A DNA stretch of 64,000 bases, taken from Bugulina stolonifera. Its lineage: Eukaryota; Bryozoa; Gymnolaemata; Cheilostomatida; Bugulidae. The DNA is taken from contig OW285189.1 in the NCBI GenBank assembly GCA_935421135.1, forward strand, positions 12,731,072 to 12,795,071, written 5' to 3'. A program made the translations under genes and the position numbers. Positions 1-64,000 of this stretch are shown one piece after another. Below the pieces are notes generated by a model. The model had not been told where the DNA came from and searched no databases. It saw nothing but the letters and a program-made list of their open reading frames with translations. Positions within the stretch are counted from its first letter, which is position 1. Each line of letters opens with the position of its first letter.

Positions 1-130
1 GGTAGCTGTCTCTGTTTACTCTCACTCTGTTGACTAGAGGCTGATTGTTCATACTGCTAAAGTGAGAAACTCATACCTTAAATAGTAGTATTCAGTGGGC
101 GGAGTCTAACCATTTCCCCACCCTTGGCAA
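1..130 (-). promoter_or_regulatory. Upstream region of the polymerase gene of copy 1
   Basis: Read on the minus strand, this stretch matches the region upstream of the polymerase in copies 2 (25650-25790) and 3 (36010-36150). It contains a GC-box-like CCGCCC and a TATA-like TATTTAAG (about 81-88) beside the palindromic array. The polymerase exons themselves lie outside the window. The promoter role is inferred from position and conservation among the three copies. Confidence 0.45.
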
Positions 131-846
131 TACCACCCCGATGTGAATCCGAAGCTTCCCGATGTGAATCCGAAGCCTCCCGATGCATCCCGATGTGATT
201 CCGAAGCTTCCCGATGCATCCCGATGTGATTCCGAAGCTTCCCGATGCATCCCGATGTGATTCCGAAGCTTCCCGATGCATCCCGATGTGATTCCGAAGC
301 TTCCCGATGCATCCCGATGTGAATCCGAAGCTCCCCGATGCATCCCGATGTGATTCCGATGCTTCCCGATGCATCCCGATGTGAATCCGAAGCTTCCCGA
401 TGCATCCCGATGTGAATCCGAAGCTTCCCGATGCATCCCGATGTGATTCCGAAGCTTCCCGATGCATCCCGATGTGATTCCGAAGCTTCCCGATGCATCC
501 CGATGTGTCCCAATGTGTCCCGATGTGTCAATTCACATCGGGGTGCATCGGGATGCATCGGGAGGCTTCGGAATCACATCGGGATGCATCGGGAAGCTTC
601 GGAATCACATCGGGATGCATCGGGAAGCTTCGGATTCACATCGGGATGCATCGGGAAGCTTCGGATTCACATCGGGATGCATCGGGAAGCATCGGAATCA
701 CATCGGGATGCATCGGGGTGCTTCGGATTCACATCGGGATGCATCGGGAAGCTTCGGAATCACATCGGGATGCATCGGGAAGCTTCGGATTCACATCGGG
801 ATGCATCGGGAGGCTTCGGATTCACATCGGGGTGCATCGGGTCACA
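131..846. repeat. Palindromic 31-bp minisatellite between divergent genes, copy 1
   Basis: About 12 units lie in one orientation on the left and about 10 in the opposite orientation on the right, meeting near 505-540 at degenerate CCGATGTGTC units. Each 31-bp unit contains two short palindromes, GAAGCTTC and GATGCATC, plus an asymmetric GGAATCACATC or GGATTCACATC segment. The whole array can fold into one long hairpin. Homologous arrays are at 25791-26570 and 35299-36008. Confidence 0.92.
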
Positions 847-888
847 TTGAGATTGGATAAAAAAAAGGGAGGAGTCAAGAAATGAGCA

Positions 889-925
889 GTTGTATAAAGG
901 GAGAGTGGGATCACAGTCTCAGCAT
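889..925 (+). promoter_or_regulatory. TATA promoter of the OB-fold gene, copy 1
   Basis: TATAAA at 893-898 is followed 28 bases later by an initiator-like TCAGCA with the A at 921, about 60 bases before the ATG. The same spacing is kept in copy 2 (TATAAA 26616-26621) and copy 3 (minus strand, 35250-35245). Confidence 0.6.
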
Positions 926-981
926 TCAAAGTTCAGCACATCACTACTGTACAGCTACACTACTACAACAGTACATTATCA

Positions 982-2302
982 ATGGATACTGACAACATAG
1001 TCCAAAACCAAGAAGAGCTATTTGCGGGCTTAACGGACTCACAAATGGATGGAATTATTGAAGAAGAAGAGTGCAGTCAGAAGAGGAAAGAAGAGGTGGA
1101 TGCGTTAAAAGAGGCACGGAAGAAGGGGAAAATAATAGGAGTGGGGAGTCTTGCCCGAAAGGATCTTTCTAACATGGCGGACTCTCCGTCCTCCCCGGAG
1201 CGGGCCTCGGATAGGGGCGAGACCACAACAACCAAGAAGAGGAAGAACCCAAAAGGAGATGAAATCTGTGCTAAGAAAAAGAAGAAATCCCAGGTGATTG
1301 TAATATCAGATGATGATGATGATGATGGCCACGGAGCCGATACGGCTACGGAAGAAATGGATGGTGGTGAGACGACGACGAAGGGAAAAAAAGCTACCAA
1401 GTCCCCTTGCAAGGGGAAGAAAAAGAGCGGGGGACTAAGCCTGGAGAAAGCTCGTGCAGTGGCGGCAACCCTAATGTAAGTAGCCCTGTTCGTATATCTA
1501 TAAATTACCGTACTATCTTTCTCCCGTTTAACCACTTTGTAGGATCTATATACACCACTTTCGTTATTGTAGGAGCATGGGAGCGGAGAAGAGGAGCTCT
1601 CTGCAGACAACGGTGAAGTTGTCAGAGCTAGAGCCAGGAACTGTGCTAGAAGTGAGTGGAGGTTCGGTGGTTGAAACGGCATTCGGAAAAGCATTCTTAG
1701 CCAGGGCAAGCTATGTGGATGACAAGGGGATGAGACATTGCATCAGCTTTCACACCAACATTCGTCACGCCATGCCCAAGCTAGCGGATGTCAAAGAAGA
1801 GGAGCTAAAGGACCTTACCCTTCCACCTAGGATCATGGTGTACTTGGGACAGCAGGAGACCGCTAAAGGACAAAACACATTCAACCGTATCGAGAGCGTG
1901 TGCTCCCTGCCAGGAGCAGCCATGAAAAAGCTGGCCGGTGACTTGAGAAAGAAGACCTTGGCCCAGTTGGAAGAATTTTTTCGAGTGCAAACGCTATCTT
2001 CATTCCCCGTTGGTTCTGTGCTGGTGGTGACCGCGCTCCGACCCGCTTACGTCCCAAGATGCGGTGATGGTGATAATGCGAGCAACTCCATTGCCACCTA
2101 CGAGTGTCGGATTGGAAACGAAGAAAGAAAGGGAGAGGTCTTCCTTCCGGGACGTCTGGCAGTTTCGATGAAAGACCTCCTCCCCTCCGTGATGGTGTAC
2201 AAGGGACAGAAGACTTCCAAGAGCGGGAGAACATTCTACGATTGTGCCATTCTAGACTCCATCCTCGGCGAGCGTCTCCTCCCCGCCACTGCACAGTTTT
2301 GA
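982..2302 (+). CDS. Element-encoded OB-fold-like DNA-binding protein, copy 1 (spliced)
   Basis: Two exons, 982-1475 and 1573-2302, separated by a 97-bp GT-AG intron that splits an ATG codon, give a 407-residue protein. Residues 1-165 are a charged tail: an acidic start, clusters of Lys/Arg that could be nuclear signals, a run of six Asp, and more Lys-rich segments. The 241 residues coded after the intron hold two similar halves. Each starts with PGTVLEVSG- or VGSVLVVTA-type strands and ends with a MVYLGQQ..KGQNTF- or MVYKGQK..KSGRTF-like segment, as in tandem OB-folds. I infer a single-strand DNA-binding role alongside the element polymerase. This rests on pattern only, since I recognise no named family. 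The gene is divergent from the polymerase across the palindromic array. Confidence 0.72.
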
Positions 2303-2309
2303 GGCAAAA

Positions 2310-2745
2310 ACTTTTGTCATTCACACTCATTCGTGTCTACTTATCAATTGATTTCATATTATTACTCTCAAACTCGTGTATCGTTAGCCTTACTCATATT
2401 CTTCATAGTCGTATATCGGTTTTTATCGATTGATTTTATATTATTACTCTCAAACGTATTGAAAATTAAAACAAACTCGTGTATCATTACCCTTACTCAT
2501 ATTTTTCATAGTCGTGTATCAAGTTTTTTATCACTTAGTTTTATATTATTACTCTCAAACGTATTGAAAATTAAAACAAACTCGTGTATCATTACCCTTA
2601 CTCATATTTTTCATAGTTGTGTATCAGGTTTTTTATCACTTAGTTTTATATTATTACTCTCAAACGTATTGAAAATTAAAACAAACTCGCGTATCATTAC
2701 CCCGACTCATATTTTTCATGGTCGTATATCATCTATTCTAGAATA
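2310..2745 (+). repeat. AT-rich ~105-bp tandem repeats downstream of the OB-fold gene, copy 1
   Basis: About four imperfect units of ~105 bp lie between the stop codon and the TIR, with recurring phrases such as TTATATTATTACTCTC and CTCGTGTATCATTAC. Each unit includes ATTAAA, a possible weak polyadenylation signal. Similar arrays occupy 28030-28460 and 33395-33830. They are found at this end of the element only. Confidence 0.85.
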
Positions 2746-2755
2746 CATCACACAC

Positions 2756-3288
2756 CATTACTCTAACCCGTATTTTCCTTCGCTTCACCCTACTCCAGCC
2801 GACGGTCCGCCCGCGAGGGTAGCGACGGGTCGTTGGGGCGGGAGAGCGGGGGAGGGGCGGGGGATGGGCGGGGGGACGGCGGCGTGGGGCCACGGCTGGA
2901 CTCGCGAACGAGAACCGCAGCGAGGCGGAGGGCGAGGCGGAGGGGTTTGGGGTGGGGAGGGGCGGGGACGGGTGGAGGGAGGACGGGTGAGGTTCGCGGG
3001 GCGGGGGGGCGCGCGCGTACGCGCGCGCCTCCTCGCCCGAGCCGTGGGACCGGGCGAGGGGTTTGCTCTTTAGACTGGGTTCTACGGAACAGCCGATGAG
3101 GTTTTTGAAACCCCACCCGCGATCGGGGGGTAGGTTCTAGGGCTTTGCACATAGAGTGAGGTTTAGGGAAAGGGAGGGGGCGAGAGGACGGGTGGGGTGG
3201 TCGTCCGCCCGGGGAGTTTTTGGATCTAGGGCTAATAAGACGCGGAAATGACCGGGTGTCTGTGCAGATCTGCACTGACTATACTACT
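2756..3288. repeat. GC-rich terminal inverted repeat, copy 1 right end
   Basis: This ~533-bp GC-rich block matches the TIRs of the two complete copies. It includes a perfect 20-bp alternating purine-pyrimidine palindrome at 3009-3028 and, near the tip, the palindrome GTGCAGATCTGCAC. The terminal ACTACT is a tandem triplet. Confidence 0.9.
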
Positions 3289-3496
3289 GTTGTACATGTA
3301 TATACAATGTAGGTCCACCACATGCAGTCCCATAACCATGTACATGCATATGCAAAAACTGACACAACTCCCTCTACTAGAAGTGGTATCCTTGGGACCA
3401 CATGTCTATTTTTATCACAGGAACCAAATCTTTAGCACCCAAAATGCCAAAAGAAAGCAGTTATGAAGATTTATTCATTCTAATGGGGAGTTTGCA

Positions 3497-3945
3497 TTTC
3501 AACAATCATCCAATGACAGCACAAGATTAATCTCTGCAATTTTGTGGTCACCTACAAAATCTCCAGATATATTTGCACTGCTTGAATGGAACATGGACCT
3601 ATTCAGGCGACTTATAGCTGAAGATTTCTATATACTTCGCATCTTGACCACAAAACTCCAGGAGATTTTGTTACGGCCATGATGTAGCGATTGGTGATAA
3701 ATCACCTGGTTAGGAGATTTATAGTGGCAGCGGTGTATCTCGCCACAACAAAATATCCTCCTGTAAACACAAAATCGCAAGGATTAATTATCTGGAGTTT
3801 TGTGCTCAAGATGCTATATAGAAATCTTCAGCTATAAATCTGGGTCCGATCCATCCTAGTGTAAATATAGCTATCTGGAGATTTTGTAGCTTGACCACAA
3901 AATTGCAGAGATTAACTTTGTGCTTTCATTGGATGATCTTAATTG
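3497..3945. repeat. Foldback (long inverted repeat) element
   Basis: The left arm (CAATCATCCAATGACAGC...) reappears inverted at the right (...GCTTTCATTGGATGATC), each with a GGAGATTTTGTAG-type core. The centre is near 3715. Target duplications were not resolved. The flanks 3289-3496 and 3946-4192 hold nothing I recognise. Confidence 0.65.
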
Positions 3946-4200
3946 AAGTAATAAATCGCCAGGATAAATCATAAATCATAAATTGCCTCGTGTAAACTGT
4001 AAACTGCAGAATGTTAATTAGGCAGAGCTAGACTGGTTGTAGTAGTAGTAACAGGTTTCCATCTGAGTTTATAATGTACTTGCAGTTGTTTTTAGTCTAG
4101 TATGTTATGCTTTGCAGGCCTAAAGATAGTATGGTCAAATCAAGTCACACCTATGGGTCCAGCTCTGTGGTATAATATTGTATAGTATAGTATTGCTTAG

Positions 4201-5484
4201 CAGACATGGGCACTCGAGTCATTTTACTCGACTCAAGTTAACTCGAGCAACAGCTTTTCATTACTTTTAATTGACTTGTGCTTTTGTATTGTGTGAAAGC
4301 TGGGAATTGACTTTTACTTCTACTCTCCTACAAAGCATGATGCTTGACTCTTACTTTACTCTAATCTCTTAGCTATCAATGATAATTCTATTGGTTTGGT
4401 GTAATGATGTAATAAGTCTTGTCCACCATAGAGAAGCTGAGAGGCTTATAGATAAACAGACTTACCATTACAACAAGTGCAAATTTGAAGTAGCCTTTGT
4501 TCCTCAGAACTACTATAACTGACAGAAAATCGGATCTAACACTAAGTGTGTGTTGTCACACTTGTATACATCAGAAATTTGTGTTATACAAAATTCCTAT
4601 TGGTATTCTCTTTGACATACCGCTGTACTTTTGACTCTACTCTGACTCTGGCATTCTGGCACTAGTTGCTTGACTCTTACTTTACTTTTCAAAATGGCTG
4701 TTTATTTACTCTTACTCTACTTTTGACTTGCTTCATCCAATGAGTTGACTCCAAATTACTTTTTATCAATTGGGAATATATACTCTTACTTGACTCTTGA
4801 CTTGAGTATTTGCAGACATGTCCCAAGCAGACAAATACTCAAGTCAAGAGTCAAGTAAGAGTATACATTCCCAATTGATAAAAAGTAATTTAGAGTCAAC
4901 TCATCGGATGAAGCAAGTCAAAAGTAGAGTAAGAGTAAATAAACAGCCATTTTGAAAAGTAAAGTAAGAGTCAAGCAACTAGTGCCAAAATGCTAGAGTC
5001 AGAGTAGAGTCAAAAGTACAGCGGTATGTCAAAGAGAATACCAATGGGAATTTTGTAGAACACAAATTTCTGATGTATACAAGTGTGACAACACACAATA
5101 GGTAATACTTAGTGTTAGATCTGATTTTCTGCCAGTTAAAGTAGTTCTGAGGAACAAAGGCTATTTCAAATTTGCACTTATATGACAATGGTGTGTCTGT
5201 TTATCTATAAGCCTCTCAGCTTCTCTATGGTGGACAAGACTTATTACATAATCACACCAAACCAATAGAGTTATCATTGATAGCTGAGAGATTAGAGTAA
5301 AGTAAGAGTCAAGCATCATGCTTTGTAGGAGAGTAGAATTAAAAGTCAATTTCCAGCTTTCACACAATACAAAAGCACAAGTCAATTAAAAGTAATGAAA
5401 AGCTGTTGCTTGAGTTAACTTGAGTCGAGTAAAATGACTCGGGAGTGCCCATGTCTGAGTATTTGTCTGCTTGGCACATGTCTG
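4201..5484. mobile_element. hAT-like foldback element with ~630-bp arms
   Basis: Tips CAGACATG...CATGTCTG are bordered by an exact 8-bp duplication TTGCTTAG (4193-4200 and 5485-5492). Arms of ~630 bp are inverted copies that meet near 4815-4835. The centre and the extreme right carry the same GTATTTGTCTGCTTGG-type end, so the element looks like two head-to-head copies of one MITE. No coding capacity is seen. Confidence 0.8.
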
Positions 5485-5814
5485 TTGCTTAGCAGCTTTA
5501 CCTATCAAATCTAAAATACATTTATAATTTATATGAACCTACACTGTACATGGTTATATATTCTTCTGAGTGCACGGAGCCCATAAAATATTTATTGTTA
5601 TTATAATAGTGATGCAATACAAAATATAAAGTAAGTAATTGGAATAGCTTCCAGCAGGTGGATTACTGTGGGAATACAAATAATAAGTTTACATCTCAAA
5701 TCTGTTGCAACCAGAGAAGTAAATAATTTATTAGTTGCAGGTATAAACAGGCTACTTACTACTAAGCTAGATAGAGGTACCAGTTTGGCAGCCTACAGTA
5801 GTTATACTGATACA

Positions 5815-6085
5815 TAATTTGCGACTGTTCGAAAATGTCAGTTAGAAACAGGATATTCGTTTGGAAAACAGCCTAGAAACTCTAAACCCTGAACCTTCAG
5901 CTCTCAACTAATTTTTATTTTTAATATTATATTCTTTTGGTTTTCACTACTACTAACTTTTAGAACACTAAAATTAATTCATTATCTGTGAGTTGAGTAA
6001 TACACAGTTTCGTAATGGGTGTTTTCTAAATGACTGTTTTCGGAAGGTCTTGTTTCTAACTGATATTTTCGAACTGTCCCTTTAC
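5815..6085. repeat. MITE with GACTGTTCGAAA-type inverted ends, copy a
   Basis: The ends (GCGACTGTTCGAAA and TTTTCGAACTGTCCC) are inverted, and the inside (CAACTAATTTTTATTTTTAAT) matches a second copy at 32265-32545. It is non-coding, and exact ends were not fixed. Confidence 0.6.
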
Positions 6086-6129
6086 CATAATTTGCAATAG
6101 AATGTCCCAATAGTGACTCAGATAACAAG

Positions 6130-6300
6130 TTGGGTGCAGAAGAGGAGAAATTTAGGATAGCTTTTGTTCTTCACCAAGACTGAAGCAGGGGAAATAATTG
6201 TCTTCTCTACATTTTGTTGGCTAACTGAACTACCCCAGACCCCAAACAAGTAATCTATTCAAATCTCTCCACTACTGCACCTAACAGCATATTGGCTAAC
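6130..6300. repeat. SINE-body fragment
   Basis: It contains GGTGCAGAAGAGGAGAAATTTAG, TTGTCTTCTCTACATTTTG and an inverted ...CTCTCCACTACTGCACCTAACAGC end, matching the body of the tRNA-headed SINE at 55100-55340 and a fragment at 47055-47115. Confidence 0.5.
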
Positions 6301-6545
6301 ACTGTTCTACTTTATAGTGTTTTCCAAATCGCCAACAGCCTGAGTATATACTATATTGCTACATGTCATATAATATCATATTCCAACTATACCAGTAGTA
6401 CATTACTGTATAATAATGATTATGAAGATTCACATTATGTTTATGCATGATATTCTGTAATCCATATTGTTCCTTGGGTCTATGTGTCCTCACTATGTTG
6501 AATACTTCAATGTGGTAATCACTTTATGGCTATTCAATGTTGTAG

Positions 6546-9500
6546 TAAATACAGCAACCGAAATCAAGAGACCGAGACAAGAATCTCAGGTGAGCTAAAC
6601 ATAGGTTTTATGTATAGACGGTGGCAATATGCATTTATTACTGTAACACATAATATCATTGCGACACTTGACATGACCCTGTAACACTTGGTATCGCTGT
6701 AACACCTGGTATCACCCAGTAACACTTGATATCACTGCTACACTTGGTACCGCTGTAACACTTGGTGTCACCCAGTAACACTTGATATCACTGTTACACT
6801 TGGTATCGCTGTAACACTTGGTATCGCTGTAGCACCTGGTGTCACCCAGTAACACTTGATATCGCTGTAACACTTGGTATCGCTGTAACACTTGGTATCG
6901 CTGTAACACTTGGTATCGCTGTAACACTTGGTATCGCTGTAACACTTGGTATCGCTGTAACACTTGGTATCGCTGTAACACTTGGTATCGCTGTAACACT
7001 TGGTATCGCTGTAACACTTGGTATCGCTGTAACACTTGGTATCGCTGTAGCACCTGGTGTCACCCAGTAACACTTGATATCACTGTGACACTTGGTATCG
7101 CTGTAACACCTGGTATCACCCAGTAACACTTGTTATTACTGTGACACTCGATATCAAGTGTGAGTAATCTTATTTTGTAGGGAAGTGAATCGGACCTGTC
7201 CCAGTCTCAGCCTCCACTGGTGATAGACACACAAGCCCAATCTCCTGACACCGACCTAAATTCACCGTTGTTTTCTCCGGATGTTTATGTAGCGCCACCT
7301 AGTGTCCAGGTAGAAGGTCCTATAATAGAAGCCCCACCGAGTGTAGCTCCTGCAGCTAATGTTGAGACTGTTGACGATAGTATATCGGGTGCCGGTGTAC
7401 CAACGTCGGATCCGGCGACTAAAAGTGACGAGATCAATATTGACGATGAGAATTACTTACCAAACTCGGCTGATAATAGAGTTGGTCTGTACAAATTCAA
7501 TAATGGTTGTAAAGTGGTGACAGTGTACAGAGACGGCCAGCTGTATTGTTGTGCCCACCAGATTGTTCTGCGTCTAAAGATGAGTCTGGCTAACCTTACG
7601 CAGGTAAAGTGTACTGCTGAAGAGGCTTTCCTTATCAGGCTTATGGATAAAGGACTAAAAGAAAACTTTGACTCCAAGGTAGTTCCTCTCTCTGAAGTTA
7701 AAAGTATATTCTATGCTTCAAATACTCCACATAGGCATAATGCCTCAAGCTTGCCGGGTCAGTTATCTAACACTGAACGAACTCGAAACCTATCTGGTTC
7801 ACCTGCCAGGGTTGTGGATAGTAAAAAGATGACCAAGTCAGATATACCAGTGTCTACCGCATCAGTAAATTTGGCGGCTAGCATGCCTCAGGTCTCAACT
7901 GCAACGTCAAGGATAGCTACAGACAGACAGCACACGGCATATAAAATACTTCCCACTGATTCTGGTTTAAGAATGATTGTGCCATCGTCATCACATTTTC
8001 CCTCTCGTCTGAACATGAAAACTGCTGAGACCAACGTTGTTAACACTGATTTCTGTAGCGCTAAACCGTTTACTCCGACCCCAGTGTCCAAACCACAGAC
8101 GGTCACCCATATGGATGTCCTTCAATCCCCATCTACAGAAGCTCCGATTCATGTGCTAACTAGACCTATTGCAGATCATTCCCGGACCAGACATGCGTCC
8201 GGAAACACAGCATCTGCCAATAAAGACCAAGCAGGCCCAACTACATCTACTGGGTTTTCATACAGGAAGGAGAGGGTGTTACCAGCCCAAGGTAAACTAT
8301 GAGCTTGAACAGAACATGTACGTTAATAAAATAGTATGTAGCCGACTTTGTTTTGTGATATAGCCTACAAGGTAAGTACTTGTTGCATGCCTACATTGCT
8401 CTACTTTTTACTGGTGCAACTTAGCAAGCATCTATTTACTACTCATTTGCTGTGAGGTAAGTTAATATACTCACATGTGCCATTAGAAGACTGTAAGTTG
8501 CACCAAATTTATATTTATTGGAGTTATCTGTTTATGCAATGGTAATTGTAAGGAGGGGACAATTCAAACAAAGGGAACTATGCACATGTACATTTTTGGA
8601 TAAAAAAGTATTCCTGATGTACATGTATAATACTGTAGTATGTAAGTATAATATAATGTAACAATTACTATCAACACCGTTCAGGAATTGCTGTACATAT
8701 ACGTATATACATGTATATGATTGTTCTAGTTGCCGTAGCTACACAGAATCTACAACAATTATCTAATCGTGAAACGACTGTGGCTGTACCAACATTTATT
8801 GGTGAGAAGAGGTTGGAGTGTCATGAGATAGAGGAAGAGAGGTGTGCAGACTATGGGGAGATGGAGAGGAAGCTACAATCTATATTACTAGACTCTCCTA
8901 TTAATGTACAGCATGTGAAGAAACTTCCTCACAGCAATCCCGTCTACACTGGCAAGCTCGTACCTAAAGGCACAGTATGTATCAGAAGATCTGTGTGTGT
9001 AAATGTGCAGTGAACATAATGTGCATGTAATATGTAGTAGTATAGTGCTGTACTGGGAACCCTCCCTATAGTAGTGTACAACATAGCTGATATACTCACA
9101 TTTTACTATACTAATAGGCAAGGCAAAATACTGGTAGTAAACCCACTCTTCATAGTGTCATGAGCTCGTACTGGAATGAGAGAGGGTGGATTCCTTCCCC
9201 CCTCGCTGTTGTCAGTGTTTTATGTTTATGTTAGTGTCAGTTATATGTCTATTTTGTTACAGAAATATGCGGCATGCAGTCCGTTCATAGTGCTGTGTGA
9301 TCGATGTGACCAGGCTTTTAGTCCTCTGTCTTTCATGTTGCATCTGGAGCCAGCTGATAAGAAAGGCACTGTACCTCCACGTTCAACTCTCTGGGGTGAG
9401 AGCATAAAACTCTTGGGGGAAGTCCCAAGTATTTCTACTCGAGATTTCTGGAATGCATTTGTGGACTGGTTTCAAATGTAAGTGAATACTTTATACCATT

Positions 9501-12500
9501 GGTACTAATAGATAGTGAATACTTTGTACCATGGTACTAATAGATATTATATTTCAGTACATGGTACTGTTAGGCGTTAAATGTAGAATGTGAGAGGTTA
9601 TCATGTACGTCTTTTGTTCACCTCATGTTGGCTAGCAGTAGGGACCTTCCTACCAGTGTTTATAAATCCTGTGTGTTCAATTGTTGTAACTTATAAATCT
9701 TCCTGTTCTATCCACTCTTTGTATATGGTGTAGTTACCATTCACTCTATGCCTTCCTACAACTAACTCGTTTGATAGCCATTCTAAATAGTGCTGTATTA
9801 AGTGCCAGGCCCCTACCATTCTCACTTAAGTGCTGTATACTTACCTTGGCCCTCGTTTAGGTTCGTCAACTATACTTTTGTAAATGGGTAAGTTATATAT
9901 TTACAGTCATTGAGGCTCCATGACTGTTAATATCAACAGTTACAGTTGTAGCTGTAACAGCTACAACTGTTACAGTTGTAGCTGTTACAGCTACAACTAT
10001 TACAGTTGTAGCTGTTACAGCTGTAGCTGTTACAGTTGTAGCAGTAGTTCTGCTTGTTTGTGAACCTCATTTCCAACAGCGTTATATTTCCCTGTTTGAA
10101 TTCAGATTCTTTGAATTATTAGATCATCTCACCAGTTCCACATATTTCTGCTGCTATGCTATATTTTTGGTGGAGACAATTGAGCACATGTGACCTAATG
10201 GGTTGGAAGTGTTGGAATTCTGGTTCATGCAACAGCTGAGTGCTTTTAACATAATATGTGTCAATCCCTCCCCGCCCTTACCAACTAGAGTGTGCCTTAC
10301 CACTACCCTGTCAGTCTATGTATAACTACTCACTCGTATACAACAACTAACCTGTCAGTTATATAATTTCAAATTATGTTGCTTCGAATAGTATGACTTC
10401 TTCATATATTAGTCCATATTAATTGATATTCATAGTTGTAGTAGTATCCCAATGGCCTTATTGTATAGGTATACCAATAGCCTTAGTATATAGATACACC
10501 AAATAGCCTTAGTGTGTAATAGGTATACCCAATAGCCTTAGTGTATTAGTATACCAATAGCCTTATTGTATAGGTATATCAATAGCCTTAGTGTATAGGT
10601 ATACCAATAGCCTTAGTATATAGATATACCAATAGCCTTAGTGTATAATAGGTATACCAATAGCCTTAGTGTATAATAGGTATACCAATAGCCTTAGTGT
10701 ATTGGTATACCAATAGCCTTAGTGTATAAATATACCAATAGCCTTAGTGTATAATAGGTATACCAATAGCCTTAGTATATTAGTATACCAATAGCCTTAG
10801 TGTATAGGTATACCAATAGCCTTAGTGTATTGGTATACCAATAGCCTTAGTGTATAGGTATACCAATAGTCTTAGTGTATTAGTATACCAATAGCCTTAG
10901 TGTATAGGTATACCAATAGTCTTAGTGTGTTGGTATACCAATAGCCTTAGTGTATTAGTATACCAATAGCCTTAGTGTATTAGTATACCAATAGCCTTAG
11001 TGTATTGGATACATACATGACAATCACCTAACGATTTGCAGTATAACAGCATGTACCTTACTGCTGCTTATAAGCATTGTGTAGACATGTACATGTCAGT
11101 CAAGTCTTTTTCTCATCAAGTTTCTTTGCTAATGATAGCTTCGCTGAATGCAAGTTTTCTTAAAAAATTCTTTATGGAAATGCATGCCTTGATTTTGTCT
11201 TTTTCTCTGAAATTTTTTGTGTTTGTTCTTTAGCAGCGTTAGCTGGTTCAGTCCTCAGTGTTCCTATTGAATGTTCATTTTATTGAGCAATGATTGCTTT
11301 TTAGTACAATATATGCACAAAATTGATAGTTGGCATTTACAAATCCTCATACTAGAAGTTTGAAAGTAATATTAAATGGTGATATTGGCTAAGCTGAGTA
11401 TGTCATCATGTGTATGTAGATAGTTTATTATCTGTTAAGTTATAACTAAATGGAAGGTTAAACATGCCATTCTACAATGTGCATGTATATTCATGTGGCA
11501 TTGTTTCCAAATTTGAGCAACTGCATTTTTAATCCTGAGAACTGTTAAACGCTATTCATTGGTAAATATTTTTTATATTTTACAGTGCTTAGTAAAGTGT
11601 TTGCTTTTGGCTTATTACCTCATTGTAATTCTGCTTCAGGGGGCAATGTGTATTGTGTTGCTTATAATGATATAGTTTGTTGTATTGTTTTCAGTATGAC
11701 GGCCAATGCGAGTGTTGTTGCTCAAAGGGTAAGTCTGTATTGTCCTCTTCAAAAAGGTAAAACTGTCCTTTGAAAACAATTCATGTGTAAAGTGCATTAT
11801 TCTGTAGCTTCATATACAATATGAATCCTGATGCATTTGGTACTTTGTCTGCTGCCTTTACCTTGTTTGTGAAGAGTTATTAGCATATTTTCTGGTGGTT
11901 TTCAGAAATCAAGTACTGAAAATTCTTCAAACAGAACATCAGATGCTATACAGTCCTCCAAAAGGTGAGTTTTATTCATCTAGTTACCAGCCTATCTTGA
12001 AGGTGATATATTCTTGTGATTTAATTTTATCCTTTGGCAGATACAATGTGGGTTAAAAAACAAAGTTTATGGGAGTACAGATTATGGCAATGTGGTCTAT
12101 ATCTCATCAATATTGACATGTATATTTCAGTGCTAGTACCAATTATGCTGCTAATCTGGACCTAATTCCGGCTTCACCCGCACCATTTAGAAGGACCGAG
12201 TCACCTGAGATACAGGAAGTACCTCAAACTTCAACTGCACAACAGAAGGAGCAACCTCAGGCTAGGTGTAGAACCTTAGAGAACCTGGCGCAGTCAGCAA
12301 ATGCTCATACAATCCAGCACCAACCTCTTGGTAGAAGGAGTAGTGCACATCAGTTGTCTCCCCAGTCTCTCTCTGCCCGTCAGCCAACTTCCCAACAGCA
12401 GCAGATCTTTCAGGGTCAACAACAATATATCCAGCAGCACCCTCAGCAAACCCAGGTGATGGTGCAACAGCAGCAGGTGATGGTACAACAACAGCAGCAG

Positions 12501-15500
12501 CCTCAGCAACAGCCATTAGCCCAGCAGCAGCAACACGTGGCGGTGCAACAGCATCAGTACGCTGCCGGGATACAATCTCAGGCTATAGCTCAGCAGCAGA
12601 CGCTGGCTAGGAGAAACAGCAACTCGCCTCTGTCTCGGTCTTATAGCCAAACGCAGCACATGTCAACATTACCTTCGCAGATGGTAGCACAGCATTCATC
12701 GGGTAACTTTGCTCTGCTTACCAGTGTTGCTTTATCTGTAAATAAGCATGATCTTATTGCTTGCTGTTTGGTAGCTTTATCAGGTGACTGACTCTCTCTC
12801 ACCAACTGACTGACTCACTGACTGACTCACTGACTCACTGACTCACTGCCTTTTCCACTGACGTTGTAGGGTTATGCTCTAGTTATATAATATGTAAGAC
12901 CACTCATGGTGTTGCTTGTCTTGCATGCTACTACCAGTGCACTGTAAAAGTTACCTTGTACATGATTATGTTTTAGTGGCCAGTTATATGGGAGGTTACA
13001 GGATGAGACAACCCCAACAGCAGCTTATTCAGCAACAGGTAAGATTTACTGTAATATCATTCACACTGTGTGATAGATATCCTTCAATATGTATTATATC
13101 CATTATACGGGTTAAATATAACAATGTACCAGCTTACATGTACATGTAATTTCATGGGCTGTTAGTTACAGTTTGTAGTTGTCCTCTTTTGTATTCCTCC
13201 CCATAATTTTACACACATTACTCAACCATTGCTAGCCAATGGTATTTTAGTCAATTTTAGTCAATGCCTTTCTCACCTTTCAAATAAGTTTTCTGCAAAT
13301 TATTTGAAGGCTGACTTATGAGTTATTAGATGCATTTTAGGTGCCAATTGGCCTGTCAAACACTTTTGGCATGCAGAGGCCATTATTTTCTCCTTAAATA
13401 TTCTTTTTAATTTAAATATCAGATCAAAGTTGATTGCCAGGCGCCAGCGCAAGATTAATTTTCCCTCGTCTGACTTTCAAGCCATGATTTTACTATAACA
13501 TCTGTATAGACTACTACATGTATATGCCCCCACACTACGGTGTATTAGATTTCAAATTTGAATTTCAAAGGCTCATTTTGGCAAAGTGGGGTAAAACATG
13601 CTTCTGCAAAGAAACTTTCTGGCCAGCAAAATTTTCAAATCTTGTTTGATTCTCTGATGCGTAGGCCACACTGCCGCGAATTTTGGCCAGTGGCGAAATC
13701 GCAAATTTTGTGCGAATTCGCACAAATTTAGCGATTTCGCACTCGCTGATCTCAATCAGTTAATTCGCAACTCGCTAATTTGTGATTGGCCAATTTTTAC
13801 TTGTCACGTTACTGTCACGTGTTCAGAGCCACGGATTTTCAATCAATCATGAGTTTAAATTATTATATTAAAATATTTACTTTAACTGATGAATAAAATG
13901 ACTACTTCGTTTGCAAGAATTGTTTAAAACGGATAAAAGTAAGAATAAAATAATTATTTTTTTTTATTCTATTTTTATTTTACATCTTTCGGAGTTCTAG
14001 TTCTGCAGTGAATGAGAAACGTGACCGAGGATAATAATTTTTGATCCCTCATTGGGTGAAATCAATGCGAATTCGCTTATAGCTTTTGCAGTGTGGCACG
14101 CTCGATTCTAATTTGCGAATTTGCCGTTGGCCAAAATTCGCTATTCGCAAGAAAATTCGCGTCAGTGTGGCCTAAGCTTTGGAAAAGAGAAAGGGCAAGA
14201 GAGGACAACTTCATATTGTGATGAGTAGAATCTTCTCACTACAATCATGAACTGTTACAATGTTACAGTAATATGTTTACATTGTACACACAGTCAGTAA
14301 AGAGGACACCTAAACTGTCCCCACAGTCTTCTGACTCTAAAATATTAGTTGAGTCTGGGGGTAAGACACTGCAGGTAACTGGTATAAGAAATCATCTAAA
14401 GTTTATGTATAACTTGATTATAAATTTTTCGTGTGACTTCTAAGTTAATTTCTCCACATATGAGTGCACACAGACACACTCAGCACAACACAATACTGAG
14501 TGTCTTTTTGGGTTACGGGCTATCATTGTTATCTAACCTTTAATTTGTTGCGCATCTGCATGTACAATGTATATATGTGATTAGTTTATACAAGAAATTT
14601 TGAATTTGCTAATTGAGCATTCAGAGATTGGATTTCACATTCATGACTGAGATTGAGATGGGTATTTTCATGGATGTGAAGTCGAGTCCCTGACTGCTCA
14701 ATTGACAAATTCAATATTCCTGCATAAACAAATGGCCATAACCGCTTGAAAAGACTGATTATATAATATTGATTGTTTCTACAGTTAAGAATATATAATA
14801 ATAATATTTTCCTTCAAATTATTAACTCAAATATCGGCCATTGTGGACCAAGACTGAGACCTTGTGCCCTAGACATCTGGGGACTGATAAATCATAAACC
14901 AATGTTATTCACTGAAATTCTTGTGCAAAACTATAATTCAAGTATTGCATGGTGAACTCTGCATGTGTTTTATATACATTTGAATTATCCTGGTTTCCAT
15001 AGACCCCCATTCTGGTTTTTTCTCTACTTTATACAGTAGATAGAAGCTGTAGAGTAGTCTATGGGTTTATGCTGCATATAGTTCATGTATATTAGTTTCT
15101 GCTTGCGTGTAACAGCTTTGGTTTGTTATACCATAATATATTTTGCTGTGCAATGCCTCTATTCGTTAATTTCTGTATCGTCTGTTCAGAAGTAACCAAA
15201 TGCATCTGTATAACATGTCTGAGAGAGTTTGGGGTTTGACTTGACTATGTAACTATTATTACTTGGCTTCACCACGTAACTATTGTTACCATTGACTGGA
15301 GTTGATTATTTTTGTGCTGGTATTTGCTTTGGGTAGACAACTCTTGAAGAGGAATGTAGTGGAAAGGAATCATTGGGAAATATACCTATAAAGGGTATAG
15401 ATACACATAACTGAGTAATCAATTCATATTGTCTTTAGGCTTCTCATCATCTCTACATTGAGGAATGGAAACTTTGTTTTAACATTTCAGAAACACTATG

Positions 15501-17742
15501 AATATACAATAAACATATTTAGTATACTGTATAATATATCTAATATAGCACATATACAGTAGGTCTGGACATATTAGTAGAATGTAACCATGCAACCATG
15601 CTACAGATAGGTATACATTGCATAATATAGCTTACTTTGTTTCCTTAACACCACTCATTGTACTGCAGAGGGCTGCCGCTTCCCACCACCAGGCTGCCTC
15701 ACAGATGATGTTTGGTGCGAACAATCGGCAGCAGGCAGCTATGCTCATGCAGCCCCCATCCACAGCTCCTCAGCAAGGTCAAGGTTGGTATTCATGGTGG
15801 GGTCATATTCATTGGTGTTGGTTTATTCATGGAGACATCTTAAGGTGCACACAGCTGTACATAGTGTCAGCTCAAAACGCGGCATTGGCTCTAAGGCGTT
15901 CATTATTTTTAGTCAAAACTCCTTGTGAAATGCTGTTCTACAGCTAGAAGTGTGGGTAATTAAAATATGCACTAGGGAAATGTAGGCCTACCCATTACAT
16001 CATTACAGCAGGATGAGTTAATTTAAATGGGTTTGCCTGAGCACACATGGAGCCATTAGCCCTCCTTTCAAGGAATTAATTTGACCTTTGGCAATCTCAA
16101 TCTAGAATCTTAGTGACTAAAGAATGAAAAGTAATTGTCACCGTGCTCTGCCAATCAGTATTTCAGGATCACAGGCTTAGTGCTCTGGAGAGTTGGCTAT
16201 GCTGGCAGTCTGTGGAAAAATGTACATTTCTCTAAACTTATTGTCATATGCCATACATGTGAACCACTAGCTATTCCTTTGGTAATGATTGTTTTGCAGC
16301 AACAACCAGCTCACCGGGAGCCGTACCAAGCAGTCTTGCCACCACTGCATTTGCTGAGGCTCTGGGCAAACAGAGAGCATCAATGCTAAGCGTGGAAGCT
16401 GCATTCAGCCTCCTTGAAGGTAACCAACTGTACTGTTAGTGCACTGTAGTGTACTGTAGTGTACTGTGGTGCACTGTGGTGCACTGCAGTGCACTGTAGT
16501 GCACTGTGGTGTACTGTGGTGCACTGTGGTGTACTGTAGTGCACTGTTGTGTACTGCAGTGTACTGTAGTGTACTGTAGTGTACTGTAGTGCACTGTGGT
16601 GTACTGTAGTGCACTGTAGTGCACTGTAGTGCACTGTAGTGTACTGTAGTGTACTGTAGTGTACTGTGGTGTACTGTAGTGTAATATATGTTATACCTTA
16701 GTCCTACTATCTACTTAACTCATATATATACATGTACAATGTCGATATGGGAAATCCATCACCAAGATCTTGGCCCAAAACTGCAGACGTACCATGTGAA
16801 TGGCAAATTGTAACACATCTTTGTATTATCGTTGTGACCAATCAATGGAAGAGATTTTTTGCCCTGTCGGGTGATTTTTTCACCAATTTCAATTTGGCTG
16901 TTATGACACCATTGTAGTTGTTTGAACAACTGCGGTAGACCTAATACATACTTCAATATATAATAGTGTAGAGTGACAATACAATAAGTAATCACACGGT
17001 TATCCTTACCAACTTCTAAACATGTTTTAGATGAGAACAAGTCACTGAGGGCTCAGTTAACTGCGGAGAGGAGAGAGAAACAAGATTATGCTCTGAAACT
17101 ACAAAGTAAGTGTGTAGTGTACTGTAGTAATCTACTGTAGTGTGTAGTGTACTGTAGTAGTCTACTGTAGTGTAAGTGTATAGTGTACTGTAGTAGTCTA
17201 CTGTAGTGTAAGTGTATAGTGTACTGTAGTAGTCTACTGTAGTGTAAGTGTATAGTGTACTGTAGTAGTCTACTGTAGTGTAAGTGTATAGTGTACTGTA
17301 GTAGTCTACTGTAGTGTAAGTGTATAGTGTACTGTAGTAGTCTACTGTAGTGTAAGTGTATAGTGTACTGTAGTAGTCTACTGTAGTGTAAGTGTATAGT
17401 GTACTGTAGTGTAAGTGTATAGTGTACTGTAGTAGTCTACTGTAGTGTAAGTGTATAGTGTACTGTAGTAGTCTACTGTAGTGTAAGTGTATAGTGTACT
17501 GTAGTAGTCTACTGTAGTGTAAGTGTGTAGTGTACTGTAGTAGTCTACTGTAGTGTAAGTGTATAGTGTACTGTAATAATCTATTGTAGTGCGAGTGTGC
17601 AATGTACTCTCATGAAAAGAAGGTACAAAACATATTTTCCGCTATTGTAGAAGCGTTAGCAGATAGCCAGACTAAAGACCAGCAGATTTTAGCCTACAAA
17701 CAGAAGTTGGCCCAGCTGGGACTCTTGATGGGAAACAGATGA
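6546..17742 (+). CDS. Ski/Sno-family-like transcriptional regulator (multi-exon, 5' end not found)
   Basis: Exons with matching GT-AG borders and phases: 6546-6589, 7181-8291, 8730-8974, 9263-9477, 11695-11728, 11906-11964, 12131-12702, 12977-13038, 14294-14374, 15670-~15781, 16300-16419, 17031-17105, 17651-17742 (stop TGA). The protein shows a Ski/Sno/Dac-like domain, a Cys-containing region like the Smad4-binding domain of Ski, a glutamine-rich middle and a C-terminal leucine/charged coiled coil. Known Ski/Sno proteins are nuclear co-repressors that act on Smads, and this role is inferred here. The 5' exons were not identified. Several introns are packed with minisatellites. The donor after 15775 is ambiguous (two GT sites in the same phase). 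The family call rests on motif spacing, not on an alignment. Confidence 0.62.
6665..7155. repeat. 18-bp minisatellite in the Ski-like gene intron
   Basis: Tandem copies of GCTGTAACACTTGGTATC, with ACCTGGTATCACCCAG variants at intervals, fill most of the intron 6590-7180. Confidence 0.9.
7181..8291 (+). CDS. Exon with Ski/Sno/Dac-like domain
   Basis: Acceptor TATTTTGTAG precedes the exon and CAAG|GTAAAC follows it. Ahead of the domain is a Ser/Pro/acidic region (SESDLSQSQPP...). The domain itself (about 7470-7720) has the Dac/Ski pattern LY-C..., then V-K-C-T-A-E-E followed by a Leu-rich helix and S-E-V-K-S-I-F. A Ser/Thr-rich tail follows. The domain is more separated from the next one than in vertebrate Ski. 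Confidence 0.6.
8292..8729 (+). other. Intron of the Ski-like gene, nothing recognised
   Basis: AT-rich intron between the Dac-like exon and the Smad4-binding-like exons. No repeat or RNA gene was recognised. Confidence 0.5.
8730..9477 (+). CDS. Two exons with Smad4-binding-like (SAND-related) domain
   Basis: Exons 8730-8974 and 9263-9477 join in phase 0. The first carries IGEKRLEC and a charged helix. The second carries LCDRCDQAFSPLSFMLHLE followed by a Trp-Gly, resembling the C..C...FSP..F..H...WG pattern of the Ski Smad4-binding domain. The acceptor TTGTTCTAG before 8730 keeps frame from 8291, whereas the later CACAG would bring a stop. Confidence 0.58.
9925..10045. repeat. Palindromic minisatellite (ACAGTTGTAGCTGT)
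   Basis: Alternating ACAGTTGTAGCTGT and its reverse complement are repeated several times, making a cruciform-prone stretch inside the intron 9478-11694. Confidence 0.8.
10445..11010. repeat. ~23-26-bp minisatellite (ATACCAATAGCCTTAGTGTAT)
   Basis: About 24 imperfect units of TATACCAATAGCCTTAGTG with TAGG or TTGG spacers lie in the same intron. The rest of the intron (9480-9920, 11015-11690) holds nothing recognised. Confidence 0.9.
12131..12702 (+). CDS. Glutamine-rich exon of the Ski-like gene
   Basis: Reads in phase from AG|TGCTAG to CATCGG|GTAACT. It begins with a Ser/Pro/Thr-rich part and continues into a Gln-rich segment with repeated VMVQQQ and QPQQQP motifs, typical of low-complexity activation or scaffold regions. 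Purely CAG/CAA-coded runs are short, so it is not a simple trinucleotide expansion. Confidence 0.7.
12783..12850. repeat. CTGACTGACTCA short tandem repeat
   Basis: Repeated CTGACTCA and CTGACTGA units lie in the intron 12703-12976. Confidence 0.75.
13664..14172. mobile_element. MITE with GGCCACACTG ends and TA target duplication
   Basis: Inverted ends GGCCACACTG...CAGTGTGGCC are flanked by TA on both sides (13662-13663, 14173-14174). Subterminal GCGAATTTTGGCCA-type inverted motifs recur. It is 509 bp, non-coding, and inside an intron of the Ski-like gene. The TA duplication suggests a Tc1/mariner-like source. Confidence 0.68.
14375..15669 (+). other. Intron of the Ski-like gene, no features recognised
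   Basis: An AT-rich intron of ~1.3 kb. I see only a weak hairpin near 15000-15065 (CATAGACCCC...AGTCTATGGG). Confidence 0.5.
16300..17742 (+). CDS. C-terminal coiled-coil exons of the Ski-like gene
   Basis: Exons 16300-16419, 17031-17105 and 17651-17742 read through as a heptad-like helix rich in Leu, Glu, Lys and Gln (for example DENKSLRAQLTAERREKQ), ending ...LGLLMGNR and TGA. Ski and SnoN also end in coiled coils used for dimerisation. The AATAAA at 18209-18214 is a likely polyadenylation signal. Confidence 0.68.
16425..16685. repeat. 10-bp minisatellite (GTAGTGTACT)
   Basis: About 25 tandem copies of GTAGTGTACT/GTAGTGCACT/GTGGTGCACT follow directly after the donor of exon 16300-16419. 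Confidence 0.92.
17106..17600. repeat. 36-bp minisatellite
   Basis: About 13 copies of a 36-bp unit containing TGTAGTAGTCTACTGTAGTG and AAGTGTATAGTGTAC fill nearly the whole intron 17106-17650. The unit shares the GTAGTGTAC core of the preceding intron's array. Confidence 0.92.
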
Positions 17743-18544
17743 GCTTCCTGTCTGATAGGGCTGTTTGTTCTATTACAGGGTGTCTTATATTTTACATATT
17801 ATACATTGTAGCTGTAATGTGTATACTGTAGCATCTCTGGTACACCAAAGAAATTTTTAATGGTGGCATATTATGCTTTACCTCCCCTATTATATACTTA
17901 TGCAATTATGTCAGATGTAGTAAAAATTTAGATGTATATTTAGCTTAATATATCTTATTAGTAATTATAAGTGTACCCATAAGCAAGCAAGCAAGCAAAT
18001 AGTTCACTAGTCACAAAAATATAGTACTCTACACATTCTATGCTGCAGCCATGATTTAGCTCAATGTAAATATATGCAATAGACTTTCTAGTAAATATAT
18101 TGTGTTATTCATTTTATGGAATCTTCCGCACTTACTAAATTTAATGTATATATTCCTGTATACCTACAGTTGCCAAATTAGCATATTTCTTAAATTGGGA
18201 ATGTTGTAAATAAATCTTATATTATAATATTACCGTTGTTACACTGTCATCATTATATAACATATATTACATACACATGTAAATACTATAGTGTGGATTG
18301 TAATGATCTATTCCTAATCACTCTCCCTCAAGCCATAATTATATGTGTATAGAACTAATATTGTATAGATACACTACCTAAAGGGTTGACTCCATCTGCA
18401 TTTCTTCTTGTTCTTCAAAAAGAAAGGTTTCTGAAAGAACTGGCTGCTTACTCAAAGTTATGCATTTTCCTCATAGGCTAAGCTTTACTTGCACTTACTT
18501 GCAACTTTGAAATGACTTTATTTTGTAAGGCTGTACACTTCCTG
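17743..18544 (+). other. 3' untranslated and intergenic sequence after the Ski-like gene
   Basis: AT-rich sequence with AATAAA at 18209-18214, a likely polyadenylation site for the upstream gene. Nothing else was recognised before the hAT-type element. Confidence 0.5.
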
Positions 18545-19319
18545 GTGATGGCCAGAGCCATTGAGTAGAGAGTTATGCTTTCCTATAGGCCATATATTAG
18601 ACACCGCATAGTTCTAAACAAACAGGCCACGCCCACATTTGGTCAAGCTTATTCATATATATTACAATGTAATGGCCATGTGCTGATTTTGTAAGCTTGT
18701 GCTAATTCACATTTTTAAGGGCTTTTATGACAACTGAGCCACAAATGCCCTTTCTCATAATACAGAGCACCTCTTAGGCTACAACATGATTATTTTACTT
18801 TCTCAAAAAAGTAAATAAAGCTCCACTTACAACTTGTTTAACTTCTGAAATTGACATTGCTTGTTGGTTTCACAAGTGGTGTGTGAAAGCAGGTTTGAGC
18901 ACATCATTAACTGAATGACCTAGGACACCTTTTGTTATTAAAGAACCAGATTATTCAATGTCTTTGTGAATGAGAGTGTGAATCTGATGATTTTCTGACC
19001 CGTGGCCCCTAAACACAACACTTTAACGTGGCTGCCCAATAGCAGAGCCAATTGAGGGGCCACCAAGCTCCTAGTGCTGGATATTGTTATAGTTTGATAT
19101 GGCACAGAGATAAAACTTTCTTTGGGACAAAAACCTCTAATTAATTGACTGGACTCGAACCCACGTCCTTTCAGGTAACTTGCGTTATTGCTGCAAGATG
19201 CCCTAGTTCTCTTTCACTATGCAACAAATGCAAATGTCATTGTGCAAACAATAGTTTATGTTTTTAGAAGTGATAGAACACATGTATTAAAATTCTCTTG
19301 TTATATCATTCTGTGTACT

Positions 19320-19862
19320 AGTAGTATAGTCAGTGCAGATCTACACAGACACCCGGCCCTTTCCGCGTCGTATTAGCCCTAGATCCAAAAACTCCCCGGG
19401 CGGACGACCACCCCACCCGTCCTCTCGCCCCTCCTCTCCCCTAAACCTCACTCTATGTGCAAAGCCCTAGAACCTACTCCCCCCCATCGCGGGTGGGGTT
19501 TCAAAAACCTCATCGGCTGTTCCGCGGAACCCAGTCTAAAGAGCAAACCCCTCGCCCCGTCCCACGGCTCGGGCGAGGGGGCGCGCGCGTACGCGCGCGC
19601 CCCCCCGCCCCGCGAACCCCACCCGTCCTCCCTCCACCCGTCCCCGCCCCTCCCCACCCCTCCCCACCCCAAACCCCTCCGCCTCGCCCTCCGCCTCGCG
19701 GCGGTTCTCGTTCGCGAGTCCAGCCGTGGCCCCACGCCGCCCTCCCCCCGCCCATCCCCCGCCCCTCCCCCGCCCTCCCGCCCCAACGACCCGTCGCGAC
19801 CCTCGCGGGCGGACCGTCGGCTGGAGTAGGGTGAAGCGAAGGAAAATACGGGTTAGAGTAAT
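19320..19862. repeat. Left TIR of copy 2
   Basis: A ~543-bp GC-rich terminal repeat, inverted at 28472-29015. It contains the 20-bp alternating palindrome at 19581-19600. Confidence 0.9.
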
Positions 19863-19898
19863 GATAGGCTACACCCGTGCGGAGTGCCCGTGCAGAGT

Positions 19899-19920
19899 TT
19901 ACGACGCTGACTATACTACT
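19899..19920 (-). repeat. Inner TIR-like motif, copy 2
   Basis: Just inside the TIR, the minus strand reads AGTAGTATAGTCAGCG, repeating the first 14 bases of the element tip before diverging. The same motif lies at 41911-41926 in copy 3, at the polymerase end only. Confidence 0.75.
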
Positions 19921-20269
19921 ATAAAAAACTTACCGAGTGGTGGTGGTGGTGTTTCCGGATGATTTCTTCGCCGGGGACTGTTGAGACTGAACTGGTCGGG
20001 GTGACACCGCACTCGCGCGCTCCTCCGTTCGAGCGCCCCCGGACCTTCGATGAAAGACTCGCGTCTTAACCCTCATTTTCCCCGGACCCTCCCCTAGGGA
20101 AATCGCCCGTCCCCGTGACGAGCGGCGAGAGAAAGTGAAGGCGGTGGCTCTTCCGCGCTTCAAACCGTAGACTTCGCGAGGAGGTTAGCCGACGACATCA
20201 TCGCTCGGAGGGGTAGAAATAGAAATAGATAAACGGGATAGATGGATGCTTGTCTTCTCATCGCCATCG

Positions 20270-20337
<68 letters not shown>

Positions 20338-20593
20338 CAAATAGACCCGCCTCTACGATGATGTCGTTGACTCGCCACCAATTTCTTTGACCACCGCGTC
20401 CACTTTCCCCCGGGTAGCAAACTCCGATAGGGAGAGAGCGCATCGTGCGCGTGCGATGTCACCCCCCACCTACGAATGAAGACAATAGAAGAAATGTGAA
20501 CTGATAAGGGGTGAGTATGAGCGGAAGCTGCGCTAGTATCGTCTACCCCTTTGGTTTGGAGAGGTAAATGGTTTTTAATGTATTAGCTAGTGT
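19921..20593 (-). other. Variable region between polymerase and TIR, copy 2, with (CAT)n repeat
   Basis: It contains a CAT/ATG trinucleotide run (about 20264-20332), a GC-rich segment, and an open frame on the minus strand (19930-20163) without an ATG start that differs from copy 3 by many amino-acid changes. An acceptor-like pyrimidine tract plus AG (minus strand, near 20475) lies downstream of the polymerase stop. I see no convincing gene. Confidence 0.45.
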
Positions 20594-20648
20594 TTTATTG
20601 CTCGGTTTTAAGGCTACAACCGGTAAACCCTCCGTTTTGAGGACGGAG
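20594..20648 (-). terminator. Polymerase 3' signals: hairpin and AATAAA, copy 2
   Basis: On the minus strand a CTCCGT...ACGGAG stem-loop (20648-20630) is followed by AATAAA (20599-20594), ~120-180 bases after the polymerase stop. The same arrangement is found in copy 3 at 41144-41198. Confidence 0.55.
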
Positions 20649-20772
20649 ACCCCTTACAATAGAGAGTGAATGTGAAAAAAATTATACGGGTATATGTACA
20701 AGGGTTATGATGCACTGTTCGTTTACTCTCCAATTTATCGAATGAAGTAGTCTCATCTCCGAGAAATCAGTA

Positions 20773-23700
20773 CTAGCATTCTATAGGACTCGTACTCACC
20801 CCGTCTTCTGCAACCTTCCGCTTACCATAGAAGTAGGTGAGTCCGGTCTTTAGCTGGGTGTAGCTATACGTTTGGTTTCCTCTTCTGATAAAACCCCGAT
20901 TGTCCCCTCTCACCGACTCCCCTGTCCTGAGCACGGAGAGGAACTTCTCTTTGGTTAGGGCGTTTCCTCTTTTGTTTAGTCCTTTGCTGCTATACTTGCT
21001 ATCACCATCAGCGGACCAGCAAAAGTATGTTTTTGAGTTGAGCGCGATGACCCCCTCTCCCCGAAACTCCTCCTTAAACAGGCCGGGGGTTCGTGTTTCG
21101 TATCGTTGCACCTTCTCACAACATTCCCTCATCTCCCACTCTTGACCAAGCACCTTGGTCGTGATAAAGTCTTCCTTGTGCCTATCGCAGAAGGGTCTGG
21201 GAAACCATCTACCATATTCTCTGTAGAACTCTTCTTTTTTATCTTTTCGGATGACCTCATCTATACTACGAGCACTCAGAGCCATGTAAGCGCTATCCGT
21301 GTCCATTTCTACGTACTCAAAGTCCTCTCTGCTGACGAATCTGTGAAAATAAAACGGACGGGTTGTAGGGGGGGGGGGGTTGGGGTTGACACCAAAGAAT
21401 AAATAGAGAAGGATTTGATAAAATCTTTGTATAGTCTAGTTCTACTTACCTATCCATAAAGTCGTAGTAGAATTCTAGCATTCTCAACTTGGCTCTCTGG
21501 AGGATAACGAATCCTACGACAGATGGAACATCCATTCGAATCTAAAAGAAAGAAAGAGAGAGAGAGAGTTTACCCTACCACTCAGAAAAAGTTTCGTCAA
21601 ATCAAGAATCAAAATAAAAAAAAAAAAAGATTGTCAACACTTGCCTTTTTCTTGTGAAGCTCTATCTCAAAGTAGTTTTCATCAACTTCGTTTAGACTAG
21701 AAAAGTGCCTACTCCTCACTTTGACAGCCGCCTCCTCTACTGTCTCCACATACTTGACAGTCTTATGTTTCTCTTTATTTGTTATGGTCTTTCCGTAGGC
21801 TGAATTCCCAACGAGCTTGCTGGTGCTGGCCAAGAGGGCCAGGTCGGGGTTCACATCCCCACCTCTTCTTGCGTCTGAGACCGAAGAACCAAAGTCTTTG
21901 TAGATGGCTCGTGGGATAAAGTGAACAAACTGATAGATCCTGGTAATTATCAAACCTTGATCTAGATACCATCTAGCCAGATCGGAGAGTAGTGTGATTC
22001 GCTCGCCAAAAAGACTCCCCACGAGCATTCGCTGAGGTCTCTTCAAGAATCCGTTCTGTTCGGCAAAAGCGCGCATGTGTTCGCTAAGGTGTTCTCTTCC
22101 CACGTTTATATTCTTGAAAATAGGTGCCATCTCAGAGAACTTCGCTTTTAGCTCTTCGGGTACGGAAATGTCACACTCCACTAAACCATAGTACTCTCCA
22201 CTACGAATGTTATTGATTATCTTATCGAGGTTGACGTAACCCCTCTCCGGATAGAGAGAAGAAAAGAAGATGGCGAGAAATGTCCTAACTTCTACATCCG
22301 AACGAACTCGCGCTTCCCACTCACACTGCCGAGTGGTGATGAGCTTATAGCCTAGAGCCTTGATGTAATCTTCTTTCCTTGCAGTGTCCACCCGGAGCTC
22401 TTCATTCGTCATGTTTCTGACACCTTTTCCGTTCCCTCCTAGCTCGCACTCGTGCCCATGCCAGTAGCAACCGTGGAATTGGTACACCGTCCGACTCTGT
22501 TCGCTATAACCATCCACTGGTAGGTTGTGACAGCCTATCCTCATTTCTCCTCCATTCTGTTGGTGAAGGATGACCTCTCCTCTCTTCCACGATTGGAACT
22601 CTAACCAACCATGCGCCACTTTGCTGAACTTTTTAATAGGTTCTAGAGCAAAGCCTCGGCTCTCTAGCCTCCGCCTGGGATAACCCGTAGGCATATTCCC
22701 CATCATACAGTATAGGTAGAGGGCGTTGGCATCAACTCCCAGAATGGACCTACAGGGTTTTGCGGATGTGCCATACATCTTCTCTCGAATAGAGGTCACT
22801 CCAACTTCATGATGTCTGTGAAAGATAATGCTTGGCCCTCCCACGAGGTTATCGCGAAGAGTATGGTACAGACTTTTGCTCTCCTCATCGAACAGACATA
22901 TGGGTTGCGAGTTGCAAAGTTCGTCTCGGAGAGACATTAACCTATGCAGCGGAAGAGCGGCTTGTGGAGGAGAGTAGCCATAAGGTCGGGCCTCCACCTC
23001 CATAAACAACCATCTGATAGCCAAGCCTGGAAGCGAGATTGCGGATTTCAACATGTCAATACCCTTTTGTCGATAGATAGAGCTCTGACGTGCAATGGCC
23101 TCGATGAATGGGGCCACATCGAGGTTGTTGTACCAGATGAGAAAATCCCTGAACGTTTCCATGTTCTCTCTTTCCCACACGACCTGACAGTGGTGATAAT
23201 CTTGCTCGCTCAATTCTTGCTGAGTCAGCGAGTTGAAAAAACTCTCTCGGGGAGGGAGTCCATAATAATCCAACCTTCTCAGGGAATCTACCCAGTCGTA
23301 AGGAAAGAATCCCTTACTCTCTGACACGCCAAATGCCTTCAAGTATTTGGAGTAGTTGAATCCCGGTGCGATAAAGTTGCATATGTCAAGGAACCTAAAA
23401 CGTCTACTCTCCACGCAGGACATACTGTTAACACGCTTAACGATGAAGACAAAATCTTCTCCCTCCTCCTCTTGTAGAGAGCGAAGCAAAGGTCCCTTTA
23501 GTATATTTAGGTCATACTTTTGTGAGTTGAAACCAACCACCGGAACGCTGGAGATGTGCTGTTCTAACTCTCTTTCTAATCCGGAGAGACCGGACTTCAC
23601 CCTGTAAGTCGAGACGTTAGAGAACTTTTCGTCAGCAAAGGCTTCTTCTCTATCCGCCCGATCCGCAAGGAAAGTAGAGAGTCGCTTGCGTACATCCCGG

Positions 23701-25444
23701 AATCTTTCTCCGAACAAATCTCCTGCCACGTCAGCAATCTTTGCTATGTAGTGGACGAATTGACGAATGCACTTCGTTCCATCCTTGCTGTCGACACTCC
23801 TCACAAAGCACTTGGCCTGCTCAAACCCCGGGACGTTAGAACATACAGATATGCTCAGTAACTCGTGTCTTGCACTAAAAGTCATTGTGGAGGTGTTAGT
23901 TTGTAGGTTGTCTTTTGGCATGAAGCATTCAATATCATAGGTGATATAGTAGGGGTAGTATAAGAGGTCGGGGTTCACCACCTCTATTCCCGCCACTCGC
24001 TTGAGTTTTGTGAATATGGTTGGCGGGGGTCCAAACGTTCCACCAGGGAAAACAAACACCGATGCTTCCTCTGGCGAGCACTTATGTCGCCGTAGGCTGG
24101 ACAAACGTGTGAAAGCGCCATCGCACAACTTGCAGGTGAAACATCTGGCAAACAAATCAACATTCTTTATCCAGCTGAAGTGGTTTTCGTACATGTTGAC
24201 AAAGAGTTTACGGGCTTTGTTTCGTGCCCCAGATGACCAAACTATCGGAGCTACCCCCTCATCAGTTAGGCAGAAGACTATTATAGATATGTCAAAATGA
24301 TCTTCCAAGGCCAGCAGATCACTCGCGCCCACCCCGGGAAAGTCTGACAAAGTTGATGAGGGTGGGGAAGAAGATCTAGATTGTCTCATGTATTGTTTAA
24401 ACAAGCGATGTGTTGTGGTCTGAGAGGGGCGATGACAGCAACATCCCTTCTTTGGGTCGCAGTTACAGTCATACATCATGGCCAAACATCTAAAGAAACA
24501 CAATTTGTCTGGGTAGGGACGGGCACCTCCTCTGGACCAAAAGTCTACATCTAGTGCTATCACATGTCGGTTGTTAAGTATGTAGTCTGGGAGTTTGCTC
24601 ACTACACCACCCACCTTGCCAATCTCTAGGAGTTTATAGATGTAGAATGTCAAATTTGCAATGTGACGTAAAACCCAAGCGGTGTTCGGTCTCCTTTGTG
24701 CTGACCTCTCTCTCAAGTCGAGCTCCTGCACAGATTCGCAAAACTCTCTCATCTCATTCTCTGCTCTGATCAGTCTTGGCTTGGGGAAGAACGCGGCATT
24801 GTTGCTTGATGAGTGAAAGTAGCGCAACTCTCCACTGGTCTTATGCTCGAGGATGACTCCAGCGCTACAGTTAATCTTCACAGTACAAGGTACTCTCTTC
24901 CACATCGCTCTCAATTTAGTCCACACCTCTTCATCTCCTTCATCTTCACATTCCCCTCTCCACACTCGAACGTTGAGAATGTCTTCTACAGGACGAGAGT
25001 GTATTGTGGACCTGATCGAGCTCCAATAGCGGGCTAGTAGCACCCCCATCTCATCCCCCTCTTCAGCTGTTGGAGGTTTGGACCAGAAAACATCATCAAA
25101 CTTCTCTGCATCCCCCTCATCTTTTTCCGCCTTGGCCTCGCTATGAAATCGTCTCATGTGATGACCTAGCTTTCTCCTCCCATCAAAACATCCGCCACAA
25201 ACCGGGCACTTGTGTGGGTGAGCCTGTGCATGCATTCTCTTCGTGTGCCTGTCTAGAGAAAACGCTGTTTTGAGAACCAGACCGCATAGTTGACAAGTGT
25301 GCTCGGCCTGACGAGAGCTCTCCCCCCCTATAAAAATACAAAATAGTAGGGTGTAAGTTATTCTTTTACCTCATACTACTATTAGCAATCCACAATTGTT
25401 ACCAACTACCTCATTTAGCACTAACCTTTTTTACTTGTTGACAT
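20773..25444 (-). CDS. polB: Family-B DNA polymerase with N-terminal zinc fingers, copy 2
   Basis: Four exons on the minus strand: 25444-25426, 25327-21645, 21541-21450 and 21340-20773, giving about 1453 residues. N-terminal C2H2 fingers (CQLCGLVL..., CPVCGGCFDG...) come first. They are followed by an N-L/K-L-C-F-F-R-C-L-A region with a third finger-like CKLCDGAF, then 3'-5' exonuclease motifs YDIECF, FNSQKYD and YNNLDV. Polymerase motif A is VDANALYLY, an inserted FHGCYWHG segment resembles a Vsr-like endonuclease fold, motif B is NSAYGKT and motif C is MDTDS. It would replicate the element. The intron after the large exon begins GC (AAG|GCAAGT) instead of GT. The frame ends ...DGVSTSPIEC. 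An alternative spliced C-terminus is possible. No stop or frameshift is seen. Confidence 0.88.
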
Positions 25445-25790
25445 CTCTGATCAGGTGCTGACTAGTAGGTAAGTGTCTCTGTTTAGTCTCCCTATAAAAA
25501 ATATATAGTAGTAGGGTGTAAGTTAATTTTTTTTGTTTTTGGCTCAATAGCGTTATATACAATAGACACTTCACAATTGCTGCCGATTACCCTATTTAGC
25601 ACTAACCTTATGTTGTACTTGTTGACATCTCTGATCAGGTGCTGACTAGTAGGTAGCTGTCTCTGTTTACTCTCACTCTGTTGACTAGAGGCTGATTGTT
25701 CATACTGCTAGAGTGAGAAACTCATACCTTAAATAGTAGTATTCAGTGGGCGGAGTCTAACCATTTCCCCACCCTTGGCAATACCACCCC
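25420..25790 (-). promoter_or_regulatory. Polymerase leader with duplicated first exon, copy 2
   Basis: On the minus strand an upstream copy of the first-exon sequence starts ATGTCAACAAGTACAACATAA, a 6-codon open frame ending in TAA. The true first exon, ~177 bp downstream, starts ATGTCAACAAGTAAAAAAG and is spliced in frame to 25327. A TATTTAAG motif lies further upstream beside the array. Confidence 0.6.
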
Positions 25791-26570
25791 GATGTGAATC
25801 CGAAGCCTCCCGATGTGATTCCGAAGCTTCCCGATGCATCCCGATGTGATTCCGAAGCTTCCCGATGCATCCCGATGTGAATCCGAAGCTTCCCGATGCA
25901 TCCCGATGTGATTCCGAAGCCTCCCGATGCATCCCGATGTGATTCCGAAGCTTCCCGATGCATCCCGATGTGAATCCGAAGCTTCCCGATGCATCCCGAT
26001 GTGATTCCGAAGCTTCCCGATGCATCCCGATGTGAATCCGAAGCTTCCCGATGCATCCCGATGCATCCCGATGTGATTCCGAAGCCTCCCGATGCATCCC
26101 GATGCACCCCGATGTGAATTGACACATCGGGACACATCGGGATGCATCGGGAAGCTTCGGAATCACATCGGGATGCATCGGGAAGCTTCGGAATCACATC
26201 GGGATGCATCGGGAAGCTTCGGATTCACATCGGGATGCATCGGGAAGCTTCGGAATCACATCGGGATGCATCGGGAAGCTTCGGAATCACATCGGGATGC
26301 ATCGGGAAGCTTCGGAATCACATCGGGATGCATCGGGAAGCTTCGGATTCACATCGGGATGCATCGGGAAGCTTCGGAATCACATCGGGATGCATCGGGA
26401 AGCTTCGGATTCACATCGGGATGCATCGGGAAGCTTCGGAATCACATCGGGATGCATCGGGATGCATCGGGAAGCTTCGGATTCACATCGGGATGCATCG
26501 GGAGGCTTCGGATTCACATCGGGATGCATCGGGAGGCTTCGGATTCACATCGGGGTGCATCGGGACACAT
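25791..26570. repeat. Palindromic 31-bp minisatellite, copy 2
   Basis: About 10 units lie on the polymerase side and about 14 inverted units on the OB-fold side, meeting near 26115. The units are the same as in copy 1 (GAAGCTTC, GATGCATC and AATCACATC/ATTCACATC variants). The unit number differs from the other two copies. Confidence 0.92.
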
Positions 26571-26615
26571 TGGGATTGGATAATAAAAAGGGAGGAGTCA
26601 AGAAATGAGCAGATG

Positions 26616-26644
26616 TATAAAGGGAGAGTGGGATCACAGTCTCA
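26616..26644 (+). promoter_or_regulatory. TATA promoter of the OB-fold gene, copy 2
   Basis: TATAAA at 26616-26621 with the A of an initiator-like TCAGCA 28 bases on (26644), as in copies 1 and 3. Confidence 0.6.
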
Positions 26645-26704
26645 GCATTCAAAGTTCAGCACATCACTACTGTACAGGAACACTACTACAATAGTACATT
26701 ATCA

Positions 26705-28019
26705 ATGGATACTGACAACATAGTCCAGAACCAAGAAGAGTTATTTGCGGGCTTAACGGACTCACAAATGGATGGAATTATTGAAGAAGAAGAGTGCAGT
26801 CAGAAGAGGAAAGAAGAGGTGGATGCGTTAAAAGAGGCACGGAAGAAGGGGAAAATAATAGGAGTGGGGAGTCTTGCCCGAAAGGATCTTTCTAACATGG
26901 CGGACTCTCCGTCCTCCCCGGAGCGGGCCTCGGATAGGGGCGAGACCACAACAACCAAGAAGAGGAAGAACCCAAAAGGAGATGAAATCTGTGCTAAGAA
27001 AAAAAAGAAACCCCAGGCGATTGTAATATCAGATGATGATGATGATGGCCACGGAGCCGATACGGCTACGGAAGAAATGGATGGTGGTGAGACGACGAAG
27101 GGAAAAAAAGCTACCAAGTCCCCTTGCAAGGGGAAGAAAAAGAGCGGGGGACTAAGCCTGGAGAAAGCTCGTGCAGTGGCGGCAACCCTAATGTAAGTAG
27201 CCCTATTCGTATATCTATAAATTACCGTACTATCTTTCTCCCGTTTAACCACTTTGTCGGATCTATATACACCACTTTCATTATTGTAGGAGCATGGGAG
27301 CGGAGAAGAGGAGCTCTCTGCAGACGACGGTGAAGCTGTCGGAGCTAGAGCCAGGAACTGTGCTAGAAGTGAGTGGAGGTTCGGTGGTTGAAACGGCATT
27401 CGGAAAAGCATTCTTAGCCAGGGCAAGCTATGTGGATGACAAGGGGATGAGACATTGCATCAGCTTTCACACCAACATTCGTCACGCCATGCCCAAGCTA
27501 GCGGATGTCAAAGAAGAGGAGCTAAAGGACCTTACCCTTCCACCTAGGATCATGGTGTACTTGGGACAGCAGGAGACCGCTAAAGGACAAAACACATTCA
27601 ACCGTATCGAGAGCGTGTGCTCCCTGCCAGGAGCAGCCATGAAAAAGCTGGCCGGTGACTTGAGAAAGAAGACCTTGGTCCAGTTGGAAGAATTTTTTCG
27701 AGTGCAAACGCTATCTTCCTTCCCCGTTGGTTCTGTGCTGGTGGTGACCGCGCTCCGACCCACATACGTCCCAAGATGCGGTGATGGTGATAATGCGAGC
27801 AACTCCATTGCCACCTACGAGTGCCGGATTGGAAACGAAGAAAAAAAGGGAGAAGTCTTCCTTCCGGGACGTCTGGCAGTTTCGATGAAAGAGCTCCTCC
27901 CCTCCGTGATGGTGTACAAGGGACAGAAGACTTCCAAGAGCGGGAGAACATTCTACGATTGTGCCATTCTAGACTCCATCCTCGGCGAGCGTCTCCTCCC
28001 CGCCACTGCACAGTTTTGA
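26705..28019 (+). CDS. Element-encoded OB-fold-like DNA-binding protein, copy 2
   Basis: Exons 26705-27192 and 27290-28019 code for 405 residues, two fewer than copies 1 and 3 because of one Asp and one Thr lost from the repetitive tail. The two-repeat C-terminal part is nearly unchanged (for example E for D and T for A substitutions). Strong conservation of the folded part and drift of the tail suggest constraint on the domain. The inferred role is single-strand DNA binding with the element polymerase. Confidence 0.72.
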
Positions 28020-28029
28020 GGCAAAAACT

Positions 28030-28460
28030 TTTGTCATTCACACTCATTCGTGTCTACTTATCAATTGATTTTATATTATTACTCTCAAACTCGTGTATCG
28101 TTAGCCTTACTCATATTTTTCATAGTCGTATATCGGTTTTTATCGATTGATTTTATATTATTACTCTCAAACGTATTGAAAATTAAAACAAACTCGTGTA
28201 TCATTACCCTTACTCATATTTTTCATAGTCGTATATCAAGTTTTTTATCGCTTGATTTTATATTATTACTCTCAAACGAATTGAAAATTAAAACAAACTC
28301 GCGTATCATTACCCTTACTCATATTTTTCGTAGTCACATATCAAGTTTTTTATCGATTGATTTTATATTATTACTCTCAAACGCATTGAAAATTAAAACA
28401 AACTCGTGTATCATTACCCTGACTCATATTTTCATAGTCGTATATCATCTATTCTAGAAT
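28030..28460. repeat. AT-rich ~105-bp tandem repeats, copy 2
   Basis: About four units homologous to those of copy 1, with slightly different sequences (TCGATTGATTTTATATTATT variants). They lie between the OB-fold gene stop and the TIR. Confidence 0.85.
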
Positions 28461-28471
28461 ACATCACACAC

Positions 28472-29015
28472 CATTACTCTAACCCGTATTTTCCTTCGCT
28501 TCACCCTACTCCAGCCGACGGTCCGCCCGCGAGGGTCGCGACGGGTCGTTGGGGCGGGAGGGCGGGGGAGGGGCGGGGGATGGGCGGGGGGAGGGCGGCG
28601 TGGGACCACGGCTGGACTCGCGAACGAGAACCGCCGCGAGGCGGAGGGCGAGGCGGAGGGGTTTGGGGTGGGGAGGGGTGGGGAGGGGCGGGGACGGGTG
28701 GAGGGAGGACGGGTGGGGTTCGCGGGGCGGGGGGGCGCGCGCGTACGCGCGCGCCCCCTCGCCCGAGCCGTGGGACGGGGCGAGGGGTTTGCTCTTTAGA
28801 CTGGGTTCCGCGGAACAGCCGATGAGGTTTTTGAAACCCCACCCGCGATGGGGGGGAGTAGGTTCTAGGGCTTTGCACATAGAGTGAGGTTTAGGGGAGA
28901 GGAGGGGCGAGAGGACGGGTGGGGTGGTCGTCCGCCCGGGGAGTTTTTGGATCTAGGGCTAATACGACGCGGAAAGGGCCGGGTGTCTGTGTAGATCTGC
29001 ACTGACTATACTACT
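28472..29015. repeat. Right TIR of copy 2
   Basis: Inverted match to 19320-19862. It includes the 20-bp alternating palindrome at 28735-28754 and the tip ...GACTATACTACT. Confidence 0.9.
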
Positions 29016-30202
29016 TGTACTGTTTCCATCACACCAGAAATTACTCTGCAAAGCAAGCATTCAGGAACTGACAAGTGCAGTCTTGAAGAATAAAAACCAT
29101 CTACATATTTACATGTACAATTATGTAATTACTAATTAATAAAATACTCAAAAAGCAAGTTTGAAGGCTATGATGCGCTTCGGGAAAGTTATCATTGCTA
29201 AAATATATAAGACTGTCTACCAATTAGATTCTGTAACACTTTGTTGGCACTAGGGCTCTCTACGGCCACAACTGTCAGAATACATTGCAGGGGCAAATAC
29301 ATGCTTGCTTATGAACATTATACAGCCTATAGATTTATTGCATCCATGGAATCATCTCTGGGCCCAGGAATGTTGTGAAAAAGCACAAATAAAGCAGCAA
29401 CCAAGAAGAGATGTACCACTTAGTTCTGTACATATTGCGTGTATATTGTGTGTATATAAGGGGAGATTATGCTGAATGTTGTGTGTATAATTATTGTGTG
29501 TATATAAGAGAAGATTATGCTGAATTACACGGAAGATAGAGATGGAAAGTGGTATCCTAAGTTTCTCAAACCCTGAAAATGAGTAAATGCAGATAACTTA
29601 GCAAATGACATCTACATTAAGTCATGTTACTTTTCCTTGCTGTCTTGTAATGTTGGCATGTGTACATTATATGAATTAGTTTATGAAATTGTACAAGTAG
29701 GCTATCATTTTCAAAAATAATGCTGGCTGCACAACGTGACTTGTGTATTATTCAAGTTTGTAAGTAAGATCAAAATATGTTAGTCATAAATAATGGCACA
29801 TTGGCACCCAAGTCATTAGTTTTATTATCACAGCTGGTAAAAACATTTTCTGTGGTCACAATACTCCTGGCAAAATCCACTCATTGTAAAGTAATTAGTG
29901 TTGTCTTTCTCTTGGCAAATGGAAATCAAAGAAAACTGCCACTAGTGGGTGAGGTGCAGAAATAAACATATTAAAAGTTGTATGGGATAAAAGCCCAGTT
30001 TCTAAGCTATCTTTTGATATATTATTCATCAATATAGCATTATTCCATATCAAATAAGCTGGAAATAAAATTGTCAAGTCAGATTTTCCAATGATAATCA
30101 ATGAGACCATATGCCTTTGTTTGGAACTATGCATATCTGTTTCCGGCTCAGTTGTCACAACTCTCTACTCAATGGCTCTGGTGATGGCTGTGTGGTTGTG
30201 AG

Positions 30203-32090
30203 CAGAGCCATTGAGTAGAGAGTTATGCTTTCCTATAGGCCATATATTAGACACCGCATAGTTCTAAGCAAACAGGCCACGCCCACATTTGGTCAAGCTT
30301 ATTCATATATATTACAATGTAATGGCCATGTGCTGATTTTGTAAGCTTGTGCTAATTCACATTTTTAAGGGCTTTTATGACAACTGAGCCACAAATGCCC
30401 TTTCTCATGATACAGAGCACCTCTTAGGCTACAACATGATTATTTTACTTTCTCAAAAAAGTAAATACAACTCCACTTACAACTTGTTTAACTTCTGAAA
30501 TTGACATTGCTTGTTGGTTTCACAAGTGGTGTGTGAAAGCAGGTTTGAGCACATCATTAACTGAATGACCTAGGACACCTTTTGTTATTAAAGAACCAGA
30601 TTATTCAATGTCTTTGTGAATGAGAGTGTGAATCCGATGATTTTCTGACCCGTGGCCCCTAAACACAACACTTTAACGTGGCTGCCCAATAGCAGAGCCA
30701 ATTGAGGGGCCACCAAGCTCCTAGTGCTGGATATTGTTATAGTTTGATATGGCACAGAGATAAAACTTTCTTTGGGACAAAAACCTCTAATTAATTGACT
30801 GGACTCGAACCCACGTCCTTTCAAGTAACTTGCGTTATTGCTGCAAGATGCCCTAGTTTTCTTTCACTATGCAACAAATGCAAATGTCATTGTGCAAACA
30901 ATAGTTTATGTTTTTAAAAGTGATAGAACACATGTATTAAAATTCTCTTGTTATATCATTTTGTGTACTGTTTCCATCACACCAGAAATTACTCTGCAAA
31001 GCAAGCATTCAGGAACTGACAAGTGCAGTCTTGAAGAATAAAAACCATCCACATATTTACATGTACAATTATGTAATTACTAATTAATAAAATACTCAAA
31101 AGCAAGTTTGAAGGCTATGATGCGCTGGGAAAGTTATCATTGCTAAAATATATAAGACTGTCTACCAATTAGATTCTGTAACACTTTGTTGGCACTAGGG
31201 CTCTCTACGGCCACAACTGTCAGAATACATTGCAGGGGCAAATACATGCTTGCTTATGAACATTATACAGCCTATAGATGTATTGCATCCATGGAATCAT
31301 CTCTGGGCCCAGGAATGTTGTGAAAAAGCACAAATAAAGCAGCAACCAAGAAGAGATGTACCACTTAGTTCTGTACATATTGCGTGTATATTGTGTGTAT
31401 ATAAGGGGAGATTATGCTGAATGTTGTGTGTATAATTATTGTGTGTATATAAGAGAAGATTATGCTGAATTACACGGTAGATAGAGATGGAAAGTGGTAT
31501 CCTAAGTTTCTCAAACCCTGAAAATGAGTAAATGCAGATAACTTAGCAAATGACATCTACATTAAGTCATGTTACTTTTCCTTGCTGTCTTGTAATGTTG
31601 GCATGTGTACATTATATGAATTAGTTTATGAAATTGTACAAGTAGGCTATCATTTTCAAAAATAATGTTTGTAGTAAGATCAAAATATGTTAGTCATAAA
31701 TAATGGCACATTGGCACCCAAGTCATTAGTTTTATTATCACAGCTGGTAAAAACATTTTCTGTGGTCACAATACTCCTGGCAAAATCCACTCATTGTAAA
31801 GTAATTAGTGTTGTCTTTCTCTTGGCAAATGGAAATCAAAGAAAACTGCCACTAGTGGGTGAGGTGCAGAAATAAACATATTAAAAGTTGTATGGGATAA
31901 AAGCCCAGTTTCTAAGCTATCTTTTGATATATTATTCATCAATATAGCATTATTCTCTATCAAATAAGCTGGAAATGAAATTGTCAAGTCAGATTTTCCA
32001 ATGATAATCAATGAGACCATATGCTTTTGTTTGGAACTATGCATATCTGTTTCCGGCTCAGTTGTCACAACTCTCTACTCAATGGCTCTG
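30203..32090. mobile_element. Non-autonomous hAT-type element 2 (uninterrupted)
   Basis: A 1888-bp element with the same CAGAGCCATTGAG ends as element 1, flanked by a different 8-bp duplication GTTGTGAG (30195-30202 and 32091-32098). It lies only 22 bases from the end of element 1. It is nearly identical to the joined halves of element 1 and contains the empty TGTACT target at 30964-30969. No gene is seen in it. Confidence 0.92.
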
Positions 32091-32264
32091 GTTGTGAGCA
32101 CTGTTTGAATACATTCATTACAGAATGTCTTGGTGCTTACAGTGTAGACTAGGAGTAGTACTGTCACATTTTCCAATAGGCTGATAAGATAACCGACTAA
32201 GGGAGTCTATCATTGGGGTCTAAGCACATCCAGTGGGCAACTGGGGCATAGAGGTAGGGAATGT

Positions 32265-32545
32265 GCGACTGTTCGAAAAAGACAGTTCGAAGCAGGACGT
32301 TTCGAAAGTGGACAGACAGTTCAACACTGGACAGTTCGAAACGCCTAACCCCAAACCCCAACCACCAGATTTCAACTAATTTTTATTTTTAATATCATTT
32401 TTTTTATTTAAATAATTAAATTAGTTCACTAAAATCAATTATCTGTGAGTTTTGTTCTTCTAAATGTAATCTACACAGTTTCGAACTGTCTGGTTGTGAA
32501 ATGTCCTGTTTCGAACTGTCTTTTTCGAAATGTCCCTTTACTAGA
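32265..32545. repeat. MITE with GACTGTTCGAAA-type inverted ends, copy b
   Basis: Inverted ends (TGTTCGAAAAAGACAGTTCG and its complement) and an AT-rich core shared with 5815-6085. The remaining flank, 32099-32264 and 32546-32834, holds nothing recognised. Confidence 0.65.
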
Positions 32546-32840
32546 GGGAGGCTCATGGTGAAACAATAACAATATTAATTCAAGTTTTAGCTTCTACATC
32601 TAAAATCTAAGTCAAGTTCATCAAATTATTTTCACTTGTTTAGTTTTAAAACTACAAATTACACCAAGTATGCAGTGGTTGTGATCAAAATGTTATTAGA
32701 AATACAAAATGTAATTTAGTTGATAGATACAAGTAGATGAGTAAAATGTGTGTGGGCCACTGACAGACATTATACAGTGCACATATATATAAAGTTCTAT
32801 TATACTTTATAGAATAATGATGTGCATATATACATGTATT

Positions 32841-33387
32841 AGTAGTATAGTCAGTGCAGATCTGCACAGACACCCGGTCATTTCCGCGTCTTATTAGCCC
32901 TAGATCCAAAAACTCCCCGGGCGGACGACCACCCCACCCGTCCTCTCGCCCCCTCCCTTTCCCTAAACCTCACTCTATGTGCAAAGCCCTAGAACCTACC
33001 CCCCGATCGCGGGTGGGGTTTCAAAAACCTCATCGGCTGTTCCGTAGAACCCAGTCTAAAGAGCAAACCCCTCGCCCGGTCCCACGGCTCGGGCGAGGGG
33101 GCGCGCGCGTACGCGCGCGCCCCCCCCCCCGCCCCGCGAACCCCACCCGTCCTCCCTCCACCCGTCCCCGCCCCTCCCCACCCCTCCCCACCCCAAACCC
33201 CTCCGCCTCGCCCTCCGCCTCGCTGCGGTTCTCGTTTGCGAGTCCAGCCGTGGCCCCACGCCGCCGTCCCCCCGCCCATCCCCCGCCCCTCCCCCGCTCT
33301 CCCGCCCCAACGACCCGTCGCGGCCCTCGCGGGCGGACCGTCGGCTGGAGTAGGGTGAAGCGAAGGAAAATACGGGTTAGAGTAATG
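32841..33387. repeat. Left TIR of copy 3
   Basis: A ~547-bp GC-rich repeat, inverted at 41968-42502. It contains the 20-bp alternating palindrome at 33101-33120 and GTGCAGATCTGCAC near the tip. Confidence 0.9.
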
Positions 33388-33394
33388 GTGTGTG

Positions 33395-33830
33395 ATGTAT
33401 TCTAGAATAGATGATATACGACCATGAAAAATATGAGTCAGGGTAATGATACGCGAGTTTGTTTTAATTTTCAATACGTTTGAGAGTAATAATATAAAAC
33501 TAAGTGATAAAAAACCTGATACACAACTATGAAAAATATGAGTAAGGGTAATGATACAGGAGTTTGTTTTAATTTTCAATACGTTTGAGAGTAATAATAT
33601 AAAACTAAGTGATAAAAAACTTGATACACAACTATGAAAAATATGAGTAAGGGTAATGATACACGAGTTTGTTTTAATTTTCAATACGTTTGAGAGTAAT
33701 AATATAAAATCAATCGATAAAAACCGATATACGACTATGAAGAATATGAGTAAGGCTAACGATACACGAGTTTGAGAGTAATAATATGAAATCAATTGAT
33801 AAGTAGACACGAATGAGTGTGAATGACAAA
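33395..33830. repeat. AT-rich ~105-bp tandem repeats, copy 3
   Basis: About four units between the TIR and the end of the OB-fold gene, reverse-oriented relative to copies 1 and 2. Confidence 0.85.
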
Positions 33831-33840
33831 AGTTTTTGCC

Positions 33841-35161
33841 TCAAAACTGTGCAGTGGCGGGGAGGAGACGCTCGCCGAGGATGGAGTCTAGAATGGCACA
33901 ATCGTAGAATGTTCTCCCGCTCTTGGAAGTCTTCTGTCCCTTGTACACCATCACGGAGGGGAGGAGGTCTTTCATCGAAACTGCCAGACGTCCCGGAAGG
34001 AAGACCTCTCCCTTTCTTTCTTCGTTTCCAATCCGACACTCGTAGGTGGCAATGGAGTTGCTCGCATTATCACCATCACCGCATCTTGGGACATATGCGG
34101 GTCGGAGCGCGGTCACCACCAGCACAGAACCAACGGGGAATGAAGATAGCGTTTGCACTCGAAAAAATTCTTCCAACTGGGCCAAGGTCTTCTTTCTCAA
34201 GTCACCGGCCAGCTTTTTCATGGCTGCTCCTGGCAGGGAGCACACGCTCTCGATACGGTTGAATGTGTTTTGTCCTTTAGCGGTCTCCTGCTGTCCCAAG
34301 TACACCATGATCCTAGGTGGAAGGGTAAGGTCCTTTAGCTCCTCTTCTTTGACATCCGCTAGCTTGGGCATGGCGTGACGAATGTTGGTGTGAAAGCTGA
34401 TGCAATGTCTCATCCCCTTGTCATCCACATAGCTTGCCCTGGCTAAGAATGCTTTTCCGAATGCCGTTTCAACCATCGAACCTCCACTCACTTCTAGCAC
34501 AGTTCCTGGCTCTAGCTCTGACAACTTCACCGTTGTCTGCAGAGAGCTCCTCTTCTCCGCTCCCATGCTCCTACAATAACGAAAGTGGTGTATATAGATC
34601 CGACAAAGTGGTTAAACGGGAGAAAGATAGTACGGTAATTTATAGATATACGAACAGGGCTACTTACATTAGGGTTGCCGCCACTGCACGAGCTTTCTCC
34701 AGGCTTAGTCCCCCGCTCTTTTTCTTCCCCTTGCAAGGAGACTTGGTAGCTTTTTTTCCCTTCGTCGTCGTCTCACCACCATCCATTTCTTCCGTAGCCG
34801 TATCGGCTCCGTGGCCATCATCATCATCATCATCTGATATTACAATCACCTGGGATTTCTTCTTTTTCTTAGCACAGATTTCATCTCCTTTTGGGTTCTT
34901 CCTCTTCTTGGTTGTTGTGGTCTTGCCCCTATCCGAGGCCCGCTCCGGGGAGGACGGAGAGTCCGCCATGTTAGAAAGATCCTTTCGGGCAAGACTCCCC
35001 ACTCCTATTATTTTCCCCTTCTTCCGTGCCTCTTTTAACGCATCCACCTCTTCTTTCCTCTTCTGACTGCACTCTTCTTCTTCAATAATTCCATCCATTT
35101 GTGAGTCCGTTAAGCCCGCAAATAACTCTTCTTGGTTTTGGACTATGTTGTCAGTATCCAT
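33841..35161 (-). CDS. Element-encoded OB-fold-like DNA-binding protein, copy 3
   Basis: Minus-strand exons 35161-34668 and 34570-33841 give 407 residues, almost identical to copy 1 (for example GK for GE in the tail and SM for SV in the first repeat). The Lys/Asp-rich tail and two OB-like repeats are intact. The TATA motif is at 35250-35245 with the initiator A at 35222. Confidence 0.72.
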
Positions 35162-35298
35162 TGATAATGTACTATTGTAGTAGTGTAGCTGTACAGTAGT
35201 GATGTGCTGAACTTTGAATGCTGAGACTGTGATCCCACTCTCCCTTTATACAACTGCTCATTTCTTGACTCCTCCCTTTTTTTTATCCAATCCCAATG

Positions 35299-36008
35299 TG
35301 ACCCGATGCACCCCGATGTGAATCCGAAGCCTCCCGATGTGAATCCGAAGCCTCCCGATGCATCCCGATGTGAATCCGAAGCCTTCCGATGCATCCCGAT
35401 GTGAATCCGAAGCTTCCCGATGCATCCCGATGTGATTCCGAAGCTTCCCGATGCATCCCGATGTGAATCCGAAGCTCCCCGATGCATCCCGATGTGATTC
35501 CGATGCTTCCCGATGCATCCCGATGTGAATCCGAAGCTTCCCGATGCATCCCGATGTGAATCCGAAGCTTCCCGATGCATCCCGATGTGATTCCGAAGCT
35601 TCCCGATGCATCCCGATGTGATTCCGAAGCTTCCCGATGCATCCCGATGTGATTCCGAAGCTTCCCGATGCATCCCGATGTGTCCCGATGTGTCAATTCA
35701 CATCGGGGTGCATCGGGATGCATCGGGAGGCTTCGGAATCACATCGGGATGCATCGGGAAGCTTCGGATTCACATCGGGATGCATCGGGAAGCTTCGGAA
35801 TCACATCGGGATGCATCGGGAAGCTTCGGATTCACATCGGGATGCATCGGGAAGCTTCGGAATCACATCGGGATGCATCGGGAGGCTTCGGATTCACATC
35901 GGGGTGCATCGGGAGGCTTCGGATTCACATCGGGAAGCTTCGGATTCACATCGGGGTGCATCGGAAGGCTTCGGATTCACATCAGGGGGCTTCGGATTCA
36001 CATCGGGG
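35299..36008. repeat. Palindromic 31-bp minisatellite, copy 3
   Basis: About 12 units on the OB-fold side and about 10 on the polymerase side meet near 35690. The polymerase-side end has shortened units (GGGAGGCTTCGGATTCACATC without the GATGCATC part). Confidence 0.92.
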
Positions 36009-36049
36009 TGGTATTGCCAAGGGTGGGGAAATGGTTAGACTCCGCCCAC

Positions 36050-36343
36050 TGAATACTACTATTTAAGGTATGAGTTTCTCACTTTAGCAGTATGAACAAT
36101 CAGCCTCTAGTCAACAGAGTGAGAGTAAACAGAGACAGCTACCTACTAGTCAGTGCGTGAACAGAGATGTCAACAAGTAGAACATAAGGTTAGTGTTAAA
36201 TGGAGTAATTGGCAGCAATTGTGAAGTGTTTATTGTATAAAATGCTATCAAGCTAAAAAATGACTCACACCCTACTGCTATATATTTTTATAAGGAGACT
36301 AAACAGAGACACCTACCTTCTAGCCAGCACATGATCAGCAGAG
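36050..36343 (+). promoter_or_regulatory. Polymerase leader with upstream open frame, copy 3
   Basis: TATTTAAG at 36060-36067 is followed by a decayed copy of exon 1 at 36167 (ATGTCAACAAGTAGAACATAA, stop after six codons) and then the real ATG at 36344. The two ATGs are 177 bp apart in near-duplicate sequence. Confidence 0.6.
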
Positions 36344-39300
36344 ATGTCAACAAGTGAAAAAGAAGGTTAGTGCTAAATGAGGTATTTGGTAGCAATTGTG
36401 GATTGTTTATTGTTTATGTAGTGTGAAGTAAAAGAATAATAACTTACACCCTACCATTTTTTTTTATAGGGGGAGAGACCTCTCGTCAGGTCGAGCACAC
36501 CTGTCAACTATGCGGTCTGGTTCTCAGAACAGCGTTTTCTCTAGACAGGCACACGAAGAGAATGCATGCACAGGCTCACCCGCACAAGTGCCCCGTTTGT
36601 GGCGGATGTTTTGATGGGAGGAGAAAGCTAGGTCATCACATGAGGCGATTTCATAGCGAGGGTAAGGTGGAAAAAGATGAGGGAGGTGCAGAGAAGTTTG
36701 ATGATGTTTTCTGGTCTAAACCGCCAACAGCTGAAGAGGGGGATGAGATGGGGGTGCTACTAGCCCGCTATTGGAGCTCCATCAGGTCCGCAATACACTC
36801 TCGTCCCGTGGAAGATATTCTAAATGTTCGAGTGTGGAGAGGGGAAGGTGAAGACGAAGGAGATGAAGAGGTGTGGACTAAGTTGAGAGCAATGTGGAAG
36901 AGAGTGCCTTGTACTGTGAAGATTAACTGTAGCGCTGGAGTCATCCTCGAGCATAAGACCAGTGGAGAGTTGCGCTACTTTCACTCATCGAGCAACAATG
37001 CCGCATTCTTCCCCAAACCAAGACTGATCAGAACAGAGAATGAGATGAGAGAGTTTTGCGAATCTGTGCAGGAGCTCGACTTGAGAGAGAGGTCAGCACA
37101 AAGGAGACCGAATACCGCTTGGGCTTTACGTCACATTGCGAATCTGACATTCTACATCTATAAACTCCTAGAGATTGGCAAGGTGGGCGGTGTAGTGAGC
37201 AAACTCCCAGACTACATACTTAACAACCGACACGTGATAGCACTAGACGTAGACTTTTGGGCTAGAGGAGGTGCGCGTCCCTACTCAGACAACTTGTGTT
37301 TCTTTAGATGCTTGGCCATGATGTATGACTGTAACTGCGACCAAAAGAAGGGATGTCGTTGCCGTCGCCCCTCTTGCACCACAACACATCGCTTGTTTAA
37401 ACAATACATGAGACAAACTAAATCTTCTTCCCCACCCTCATCAACTTTGTCAGACTTTCCCGGGGTGGACTCGAGTGATCTACTGGCCTTGGAAGATCAT
37501 TTTGACGTATCTATAATAGTCTTCTGTCTAACTGATGAGGAGGTAGCTCCGATAGTTTGGTCATCCGGGGCACGAAACAAAGCCCATAAACTCTTCGTCA
37601 ACATGTACGAAAAACACTTCAGCTGGATAAAGAATGTTGATTCGTTTGCCAGATGTTTCACCTGCAAGCTGTGCGATAGCGCGTTTACACGCTTGTCTAG
37701 CCTACGACGACACAAGTGCTCGCCAGAAGAAGCATCAGTGTTCGTTTTCCCTGGTGGAACGTTTGGACCCCCGCCAACCATATTCACAAAACTCAAGCGA
37801 GTGGCGGGAATAGAGGTGGTGAACCCCGACCTCTTATACTACCCCTACTATATCACCTATGATATCGAATGCTTCATGCCAAAAGACAACCTACCAACTA
37901 ACACCACCACGATGACTTTTAGTGCAAGACACGAGCTACTGAGCATATCCGCGTGTTCTAACGTCCCAGGGTTTGAGCGAGCCAAGTGTTTTGTGAGGAG
38001 CGTCGACAGCAAGGATGGGACGAAGTGCATTCGTCAATTCGTCCAATACATAGCAAAGATTGCTGACGTGGCAGGAGATTTGTTCGGAGAAAGATTCCAG
38101 GATGTACGCGAGCGACTCTCTACCTTCCTCGCGGATCGGGCGGATAGAGAAGAGGCCTTTGCTGACGACAAGTTCTCTAACGTCTCGACTTACAGGGTGA
38201 AGTCCGGTCTCTCCGGATTAGAAAGAGAATTAGAACAGCACATCTCCAGCGTTCCGGTGGTCGGCTTCAACTCGCAAAAGTATGACCTAAATATACTAAA
38301 GGGGCCTTTACTTCGCTCTCTACAAGAGGAGGAGGGAGAAGATTTTGTTTTCATCGTTAAGCGTGTTAACAGTATGTCCTGCGTGGAGAGTAGACGTTTT
38401 AGATTCCTTGACATATGCAACTTTATCGCACCAGGCTTCAACTACTCAAAATACTTGAAGGCATTTGGCGTGTCAGAGAGTAAGGGATTCTTTCCTTACG
38501 ACTGGGTAGATTCCCTGAGAAGGTTGGATCATCACGGACTCCCTCCCCGAGAGAGTTTTTTCAACTCGCTGACTCAGCAAGAATTGAGCCAGCAAGATTA
38601 TCACCACTGTCAGCTCGTGTGGGAAAGAGAGAACATGGAAACGTTCAGGGATTTCCTCATCTGGTACAACAACCTCGATGTGGCCCCATTCATCGAGGCC
38701 ATTGCACGTCAGAGCTCTATCTATCGACAAAAGGGTATTGATATGTTGAAATCTGCAATCTCGCTTCCAGGCTTGGCTATCAGATGGTTGTTTATGGAGG
38801 TGGAGGCCCGACCTTACGGCTACTCTCCTCCGCAAGCCGCTCTCCCGCTGCATAGGTTAATGTCTCTCCGAGGCGAACTTTGCAACTCACAACCCATATG
38901 TCTGTTCGATGAGGAGAGCAAAAGTCTGTACCACACTCTCCGTGATAACCTCGTGGGAGGGCCAAGCATCATCTTTCACAGACATCATGAAGTTGGAGTG
39001 ACCTCTATTCGAGAGAAGATTTATGGCACATCCGCAAAACCCTGTAGGTCCATTCTGGGAGTCGATGCCAACGCTCTCTACCTATACTGCATGATGGGGA
39101 ATATGCCTACGGGTTATCCCAGGCGGAGGCTAGAGAGCCGAGGCTTTGCTCTGGAACCCGTTAAAAAGTTCAGCAAAGTGGCGCATGGATGGTTAGAGTT
39201 CCAATCGTGGAAGAGAGGAGAGGTCATCCTTCACCAACAGAATGGAGGAGAAATGAGGATAGGCTGTCACAACCTACCGGTGGATGGTTATAGCGAACAG

Positions 39301-41008
39301 AGTCGGACTGTGTACCAATTCCACGGTTGCTACTGGCACGGACACGAGTGCGAGCTAGGAGGGAATGGAAAAGGTGTCAGAAACATGACGAATGAAGAGC
39401 TCCGGGTGGACACTGCGAGGAAAGAAGATTACATCAAGGCTCTAGGCTATAAGCTCATCACCACTCGGGAGTGTGAGTGGGGAGCGCGAGTTCGTTCGGA
39501 TGAAGAGGTTAGGACATTTCTCTCCGTCTTCTTTTCTTCTCTCTATCCAGAGAGGGGTTGTGTCAACCTCGATAAAATAATCAACAGTATTCGTAGTGGA
39601 GAGTACTACGGTTTAGTGGAGTGTGACATTTCCGTACCCGAAGAGCTAAAAGCGAAGTTCTCTGAGATGGCACCTATTTTCAAGAATATAAATGTGGGAA
39701 GAGAACACCTTAGCGAACACATGCGCGCTTTTGCCAAACAGAACGGATTCTTGAAGAGACCTCAGCGAATGCTCGTGGGGAGTCTTTTTGGCGAGCGAAT
39801 CACACTACTCACCGATCTGGCTAGATGGTATCTAGATCAAGGTTTGATAATTACCAGGGTCTATCAGTTTGTTCACTTTATCCCACGAGCCGTCTTCAAA
39901 GACTTTGGTTCTTCGGTCTCAGACGCAAGGAGAGGGGGAGATCTGGACCCTGATCTGGCCCTCTTGGCCAGCACCAGCAAGCTCGTTGGGAATTCAGCCT
40001 ACGGAAAGACCATAACAAATAAAGAGAAACATAAGACTGTCAAGTATGTAGAGACAGTAGAGGGGGCGGCCGTCAAAGTGAGGAGTAGGCACTTTTCTAG
40101 TCTCAACGAAGTCGATGAAAACTACTTTGAGATAGAGCTTCACAAGAAAAAGGTAAGTGTTGACAATCTTTCTTACTTTGACTCTTGATTTGACAAAACT
40201 TTTTCCGAGTGGAAGGGTGAATTTTCTCTCTCTCTCTCTCTCTTTCTTTTAGATTCGAATGGATGTTCCATCCGTCGTAGGATTCGTCATCCTCCAGAGA
40301 GCCAAGTTGAGGATGCTAGAGTTCTACTACGACTTTATGGATAGGTGAGTAGAACTAGACTATACAAAGATTTTATCAAATCCTTTTCTATTTATTCTTC
40401 GGTGTCAGCAACCTCTAACTCGCCCGATTTATTTTCACAGATTCGTCAGCAGAGAGGACTTTGAGTACGTAGAAATGGATACGGATAGCGCTTACATGGC
40501 CCTGAGTGCTCGCAATATAGATGAGGTCATCCGAAAAGATAAAAAAGAAGAGTTCTACAGAGAGTATGGTAAATGGTTTCCCAGACCCTTCTGCGATAGC
40601 CACAAGGGAGACTTTATCACAACCAAGGTGCTCGGGCAAGAGTGGGAGATGAGGGAATGTTGTGAGAAGGTGCAGCGATACGAAACACGAACCCCTGGTC
40701 TGTTTAAGGAGGAGTTTCGGGGGGAGGGGGTCATCGCACTCAACTCAAAAACTTACTTTTGTTGGTCCGCTGACGGCGATAGCAAGTATAGTAGCAAAGG
40801 ACTAAATAAAAGAGGAAACACCCTAACCAAAGAGAAGTTCCTCTCCGTGCTCAAAACAGGGGAGTCGGTGAGAGGAGACAATCGGGGTTTTATCAGAAGA
40901 GGAAATCAAACGTATAGCTATACCCAGCTAAAGACCAGACTCACCTACTTCTACGGTAAGCGGAAGGTTGCGGAAGACGGGGTGAGTACGAGTCCTATAG
41001 AATGTTAA
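36344..41008 (+). CDS. polB: Family-B DNA polymerase with N-terminal zinc fingers, copy 3
   Basis: Exons 36344-36365, 36470-40152, 40253-40344 and 40441-41008 join in frame to 1454 residues. The start is chosen because MSTSEKEG splices in phase to the exon holding the first C2H2 finger. Counting from the internal Met at 36562, the exonuclease motif YDIECF is near residue 434, FNSQKYD near 570, YNNLDV near 713, polymerase motif A VDANALY near 835, FHGCYWHG near 920 and NSAYGKT near 1143. The metal-binding MDTDS is in the last exon at 40475. The introns have consensus GT-AG borders. AATAAA is at 41193-41198. The family is that of Polinton-like and protein-primed polymerases common in animal genomes. 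Protein priming is inferred from the terminal triplet repeats. Confidence 0.9.
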
Positions 41009-41143
41009 TACTGATTTCTCGGAGATGAGACTACTTCATTCGATAAATCGGAGAGTAAACGAACAGTGCATCATAACCCTTGTATATATATATATATATA
41101 TCCGTATAATTTTTTTTCACATTCACTCTCTATTGTAAGGGGT

Positions 41144-41198
41144 CTCCGTCCTCAAAACGGAGGGTTTACCGGTTGTAGCCTTAAAACCGAGCAATAAA
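41144..41198 (+). terminator. Polymerase 3' signals: hairpin and AATAAA, copy 3
   Basis: CTCCGT (41144-41149) pairs with ACGGAG (41157-41162). AATAAA follows at 41193-41198. The arrangement is conserved in copy 2. Confidence 0.55.
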
Positions 41199-41454
41199 AC
41201 ACTAGCTAATACATTAAAAACCATTTACCTCTCCAAACCAAAGGGGTAGACGGTACTAGCGCAGCTTCCGCTCATACTCACCCCTTATCAGTTCACATTT
41301 CTTCTATTGTCTTCATTCGTAGGTGGGGGGTGACATCGCACGCGCACGATGCGCTCTCTCCCTATCGGAGTTTGCTACCCGGGGGAAAGTGGACGCGGTG
41401 GTCAAAGAAATTGGTGGCGAGTCAACGACATCATCGTAGAGGCGGGTCTATTTG

Positions 41455-41491
<37 letters not shown>

Positions 41492-41910
41492 GTGATGGTG
41501 ATGATGATGATGATGATGATGGTGATGGTGATGATGATGATGATGATGATGATGATGGTGATGATGATGGCGATGAGAAGACAAGCATCCATCTATCCCG
41601 TTTATCTATTTCTATTTCTACCCCTCCGAGCGATGATGTCGTCGGCTAACCTCCTCGCGAAGTCCACGGTTTGAAGCGCGGAAGAGCCACCGCCTTCACT
41701 TTCCCTCGCCACTCGTCACGGGGACGGGTGATTTCCCTAGGGGAGGGTCCGGGGAAAATGAGGGTTAAGACGCGAGTCTTTCATCGAAGGTCCGGGGGCG
41801 CTCGAACGGAGGAGCGCGCGAGTCCGGTGTCACCCCAACCAGTTCAGTCTCCACAGTTCCCGGCGAAGAAATCATCCGGAAGCACCACCACCACTCGGTA
41901 AGTTTCTTAT
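41199..41910 (+). other. Variable region between polymerase and TIR, copy 3, with (GAT)n repeat
   Basis: A GAT/ATG trinucleotide run at 41456-41570 is longer than in copy 2 and interrupted by GGT. A plus-strand open frame at 41671-41901, lacking ATG, ends in ACTCG|GTAAGT, a donor-like site. A good acceptor (TTCATTCGTAG) is at 41312-41322. An exon here could give the polymerase another C-terminus, but AATAAA lies before it. Confidence 0.45.
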
Positions 41911-41926
41911 AGTAGTATAGTCAGCG
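41911..41926 (+). repeat. Inner TIR-like motif, copy 3
   Basis: AGTAGTATAGTCAGCG repeats the element tip ~57 bp inside the right TIR border, in inverted sense relative to the outer right tip. Confidence 0.75.
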
Positions 41927-41967
41927 TCGTAAACTCTGCACGGGCACTCCGCACGGATGTAGCCTAT

Positions 41968-42502
41968 CATTACTCTAACCCGTATTTTCCTTCGCTTCAC
42001 CCTACTCCAGCCGACGGTCCGCCCGCGAGGGCCGCGACGGGTCGTTGGGGCGGGAGAGCGGGGGAGGGGCGGGGGATGGGCGGGGGGACGGCGGCGTGGG
42101 GCCACGGCTGGACTCGCAAACGAGAACCGCAGCGAGGCGGAGGGCGAGGCGGAGGGGTTTGGGGTGGGGAGGGGCGGGGACGGGTGGAGGGAGGACGGGT
42201 GGGGTTCGCGGGGCGGGGGGGGGCGCGCGCGTACGCGCGCGCCCCCTTGCCCGAGCCGTGGGACCGGGCGAGGGGTTTGCTCTTTAGACTGGGTTCTACG
42301 GAACAGCCGATGAGGTTTTTGAAACCCCACCCGCGATCGGGGGGTAGGTTCTAGGGCTTTGCACATAGAGTGAGGTTTAGGGAAAGGGAGGGGGCGAGAG
42401 GACGGGTGGGGTGGTCGTCCGCCCGGGGAGTTTTTGGATCTAGGGCTAATAAGACGCGGAAATGACCGGGTGTCTGTGCAGATCTGCACTGACTATACTA
42501 CT
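41968..42502. repeat. Right TIR of copy 3
   Basis: A ~535-bp inverted match to 32841-33387, with the 20-bp alternating palindrome at 42223-42242. The 42509-42937 flank is AT-rich with nothing recognised. Confidence 0.9.
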
Positions 42503-42937
42503 TGTATTATATATACACATGTACATAGAGGATTTCAGTTTCAGCACTGCAGGTATATCGTAGTTGTATCTTTATTAGACATAACATAGTCTTTTGTATA
42601 AGAAAAGTCCTGCTATTAAATGGGATAGATAAAACAGTATATTATATTGTGTAATATTAAAATTAAACTGAAAGCAATATGATTCACTCCATAGCTTAAT
42701 GAAAATTCTCAAAGCTACTTCTTTGTGAAAATATTATAGCTATTTGCAAGAAATAATAAAATATTTGAAATGTAACAGCAGTGTCAATAAACAAGCAGCC
42801 GTTTAATTCTAGAAATATACAGCTTGTTAGTACAATGTGTGCTGGACACTAAGATTATTTTGACTGTGTTGAACTTACAATTGGGTTTACTTGCTGTAGT
42901 GTACAACATTGTTTTCAAATACATAATGTATATTATA

Positions 42938-45763
42938 TTATGTAAGGCAAAAGTAATAGAAATAGGAGCATCCAAAAACATATACTGTAACGCCAGTATT
43001 TCCAAGTCTAATAGGGACTCTGGCCTTACATCCTATAAAAATCCGGCAGATGGGTCTTTCAGTGGTTGTGATAGCCCTCTTCTCCCTACCCTGGCTGTTG
43101 GTCCTATCCACACCATTATCAGCTGCAAGATTCGGAAACACATGAGTGAGTTTTAAATAGCTTATCAGATCATAGTAGCAACAAATTACTTTAAAACATT
43201 ATTTTCATTCCTAGATGTGTTGTTGACAGTATTGTTATGGTATAACTACTCATATATATGATTGCTTATTACATACAGCTTATAGCAATAAATGGTGTCA
43301 TTGTGGTTAATAATGTGGAGCATAGTACTGGATATCCTGATATTCTGGCCTACCTATCTTCTGTTGTATGCAGTAGATATAATACATGTAGAATCTATTT
43401 TATTTTAACTATTAGTGGTCATTCTGTTATGTATCGACCTTCTTAGTCTACTTCTAACACTTGCAATATAAATTACATCTTTTCACTTTTGACTACTCTT
43501 ATACCTTGTATGGATGGATAGAAGCCTCTACTTAGCATTACTCTCTGGAAATAGTATTTGGAACGCCTATCTCATTTAGGATACCATAATAACACTGTAA
43601 TAACTTGGTAAAACACAACAAACATTACTTTCTGCAATTCTGCTGTTGGTACTACTGGGAGTAGTATAGTCAGTGCAGATCTGCTCTAGATACATGTCAG
43701 TAAGTACAGATCTGCACTCACTATACTACTATCACTACTGGGTGTATGCTCTGATTATCTGTTCCTGTGCTACCTATGCTGGCCATGACAATACAAGGAA
43801 ATGGGAGTCAAGGTAACTTTACATTATGGGCTATAGCCTGAGAACCATGGGTTCTGCAAAAAAATCCTTGAGACATAGAGAAAACAACTCCCAAAAAAGG
43901 AACATAATACCTATTATTGGAAAGAAATTGTAACGACTTTCCGCCTACTTTCTGAACGCATCTCATAATGTATAAAAGCATAGCCAAATAATTACCTTCA
44001 ATTGGAGAAACCACGAGCCATTTATATCCATTCTTGCACTCCTGATGAGCACGTTCTGGGAAGAAACTTGTATCCTTTATCCAACCATCTAATATCTTAG
44101 CATTGACCTCTACATCCTCTCTCTCAATCTCTCCACCATCAAAATTCNNNNNNNNNNNNNNNNNNNNNNNNNNNNNNNNNNNNNNNNNNNNNNNNNNNNN
44201 NNNNNNNNNNNNNNNNNNNNNNNNNNNNNNNNNNNNNNNNNNNNNNNNNNNNNNNNNNNNNNNNNNNNNNNNNNNNNNNNNNNNNNNNNNNNNNNNNNNN
44301 NNNNNNNNNNNNNNNNNNNNNNNNNNNNNNNNNNNNNNNNNNNNNNNTGTTGAAGTTATCAATTTTTAAACTGTGGTTTATTGTAGCTCTGTATTTTACA
44401 TGTAGCACCTTCAGTGGATTGATTATATTATACTTTATATTGAAATCTGTATTGTGTAGCACACACACAAGGTCTATGGATAAAATTGAAATAGCAAAAA
44501 TAGTCTTCTCAATTTATTCTTAAGAAAATAAGCTCACCTTTCCAAAGTCGTCTATGTCAAAGGATCCGTCACTGTGGTGGTAGTAAGCAACATGTTGTCC
44601 CTTGTTGTAGTACACTTTCTCTTCTACCTGTATATAACATGTACAAGTACAGACACACAACACATAATCCCACACAAAAGAAAGTTTGTTTTTCAAACTG
44701 TTGCAAATGAAAAACAGAAACTGTGTGGATAAATGGCACACAAAGTATAGTATTATGCACAGATGGGGCATGATGCCATTTAAAAATACAATTAATTTTA
44801 TTTATGAAGATGAATAGTACTCTGATACCTTTCTGTTATCTGCTGTCTTAACATTAACTGTTGCCTCAACGTCTACCTCCGTTGGTTTCTTAGCTTGTTC
44901 TCCTTCACAGGCAGCATGACCATTAACTACTGCCATGTAGATCAGTACTGACACAGACGCTGTCAGAAGAACTGATAAAACCAATAGAGAAACACCAACC
45001 AGTTTGGATTTGTGTTCTCCTCTTTCTCCCATCTACAGGTAATGATATTATGGAATAATTACTAACTGTCAGGTTGAAATGTATTACATTTTAAAATTGG
45101 CCCTTCTAATATTATTTTGCTCATTTATAGTCTATCAGACTTTTAGCGAAAGCAAAAGTTTCAAAAGCCTGAAACTGGTGAGTGAAATGTACACTGTATG
45201 TATGTACTGAGTTTAAGCTTTTAAATAAACTATTAATTCATCATAGGTCAATTAAAAAGACATAAATTAACAGGTAATAATGATGAAATAGGATACTAGC
45301 ATAAATGTAGGCCTACTACATGTAAATCCTTATATCACTTACAAGTTCATGTAAAAACTATGAAAACATACTTATCCTTGTCTAACTATTATCAATTAGA
45401 TTACAAATTAAACTTTAAATTACAAATTAAATCGTAGGTCGACTCAATATTTTGTACATTGGACGAAATGAGGCAGCTGATTACTACCTATTTACATGTA
45501 TATGTCGTTACACACTAATATATATATGTACATAATATATATCAATTTGCTTTTTTAAAAGTAGAAAAACAATCACAGAACTATATACATGTACATGAAT
45601 GTATAACAGTATTCCCTCATAGTCATCATATCTGTGCAGTCTTACATCTTATTTAAAGCACTATGATATAACGCACAGCGATATATTACACTATTTTGTT
45701 AATTTACACAATGATTTGCCTTACCTTGATGTCTTCTAAAGATTGTTTGTCAGAAATGCTCAT
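42938..45763 (-). CDS. BRICHOS-type type II membrane proprotein 1 (exon 4 interrupted by gap)
   Basis: Minus-strand exons: 45763-45725, 45032-44829, 44627-44538, an exon ending at 43996 whose start lies in the N gap, and 43122-42938. A short cytosolic N-terminus is followed by a ~23-residue hydrophobic anchor (LVGVSLLVLSVLLTASVSVL). A BRICHOS-like domain follows, with FDIDDF, KDTSFFPE and HQECKNG. The last exon has REKR, a furin-type site, and then a 45-residue C-terminal peptide with cysteines spaced C-x5-C and C-x6-C, ending in ...CLT. BRICHOS proproteins such as BRI2 and annelid arenicin precursors release such peptides. Exon phases match those of the paralogue at 51502-53994. Confidence 0.75.
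43660..43736. mobile_element. 77-bp mini-element with PolB-transposon ends
   Basis: It starts AGTAGTATAGTCAGTGCAGA, identical to the large element tip, and ends in an inverted TCTGCACTCACTATACTACT plus ATCACT. A 6-bp duplication ACTGGG borders it (43654-43659 and 43737-43742). It carries no coding sequence and lies in an intron of the BRICHOS gene. Confidence 0.8.
44148..44347. other. Assembly gap (200 N)
   Basis: A run of 200 N, probably a placeholder length, removes the 5' part of exon 4 of BRICHOS gene 1. Confidence 0.99.
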
Positions 45764-45830
45764 TGTCATCAACAGCCTCCACAAAAAGTTAATGCTGATG
45801 GAATTCTACTCTCCTGCTCTTTTATAGTAA
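45764..45830 (-). promoter_or_regulatory. Promoter of BRICHOS gene 1
   Basis: The minus strand has TATAAAAG near 45827-45820, ~60 bases before the ATG at 45763. BRICHOS gene 2 has the same motif at a similar distance. Confidence 0.5.
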
Positions 45831-47435
45831 TTCTCTCAAGCCTACTGCCAACAGGAAAAACTGTTATCTCTCCCCCTGCACCACGTATGTTTGAAAGAGA
45901 ACTCCCTGCCATATACAAGACGTGCCAGAAAACAGTCTTTGATCATCGCCATCATAATTCCAATCTAAGTGTTTATAAGTGCTTCATGCCAAAATAGGGC
46001 ATGATCAAATTTTGTTATAAAATATCTTTTCACGTAAGTTCCACGATCTATAGACAAGTAGGCTAATAATGTTTCGTTTTTAAGAAGAGCATGATCACAT
46101 ATTTTGTACATGTACATTATAATACTGACAAAACACAATGCAGAAACATTTTCGTCATTTTGTCTAAATCTGTAATATTGTAGCATATTTCATCTCACAA
46201 GACATTGCCCATCTGTCCACATGTAGGCTACTGTGTCCACATGTACCATGTCCACATGCACCGTGTCCCCATGTCCACATGTACAGTGTCCACATGTACT
46301 GTGGCTACATGTACTGTAGCTACATGAACCACATAGGTTGTTCACACAAACTTTCCTAGCTGATGGGTGTCATTCGTTACAACTGCAAATGATTTATTTT
46401 GAGCAGGACAAAGGGTTTTATTGTCATACATGTACATATAGCTGACAATAATAAAAAAAACTTTGAGTAGTCACTATAAAGTACATGTGCTGAATACTAA
46501 TCCACACTTTACTGCAGATAGGTTGAAATAGGGTTTGGTCAGGTATGGATTATTTTCAAATATGAAAATGATCTTTTTCTATTAATAATGAACTCGCTTG
46601 CAGTGAATGCATGTATATAATTGTTGAAAATTGCGATCGAGCCACCTTTTACTCTGATAGTGGTCGTGGCACACACATGAAAAGTTATGGCTAGGCTTAC
46701 ACCACTTCACTATGTCATATGCATTGTACATGTAAACTCTATAACACTGCAGTCTTGAATGTCAAAAATGTCAGTAGCATTTTGTATTGTGTTCATGCAG
46801 GCTATGAATTAAAAGGTTTTTGAGATACTTTTTGTGATATGAAGCTTAGAAATAATAATTGTGATGTCATCAATTTCCTTACAGCTGATATTCATAATCC
46901 TGAACAGCATGTGACAGCATCTGTTGAAGATGATTTTAATCTGTATTAATATGCTGCCTACAACAATGGAGTGAGGTTGGAATGACGGAAGGAGGATACT
47001 GCGTGTTACGGTATTTCATCCTCTCCATCTCACATCACTTTACATTATCTATTGTCTTCTCTATATTTTGTTGGTTCACCGCCTCTACGCCAATTACCCC
47101 AAACACAAACAAGGAGCTAAGGTTGTCTGGACGAGAGGCAAGCAACTTTACCCCTAGTTATATTGGTGGTGTTCACTACTCAGCTGAATATAGAGCACAT
47201 CCTGATTGGCTGTGGGATTCGCTTCAGTATCACAATTTAGCTTCCACTTGAAGAGTCCCTATATTATCGTATGATCTGTATTTACTTCTCCATTCTTGTG
47301 CAATGACCTGCTTTTTGGTATAATTTAGTTACACCCATCATTAGTATTATCTACATGTATATCTACATTAAAACATTTTTATATCAAAACAATATTATTA
47401 TACACTCATGGGCCTACATTTATAACACATGCTTT
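45831..47435. other. Intergenic, mostly featureless
   Basis: AT-rich. It includes a short degenerate repeat of CCACATGTAC/CTACATGTAC at ~46215-46330 and a SINE-body fragment at 47055-47115. No gene was recognised. Confidence 0.5.
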
Positions 47436-47441
47436 CCTTGG

Positions 47442-47584
47442 CAGGCTTGCCAAGTTCGACTGATGAAAATCAGGAAGATTCAGCATTTGGGTGGGGGGTG
47501 TCCATTTTGGGTGGGGTGGGGTACCAAAATTTTAGTTGAAAATCAGGGAGTCTCCTGCAGAATCAGGGAGACTTGGTAAGCCTG
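47442..47584. mobile_element. 143-bp MITE with CAGGCTTGCCAAGT ends
   Basis: Inverted ends CAGGCTTGCCAAGT...ACTTGGTAAGCCTG with a 6-bp duplication CCTTGG (47436-47441 and 47585-47590). Confidence 0.7.
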
Positions 47585-47599
47585 CCTTGGTTATCTCAC

Positions 47600-48775
47600 T
47601 TTGCTGAACTACCCAAGCCCTTCCTATACACAATATGGACAGTCCTAAACTACTTAGCATTCATAGCATTATACACATAATGCTTTTATTTCAAGGCATG
47701 CTTTAGATGGGCAGTCATAGATCCCCCCCCCCACTGCAAACGTAAAAAATAACCAACTGGGGTTTGAACTCAAGCCACCTGTATGTGATTGCCTAACACA
47801 TTTGTCAGACAAACACACACCAGACAACCAGACACTTCTCTCTGGTCACTTGTTATTATGTAGGGTGATATGAGGTTTACTTTCATCGCATGAGTTCATG
47901 TATATTTATGAGCAGCCAAGGATTTTAGGTCCACAATAAAAAATATTACTTGAGCAAAATATTTTCGCCAACTGTGTGCTATCACATCAGCAATAAGAGA
48001 TTCCTCTCCAATAGTCTAAAACTGACTTTGAAGAAAATAGAGAGGTGCTACTAGCTGGTCTTGCCCAAGTTATTTGGGCCAGCAGGTAAACAACCTTTGT
48101 ATGCAACTACATGATGTATATAGTTGTGAACTGAGTGAAGCCACCTTGAAGAGTGGAAGCAGCGAGTAAATCTGACATCACGTAGGATAGTCCAAGCTCT
48201 TCAAATAGAGAAGTATTACTTGCCTTGTAGGCACCCCTTGCTCTAAGTGTGAGGAATTACCCAACTGTACTCCCCAGGCTATCTATGGCCTATACCGATG
48301 AGGTGTTTATACACCTGAAACAATACACTGTTGGATTAAATATAAAAATGATAAAAATCAGCTACTTGTAGCGTGGGTTTTTTCAAGACAGCTGAAAATT
48401 TGCATGAAGAAAATATGAATTATTTATGTAAGGTCATATTGAAGTAAGCCTGTATCATATTATCTCTGATCGCTCTTATGGATGGCTCCACCAATTTACT
48501 TCTCAATACTTGTGCAATGAGCTGTTATAATGCACTTGATATAATTTAGTCACGCCCAATATTATAACCGTTTTAAAATGCTTTTAACATTTTGTTGCTG
48601 ACTAGTCTACATTATTTCAGGCATGTGTTACCCCAAATGTAGTCAATGAGAGTAATAATGCTAAAGAAATATGCCCCATCCAATGTATCCTTTGCAGTTG
48701 TTCAATATATCTGTACTTGCAATAAATTTAACACAAGAAAAGTTCACACTTGTAATCTATAATTTATGGTGTGGT
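47600..48775. other. Intergenic, tRNA-like B-box fragment only
   Basis: A minus-strand GAGTTCAAACCCC near 47760-47772 resembles a B-box, probably from a SINE. Nothing else was recognised. Confidence 0.4.
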
Positions 48776-48777
48776 AT

Positions 48778-49195
48778 AGTGGTATATTGTGGTATTATTA
48801 TAGTGTGGTATTAATAGTGTGGTATTAATAGTGTGGTATTAATATAGTGTGGTATTAATAGTGTGGTGTGGTGTAATGTGGTGTAATGTGGTGTAGTGTG
48901 GTGTAGTGTGGTGTAATGTGGTGTAATGTGGTGTAGTGTGGTGTAGTGTGGTGTAGTGTGGTGTAATGTGGTGTAATGTGGTGTAATGTGGTGTAATGTG
49001 GTGTAATGTGGTGTAGTGTGGTGTAGTGTGGTGTAGTGTGGTGTAGTGTGGTGTGGTGTGGTGTGGTGTAGTGTGGTGTGGTGTGGTGTAGTGTGGTGTA
49101 GTGTGGTGTAGTGTGGTGTGGTGTGGTGTGGTGTGGTGTAGTGTAGTGTGGTGTAATGTGGTGTAGTGTGGTGTAATGTGGTGTGGTGTAGTATA
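48778..49195. repeat. 10-bp minisatellite (GTGGTGTAGT)
   Basis: About 40 copies of GTGGTGTAGT/GTGGTGTAAT/GTGGTGTGGT in tandem. Confidence 0.93.
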
Positions 49196-49199
49196 ATAT

Positions 49200-51500
49200 A
49201 ATCTATATAATCATACATATATACATGTACATGTAGCTCACAATATCTTGTAGTGTCACAAAATATTCTAATTTTAATAGATACATGCAGACATGCAAAT
49301 CATTTTCTGCATTAATTTTAGTTGAGATAAACAGTAAACAATGTTTCTGTTGCCTGCACTTTGAGTGCAAATTCGTTGAAATATTATAGCAACTCAGACT
49401 TGGAAAGCAATAATAGAATCACTGGACACTGTGAATCTTTGGTGTCTGCTCTCTACTGTCCTATAATATTATTCCAATATTATAATTACATCTGAAATGA
49501 GCATTAATATTGTTATTAATACTGTTTGCCATAACAATTCCAACAAGACTACATGAAGGTTTCTAGGGCTGTAGTCAGTAGTACTACATTGAATACCAAC
49601 CAGTCAAATTATGTTGTATTCCTTTCCTTTTAACCTGTGGAGTTTTCCAGCAGATACATAATATAATTTTATGTGATTCATATATTCAAATACAATTTTT
49701 AATGTTCGAAGAAAATGAACTGACAGCTAATTATACCTGACTGCCAAAGCTGTTACTGTTCAGGTGTTCAAGTGAATATGAACTCTACTTTGCTCATTTT
49801 GTGGAAATTTGAAAATGAAAAATTAACTTCCTTTTGGCACTCCTGCACAAAATGGTAAAGAAAAAATATTTTTCACCCGAACTTTTCAACCACGCAGTTG
49901 TGATGTATGACCCAGATAAACTATTGTTCATCACGGTTCAGATCAGATGTGTTCAAACAGCACAGCATGTGACCCTTTGCCTATATTTCTGTGGCCCTCC
50001 TCTCCTAATAGAAAATTGCATTTTTCATAAATTCCCAACTATTATATCTATGTTCCCCATTCATGTGTAATAAGATGTGATAATAGTTTAATTATTATAT
50101 TATTTCAGTTATTAATGAAAAATTGAGAATTTGACCAACTTGTTTAGCTTGAATATCTCTACTTGGGTGTAATACTACTTTAAAGTTTTAGCATTTTCAA
50201 AATACTCAAGTTTGATTGACAGGTGGGTCAGTGTCGTCACTTGCCCAAAAGAAATGTGAGAGCCGCTAAATCAGGGGTTCCCAACCTTTTTTAGGCTAGG
50301 TAGCCCTTAGTAGTCATGTAGCAATGTAGCATGTAGTAATGATGGCTTGTTTTCACGTACTGTGGTCATGTATGGTCATCCTGACCAGCAGCATTGCAAC
50401 ATACATGTAATATATAAATCGTCCCAATGTCCCCCAAATCTGATTGGAGGATAGCAGACCGTTTCGTCTTTTGTTATGTGATTATTTGGAAGCTAAAGAT
50501 ATATTCTACACAACTCGTTTAGTGAAATTCCTGAAAAAATTACAACTTGAAAGCACTGGTTGACTTTCTTTACCAATTTAAACATATTAGGCACAGGACT
50601 TGTTGCATCACCTGATATACCATTATTTCCAGATTAAATATTTCTGAGCGTTTGAGAGAGCATAATATTTGCATGTTTTTCAAAGTAGCTTCATACCCAT
50701 GTAGAAATAGTCAACCTAGGCATATTCTACATCATTTGGAAGCTAAATATATGTTCTACACAACTAGAGCCGTGAAACTCCTGAAAAATGAAATAAATGA
50801 AGTTGTACCTGGACCCTTCCAGTATCTAACAAAGATAGTTATAATTGGAGTGGCAGGATGATGAATTCATTGTCTGTGAGTTGTGTTCTCCTGTATAATA
50901 ATCTACAGTTTCAGAATGGATGTTTTCCTAACTAACGCTTGAGCTTGAACTTACGAGGTCTGTAAAACAGAAGGCTAATTGGCAATAATAATGCAGAATA
51001 ATGTATATTCCTAACATTTCAGACATGGCAGTAATCAGTATATATAATGAACCTGTAATACTACTACTGTAATGTATAACATGACTGTTATGTTTGATGA
51101 ACATTGCTTTATTATTAAATGAAAGGAAAACAGAAATATTGTATCATAAGTATGGGTAAGGAAAAGTACAGCATAGTAGTTGTGGAAGTAGAAGATCTCT
51201 GCACATGGTACATTTACATGTGGGATAATTTGTATTAGTTCTGTCACTGCATTCAATAGCTGAAGTACATGTTATATAATATAATAATAAACATTGTATA
51301 TTGTTAGCTGACAATAAGATGATATTCTATTATAGTATACACGTATTATAAGCATAGGCATATAAATATGTAATATTACAAAGATCATTATTATTATATG
51401 AAAAATGCCACTGTTAGTCAGGGCTGTGTAATTATACAGAGCTCACTCAGTAGTTGATATTCTACATCTTTGTGAGCTACATAATCACAATCCAAACAGA
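49200..51500. other. Intergenic, with a hAT-like end at 50273
   Basis: CAGGGGTTCCCAACCTTTTT at 50273-50292 resembles the classic end of hAT elements of the Charlie type, but no matching right end was found. A weak repeat pair (TTTGGAAGCTAAAGATATATTCTA near 50490 and a similar one near 50740) is present. No host gene was recognised. Confidence 0.4.
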
Positions 51501-51501
51501 T

Positions 51502-53994
51502 CTAGCAATTGTAAAAATAGTAGTAACAGCGATACCTGACATACCATTGGCCATTTATGTAATAGTATCCGATAATGTAACATCCATAGCGTCTGTAACA
51601 CACAGCTCTCTTGTTTCTGTCCTGGTTAACAGTATCCACTTCAGTGCCTGTAGAGAAATATAAGACAGAACAATTGAATATTATACAATACATAATACGT
51701 AATTCATCTATCATAGCCTGTGTTCATACTGAATTTATACACCATAGCCCATGTTCACACTGAATTCATATATCGTATCACATGGTCATACTGAATTCAC
51801 CTATGTTCATTTTTTGTGAACGAAGATACCTCAAACTACTTCTAGAGTTCACCTCACTAACTGTATACGACATGCATTAGTGGACCAGATTTACCAAGAT
51901 TTAAATCTGTTGCCACCCTTTAGCATTGCAATAGGAAATCATCTTCTTATAGATAGAAAGCAATAAAATATTATTTTCATTCTTATTTTTGCTTTTTAGA
52001 ACCAGACAGTTTAAAATCTGTTACATACTAGCTAATCGTCTCTGTGTAGAAACTTGGACTAAAAGTTAACCTTCTTACATGTAGATACAATATATTCTAT
52101 ATATCGAGTACATATGACCCAGATTTGAAAAAAAGTTGTCCTCGTCAGCTTGTACCAACTTTCCCCTGGGATAACCTTTGTCATTATATGCATACAATCT
52201 TATACATTTGCATAGCTCTAAGTTCTATCTACATGTAAGTAACTAAACAAATAAATAAACACAATTATTTGTTTATTTACCTTCCTTGGACTCTTCCTTG
52301 GGGGTAATCACCAACCATCTGAATCCATTCTTACATTCCTGGTGAGCACGTTCTGGGAAGAAACTTGTATCCTTTATCCAACCATCCAATACCTTAGCAC
52401 TGACCTCTACATCATCTCTCTCGATCTCTCCACCATCAAAATTCTCAATGAAATTGGACACAACACTTTCATCATTTGTTCCGTTGTAGCTCATAGGGCT
52501 GACATAGCAGATTCCATCATCAGCTTTTGTAATATGCAGACCCTGGATATACATGCAATATAATATTATTAGTGATAGCGTATATTTGTATAATATATAT
52601 AACATATTATTTTAATTTGATTATGTGTGCAGTCGTGGCCTAGTGGTAAGGGCTCTGGACTTCCATGTGGGAGTCCCAGGTTCAATTCCCATGAGGGTCA
52701 TTGGTGGTGTTAGGAAGAGCATCCAGCCACAATTGCTCCTGTGCCTCAAATAAACTATGCTATTGGTGAAGTGCCTTCTCAACCCCAAATTAGAAAAAAT
52801 GCAGATCTCTTTAGATCCTTGCTTTATTACCTGAGATTAATAGTGGGAAGTAAAATTGGTAAGTTTTTTTATGTGTGCAAGAAAATGTGTGACTGTGTGA
52901 GCTCATACATCGTGTTTGCCAGCCAGCGAATAAATCAAGCGGTTCTTTTTCATAGATTTTCACTAATTTTGGCTTTTTGAAATGCCAGTTTTAAACAGAT
53001 GCTTGGTAAATGTGCAAATCCAAAATGTTTGCAGTCGTTTCTTTTTCAACATCAGACCCAAACTTGCATGTACATGTATATGCTGCTATTATTAATGATA
53101 ATATTATGTTAACCTTATTGAAGTCGTCCATATCAAATGATCCGTCACTGTGGTGGTAGTAAGCAACATGTTGTCCCTTGTTGTAGTACACTTTCTCTTC
53201 CTCCTGGATATACAGAACATAAAGGTCAAATACAACTTATATAGTATTATGTGATAGGAACATATAAATTTAATAAGATAATTTTGAAATCAGTTTTATA
53301 ACCTGTAGTTACAGTAAACATATATTTATTCATGTGATTAAAACAATAATAAATTATTCTAAAAAATCGATTTATTTCTTATAGTAGATGTTGCTCTGCA
53401 TTGCCTTACTATTTGAAAACTTCCTGCAGTTTTTGACATGCACTGGGCTTAATAATAATGTGTAATAATAGTAATGACAGACTAAGTTAAATTAAATAAC
53501 CAGGTACCTTTCCGTTATCTGCTGTCTTAACATTAACTGTTGCCTCAACGTCTACCTCAGTAGGTTTCTTAGCTTGTTCTCCTTGACAGGCAGCATGACC
53601 ATTAACTACTGTCATGTAGATCAGTACTGACACAGACGCTGCCAGAAGAACTGATAAAACCAATAGAGAAACACCAACCAGTTTGGATTTGTGTTCTCCT
53701 CTCTCTCCCATCTACAAGTAATGATATTATGGAATAATTACTGTCAGGTTGAAATGTATTATATTTTAAAATTGGCCCTTCTAATATTTTTTTTGCTCAT
53801 TTATAGTCTATCAGACTTTTATACTTAAAAAAGCAAAAGTTTTAGAAGCCTGTATGTATGTATGTACTGTGTAAGCTTTTAAATGAACTATTAATTCACC
53901 ATAGGTCAATTAAAAAGACATAAATAAACTCTAAAGACTATCTACTGTCTTACCTTGATGTCTTCAATAGATAGTTTCTCAGTAGAGCTCATTG
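51502..53994 (-). CDS. BRICHOS-type type II membrane proprotein 2
   Basis: Minus-strand exons 53994-53956, 53711-53508, 53203-53114, 52542-52281 and 51647-51502 (stop TAG) join in phase to 246 residues. The order is a cytosolic N-terminus, a hydrophobic anchor (KLVGVSLLVLSVLLAASVSV), a YYHHSDGSFDMDDF strand region, then the BRICHOS core with conserved Cys pair (GICYVSP and HQECKNG). RNKR follows and then a 34-residue Tyr/Arg-rich peptide with four Cys in C-x5-C and C-x6-C pairs. The release of a disulfide-bonded secreted peptide, perhaps antimicrobial, is inferred from annelid BRICHOS peptides. The N-terminal exons are nearly identical to gene 1 while the C-terminal peptide is very different. 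Confidence 0.8.
52626..52750 (+). repeat. tRNA-derived SINE in BRICHOS gene 2 intron
   Basis: An A-box TGGCCTAGTGG and a B-box GGTTCAATTCC, 34 bases apart, are followed by a body GTTAGGAAGAGCATCCAGCC that recurs inverted at 55052-55098. Confidence 0.7.
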
Positions 53995-54065
53995 TAGCCA
54001 ACAGCCTCTACAGACAATTATTGTATGTTGAGAATATCATAAAGTTTCTCCTTTTATACTTTTAG
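53995..54065 (-). promoter_or_regulatory. Promoter of BRICHOS gene 2
   Basis: The minus strand has TATAAAAGG at about 54058-54050, ~60 bases upstream of the ATG. Confidence 0.5.
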
Positions 54066-55040
54066 GGAGAGCAGTTGAACAATGAAACAGTCAACACTGC
54101 ACCCAATTTCTAAAGGCATTATTAACATTATGGTTTCAGTTGACACTCTTGTCATGGGATTATATTTTTTGAAACGCTCCATTTATAAAGAATACAGCAC
54201 AATTTTGTAATCATGCGTTCCTTTTTCCACTTCCCTAAAGAATAAAAGATATGGACTCCTCCATGATCAGATTCCAAAGACATGGCTGTAGTGAACGTAG
54301 TGTATCCACTATTCCGGTACGTCAAATGAAAATTCAGCAGAACATAGAGTATAATTTTCACCAATATCAGTCCTATTACCCTGGAGTTATGGAGCAATAA
54401 TTATGTTAAAAAATGAAACATAATTATCTTTATAAGCAGTAACGAACAGTTAAGATGCCGGAGAAAAGCTGTTATAAACAATAGCGGTGTCTATTACAAG
54501 CAGGCTAGTTGGTTAGTTAAATCTTCATTTAATGACAAGAAATAAAAAGTACATGTGAACAACGTGCTGTACCTCTTTTTACAAGCATAATAACATTGAC
54601 AGAAAAAATACAATGTATATTGAGTATTTGTGTTCCAAAAATAGTAATTTTGAAGGGGGGACAGGTCTTAATCAGCTTTGCTTTTTGCAATCTAAGATAC
54701 TGAAGAGTAGACGATTCTAAACTAGTGATACAAGTAAAAAGAGGACATGCCTCCTCTAGATACAATTCTACCTCATAGGATTGCAATAGAACACCACCCA
54801 ACCCAAAAACCGCAAATTGTTTTAGTGGCTGGGAGACTAGCAAGTACTCACGCCGGCTTACTCACGCCAGCTTACTCACACCGGCTTATACTCCTCGGCA
54901 TGACCAGCCCCTTGCAGCTTGCACTGCCAGGTGTCAGTGCTGGCCAACTCCCTGTGAGAAAGATCCAGATGACACGGCCTTTTTTTGGCAGGGGTAGAGA
55001 AGTTGCCTTGAAGCCATGCTGGCTTGCATGACCTCAAGGA
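54066..55040. other. Intergenic, nothing recognised
   Basis: AT-rich sequence with a small CTCACGCCGGCTTACTCACACCGG-type repeat near 54850-54890. Confidence 0.4.
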
Positions 55041-55045
55041 CTTTT

Positions 55046-55340
55046 ATATGAGGCACAGGAGCAATTGTGGCTGGATGCTCTTCCTAATGCCACCATGACC
55101 GAGCTAGGTGCAGAAGTGGAGAAATTTTAGATAGCCTTTGTTCTTCGCCATAAATGAAGCAGGAGAAGTTGTCTTCTCTATATTTTGCTGGTTGACCGCC
55201 CTTACCCCAAACCCCAACCACAAACAAGGAACTAAGGCTATCTAAATTTCTCCACTGCTGCACCTAACAGCCGTGACCGGGATTCGAACCTGGAACCTTC
55301 AGCATGAAAGCTCAGCATTCTAACCACTCGGCCACGTAGT
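55046..55340 (-). repeat. tRNA-headed SINE with palindromic body
   Basis: The minus strand begins near 55340 with TGGCCGAGTGG (A-box) and GGTTCGAATCC (B-box). A body follows whose ends, GGTGCAGCAGTGGAGAAATT and AATTTCTCCACTTCTGCACC, are inverted repeats. It runs into the tail shared with the SINE at 52626. Body fragments occur at 6130-6300 and 47055-47115. Confidence 0.65.
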
Positions 55341-55797
55341 ATCATATAGTCATGTAGTATCATATAGTCATGTAGTATCATATAGTCATGTAGTATCATA
55401 TAGTCATGTAGTATCATATACATTTGATACACCACAGTCATGTAATATCATATACATGTGATACACCACAGTCATGTAATATCATATACATGTGATACAC
55501 CACAGTCATGTAATATCATATACATGTGATACACCACAGTCATGTAATATCATATACATGTGATACACCACAGTCATGTAATATCATATACATATGATAC
55601 ACCACAGTCATGTAATATCATATACATGTGATACACCACAGTCATGTAATATCATATACATGTGATACACCACAGTCATGTAATATCATATACATGTGAT
55701 ACACCACAGTCATGTAATATCGTATACATGTGATACACCACAGTCATGTAATATCATACACATGTGATACACCACAGTCATGTAATATCATATACAT
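55340..55797. repeat. 18-bp then 34-bp minisatellite
   Basis: Units ATAGTCATGTAGTATCAT (55340-55420) pass into about eleven 34-bp units containing CAGTCATGTAATATCATATA and CATGTGATACACCA. Confidence 0.92.
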
Positions 55798-55860
55798 TTG
55801 AAACTGTATTATGTATCATAGTAGGTTTTTTGCTATTTGAAAAGTAGTTTGGAACAATAT

Positions 55861-56046
55861 TTATACAGCTACATGTACATGTATTTGGAAAAGGTTTTTC
55901 ATAAATTCGAATGGTAAAGTTGTATCAAAAGCTTGGCTAAAATCTAAAAATGTTCCCAATACAGAATTCCCATCATTTATTTCTTTTGAGATTTTGTCTG
56001 CAAATTTTACTGAGAGAAGAGATTTGTACTTCCAGTAAAACCACAT
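55861..56046 (-). pseudogene. LINE reverse transcriptase fragment
   Basis: The minus-strand translation contains FADKISKEINDG followed by GTFLDFSQAFDT, the conserved FLD-S-AFDT motif of non-LTR reverse transcriptases. Only ~60 residues remain. Confidence 0.72.
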
Positions 56047-56095
56047 TTCAGCTGTCTTGGTAGGGCATTAGTAGCCAGTGTCCAGTGACAGCAGG

Positions 56096-56195
56096 CTATT
56101 TCACTACACCAGATCAAAGTTAGCAACTTTGAGCGTCCAGGTATCATTTTGGTGAAATCGCTAACTTTGATCTACATGTAGTGTAGCCAAATAAG
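56096..56195. repeat. Short inverted repeat (TTTCACTACACCAGATCAAAG)
   Basis: GATCAAAGTTAGC and GCTAACTTTGATC arms make a ~100-bp hairpin, probably a MITE relic. Confidence 0.5.
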
Positions 56196-56221
56196 CTGAA
56201 ATCACTAAGTCTTATGTGAAA

Positions 56222-57230
56222 TTATGAATGAGCATAAAAAGGCTGATTCAGATGGTATAACAACAGAATAACTGCCAGCACCCTTTTGAGGAAAGGTAGA
56301 AATAGTCTACACCCCTAATTATTGAATTCTAAATAACAAACTACATGTATGTAATTACAGTGTGTAATGCATATACATCATACAGTGAAATATTATATAA
56401 CAGATAAAGTGTCTATCCAATAGCTATCTGACACCCTTATATGAAGTTGGAAGGTTCCACTGGTCTGTTACACCCAGTTTTCCTCATTCTCTCGCTGTGT
56501 TGTATAATAAAGTTAATGTATTTATAATAGATATATAATTACCCTATTAAAAGTTGTAATATTGTAGTGGCCAGCGTAACATTATAGACATATCCACTCT
56601 ACTGCATTGCATTGTCATGAACAATTCATGTATTAAGATATTATTTATGTATGTTGACTAGCCTGTGCAGAAACATATCTTATACTTACTTATTATGTGA
56701 ATTACTGAGCATAAACACCCTTTTTATACCTATGTAACTGGGGCTGACGTCTCAGAAATTGCTGTAATTAATTTTGCACATGTTTTGCATGTTTTTAAGC
56801 ATATTTTGTACGGTCGACCCATGTAAGGTTGCGCTTCCGGCCATTATCTTGTTGTGCAATTTCTGGCCTTTACCAGAACCTTTTCCCAAAGTTAGAATAC
56901 TATATAAAGCCAATGTTTTTTTACTGTTATTGTCTCAGTTGATGCTTGGATCTCAAGAAAGACACTTCTATACTACTTATACAGAGTCTTCTCTCGTAGT
57001 ACAGGTTAGTTCCAGCTGATAAGGTCTTCGACCTTGATGCCCGAACAGCCTATTAGGACTGAACATACTCTTTCTTAAGTATAGCAACAAGCATTGACTC
57101 GGGACCACATGGGTCGTCTTGGTTTACTTTATAACTACAAGTGCCTGTTGATCTTTCATGTAATGCAGAAGGCCTAGCACCATTCATAGGCTCTTCACTT
57201 GTGCAAGTAGATCGTCCCTTGACCATACGA
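56222..57230. repeat. ~1-kb dispersed repeat, copy a (LTR-like)
   Basis: Blocks such as CATAAAAAGGCTGATTCAGA, CCAGTTTTCCTCATTC, TTCAGTTGATGCTTGGA-type and GGCCTAGCACCA recur in the same order at 58989-59990. A TATATAAAG and a GAAAGACAC/AATAAAGACAC segment look like LTR promoter and polyadenylation parts, but LTR ends were not found. Confidence 0.55.
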
Positions 57231-57239
57231 ACACCTACA

Positions 57240-57740
57240 AAAACATTACAATAATATATGGGCTGTGAGTGGTGACCCTGTATGCAACCCAGAATTCCAC
57301 ACCATAGAGAAGGGCAGATAGTACAATTGCCCGGTAAACTGCACATTTGGTCTCGATAGTTAGGTCTTTATTGCGCTACACACGATATGTGAGCCTGCCG
57401 AAGCACTGGACATGCGTATCTCCAGTTCAGTGTCAAGTTTTGATGACCATTGAACCTAGATGTTTAAACTTGTTTACTGTAGCAAAATTTTTTCCATTAG
57501 TCTGTATGTCACTGTCTGCCTCTGAGGACCATGGTGGAGGTTGGTGCAGAACCTCCGTCTGTTTTATGTTTATCTTTAAGCCAAACTGTTGTGCAGACTG
57601 GGCAAAACAAGATATATCAATGTCCTGCGCATCACCATGGTCATGGGCAACAAAGGCTGTGTCGTCCACAACTATAATAAGTTCACACACTAAGACCCTT
57701 GTTCTACTTAGCACTGGGATATCAACATATTCACCGCAGT
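57240..57740 (-). pseudogene. LINE reverse transcriptase C-terminal fragment, frameshifted
   Basis: The minus strand shows VVDDTAFVAHDHGDAQ (the Y/VxDD motif block), FGLKINIKQTEVLHQPPP and KFKHLGS. Further on, in another frame, an LLYGVEFW-like segment appears (near 57310). The frames are broken, so this is a relic. Confidence 0.75.
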
Positions 57741-57994
57741 GTAGTACAAAGAATTACACCAAAAGGTGAACAAGCGCTACACAGTCTGTTAGTGTCCAGG
57801 TATATACATGTAATTATTATTATGCTGCAGGTTTTCATGATTATTATGTACATGCTGCAGTATTCTTTGATGCAATAAAGGCCACAGCACAAAGCATTAT
57901 GTTGATGCCTTCTATTTACATGTATAAATACAGTAGGTATCAGTTGGGTGTTTAACTGAAGAGAGAAATTGGCACATTTCAAAGCTTGTAGACA

Positions 57995-58290
57995 AATTTC
58001 CTCATTCTCAAAGCAATATTATGCCAGTAATTTTACCTAATGATCCATTAGTAACATCAAAAACTCACTGAAATACATACACGTGAATTATGTGAATTTC
58101 ACTGAAGTGGATGTCATTCTGTTGATTGGGCAAAAATATCAAAGTAACAAAAAACATTATTTGAACAAAAATAATAATTTCCTTGTTGGAATACTTGTCC
58201 AACATTAAGCTGTAATTAGTTGGCAGTGATTATATAATGATTTTTATCCAACCATAAATTGAACAAACACAGTACATAAGAGTAATGATC
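57995..58290. repeat. Dispersed repeat, copy a
   Basis: TCCTCATTCTCAAAGCAATA and the following ~290 bases recur at 63285-63605 in the same orientation with moderate divergence. Confidence 0.65.
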
Positions 58291-58299
58291 ATAGTGTAG

Positions 58300-58985
58300 G
58301 TGCTTTCTAAACATGTAGAATTTTATTTCGTACCTTGTAAGAATTGTGGTATAAAAGTATGTCAATAATATCAGTGCCCACTATTATGTGCAGAAGCATC
58401 CAATATCTTCCATCTACAAGACTTGGTGTATTGATGCAAATACCTTGGTTTTCCCCAGTAACAAACAAAACATCTCTAATACGTAGTGTGACAACTCCAA
58501 TAAGTAGCAAACTCTACTAAATATTTTTGCAGCATGTTACCGTGAACAAACTGAATGCAAGCCTTCTTCACTGTTATAATTTTTCTTATTCAATAAAAAG
58601 TTGGAAGTGCTTTCTCCAGTACAGTACAGTAATATAGACCTTGGTTGCTTCAATTTGCTAGTTCAGGGTAGATATGCTATAATATACATGCTTGCCAACT
58701 AGAAATTGTTGTATAGCTGCAGCATTATATTTTTAGTTGATATCATGCTCATTACAGCATTGCTTATTTAAAGTACATGTAAGATGCAATGAATATAGGA
58801 TTATTAGTAGACAAAATATTTTTAACCAAATAATTGATCTTGAAAATTCATCAATTGCACTGTGGATTGCAAGTCTATATGGGTTAGGCTTATTATACCC
58901 ATTCATATACAAAACATGACTGTGCCCTGGCTGCTGGCACCTCATGAATTCTCTTACCTCACTCAGGTTAAATCAAAAACTTACA
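58300..58985. other. Intergenic, nothing recognised
   Basis: AT-rich sequence with no gene or repeat that I can support. Confidence 0.4.
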
Positions 58986-58988
58986 TAA

Positions 58989-59990
58989 TCATGAATGGGC
59001 ATAAAAAGGCTGATTCAGATGGTACAACAACAGAATAACTGCCAGTACCCCTTTTAAGGAAAGGTAGAAATAGTCTACACCCCTAATTCTCCAAATCCAA
59101 ATAACAAACTACTCAAGTGACAGTATGCCTATACTATATAACAGATAGAGTCATCTAACATCCTTATGAAGTTGGAAGGTTCCATTGGTCTGTTACACCC
59201 AGTTTTCCTCATTCCCTTGCTAAATCTGTTTACATATAGTATAGGTAAAGGTAAATACACAAGTATTGAATTTCATTGCGACAATGGATTATAGAGAATA
59301 AAAATCTTGAACAAGTATGAATAAGACTGTACATACACATTATACATGTACATATTGTGGTGGCAGGACACATCAAGATACAATAACCTCCTCCAGCCAC
59401 TAACATTTATATTACAGTAATTCAACTACTTCCCTAATTATACATGCCTGTATTGTGCAATGATTGATAATTATTGATAAGCTAAGCTGAGCGAACTGGT
59501 TGTAACTTACTTTATGTATAACTTGCCTGTTATATACCTGTTGTAATGGGGCCGAGATCTCAGAATTAGTTACAATCAATTTATTATATGATATACATCA
59601 TTAGAAGCATATTTTGTATAAGCCCGACCTTAAAGAGGTTGGACCTCGTCCTTTTATCAGCCATCTTGTTACACAATTTCCGGATGATACTACATCGTCC
59701 TTTTTACAGGAGACACAATAATATATAAAGAGTGTGCTTTTTCACTGTGATTCAGTTGATGCTTGGACTCCAATAAAGACACATCTATACAGAGCTACTA
59801 CAGAATCTTCTTTCATAGCTAAGCTAGTGCCAGCTCTTGGTCCCATTGGACCTTGAAGTCCGAACTCTCTACTAAGATTGAACATACTCTATCTCAAGTT
59901 TTTTTCTAAGCATTACTGTACTGTTCACTCTATATGTAATTAGGAAGGCCTAGCACCACTCATAGACTCTTGCTACACCTATACAATCGT
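58989..59990. repeat. ~1-kb dispersed repeat, copy b
   Basis: Same block order as 56222-57230, including ATATATAAAG near 59722 and AATAAAGACAC near 59772. Confidence 0.55.
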
Positions 59991-60214
59991 ATCGTGTCCC
60001 AGAATATTACAGCGTTATATACTCTAAAACCAGACACTGCTTGAGAGTTTTAATATCCATCGCTATCAAATTCTGCTTTCAAAATAATTTATATAATAGC
60101 TGGTTTAAACAGACCACGCATGCAGCTATTTAGCTAATGGTACATAGGCCTACATGTTAGTAGTTGGACATTCCAAAAAGCAGCAAGTATATTTGCCGTA
60201 ACATAATTGGTAAG

Positions 60215-60657
60215 CAGGGCTCTCAAGTTGCTCAGTCAAAAAATCCGAGAAGTGTACAATGTACTGCAGTGTAAGCAGTGTAGCAGTATTACTCTACCAG
60301 CAATTGGTCAGAGATATAAATAAAGCTGTTGGTCATTTACATGCACATATCTATTGCTCTATGGAGTTAGCCTAACTGATTTCTCACAGCCTAATAACCC
60401 CAGTACATATATGTAATTCAGTCCTTGCCCTTGGAAAGTAATGGAATTAGTAGCTTTTTCCGAAGTAACTAACGAGCTATGAGATAAACTAAAGATTAAT
60501 TTGAAGATTTGGAGCATTCCAATTCAAAATATAGCTAATGTGAAAAAATCTCCCAAAATCCGAGCAGATCAGCAATAATGGAAAACTTCCCGAGCTCTCC
60601 GAGCAAGCACTCAAAATCCGAACTGCTCGGGGAAAATCCGAGAGCTTGAGAGCCCTG
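60215..60657. mobile_element. 443-bp MITE with CAGGGCTCTCAAG ends
   Basis: Inverted ends CAGGGCTCTCAAG...CTTGAGAGCCCTG are flanked by a 6-bp duplication GGTAAG (60209-60214 and 60658-60663). Subterminal AAATCCGAG motifs recur. Non-coding. Confidence 0.75.
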
Positions 60658-60669
60658 GGTAAGTACAGT

Positions 60670-61220
60670 GTAGCATAGAGGATTTTTGAACAAGCTATGA
60701 TAATTACTTCCCCCCCCCCACAGTGAGCTTACTGAGCTATAAGGAAATCAGCTGCAGTTTTGTATGTACTGTAGGTAAACATACAGCTTAGCTAACCTTG
60801 ATTCTAATGATTTCTAATGCTGAATTATGCTTAAACATTAATTTTGGGACTTAAACAAATTCTCGATAGGCCAAATTTACTAAATATTTCTATTGCAAAA
60901 TGCTCCAAGATTAGCAAAGTCTTGAATCTTTCTTTCGTTAAACATTTCTGCTTTTAGGGTGATGTATTTTGAAAATGACAATGACTACACTAAATATATA
61001 TATATATACGTATGCAGTATATTTAGAATTTAGATTACCTGTGTTTTCCCAGGGAACTGCCTGACAGTAATCCCACCCCTACTGTAGGGTGCAGGAGGTT
61101 CTAAAGCTAACCATAAATAGCCTCAGCACTCACAAACTAATGACTATGTAGAGTTATCATCTCCAGACACTTTTTTGCAATACATAGTAATGAAGGCTCG
61201 GCTATACAAGAGGCTGATTG
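60670..61220. other. Intergenic, nothing recognised
   Basis: AT-rich, with a short TA run near 60998-61008. Confidence 0.4.
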
Positions 61221-61227
61221 TTCGTTT

Positions 61228-61475
61228 GCTATGGTAGTACAGTGGTTATGGGGGCACAGTGGTTATGGGGGTACAGTGGTTATGGGGCACAGTGGTTATG
61301 GGGTACAGCGGTTATGGGGTACGGTGGTTATGGGGGTACAGTGGTTATGGGGTACAGTGGTTATGGGGGTACAGTGGTTATGGGGTACAGTGGTTATGGG
61401 GTACGGTGGTTATGAGACACAGTGGTTATGGGGGCACAGTGGTTATGAGACACAGTGGTTATGGGGGCACAGTAG
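61228..61475. repeat. Minisatellite (ACAGTGGTTATGGGG)
   Basis: About 15 units of 15-17 bp, ACAGTGGTTATGGGG with G or GT insertions. Confidence 0.92.
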
Positions 61476-61479
61476 GCCA

Positions 61480-62375
61480 CTTGAAGTGCTTAATAGACTG
61501 CTACATGTACAACTACATATGCATGTATGGCTACCGAACACACACATGTACAGCTACATGTTGATGTGCAACTACATTTACCGCTACATATACAGCTACC
61601 TAACACATGTCAGCCGTATCAGTCACATCCCACAGTATAAATATATCAAGTTAACAGTAAAAGTCCTAACATGCGTAGGTGTATTTGCTGAACAAAGCCC
61701 TACAATCTCCAGCACTCAGTTAGAGCATATGAACCTAATAATGACGAAATTATGTACAACTACACCTAGCTGACCCTCTATGAGGCTAATGGAAAGTATT
61801 TCGTGAAGCAGCTGGCAAGCGCAGTGTAGACAGCAAATTGTCATGTGAAGCTAAGGAAGTCCCTTATAGCATAAAATTGACGCTAGTTTGACTATTATAG
61901 GCTACTCCCTTATCTCTGGGTATGGCATGAGAACAATTAAACAGCTATTGTTACATAAGGCAAGGGAGACGATAATGGAACTTGTGCTAAACTTTTGAGT
62001 TTAGGCTGTTGAGTTCAGGCTGTTGAGTTTAGGTGATAATAAGCTATTCAAGAGAGAACTGAGGAGAGTACTGCTCCTGCTGATAAGCCGATACTGTGGT
62101 GAAACAGCCTCCGTGGTTATGGCTCCCTAGGCCAGCCACACAAACAGTATCATAGCTGACAGTATTATCCCTGCATGACATATTATTGTATCCATACCCA
62201 TTCATGCATTCATTATCTTATACACTGGTGTCTTATATTACATATACTAGCAATCAAGCTTTGGGATTACACTTATATTGCATCTTGGTTTTCCCACATT
62301 TATACATATTCTCAGTAATTGTCTACTCTTGCTTGGTTGTAATTTAATAGTCTTTTTGCCATTTATATAGTAACT
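61480..62375. other. Intergenic, nothing recognised
   Basis: No supported gene. A weak CTACATGTACAACTACAT-type repetition is seen at 61500-61600. Confidence 0.4.
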
Positions 62376-62379
62376 TCAT

Positions 62380-62960
62380 GGCCGACCTTATAGATTAAGC
62401 TCATAATTATATGTGACATGTTTCTCCTTATTGTAAGCACATTTTGTGCTGACCCTTTATGTGACCGACATCGGGCGGAACCATCCATGTTGTTGCATCA
62501 GTTCCGGAGCCGATACCATGTCGGCCGGCCGATACCATGTCGGGCTCTTTTGGCCGGAAGTTTGTTATGTATATAAGGCAGTGCATTTTGTGTTGTAATT
62601 CAGTTGTTGATTGCGCTTGAATAAAGCAACATCTCCTAACTCAAACCTACAGAGGCTTACTCTTTAGGCGGGTAACTCCACCTGAGGATCTTATGATCCA
62701 GTACGGCTCGAGTTCACCTCATCCTAGGCTAAGCATATCTCTATCCACCCCTTAGACTTAGGCCGATCTCTGGTTCTAATGAACCTAGCGTTGAGCTTAG
62801 GATCTCAAGGCTAGACAATCTTTCTCTACACTCCCTCGGAGTATAAACTCTACATGACCTACGTCGGTCCTGAGCTCCAATGAGTCCCGGCATCGGCCTA
62901 CGTCTGATATAACTTACAATACACCTATAAAGAGCACATATAACTGTTCACTCTTTTATG
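62380..62960. repeat. LTR-like dispersed repeat, divergent copy c
   Basis: TATATAAGG (near 62571) and AATAAAGCAACAT (near 62620), with TTCAGTTGTTGATTGC between them and ACTGTTCACTCTTTTATGTAAT at the end, correspond to the 3' half of the repeats at 56222 and 58989. It resembles the promoter and polyadenylation arrangement of an LTR. Confidence 0.45.
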
Positions 62961-63284
62961 TAATGAGTCGAAGATACACTTGGTCGGCCTCTACCACCTT
63001 CCAAGCCCTTCACATACTTGCAGCCCTCGGCTCTCGTATGCAACAACACACTCAAAAACATTACAATACTTCTGCCGTTACTATATTCCTGCTGTTACTA
63101 TATTCCTGCCGCTGCCATCATCTGCTAACACTGAGAATACCAAACATAGGTCCTGTATTACTTTACTCCATTGGTCTCTGATCTCATCTTTGATTGTATT
63201 GTATGTATAGATAATGAGAGCTAAAGGTTTAACTATAATTACATAAATATTGTATTGTATTGACCTGTACCGCTATGACATCAT

Positions 63285-63605
63285 CAGACAAAGTCCCTCA
63301 TTCTCAAAGCAATGTTATGCCAGCAATTTTACCTAATGATCCATTAGTAAGTTCAAAAACTCACTGAAATACATACATGTGAATTATGTGAATTTTGGTG
63401 AAGTGGATGTCATCTGTTGATTGGGCAAAAACATCAAAAAATTTGAGTGATAAAATATTTGAACAAAATAATATTTTCGTTTGTTGAAATACTTGTCTAA
63501 CATTAAACTGTAATTAGTTGGCAGTGATTACAATCATAATGGAATTTATAGACTGTTATTCAACAATTAATTGTACAAATAAATAAGGGTAATAACCTAA
63601 GTGAC
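63285..63605. repeat. Dispersed repeat, copy b
   Basis: Matches 57995-58290. The last 400 bases of the window hold nothing recognised. Confidence 0.6.
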
Positions 63606-64000
63606 TCTTGAGAGAGGGCAACTTCTAGTTATTACCCATAGCCCATAAGTGCCCAACTACCCATGCTTGTACCACATGTACATGTAGGCCTACTTGGCAC
63701 AGAACTGTCTAGTTACAGTTTAGGTGTAGTATATTAAAATGTAAAGGGCTACACTCAGTGCTAGTGGTAACTACAATGTATTGATTGAATTCAATTGGCC
63801 AGCTAACAGCTGTAGATTTTGGTGACCTCTACAGGACCTCAGCCCTCAGGCACCAGGTTTGAGGGCTAATGCTTGTAAATACTATAACAATAGTCTATAT
63901 AATTAGGTGAACTTCAGTCAATATTATGTAGGTGGTATGTAATAATGTACATTGCATTGTGCATGCAGGTTGAATTGTTGTGCAACAGAAATATATAATA

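Follow-up and report, generated by a model that had tools for sequence, protein, structure and literature searches.

One-piece Polintons measure ~15–20 kb and, like elements R and V described below, have long terminal inverted repeats (TIRs) and 6-bp target site duplications (TSDs). The window analyzed (a stretch of 64,000 nucleotides of the Bugulina stolonifera genome, contig OW285189.1, positions 12,731,072 to 12,795,071) contains an element of 9,696 bp with such ends and a family-B DNA polymerase (PolB), in which the first-pass annotation had seen neither an integrase nor a capsid gene. The first-pass annotation had offered two readings, a distinct class of self-replicating transposon or reliance on the integrase of Polintons elsewhere.

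Structure and Gene Content of Element R

The element, designated R copy A, reads AGTAGT from 19320 and ACTACT up to 29015, with a triplet repeat at both tips. The sole mismatch between its 544-bp TIRs is at position 411. The features of copy A and of the other R copies in the window are listed below.

19314–19319, no strand: TSD TGTACT, left flank of R copy A
19320–29015, no strand: element R copy A, polymerase piece of the proposed split Polinton, 9,696 bp, delimited by TIRs and TSD
19320–19863, plus strand: left TIR, 544 bp; its initial 18 bp, AGTAGTATAGTCAGTGCA, are identical in V and C elements
19907–19920, minus strand: 14-bp tip repeated internally in inverted orientation, 43 bp inward of the left TIR
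20773–21340, minus strand: last exon of PolB, with motif C (DTDS)
21450–21541, minus strand: middle exon of PolB, splice sites inferred from homologs
21645–25235, minus strand: main exon of PolB (ORF 21609–25235)
25788–26565, no strand: minisatellite arrays with a 31-bp unit, two halves of inverted orientation
26705–27196, plus strand: acidic ORF of 163 aa upstream of the OB ORF; no family found
27294–28019, plus strand: probable OB-fold ssDNA-binding protein, 241 aa
28034–28451, no strand: tandem repeat of a 105-bp unit (~3.5–4 copies), separating the OB gene from the right TIR
28472–29015, minus strand: right TIR, differing from the left at one position
29016–29021, no strand: TSD TGTACT, right flank of R copy A
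1–3288, plus strand: third R copy, of which the window edge leaves only the right part, with its OB gene at 1577–2299
32841–42502, minus strand: second R copy (subfamily B), 94% identical to copy A, TSD TGTATT

The 6-bp duplications, ~540-bp TIRs, AGTAGT tips, and family-B polymerase of the first-pass annotation were confirmed, with its coordinates exact (TGTACT, 544 bp, and a match to Pfam DNA_pol_B_2 with E 2.1e-6 and 27.4 bits, cut-off 25.8), and R alone has the TIRs and 6-bp TSD of a Polinton. In an alignment of PolB with 15 homologs, the residues of the exonuclease (ExoI D434/E436, ExoII N570/D575, and ExoIII Y702/D706) and of the palm (motif A D835 and motif B K1140/N1144/Y1147) were conserved, and motif C was read in an exon apart from the main exon. 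R carries an intact gene for a family-B DNA polymerase with both exonuclease and palm motifs. On its N-terminal side, an OTU-like domain is recognized, at the motif level only, by the vOTU-like residues D243 and C246 (nearly invariant in 16 sequences) and H352 (invariant). The main exon also encodes C2H2 fingers, and one more finger lies in frame upstream of it, at ~25236–25327, behind a possible 3' splice site. A Vsr-like insert, in which D908, C923, H926, and C930 were invariant in 16 sequences, matched a PHROG endonuclease (1.4e-4) and Pfam Vsr (0.0039, below the cut-off).

The second gene had been annotated as coding for a DNA-binding protein. A structure model of the 241-aa product resembles OB-fold ssDNA-binding proteins, and the product is probably such a protein; the 163-aa acidic ORF may be an upstream exon of the same gene. 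The internal inverted 14-bp tip is kept in both R copies (19907–19920 in A and 41911–41924 in B) and is perhaps an old end left by an end-copying event.

Search for Integrase and Capsid Genes in R

In total, 29 ORFs of at least 80 aa overlap R copy A, of which 24 were scanned against Pfam, four of them also against PHROGs; the remaining five are frames of the minisatellite or the right TIR. No integrase, recombinase, HUH, or capsid family was detected in the 24 ORFs. The matches obtained were PolB, C2H2, and Vsr-like, all in the polymerase, and the others were below the cut-off. The integrase and capsid protein of the V elements gave nothing by tblastn against R copy A (best E 8.5 and 0.63, respectively), although a diverged capsid protein could escape both profile and tblastn searches. 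The profile check proposed by the first-pass annotation (integrase, HUH, tyrosine recombinase, and capsid models) agreed with its own reading. As far as the sequence can tell, R appears to carry neither an rve integrase nor a double-jelly-roll (DJR) capsid protein. Since these are two defining features of Polintons, R alone was not assigned to them.

Copy Number and Selection

The genome searched comprised 234,951,659 bases in 27 contigs, ~31 kb short of the 30 scaffolds and 234,982,697 bp given for the B. stolonifera assembly in the available text of PMC10213821. The 34-bp R tip (up to three mismatches) was found 346 times in forward and 347 times in reverse orientation. The reversed-pattern control gave 0 and 0, so this repetition is not due to chance. 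The tip marks about 346 elements, which supplies the genome-wide count suggested by the first-pass annotation.

The OB protein search returned 340 first-look candidates, the best 150 of which were scored; these were 98–100% identical, 146 without an internal stop and four with one. For PolB, 38 of 483 candidates were scored, all 100% identical after rounding and free of stops. Between copies A and B, dN/dS was 0.13 over 1,196 PolB codons and 0.06 over the last exon, and these low values indicate purifying selection on PolB since the subfamilies split. The value for the OB gene, 0.22, is based on few changes (7.0 synonymous and 5.0 not). Divergence between the two copies was uneven, with a PolB dS of 0.16–0.27 versus ~2–4% in the TIRs and non-coding parts, and this pattern suggests a mosaic descent of the R subfamilies. 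PolB (20776–25235 of the window against its counterpart in copy B) was also more divergent than the OB gene.

Derivatives were found as well. In one R copy of 8,074 bp, 752 bp of PolB and the OB gene are missing and the left 1.1 kb recurs, inverted, as the right end, a single case of what is expected for linear molecules copied from their ends. Another copy, of 2,791 bp, has an OB match and is too short to hold PolB too.

Elements V and C

At least 150 near-identical integrase genes are present in the genome on V elements of ~10–11 kb (10.1 kb in the copy read and 10.6–11.2 kb in 11 of 12 paired elements), and all 150 best-scored copies were without internal stops. The V product is an rve integrase with a chromodomain (Pfam rve 2e-11, Chromo 1.2e-6). 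V also codes for a packaging ATPase of the A32/FtsK type (PF04665, 5.8e-7, above the cut-off) and a DJR major capsid protein. A search for an Ulp1/adenain-type protease gave no Pfam match and, as its only match, a weak one to ASFV S273R (E 0.13); V probably supplies a protease and minor capsid proteins in addition. No PolB match was obtained in V, where three stretches covered one copy from tip to tip, another was read apart from its ends, and 11 were read partially; no replication protein was recognized.

A 13.6-kb V element with an exact TSD (C1:21455237 onward), read except ~1 kb at each end, contains R-derived parts at 1237–1545 and 4342–5441 of the stretch, flanking ~2.8 kb of other sequence with ORFs. 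It gave no PolB match and is either a recombinant or a nested insertion. Inside the C11 copy of V, a gypsy-like LTR retrotransposon starts with TGTAGTAGTATAACGG (3647 and 6956 of the stretch read); its resemblance to a Polinton tip is perhaps due to chance.

A scored integrase match was missing from 27 of 39 V-type pairs (best 150 integrase matches scored), and a third type, C, was recognized. Among these 27, two C elements of 9,564 and 9,021 bp were covered in full, each by two stretches, and part of a third was read. The two covered in full have V-type TIRs, 92–95% identical to those of V, and both of their ends match the right end of V over ~0.84–0.91 kb; the interior does not align with V except for minisatellite stretches. 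C carries a Ser/Thr-rich ORF of 461–516 aa and a spliced ankyrin gene (PF00023, 1.1e-5; exons not joined), which by eye only looks like an I-kappa-B relative.

Shared Ends and Target Sites

The terminal 18 bp were identical in all three types read. The R and V tips agreed in all of their first 18 bases and in 30 of the first 34, and blastn gave no alignment of their TIRs past 33–45 bp. The exact 18-mer was found 678 and 693 times in the two orientations (reversed control 0), about the sum of the R-type tips and the V-type tips (356 and 358, with some mismatches allowed). In adenoviruses, the minimal origin likewise spans roughly the last 18 bp, with a triplet repeat at the terminus that is used for slide-back, a parallel to the end common to R, V, and C.

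For the TSD survey, neighbors were paired among the first 100 R and the first 100 V-type sites listed. Exact 6-bp duplications flanked 31 of the 33 R pairs and all 39 V-type pairs. The target preference is weak: NAYRTN was present at 35 R and 42 V-type flanks out of 100 each, versus 2.6% of window positions, and no position differed between the two kinds (p 0.083–0.71). Because each insertion contributes both of its flanks, which depend on each other, the effective sample is smaller than 100 per kind. The common duplications and target preference are the strongest evidence that one integrase, that of V, inserts both R and V, a conclusion that is well supported.

R probably depends on an integrase from Polinton-type elements elsewhere in the genome, in line with one of the two readings of the first-pass annotation. 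That reading seems incomplete, since no PolB was found in the integrase/capsid elements and the dependence looks mutual. A stand-alone class of self-replicating transposon is not supported: apart, possibly, from the Vsr-like domain within PolB, R has no part known to integrate DNA.

Separation of Polymerase and Integrase Genes

Among 72 paired elements, 12 had a scored integrase match, 15 had a scored OB match, and none had both (best 150 matches per gene). Of 150 scored integrase matches, 6 were located within 20 kb of a scored OB match (chance mean 4.2). The first 24 Mb of contig C1 contained 46 tip pairs: 22 R-type, including one only 40 bp long and one assigned by its OB match, and 24 V-type, 10 of them with integrase; 8 of 100 tips were unpaired.

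Of the distinct tip pairs listed, 118 were less than 20 kb apart, five of them longer than 11.5 kb and one longer than 14 kb. Two of these five, the 15.0-kb and the 13.6-kb elements, were covered apart from ~1 kb at either end; the longest, 15.0 kb, proved to be C with inserted sequence, and its interior so read gave no PolB match. By sizes and samples, no element with both PolB and integrase is known among the 118, an exception among unscored copies being possible. In the sample read and listed, R (~9.7 kb) and V are separate pieces, and the genes are not united in one element. Copies of R with integrase and capsid genes, which the first-pass annotation would have taken as a sign of internal deletion, did not appear in this sample.

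A full one-piece Polinton with the R/V tip was likewise not found by sizes and samples among the listed elements. A genome search with PF03175 gave 11 matches, seven of them in six copies of a separate one-piece family, which combines PolB (95–101 bits in five whole matches) and an A32 ATPase in one element. No PolB gene outside these six copies scored high on PF03175. The copy at C1:4277966-4293138 is ~15.2 kb long, with inverted repeats of 579 columns, 96% identical; the 18-mer was absent from the stretches read of this copy, and the V integrase gave no match above noise in the stretches read of the family (best E 0.067). One-piece relatives are therefore present in the same genome and are picked up by these methods, while none with the R/V tip was found. 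The family also has a 388-aa ORF that is capsid-like by eye only, with no Pfam match. Four further weak PF03175 matches of 24–29 bits (C1:22080281, C7:13185903, C4:2175281, and C10:9729434), two of them in 1,415-aa open frames, possibly belong to other PolB elements.

Proposed Organization and Alternatives

Each of R, V, and C looks incomplete alone, and R and V together have the Polinton gene set. Most gene-content features of Polintons are present in the pair, but they are not united in one element, which leads to the reading of a split Polinton. We consider it likely that a Polinton is here divided into linear pieces, at least two and probably three in number, which are inserted separately, and that R is the one for replication. 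More tentatively, Bugulina could harbor a living dsDNA virus of the Polinton/adintovirus kind that is multipartite and made up of these three pieces, with one polymerase, one integrase, and the same kind of capsid. Its pieces might then, with similar reserve, be assigned to replication (R), virion and integration (V), and accessory functions (C), each having its own interior and the same 18-bp replication/integration end.

Under such a division, R would supply PolB and the probable ssDNA-binding protein; V would supply the rve integrase, packaging ATPase, DJR capsid protein, and probably the protease and minor capsid proteins; and C would contribute the ankyrin gene. The V integrase would cut and join the common tips and insert all three pieces, a step well supported by the ends and targets. 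Starting from the AGTAGT ends, where protein priming would be combined with slide-back, PolB would, with the OB protein, copy R, V, and C in trans, because no polymerase was found in V or C and the end of R is common to all. Packaging of all pieces by the V capsid would be a speculative last step.

R, V, and C might instead be internal-deletion derivatives of a one-piece Polinton with PolB and integrase that is rare, unassembled, or lost, which we regard as improbable. Polintons are normally one-piece elements according to the available text of PMC11071308, and derivatives such as the 8,074-bp R copy, which lost OB and part of PolB, and the 2,791-bp copy do exist. However, a simple deletion would keep the parental TIR, and those of R and V cannot be aligned past 33–45 bp. 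The longest of the 118 elements is a C element without a PolB match; PolB is under purifying selection, and the scored copies are stop-free (PolB 38/38, integrase 150/150, and OB 146/150). High-scoring PF03175 polymerases are confined to the one-piece family, of which the copy read lacks the 18-mer in the stretches covered.

Somewhat less probable still is an independent transposon R that inserts via the Vsr-like endonuclease of its PolB, with V and C as parasites imitating its tip in order to be copied. The insert is real, given its PHROG match and its four invariant residues, but R shares its 6-bp TSD and target preference with V and C, V has its own rve integrase, and we know of no Vsr-kind endonuclease making integrase-like insertions. 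Convergence or borrowing of the tip between two independent families with related integrases, which the dissimilar TIR interiors and unlinked insertion places (6/150 within 20 kb, chance mean 4.2) would allow, is very improbable: an agreement in all 18 terminal bp and in 12 of the 16 after them seems too long for chance sharing between two families, and neither R, found without an integrase, nor V, found without a polymerase, looks complete alone.

Comparison with Known Systems

The split Polinton reading was compared with several known systems. Casposons are prokaryotic one-piece elements with PolB, a separate integration enzyme (the Cas1 integrase), and TIRs; they resemble R and V in these components and differ in host, Cas1, and one-piece form. 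Polydnaviruses place several dsDNA segments in an animal genome, as R, V, and C do, and form domesticated, replication-deficient particles; we know of no shared PolB/integrase system in them. Bidnaviruses, to our knowledge, have no integrase. As presented in the available text of PMC11071296, they are small DNA viruses with an adintovirus-type PolB, some with several genome segments, and differ by a parvovirus-type capsid and helicase and by ssDNA genomes.

The closest likeness is to Polintons/Mavericks and adintoviruses, for which the portions of PMC11071308 and PMC11071296 available describe a pPolB with an OTU-like N-terminus, an rve integrase with a chromodomain, an A32-type ATPase, and a DJR capsid protein, all in one genome; here, PolB and OB are on an element of ~9.7 kb, and integrase and capsid on another of ~10–11 kb. 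Polinton-like viruses without pPolB, as outlined in the same part of PMC11071308, have a capsid module without pPolB, as V does, and another replication protein, mostly without an rve integrase, whereas V shows the reverse (rve integrase and no recognized replication protein). In the literature searched (PMC), no earlier report of a multipartite Polinton was found.

Polintons have been described as one-piece "self-synthesizing" elements, and a split form, if true, would be a new genome organization for the lineage. Replication and virion/integration functions would then reside on separate, mutually dependent genomes with only a short common end, providing a natural test of the minimal protein-primed origin and integrase end. 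It could also explain genes of this PolB family in other animal genomes, should those have no adjoining capsid genes.

Minisatellites and Facing Tips

Minisatellite arrays were found in all three types, at 25788–26565 of the window in R, ~2036–2540 of the stretch read in V, and 2837–3906 of the stretch read in C. Those of V and C are ~65–70% alike and are partly like that of R; the arrays in C are long and built in much the same style as in R and V. At 43660–43730 of the window, two R-like tips (one mismatch) face each other within 71 bp, enclose almost nothing, and represent a miniature element or a scar. A 40-bp tip pair lies at C1:14505550.
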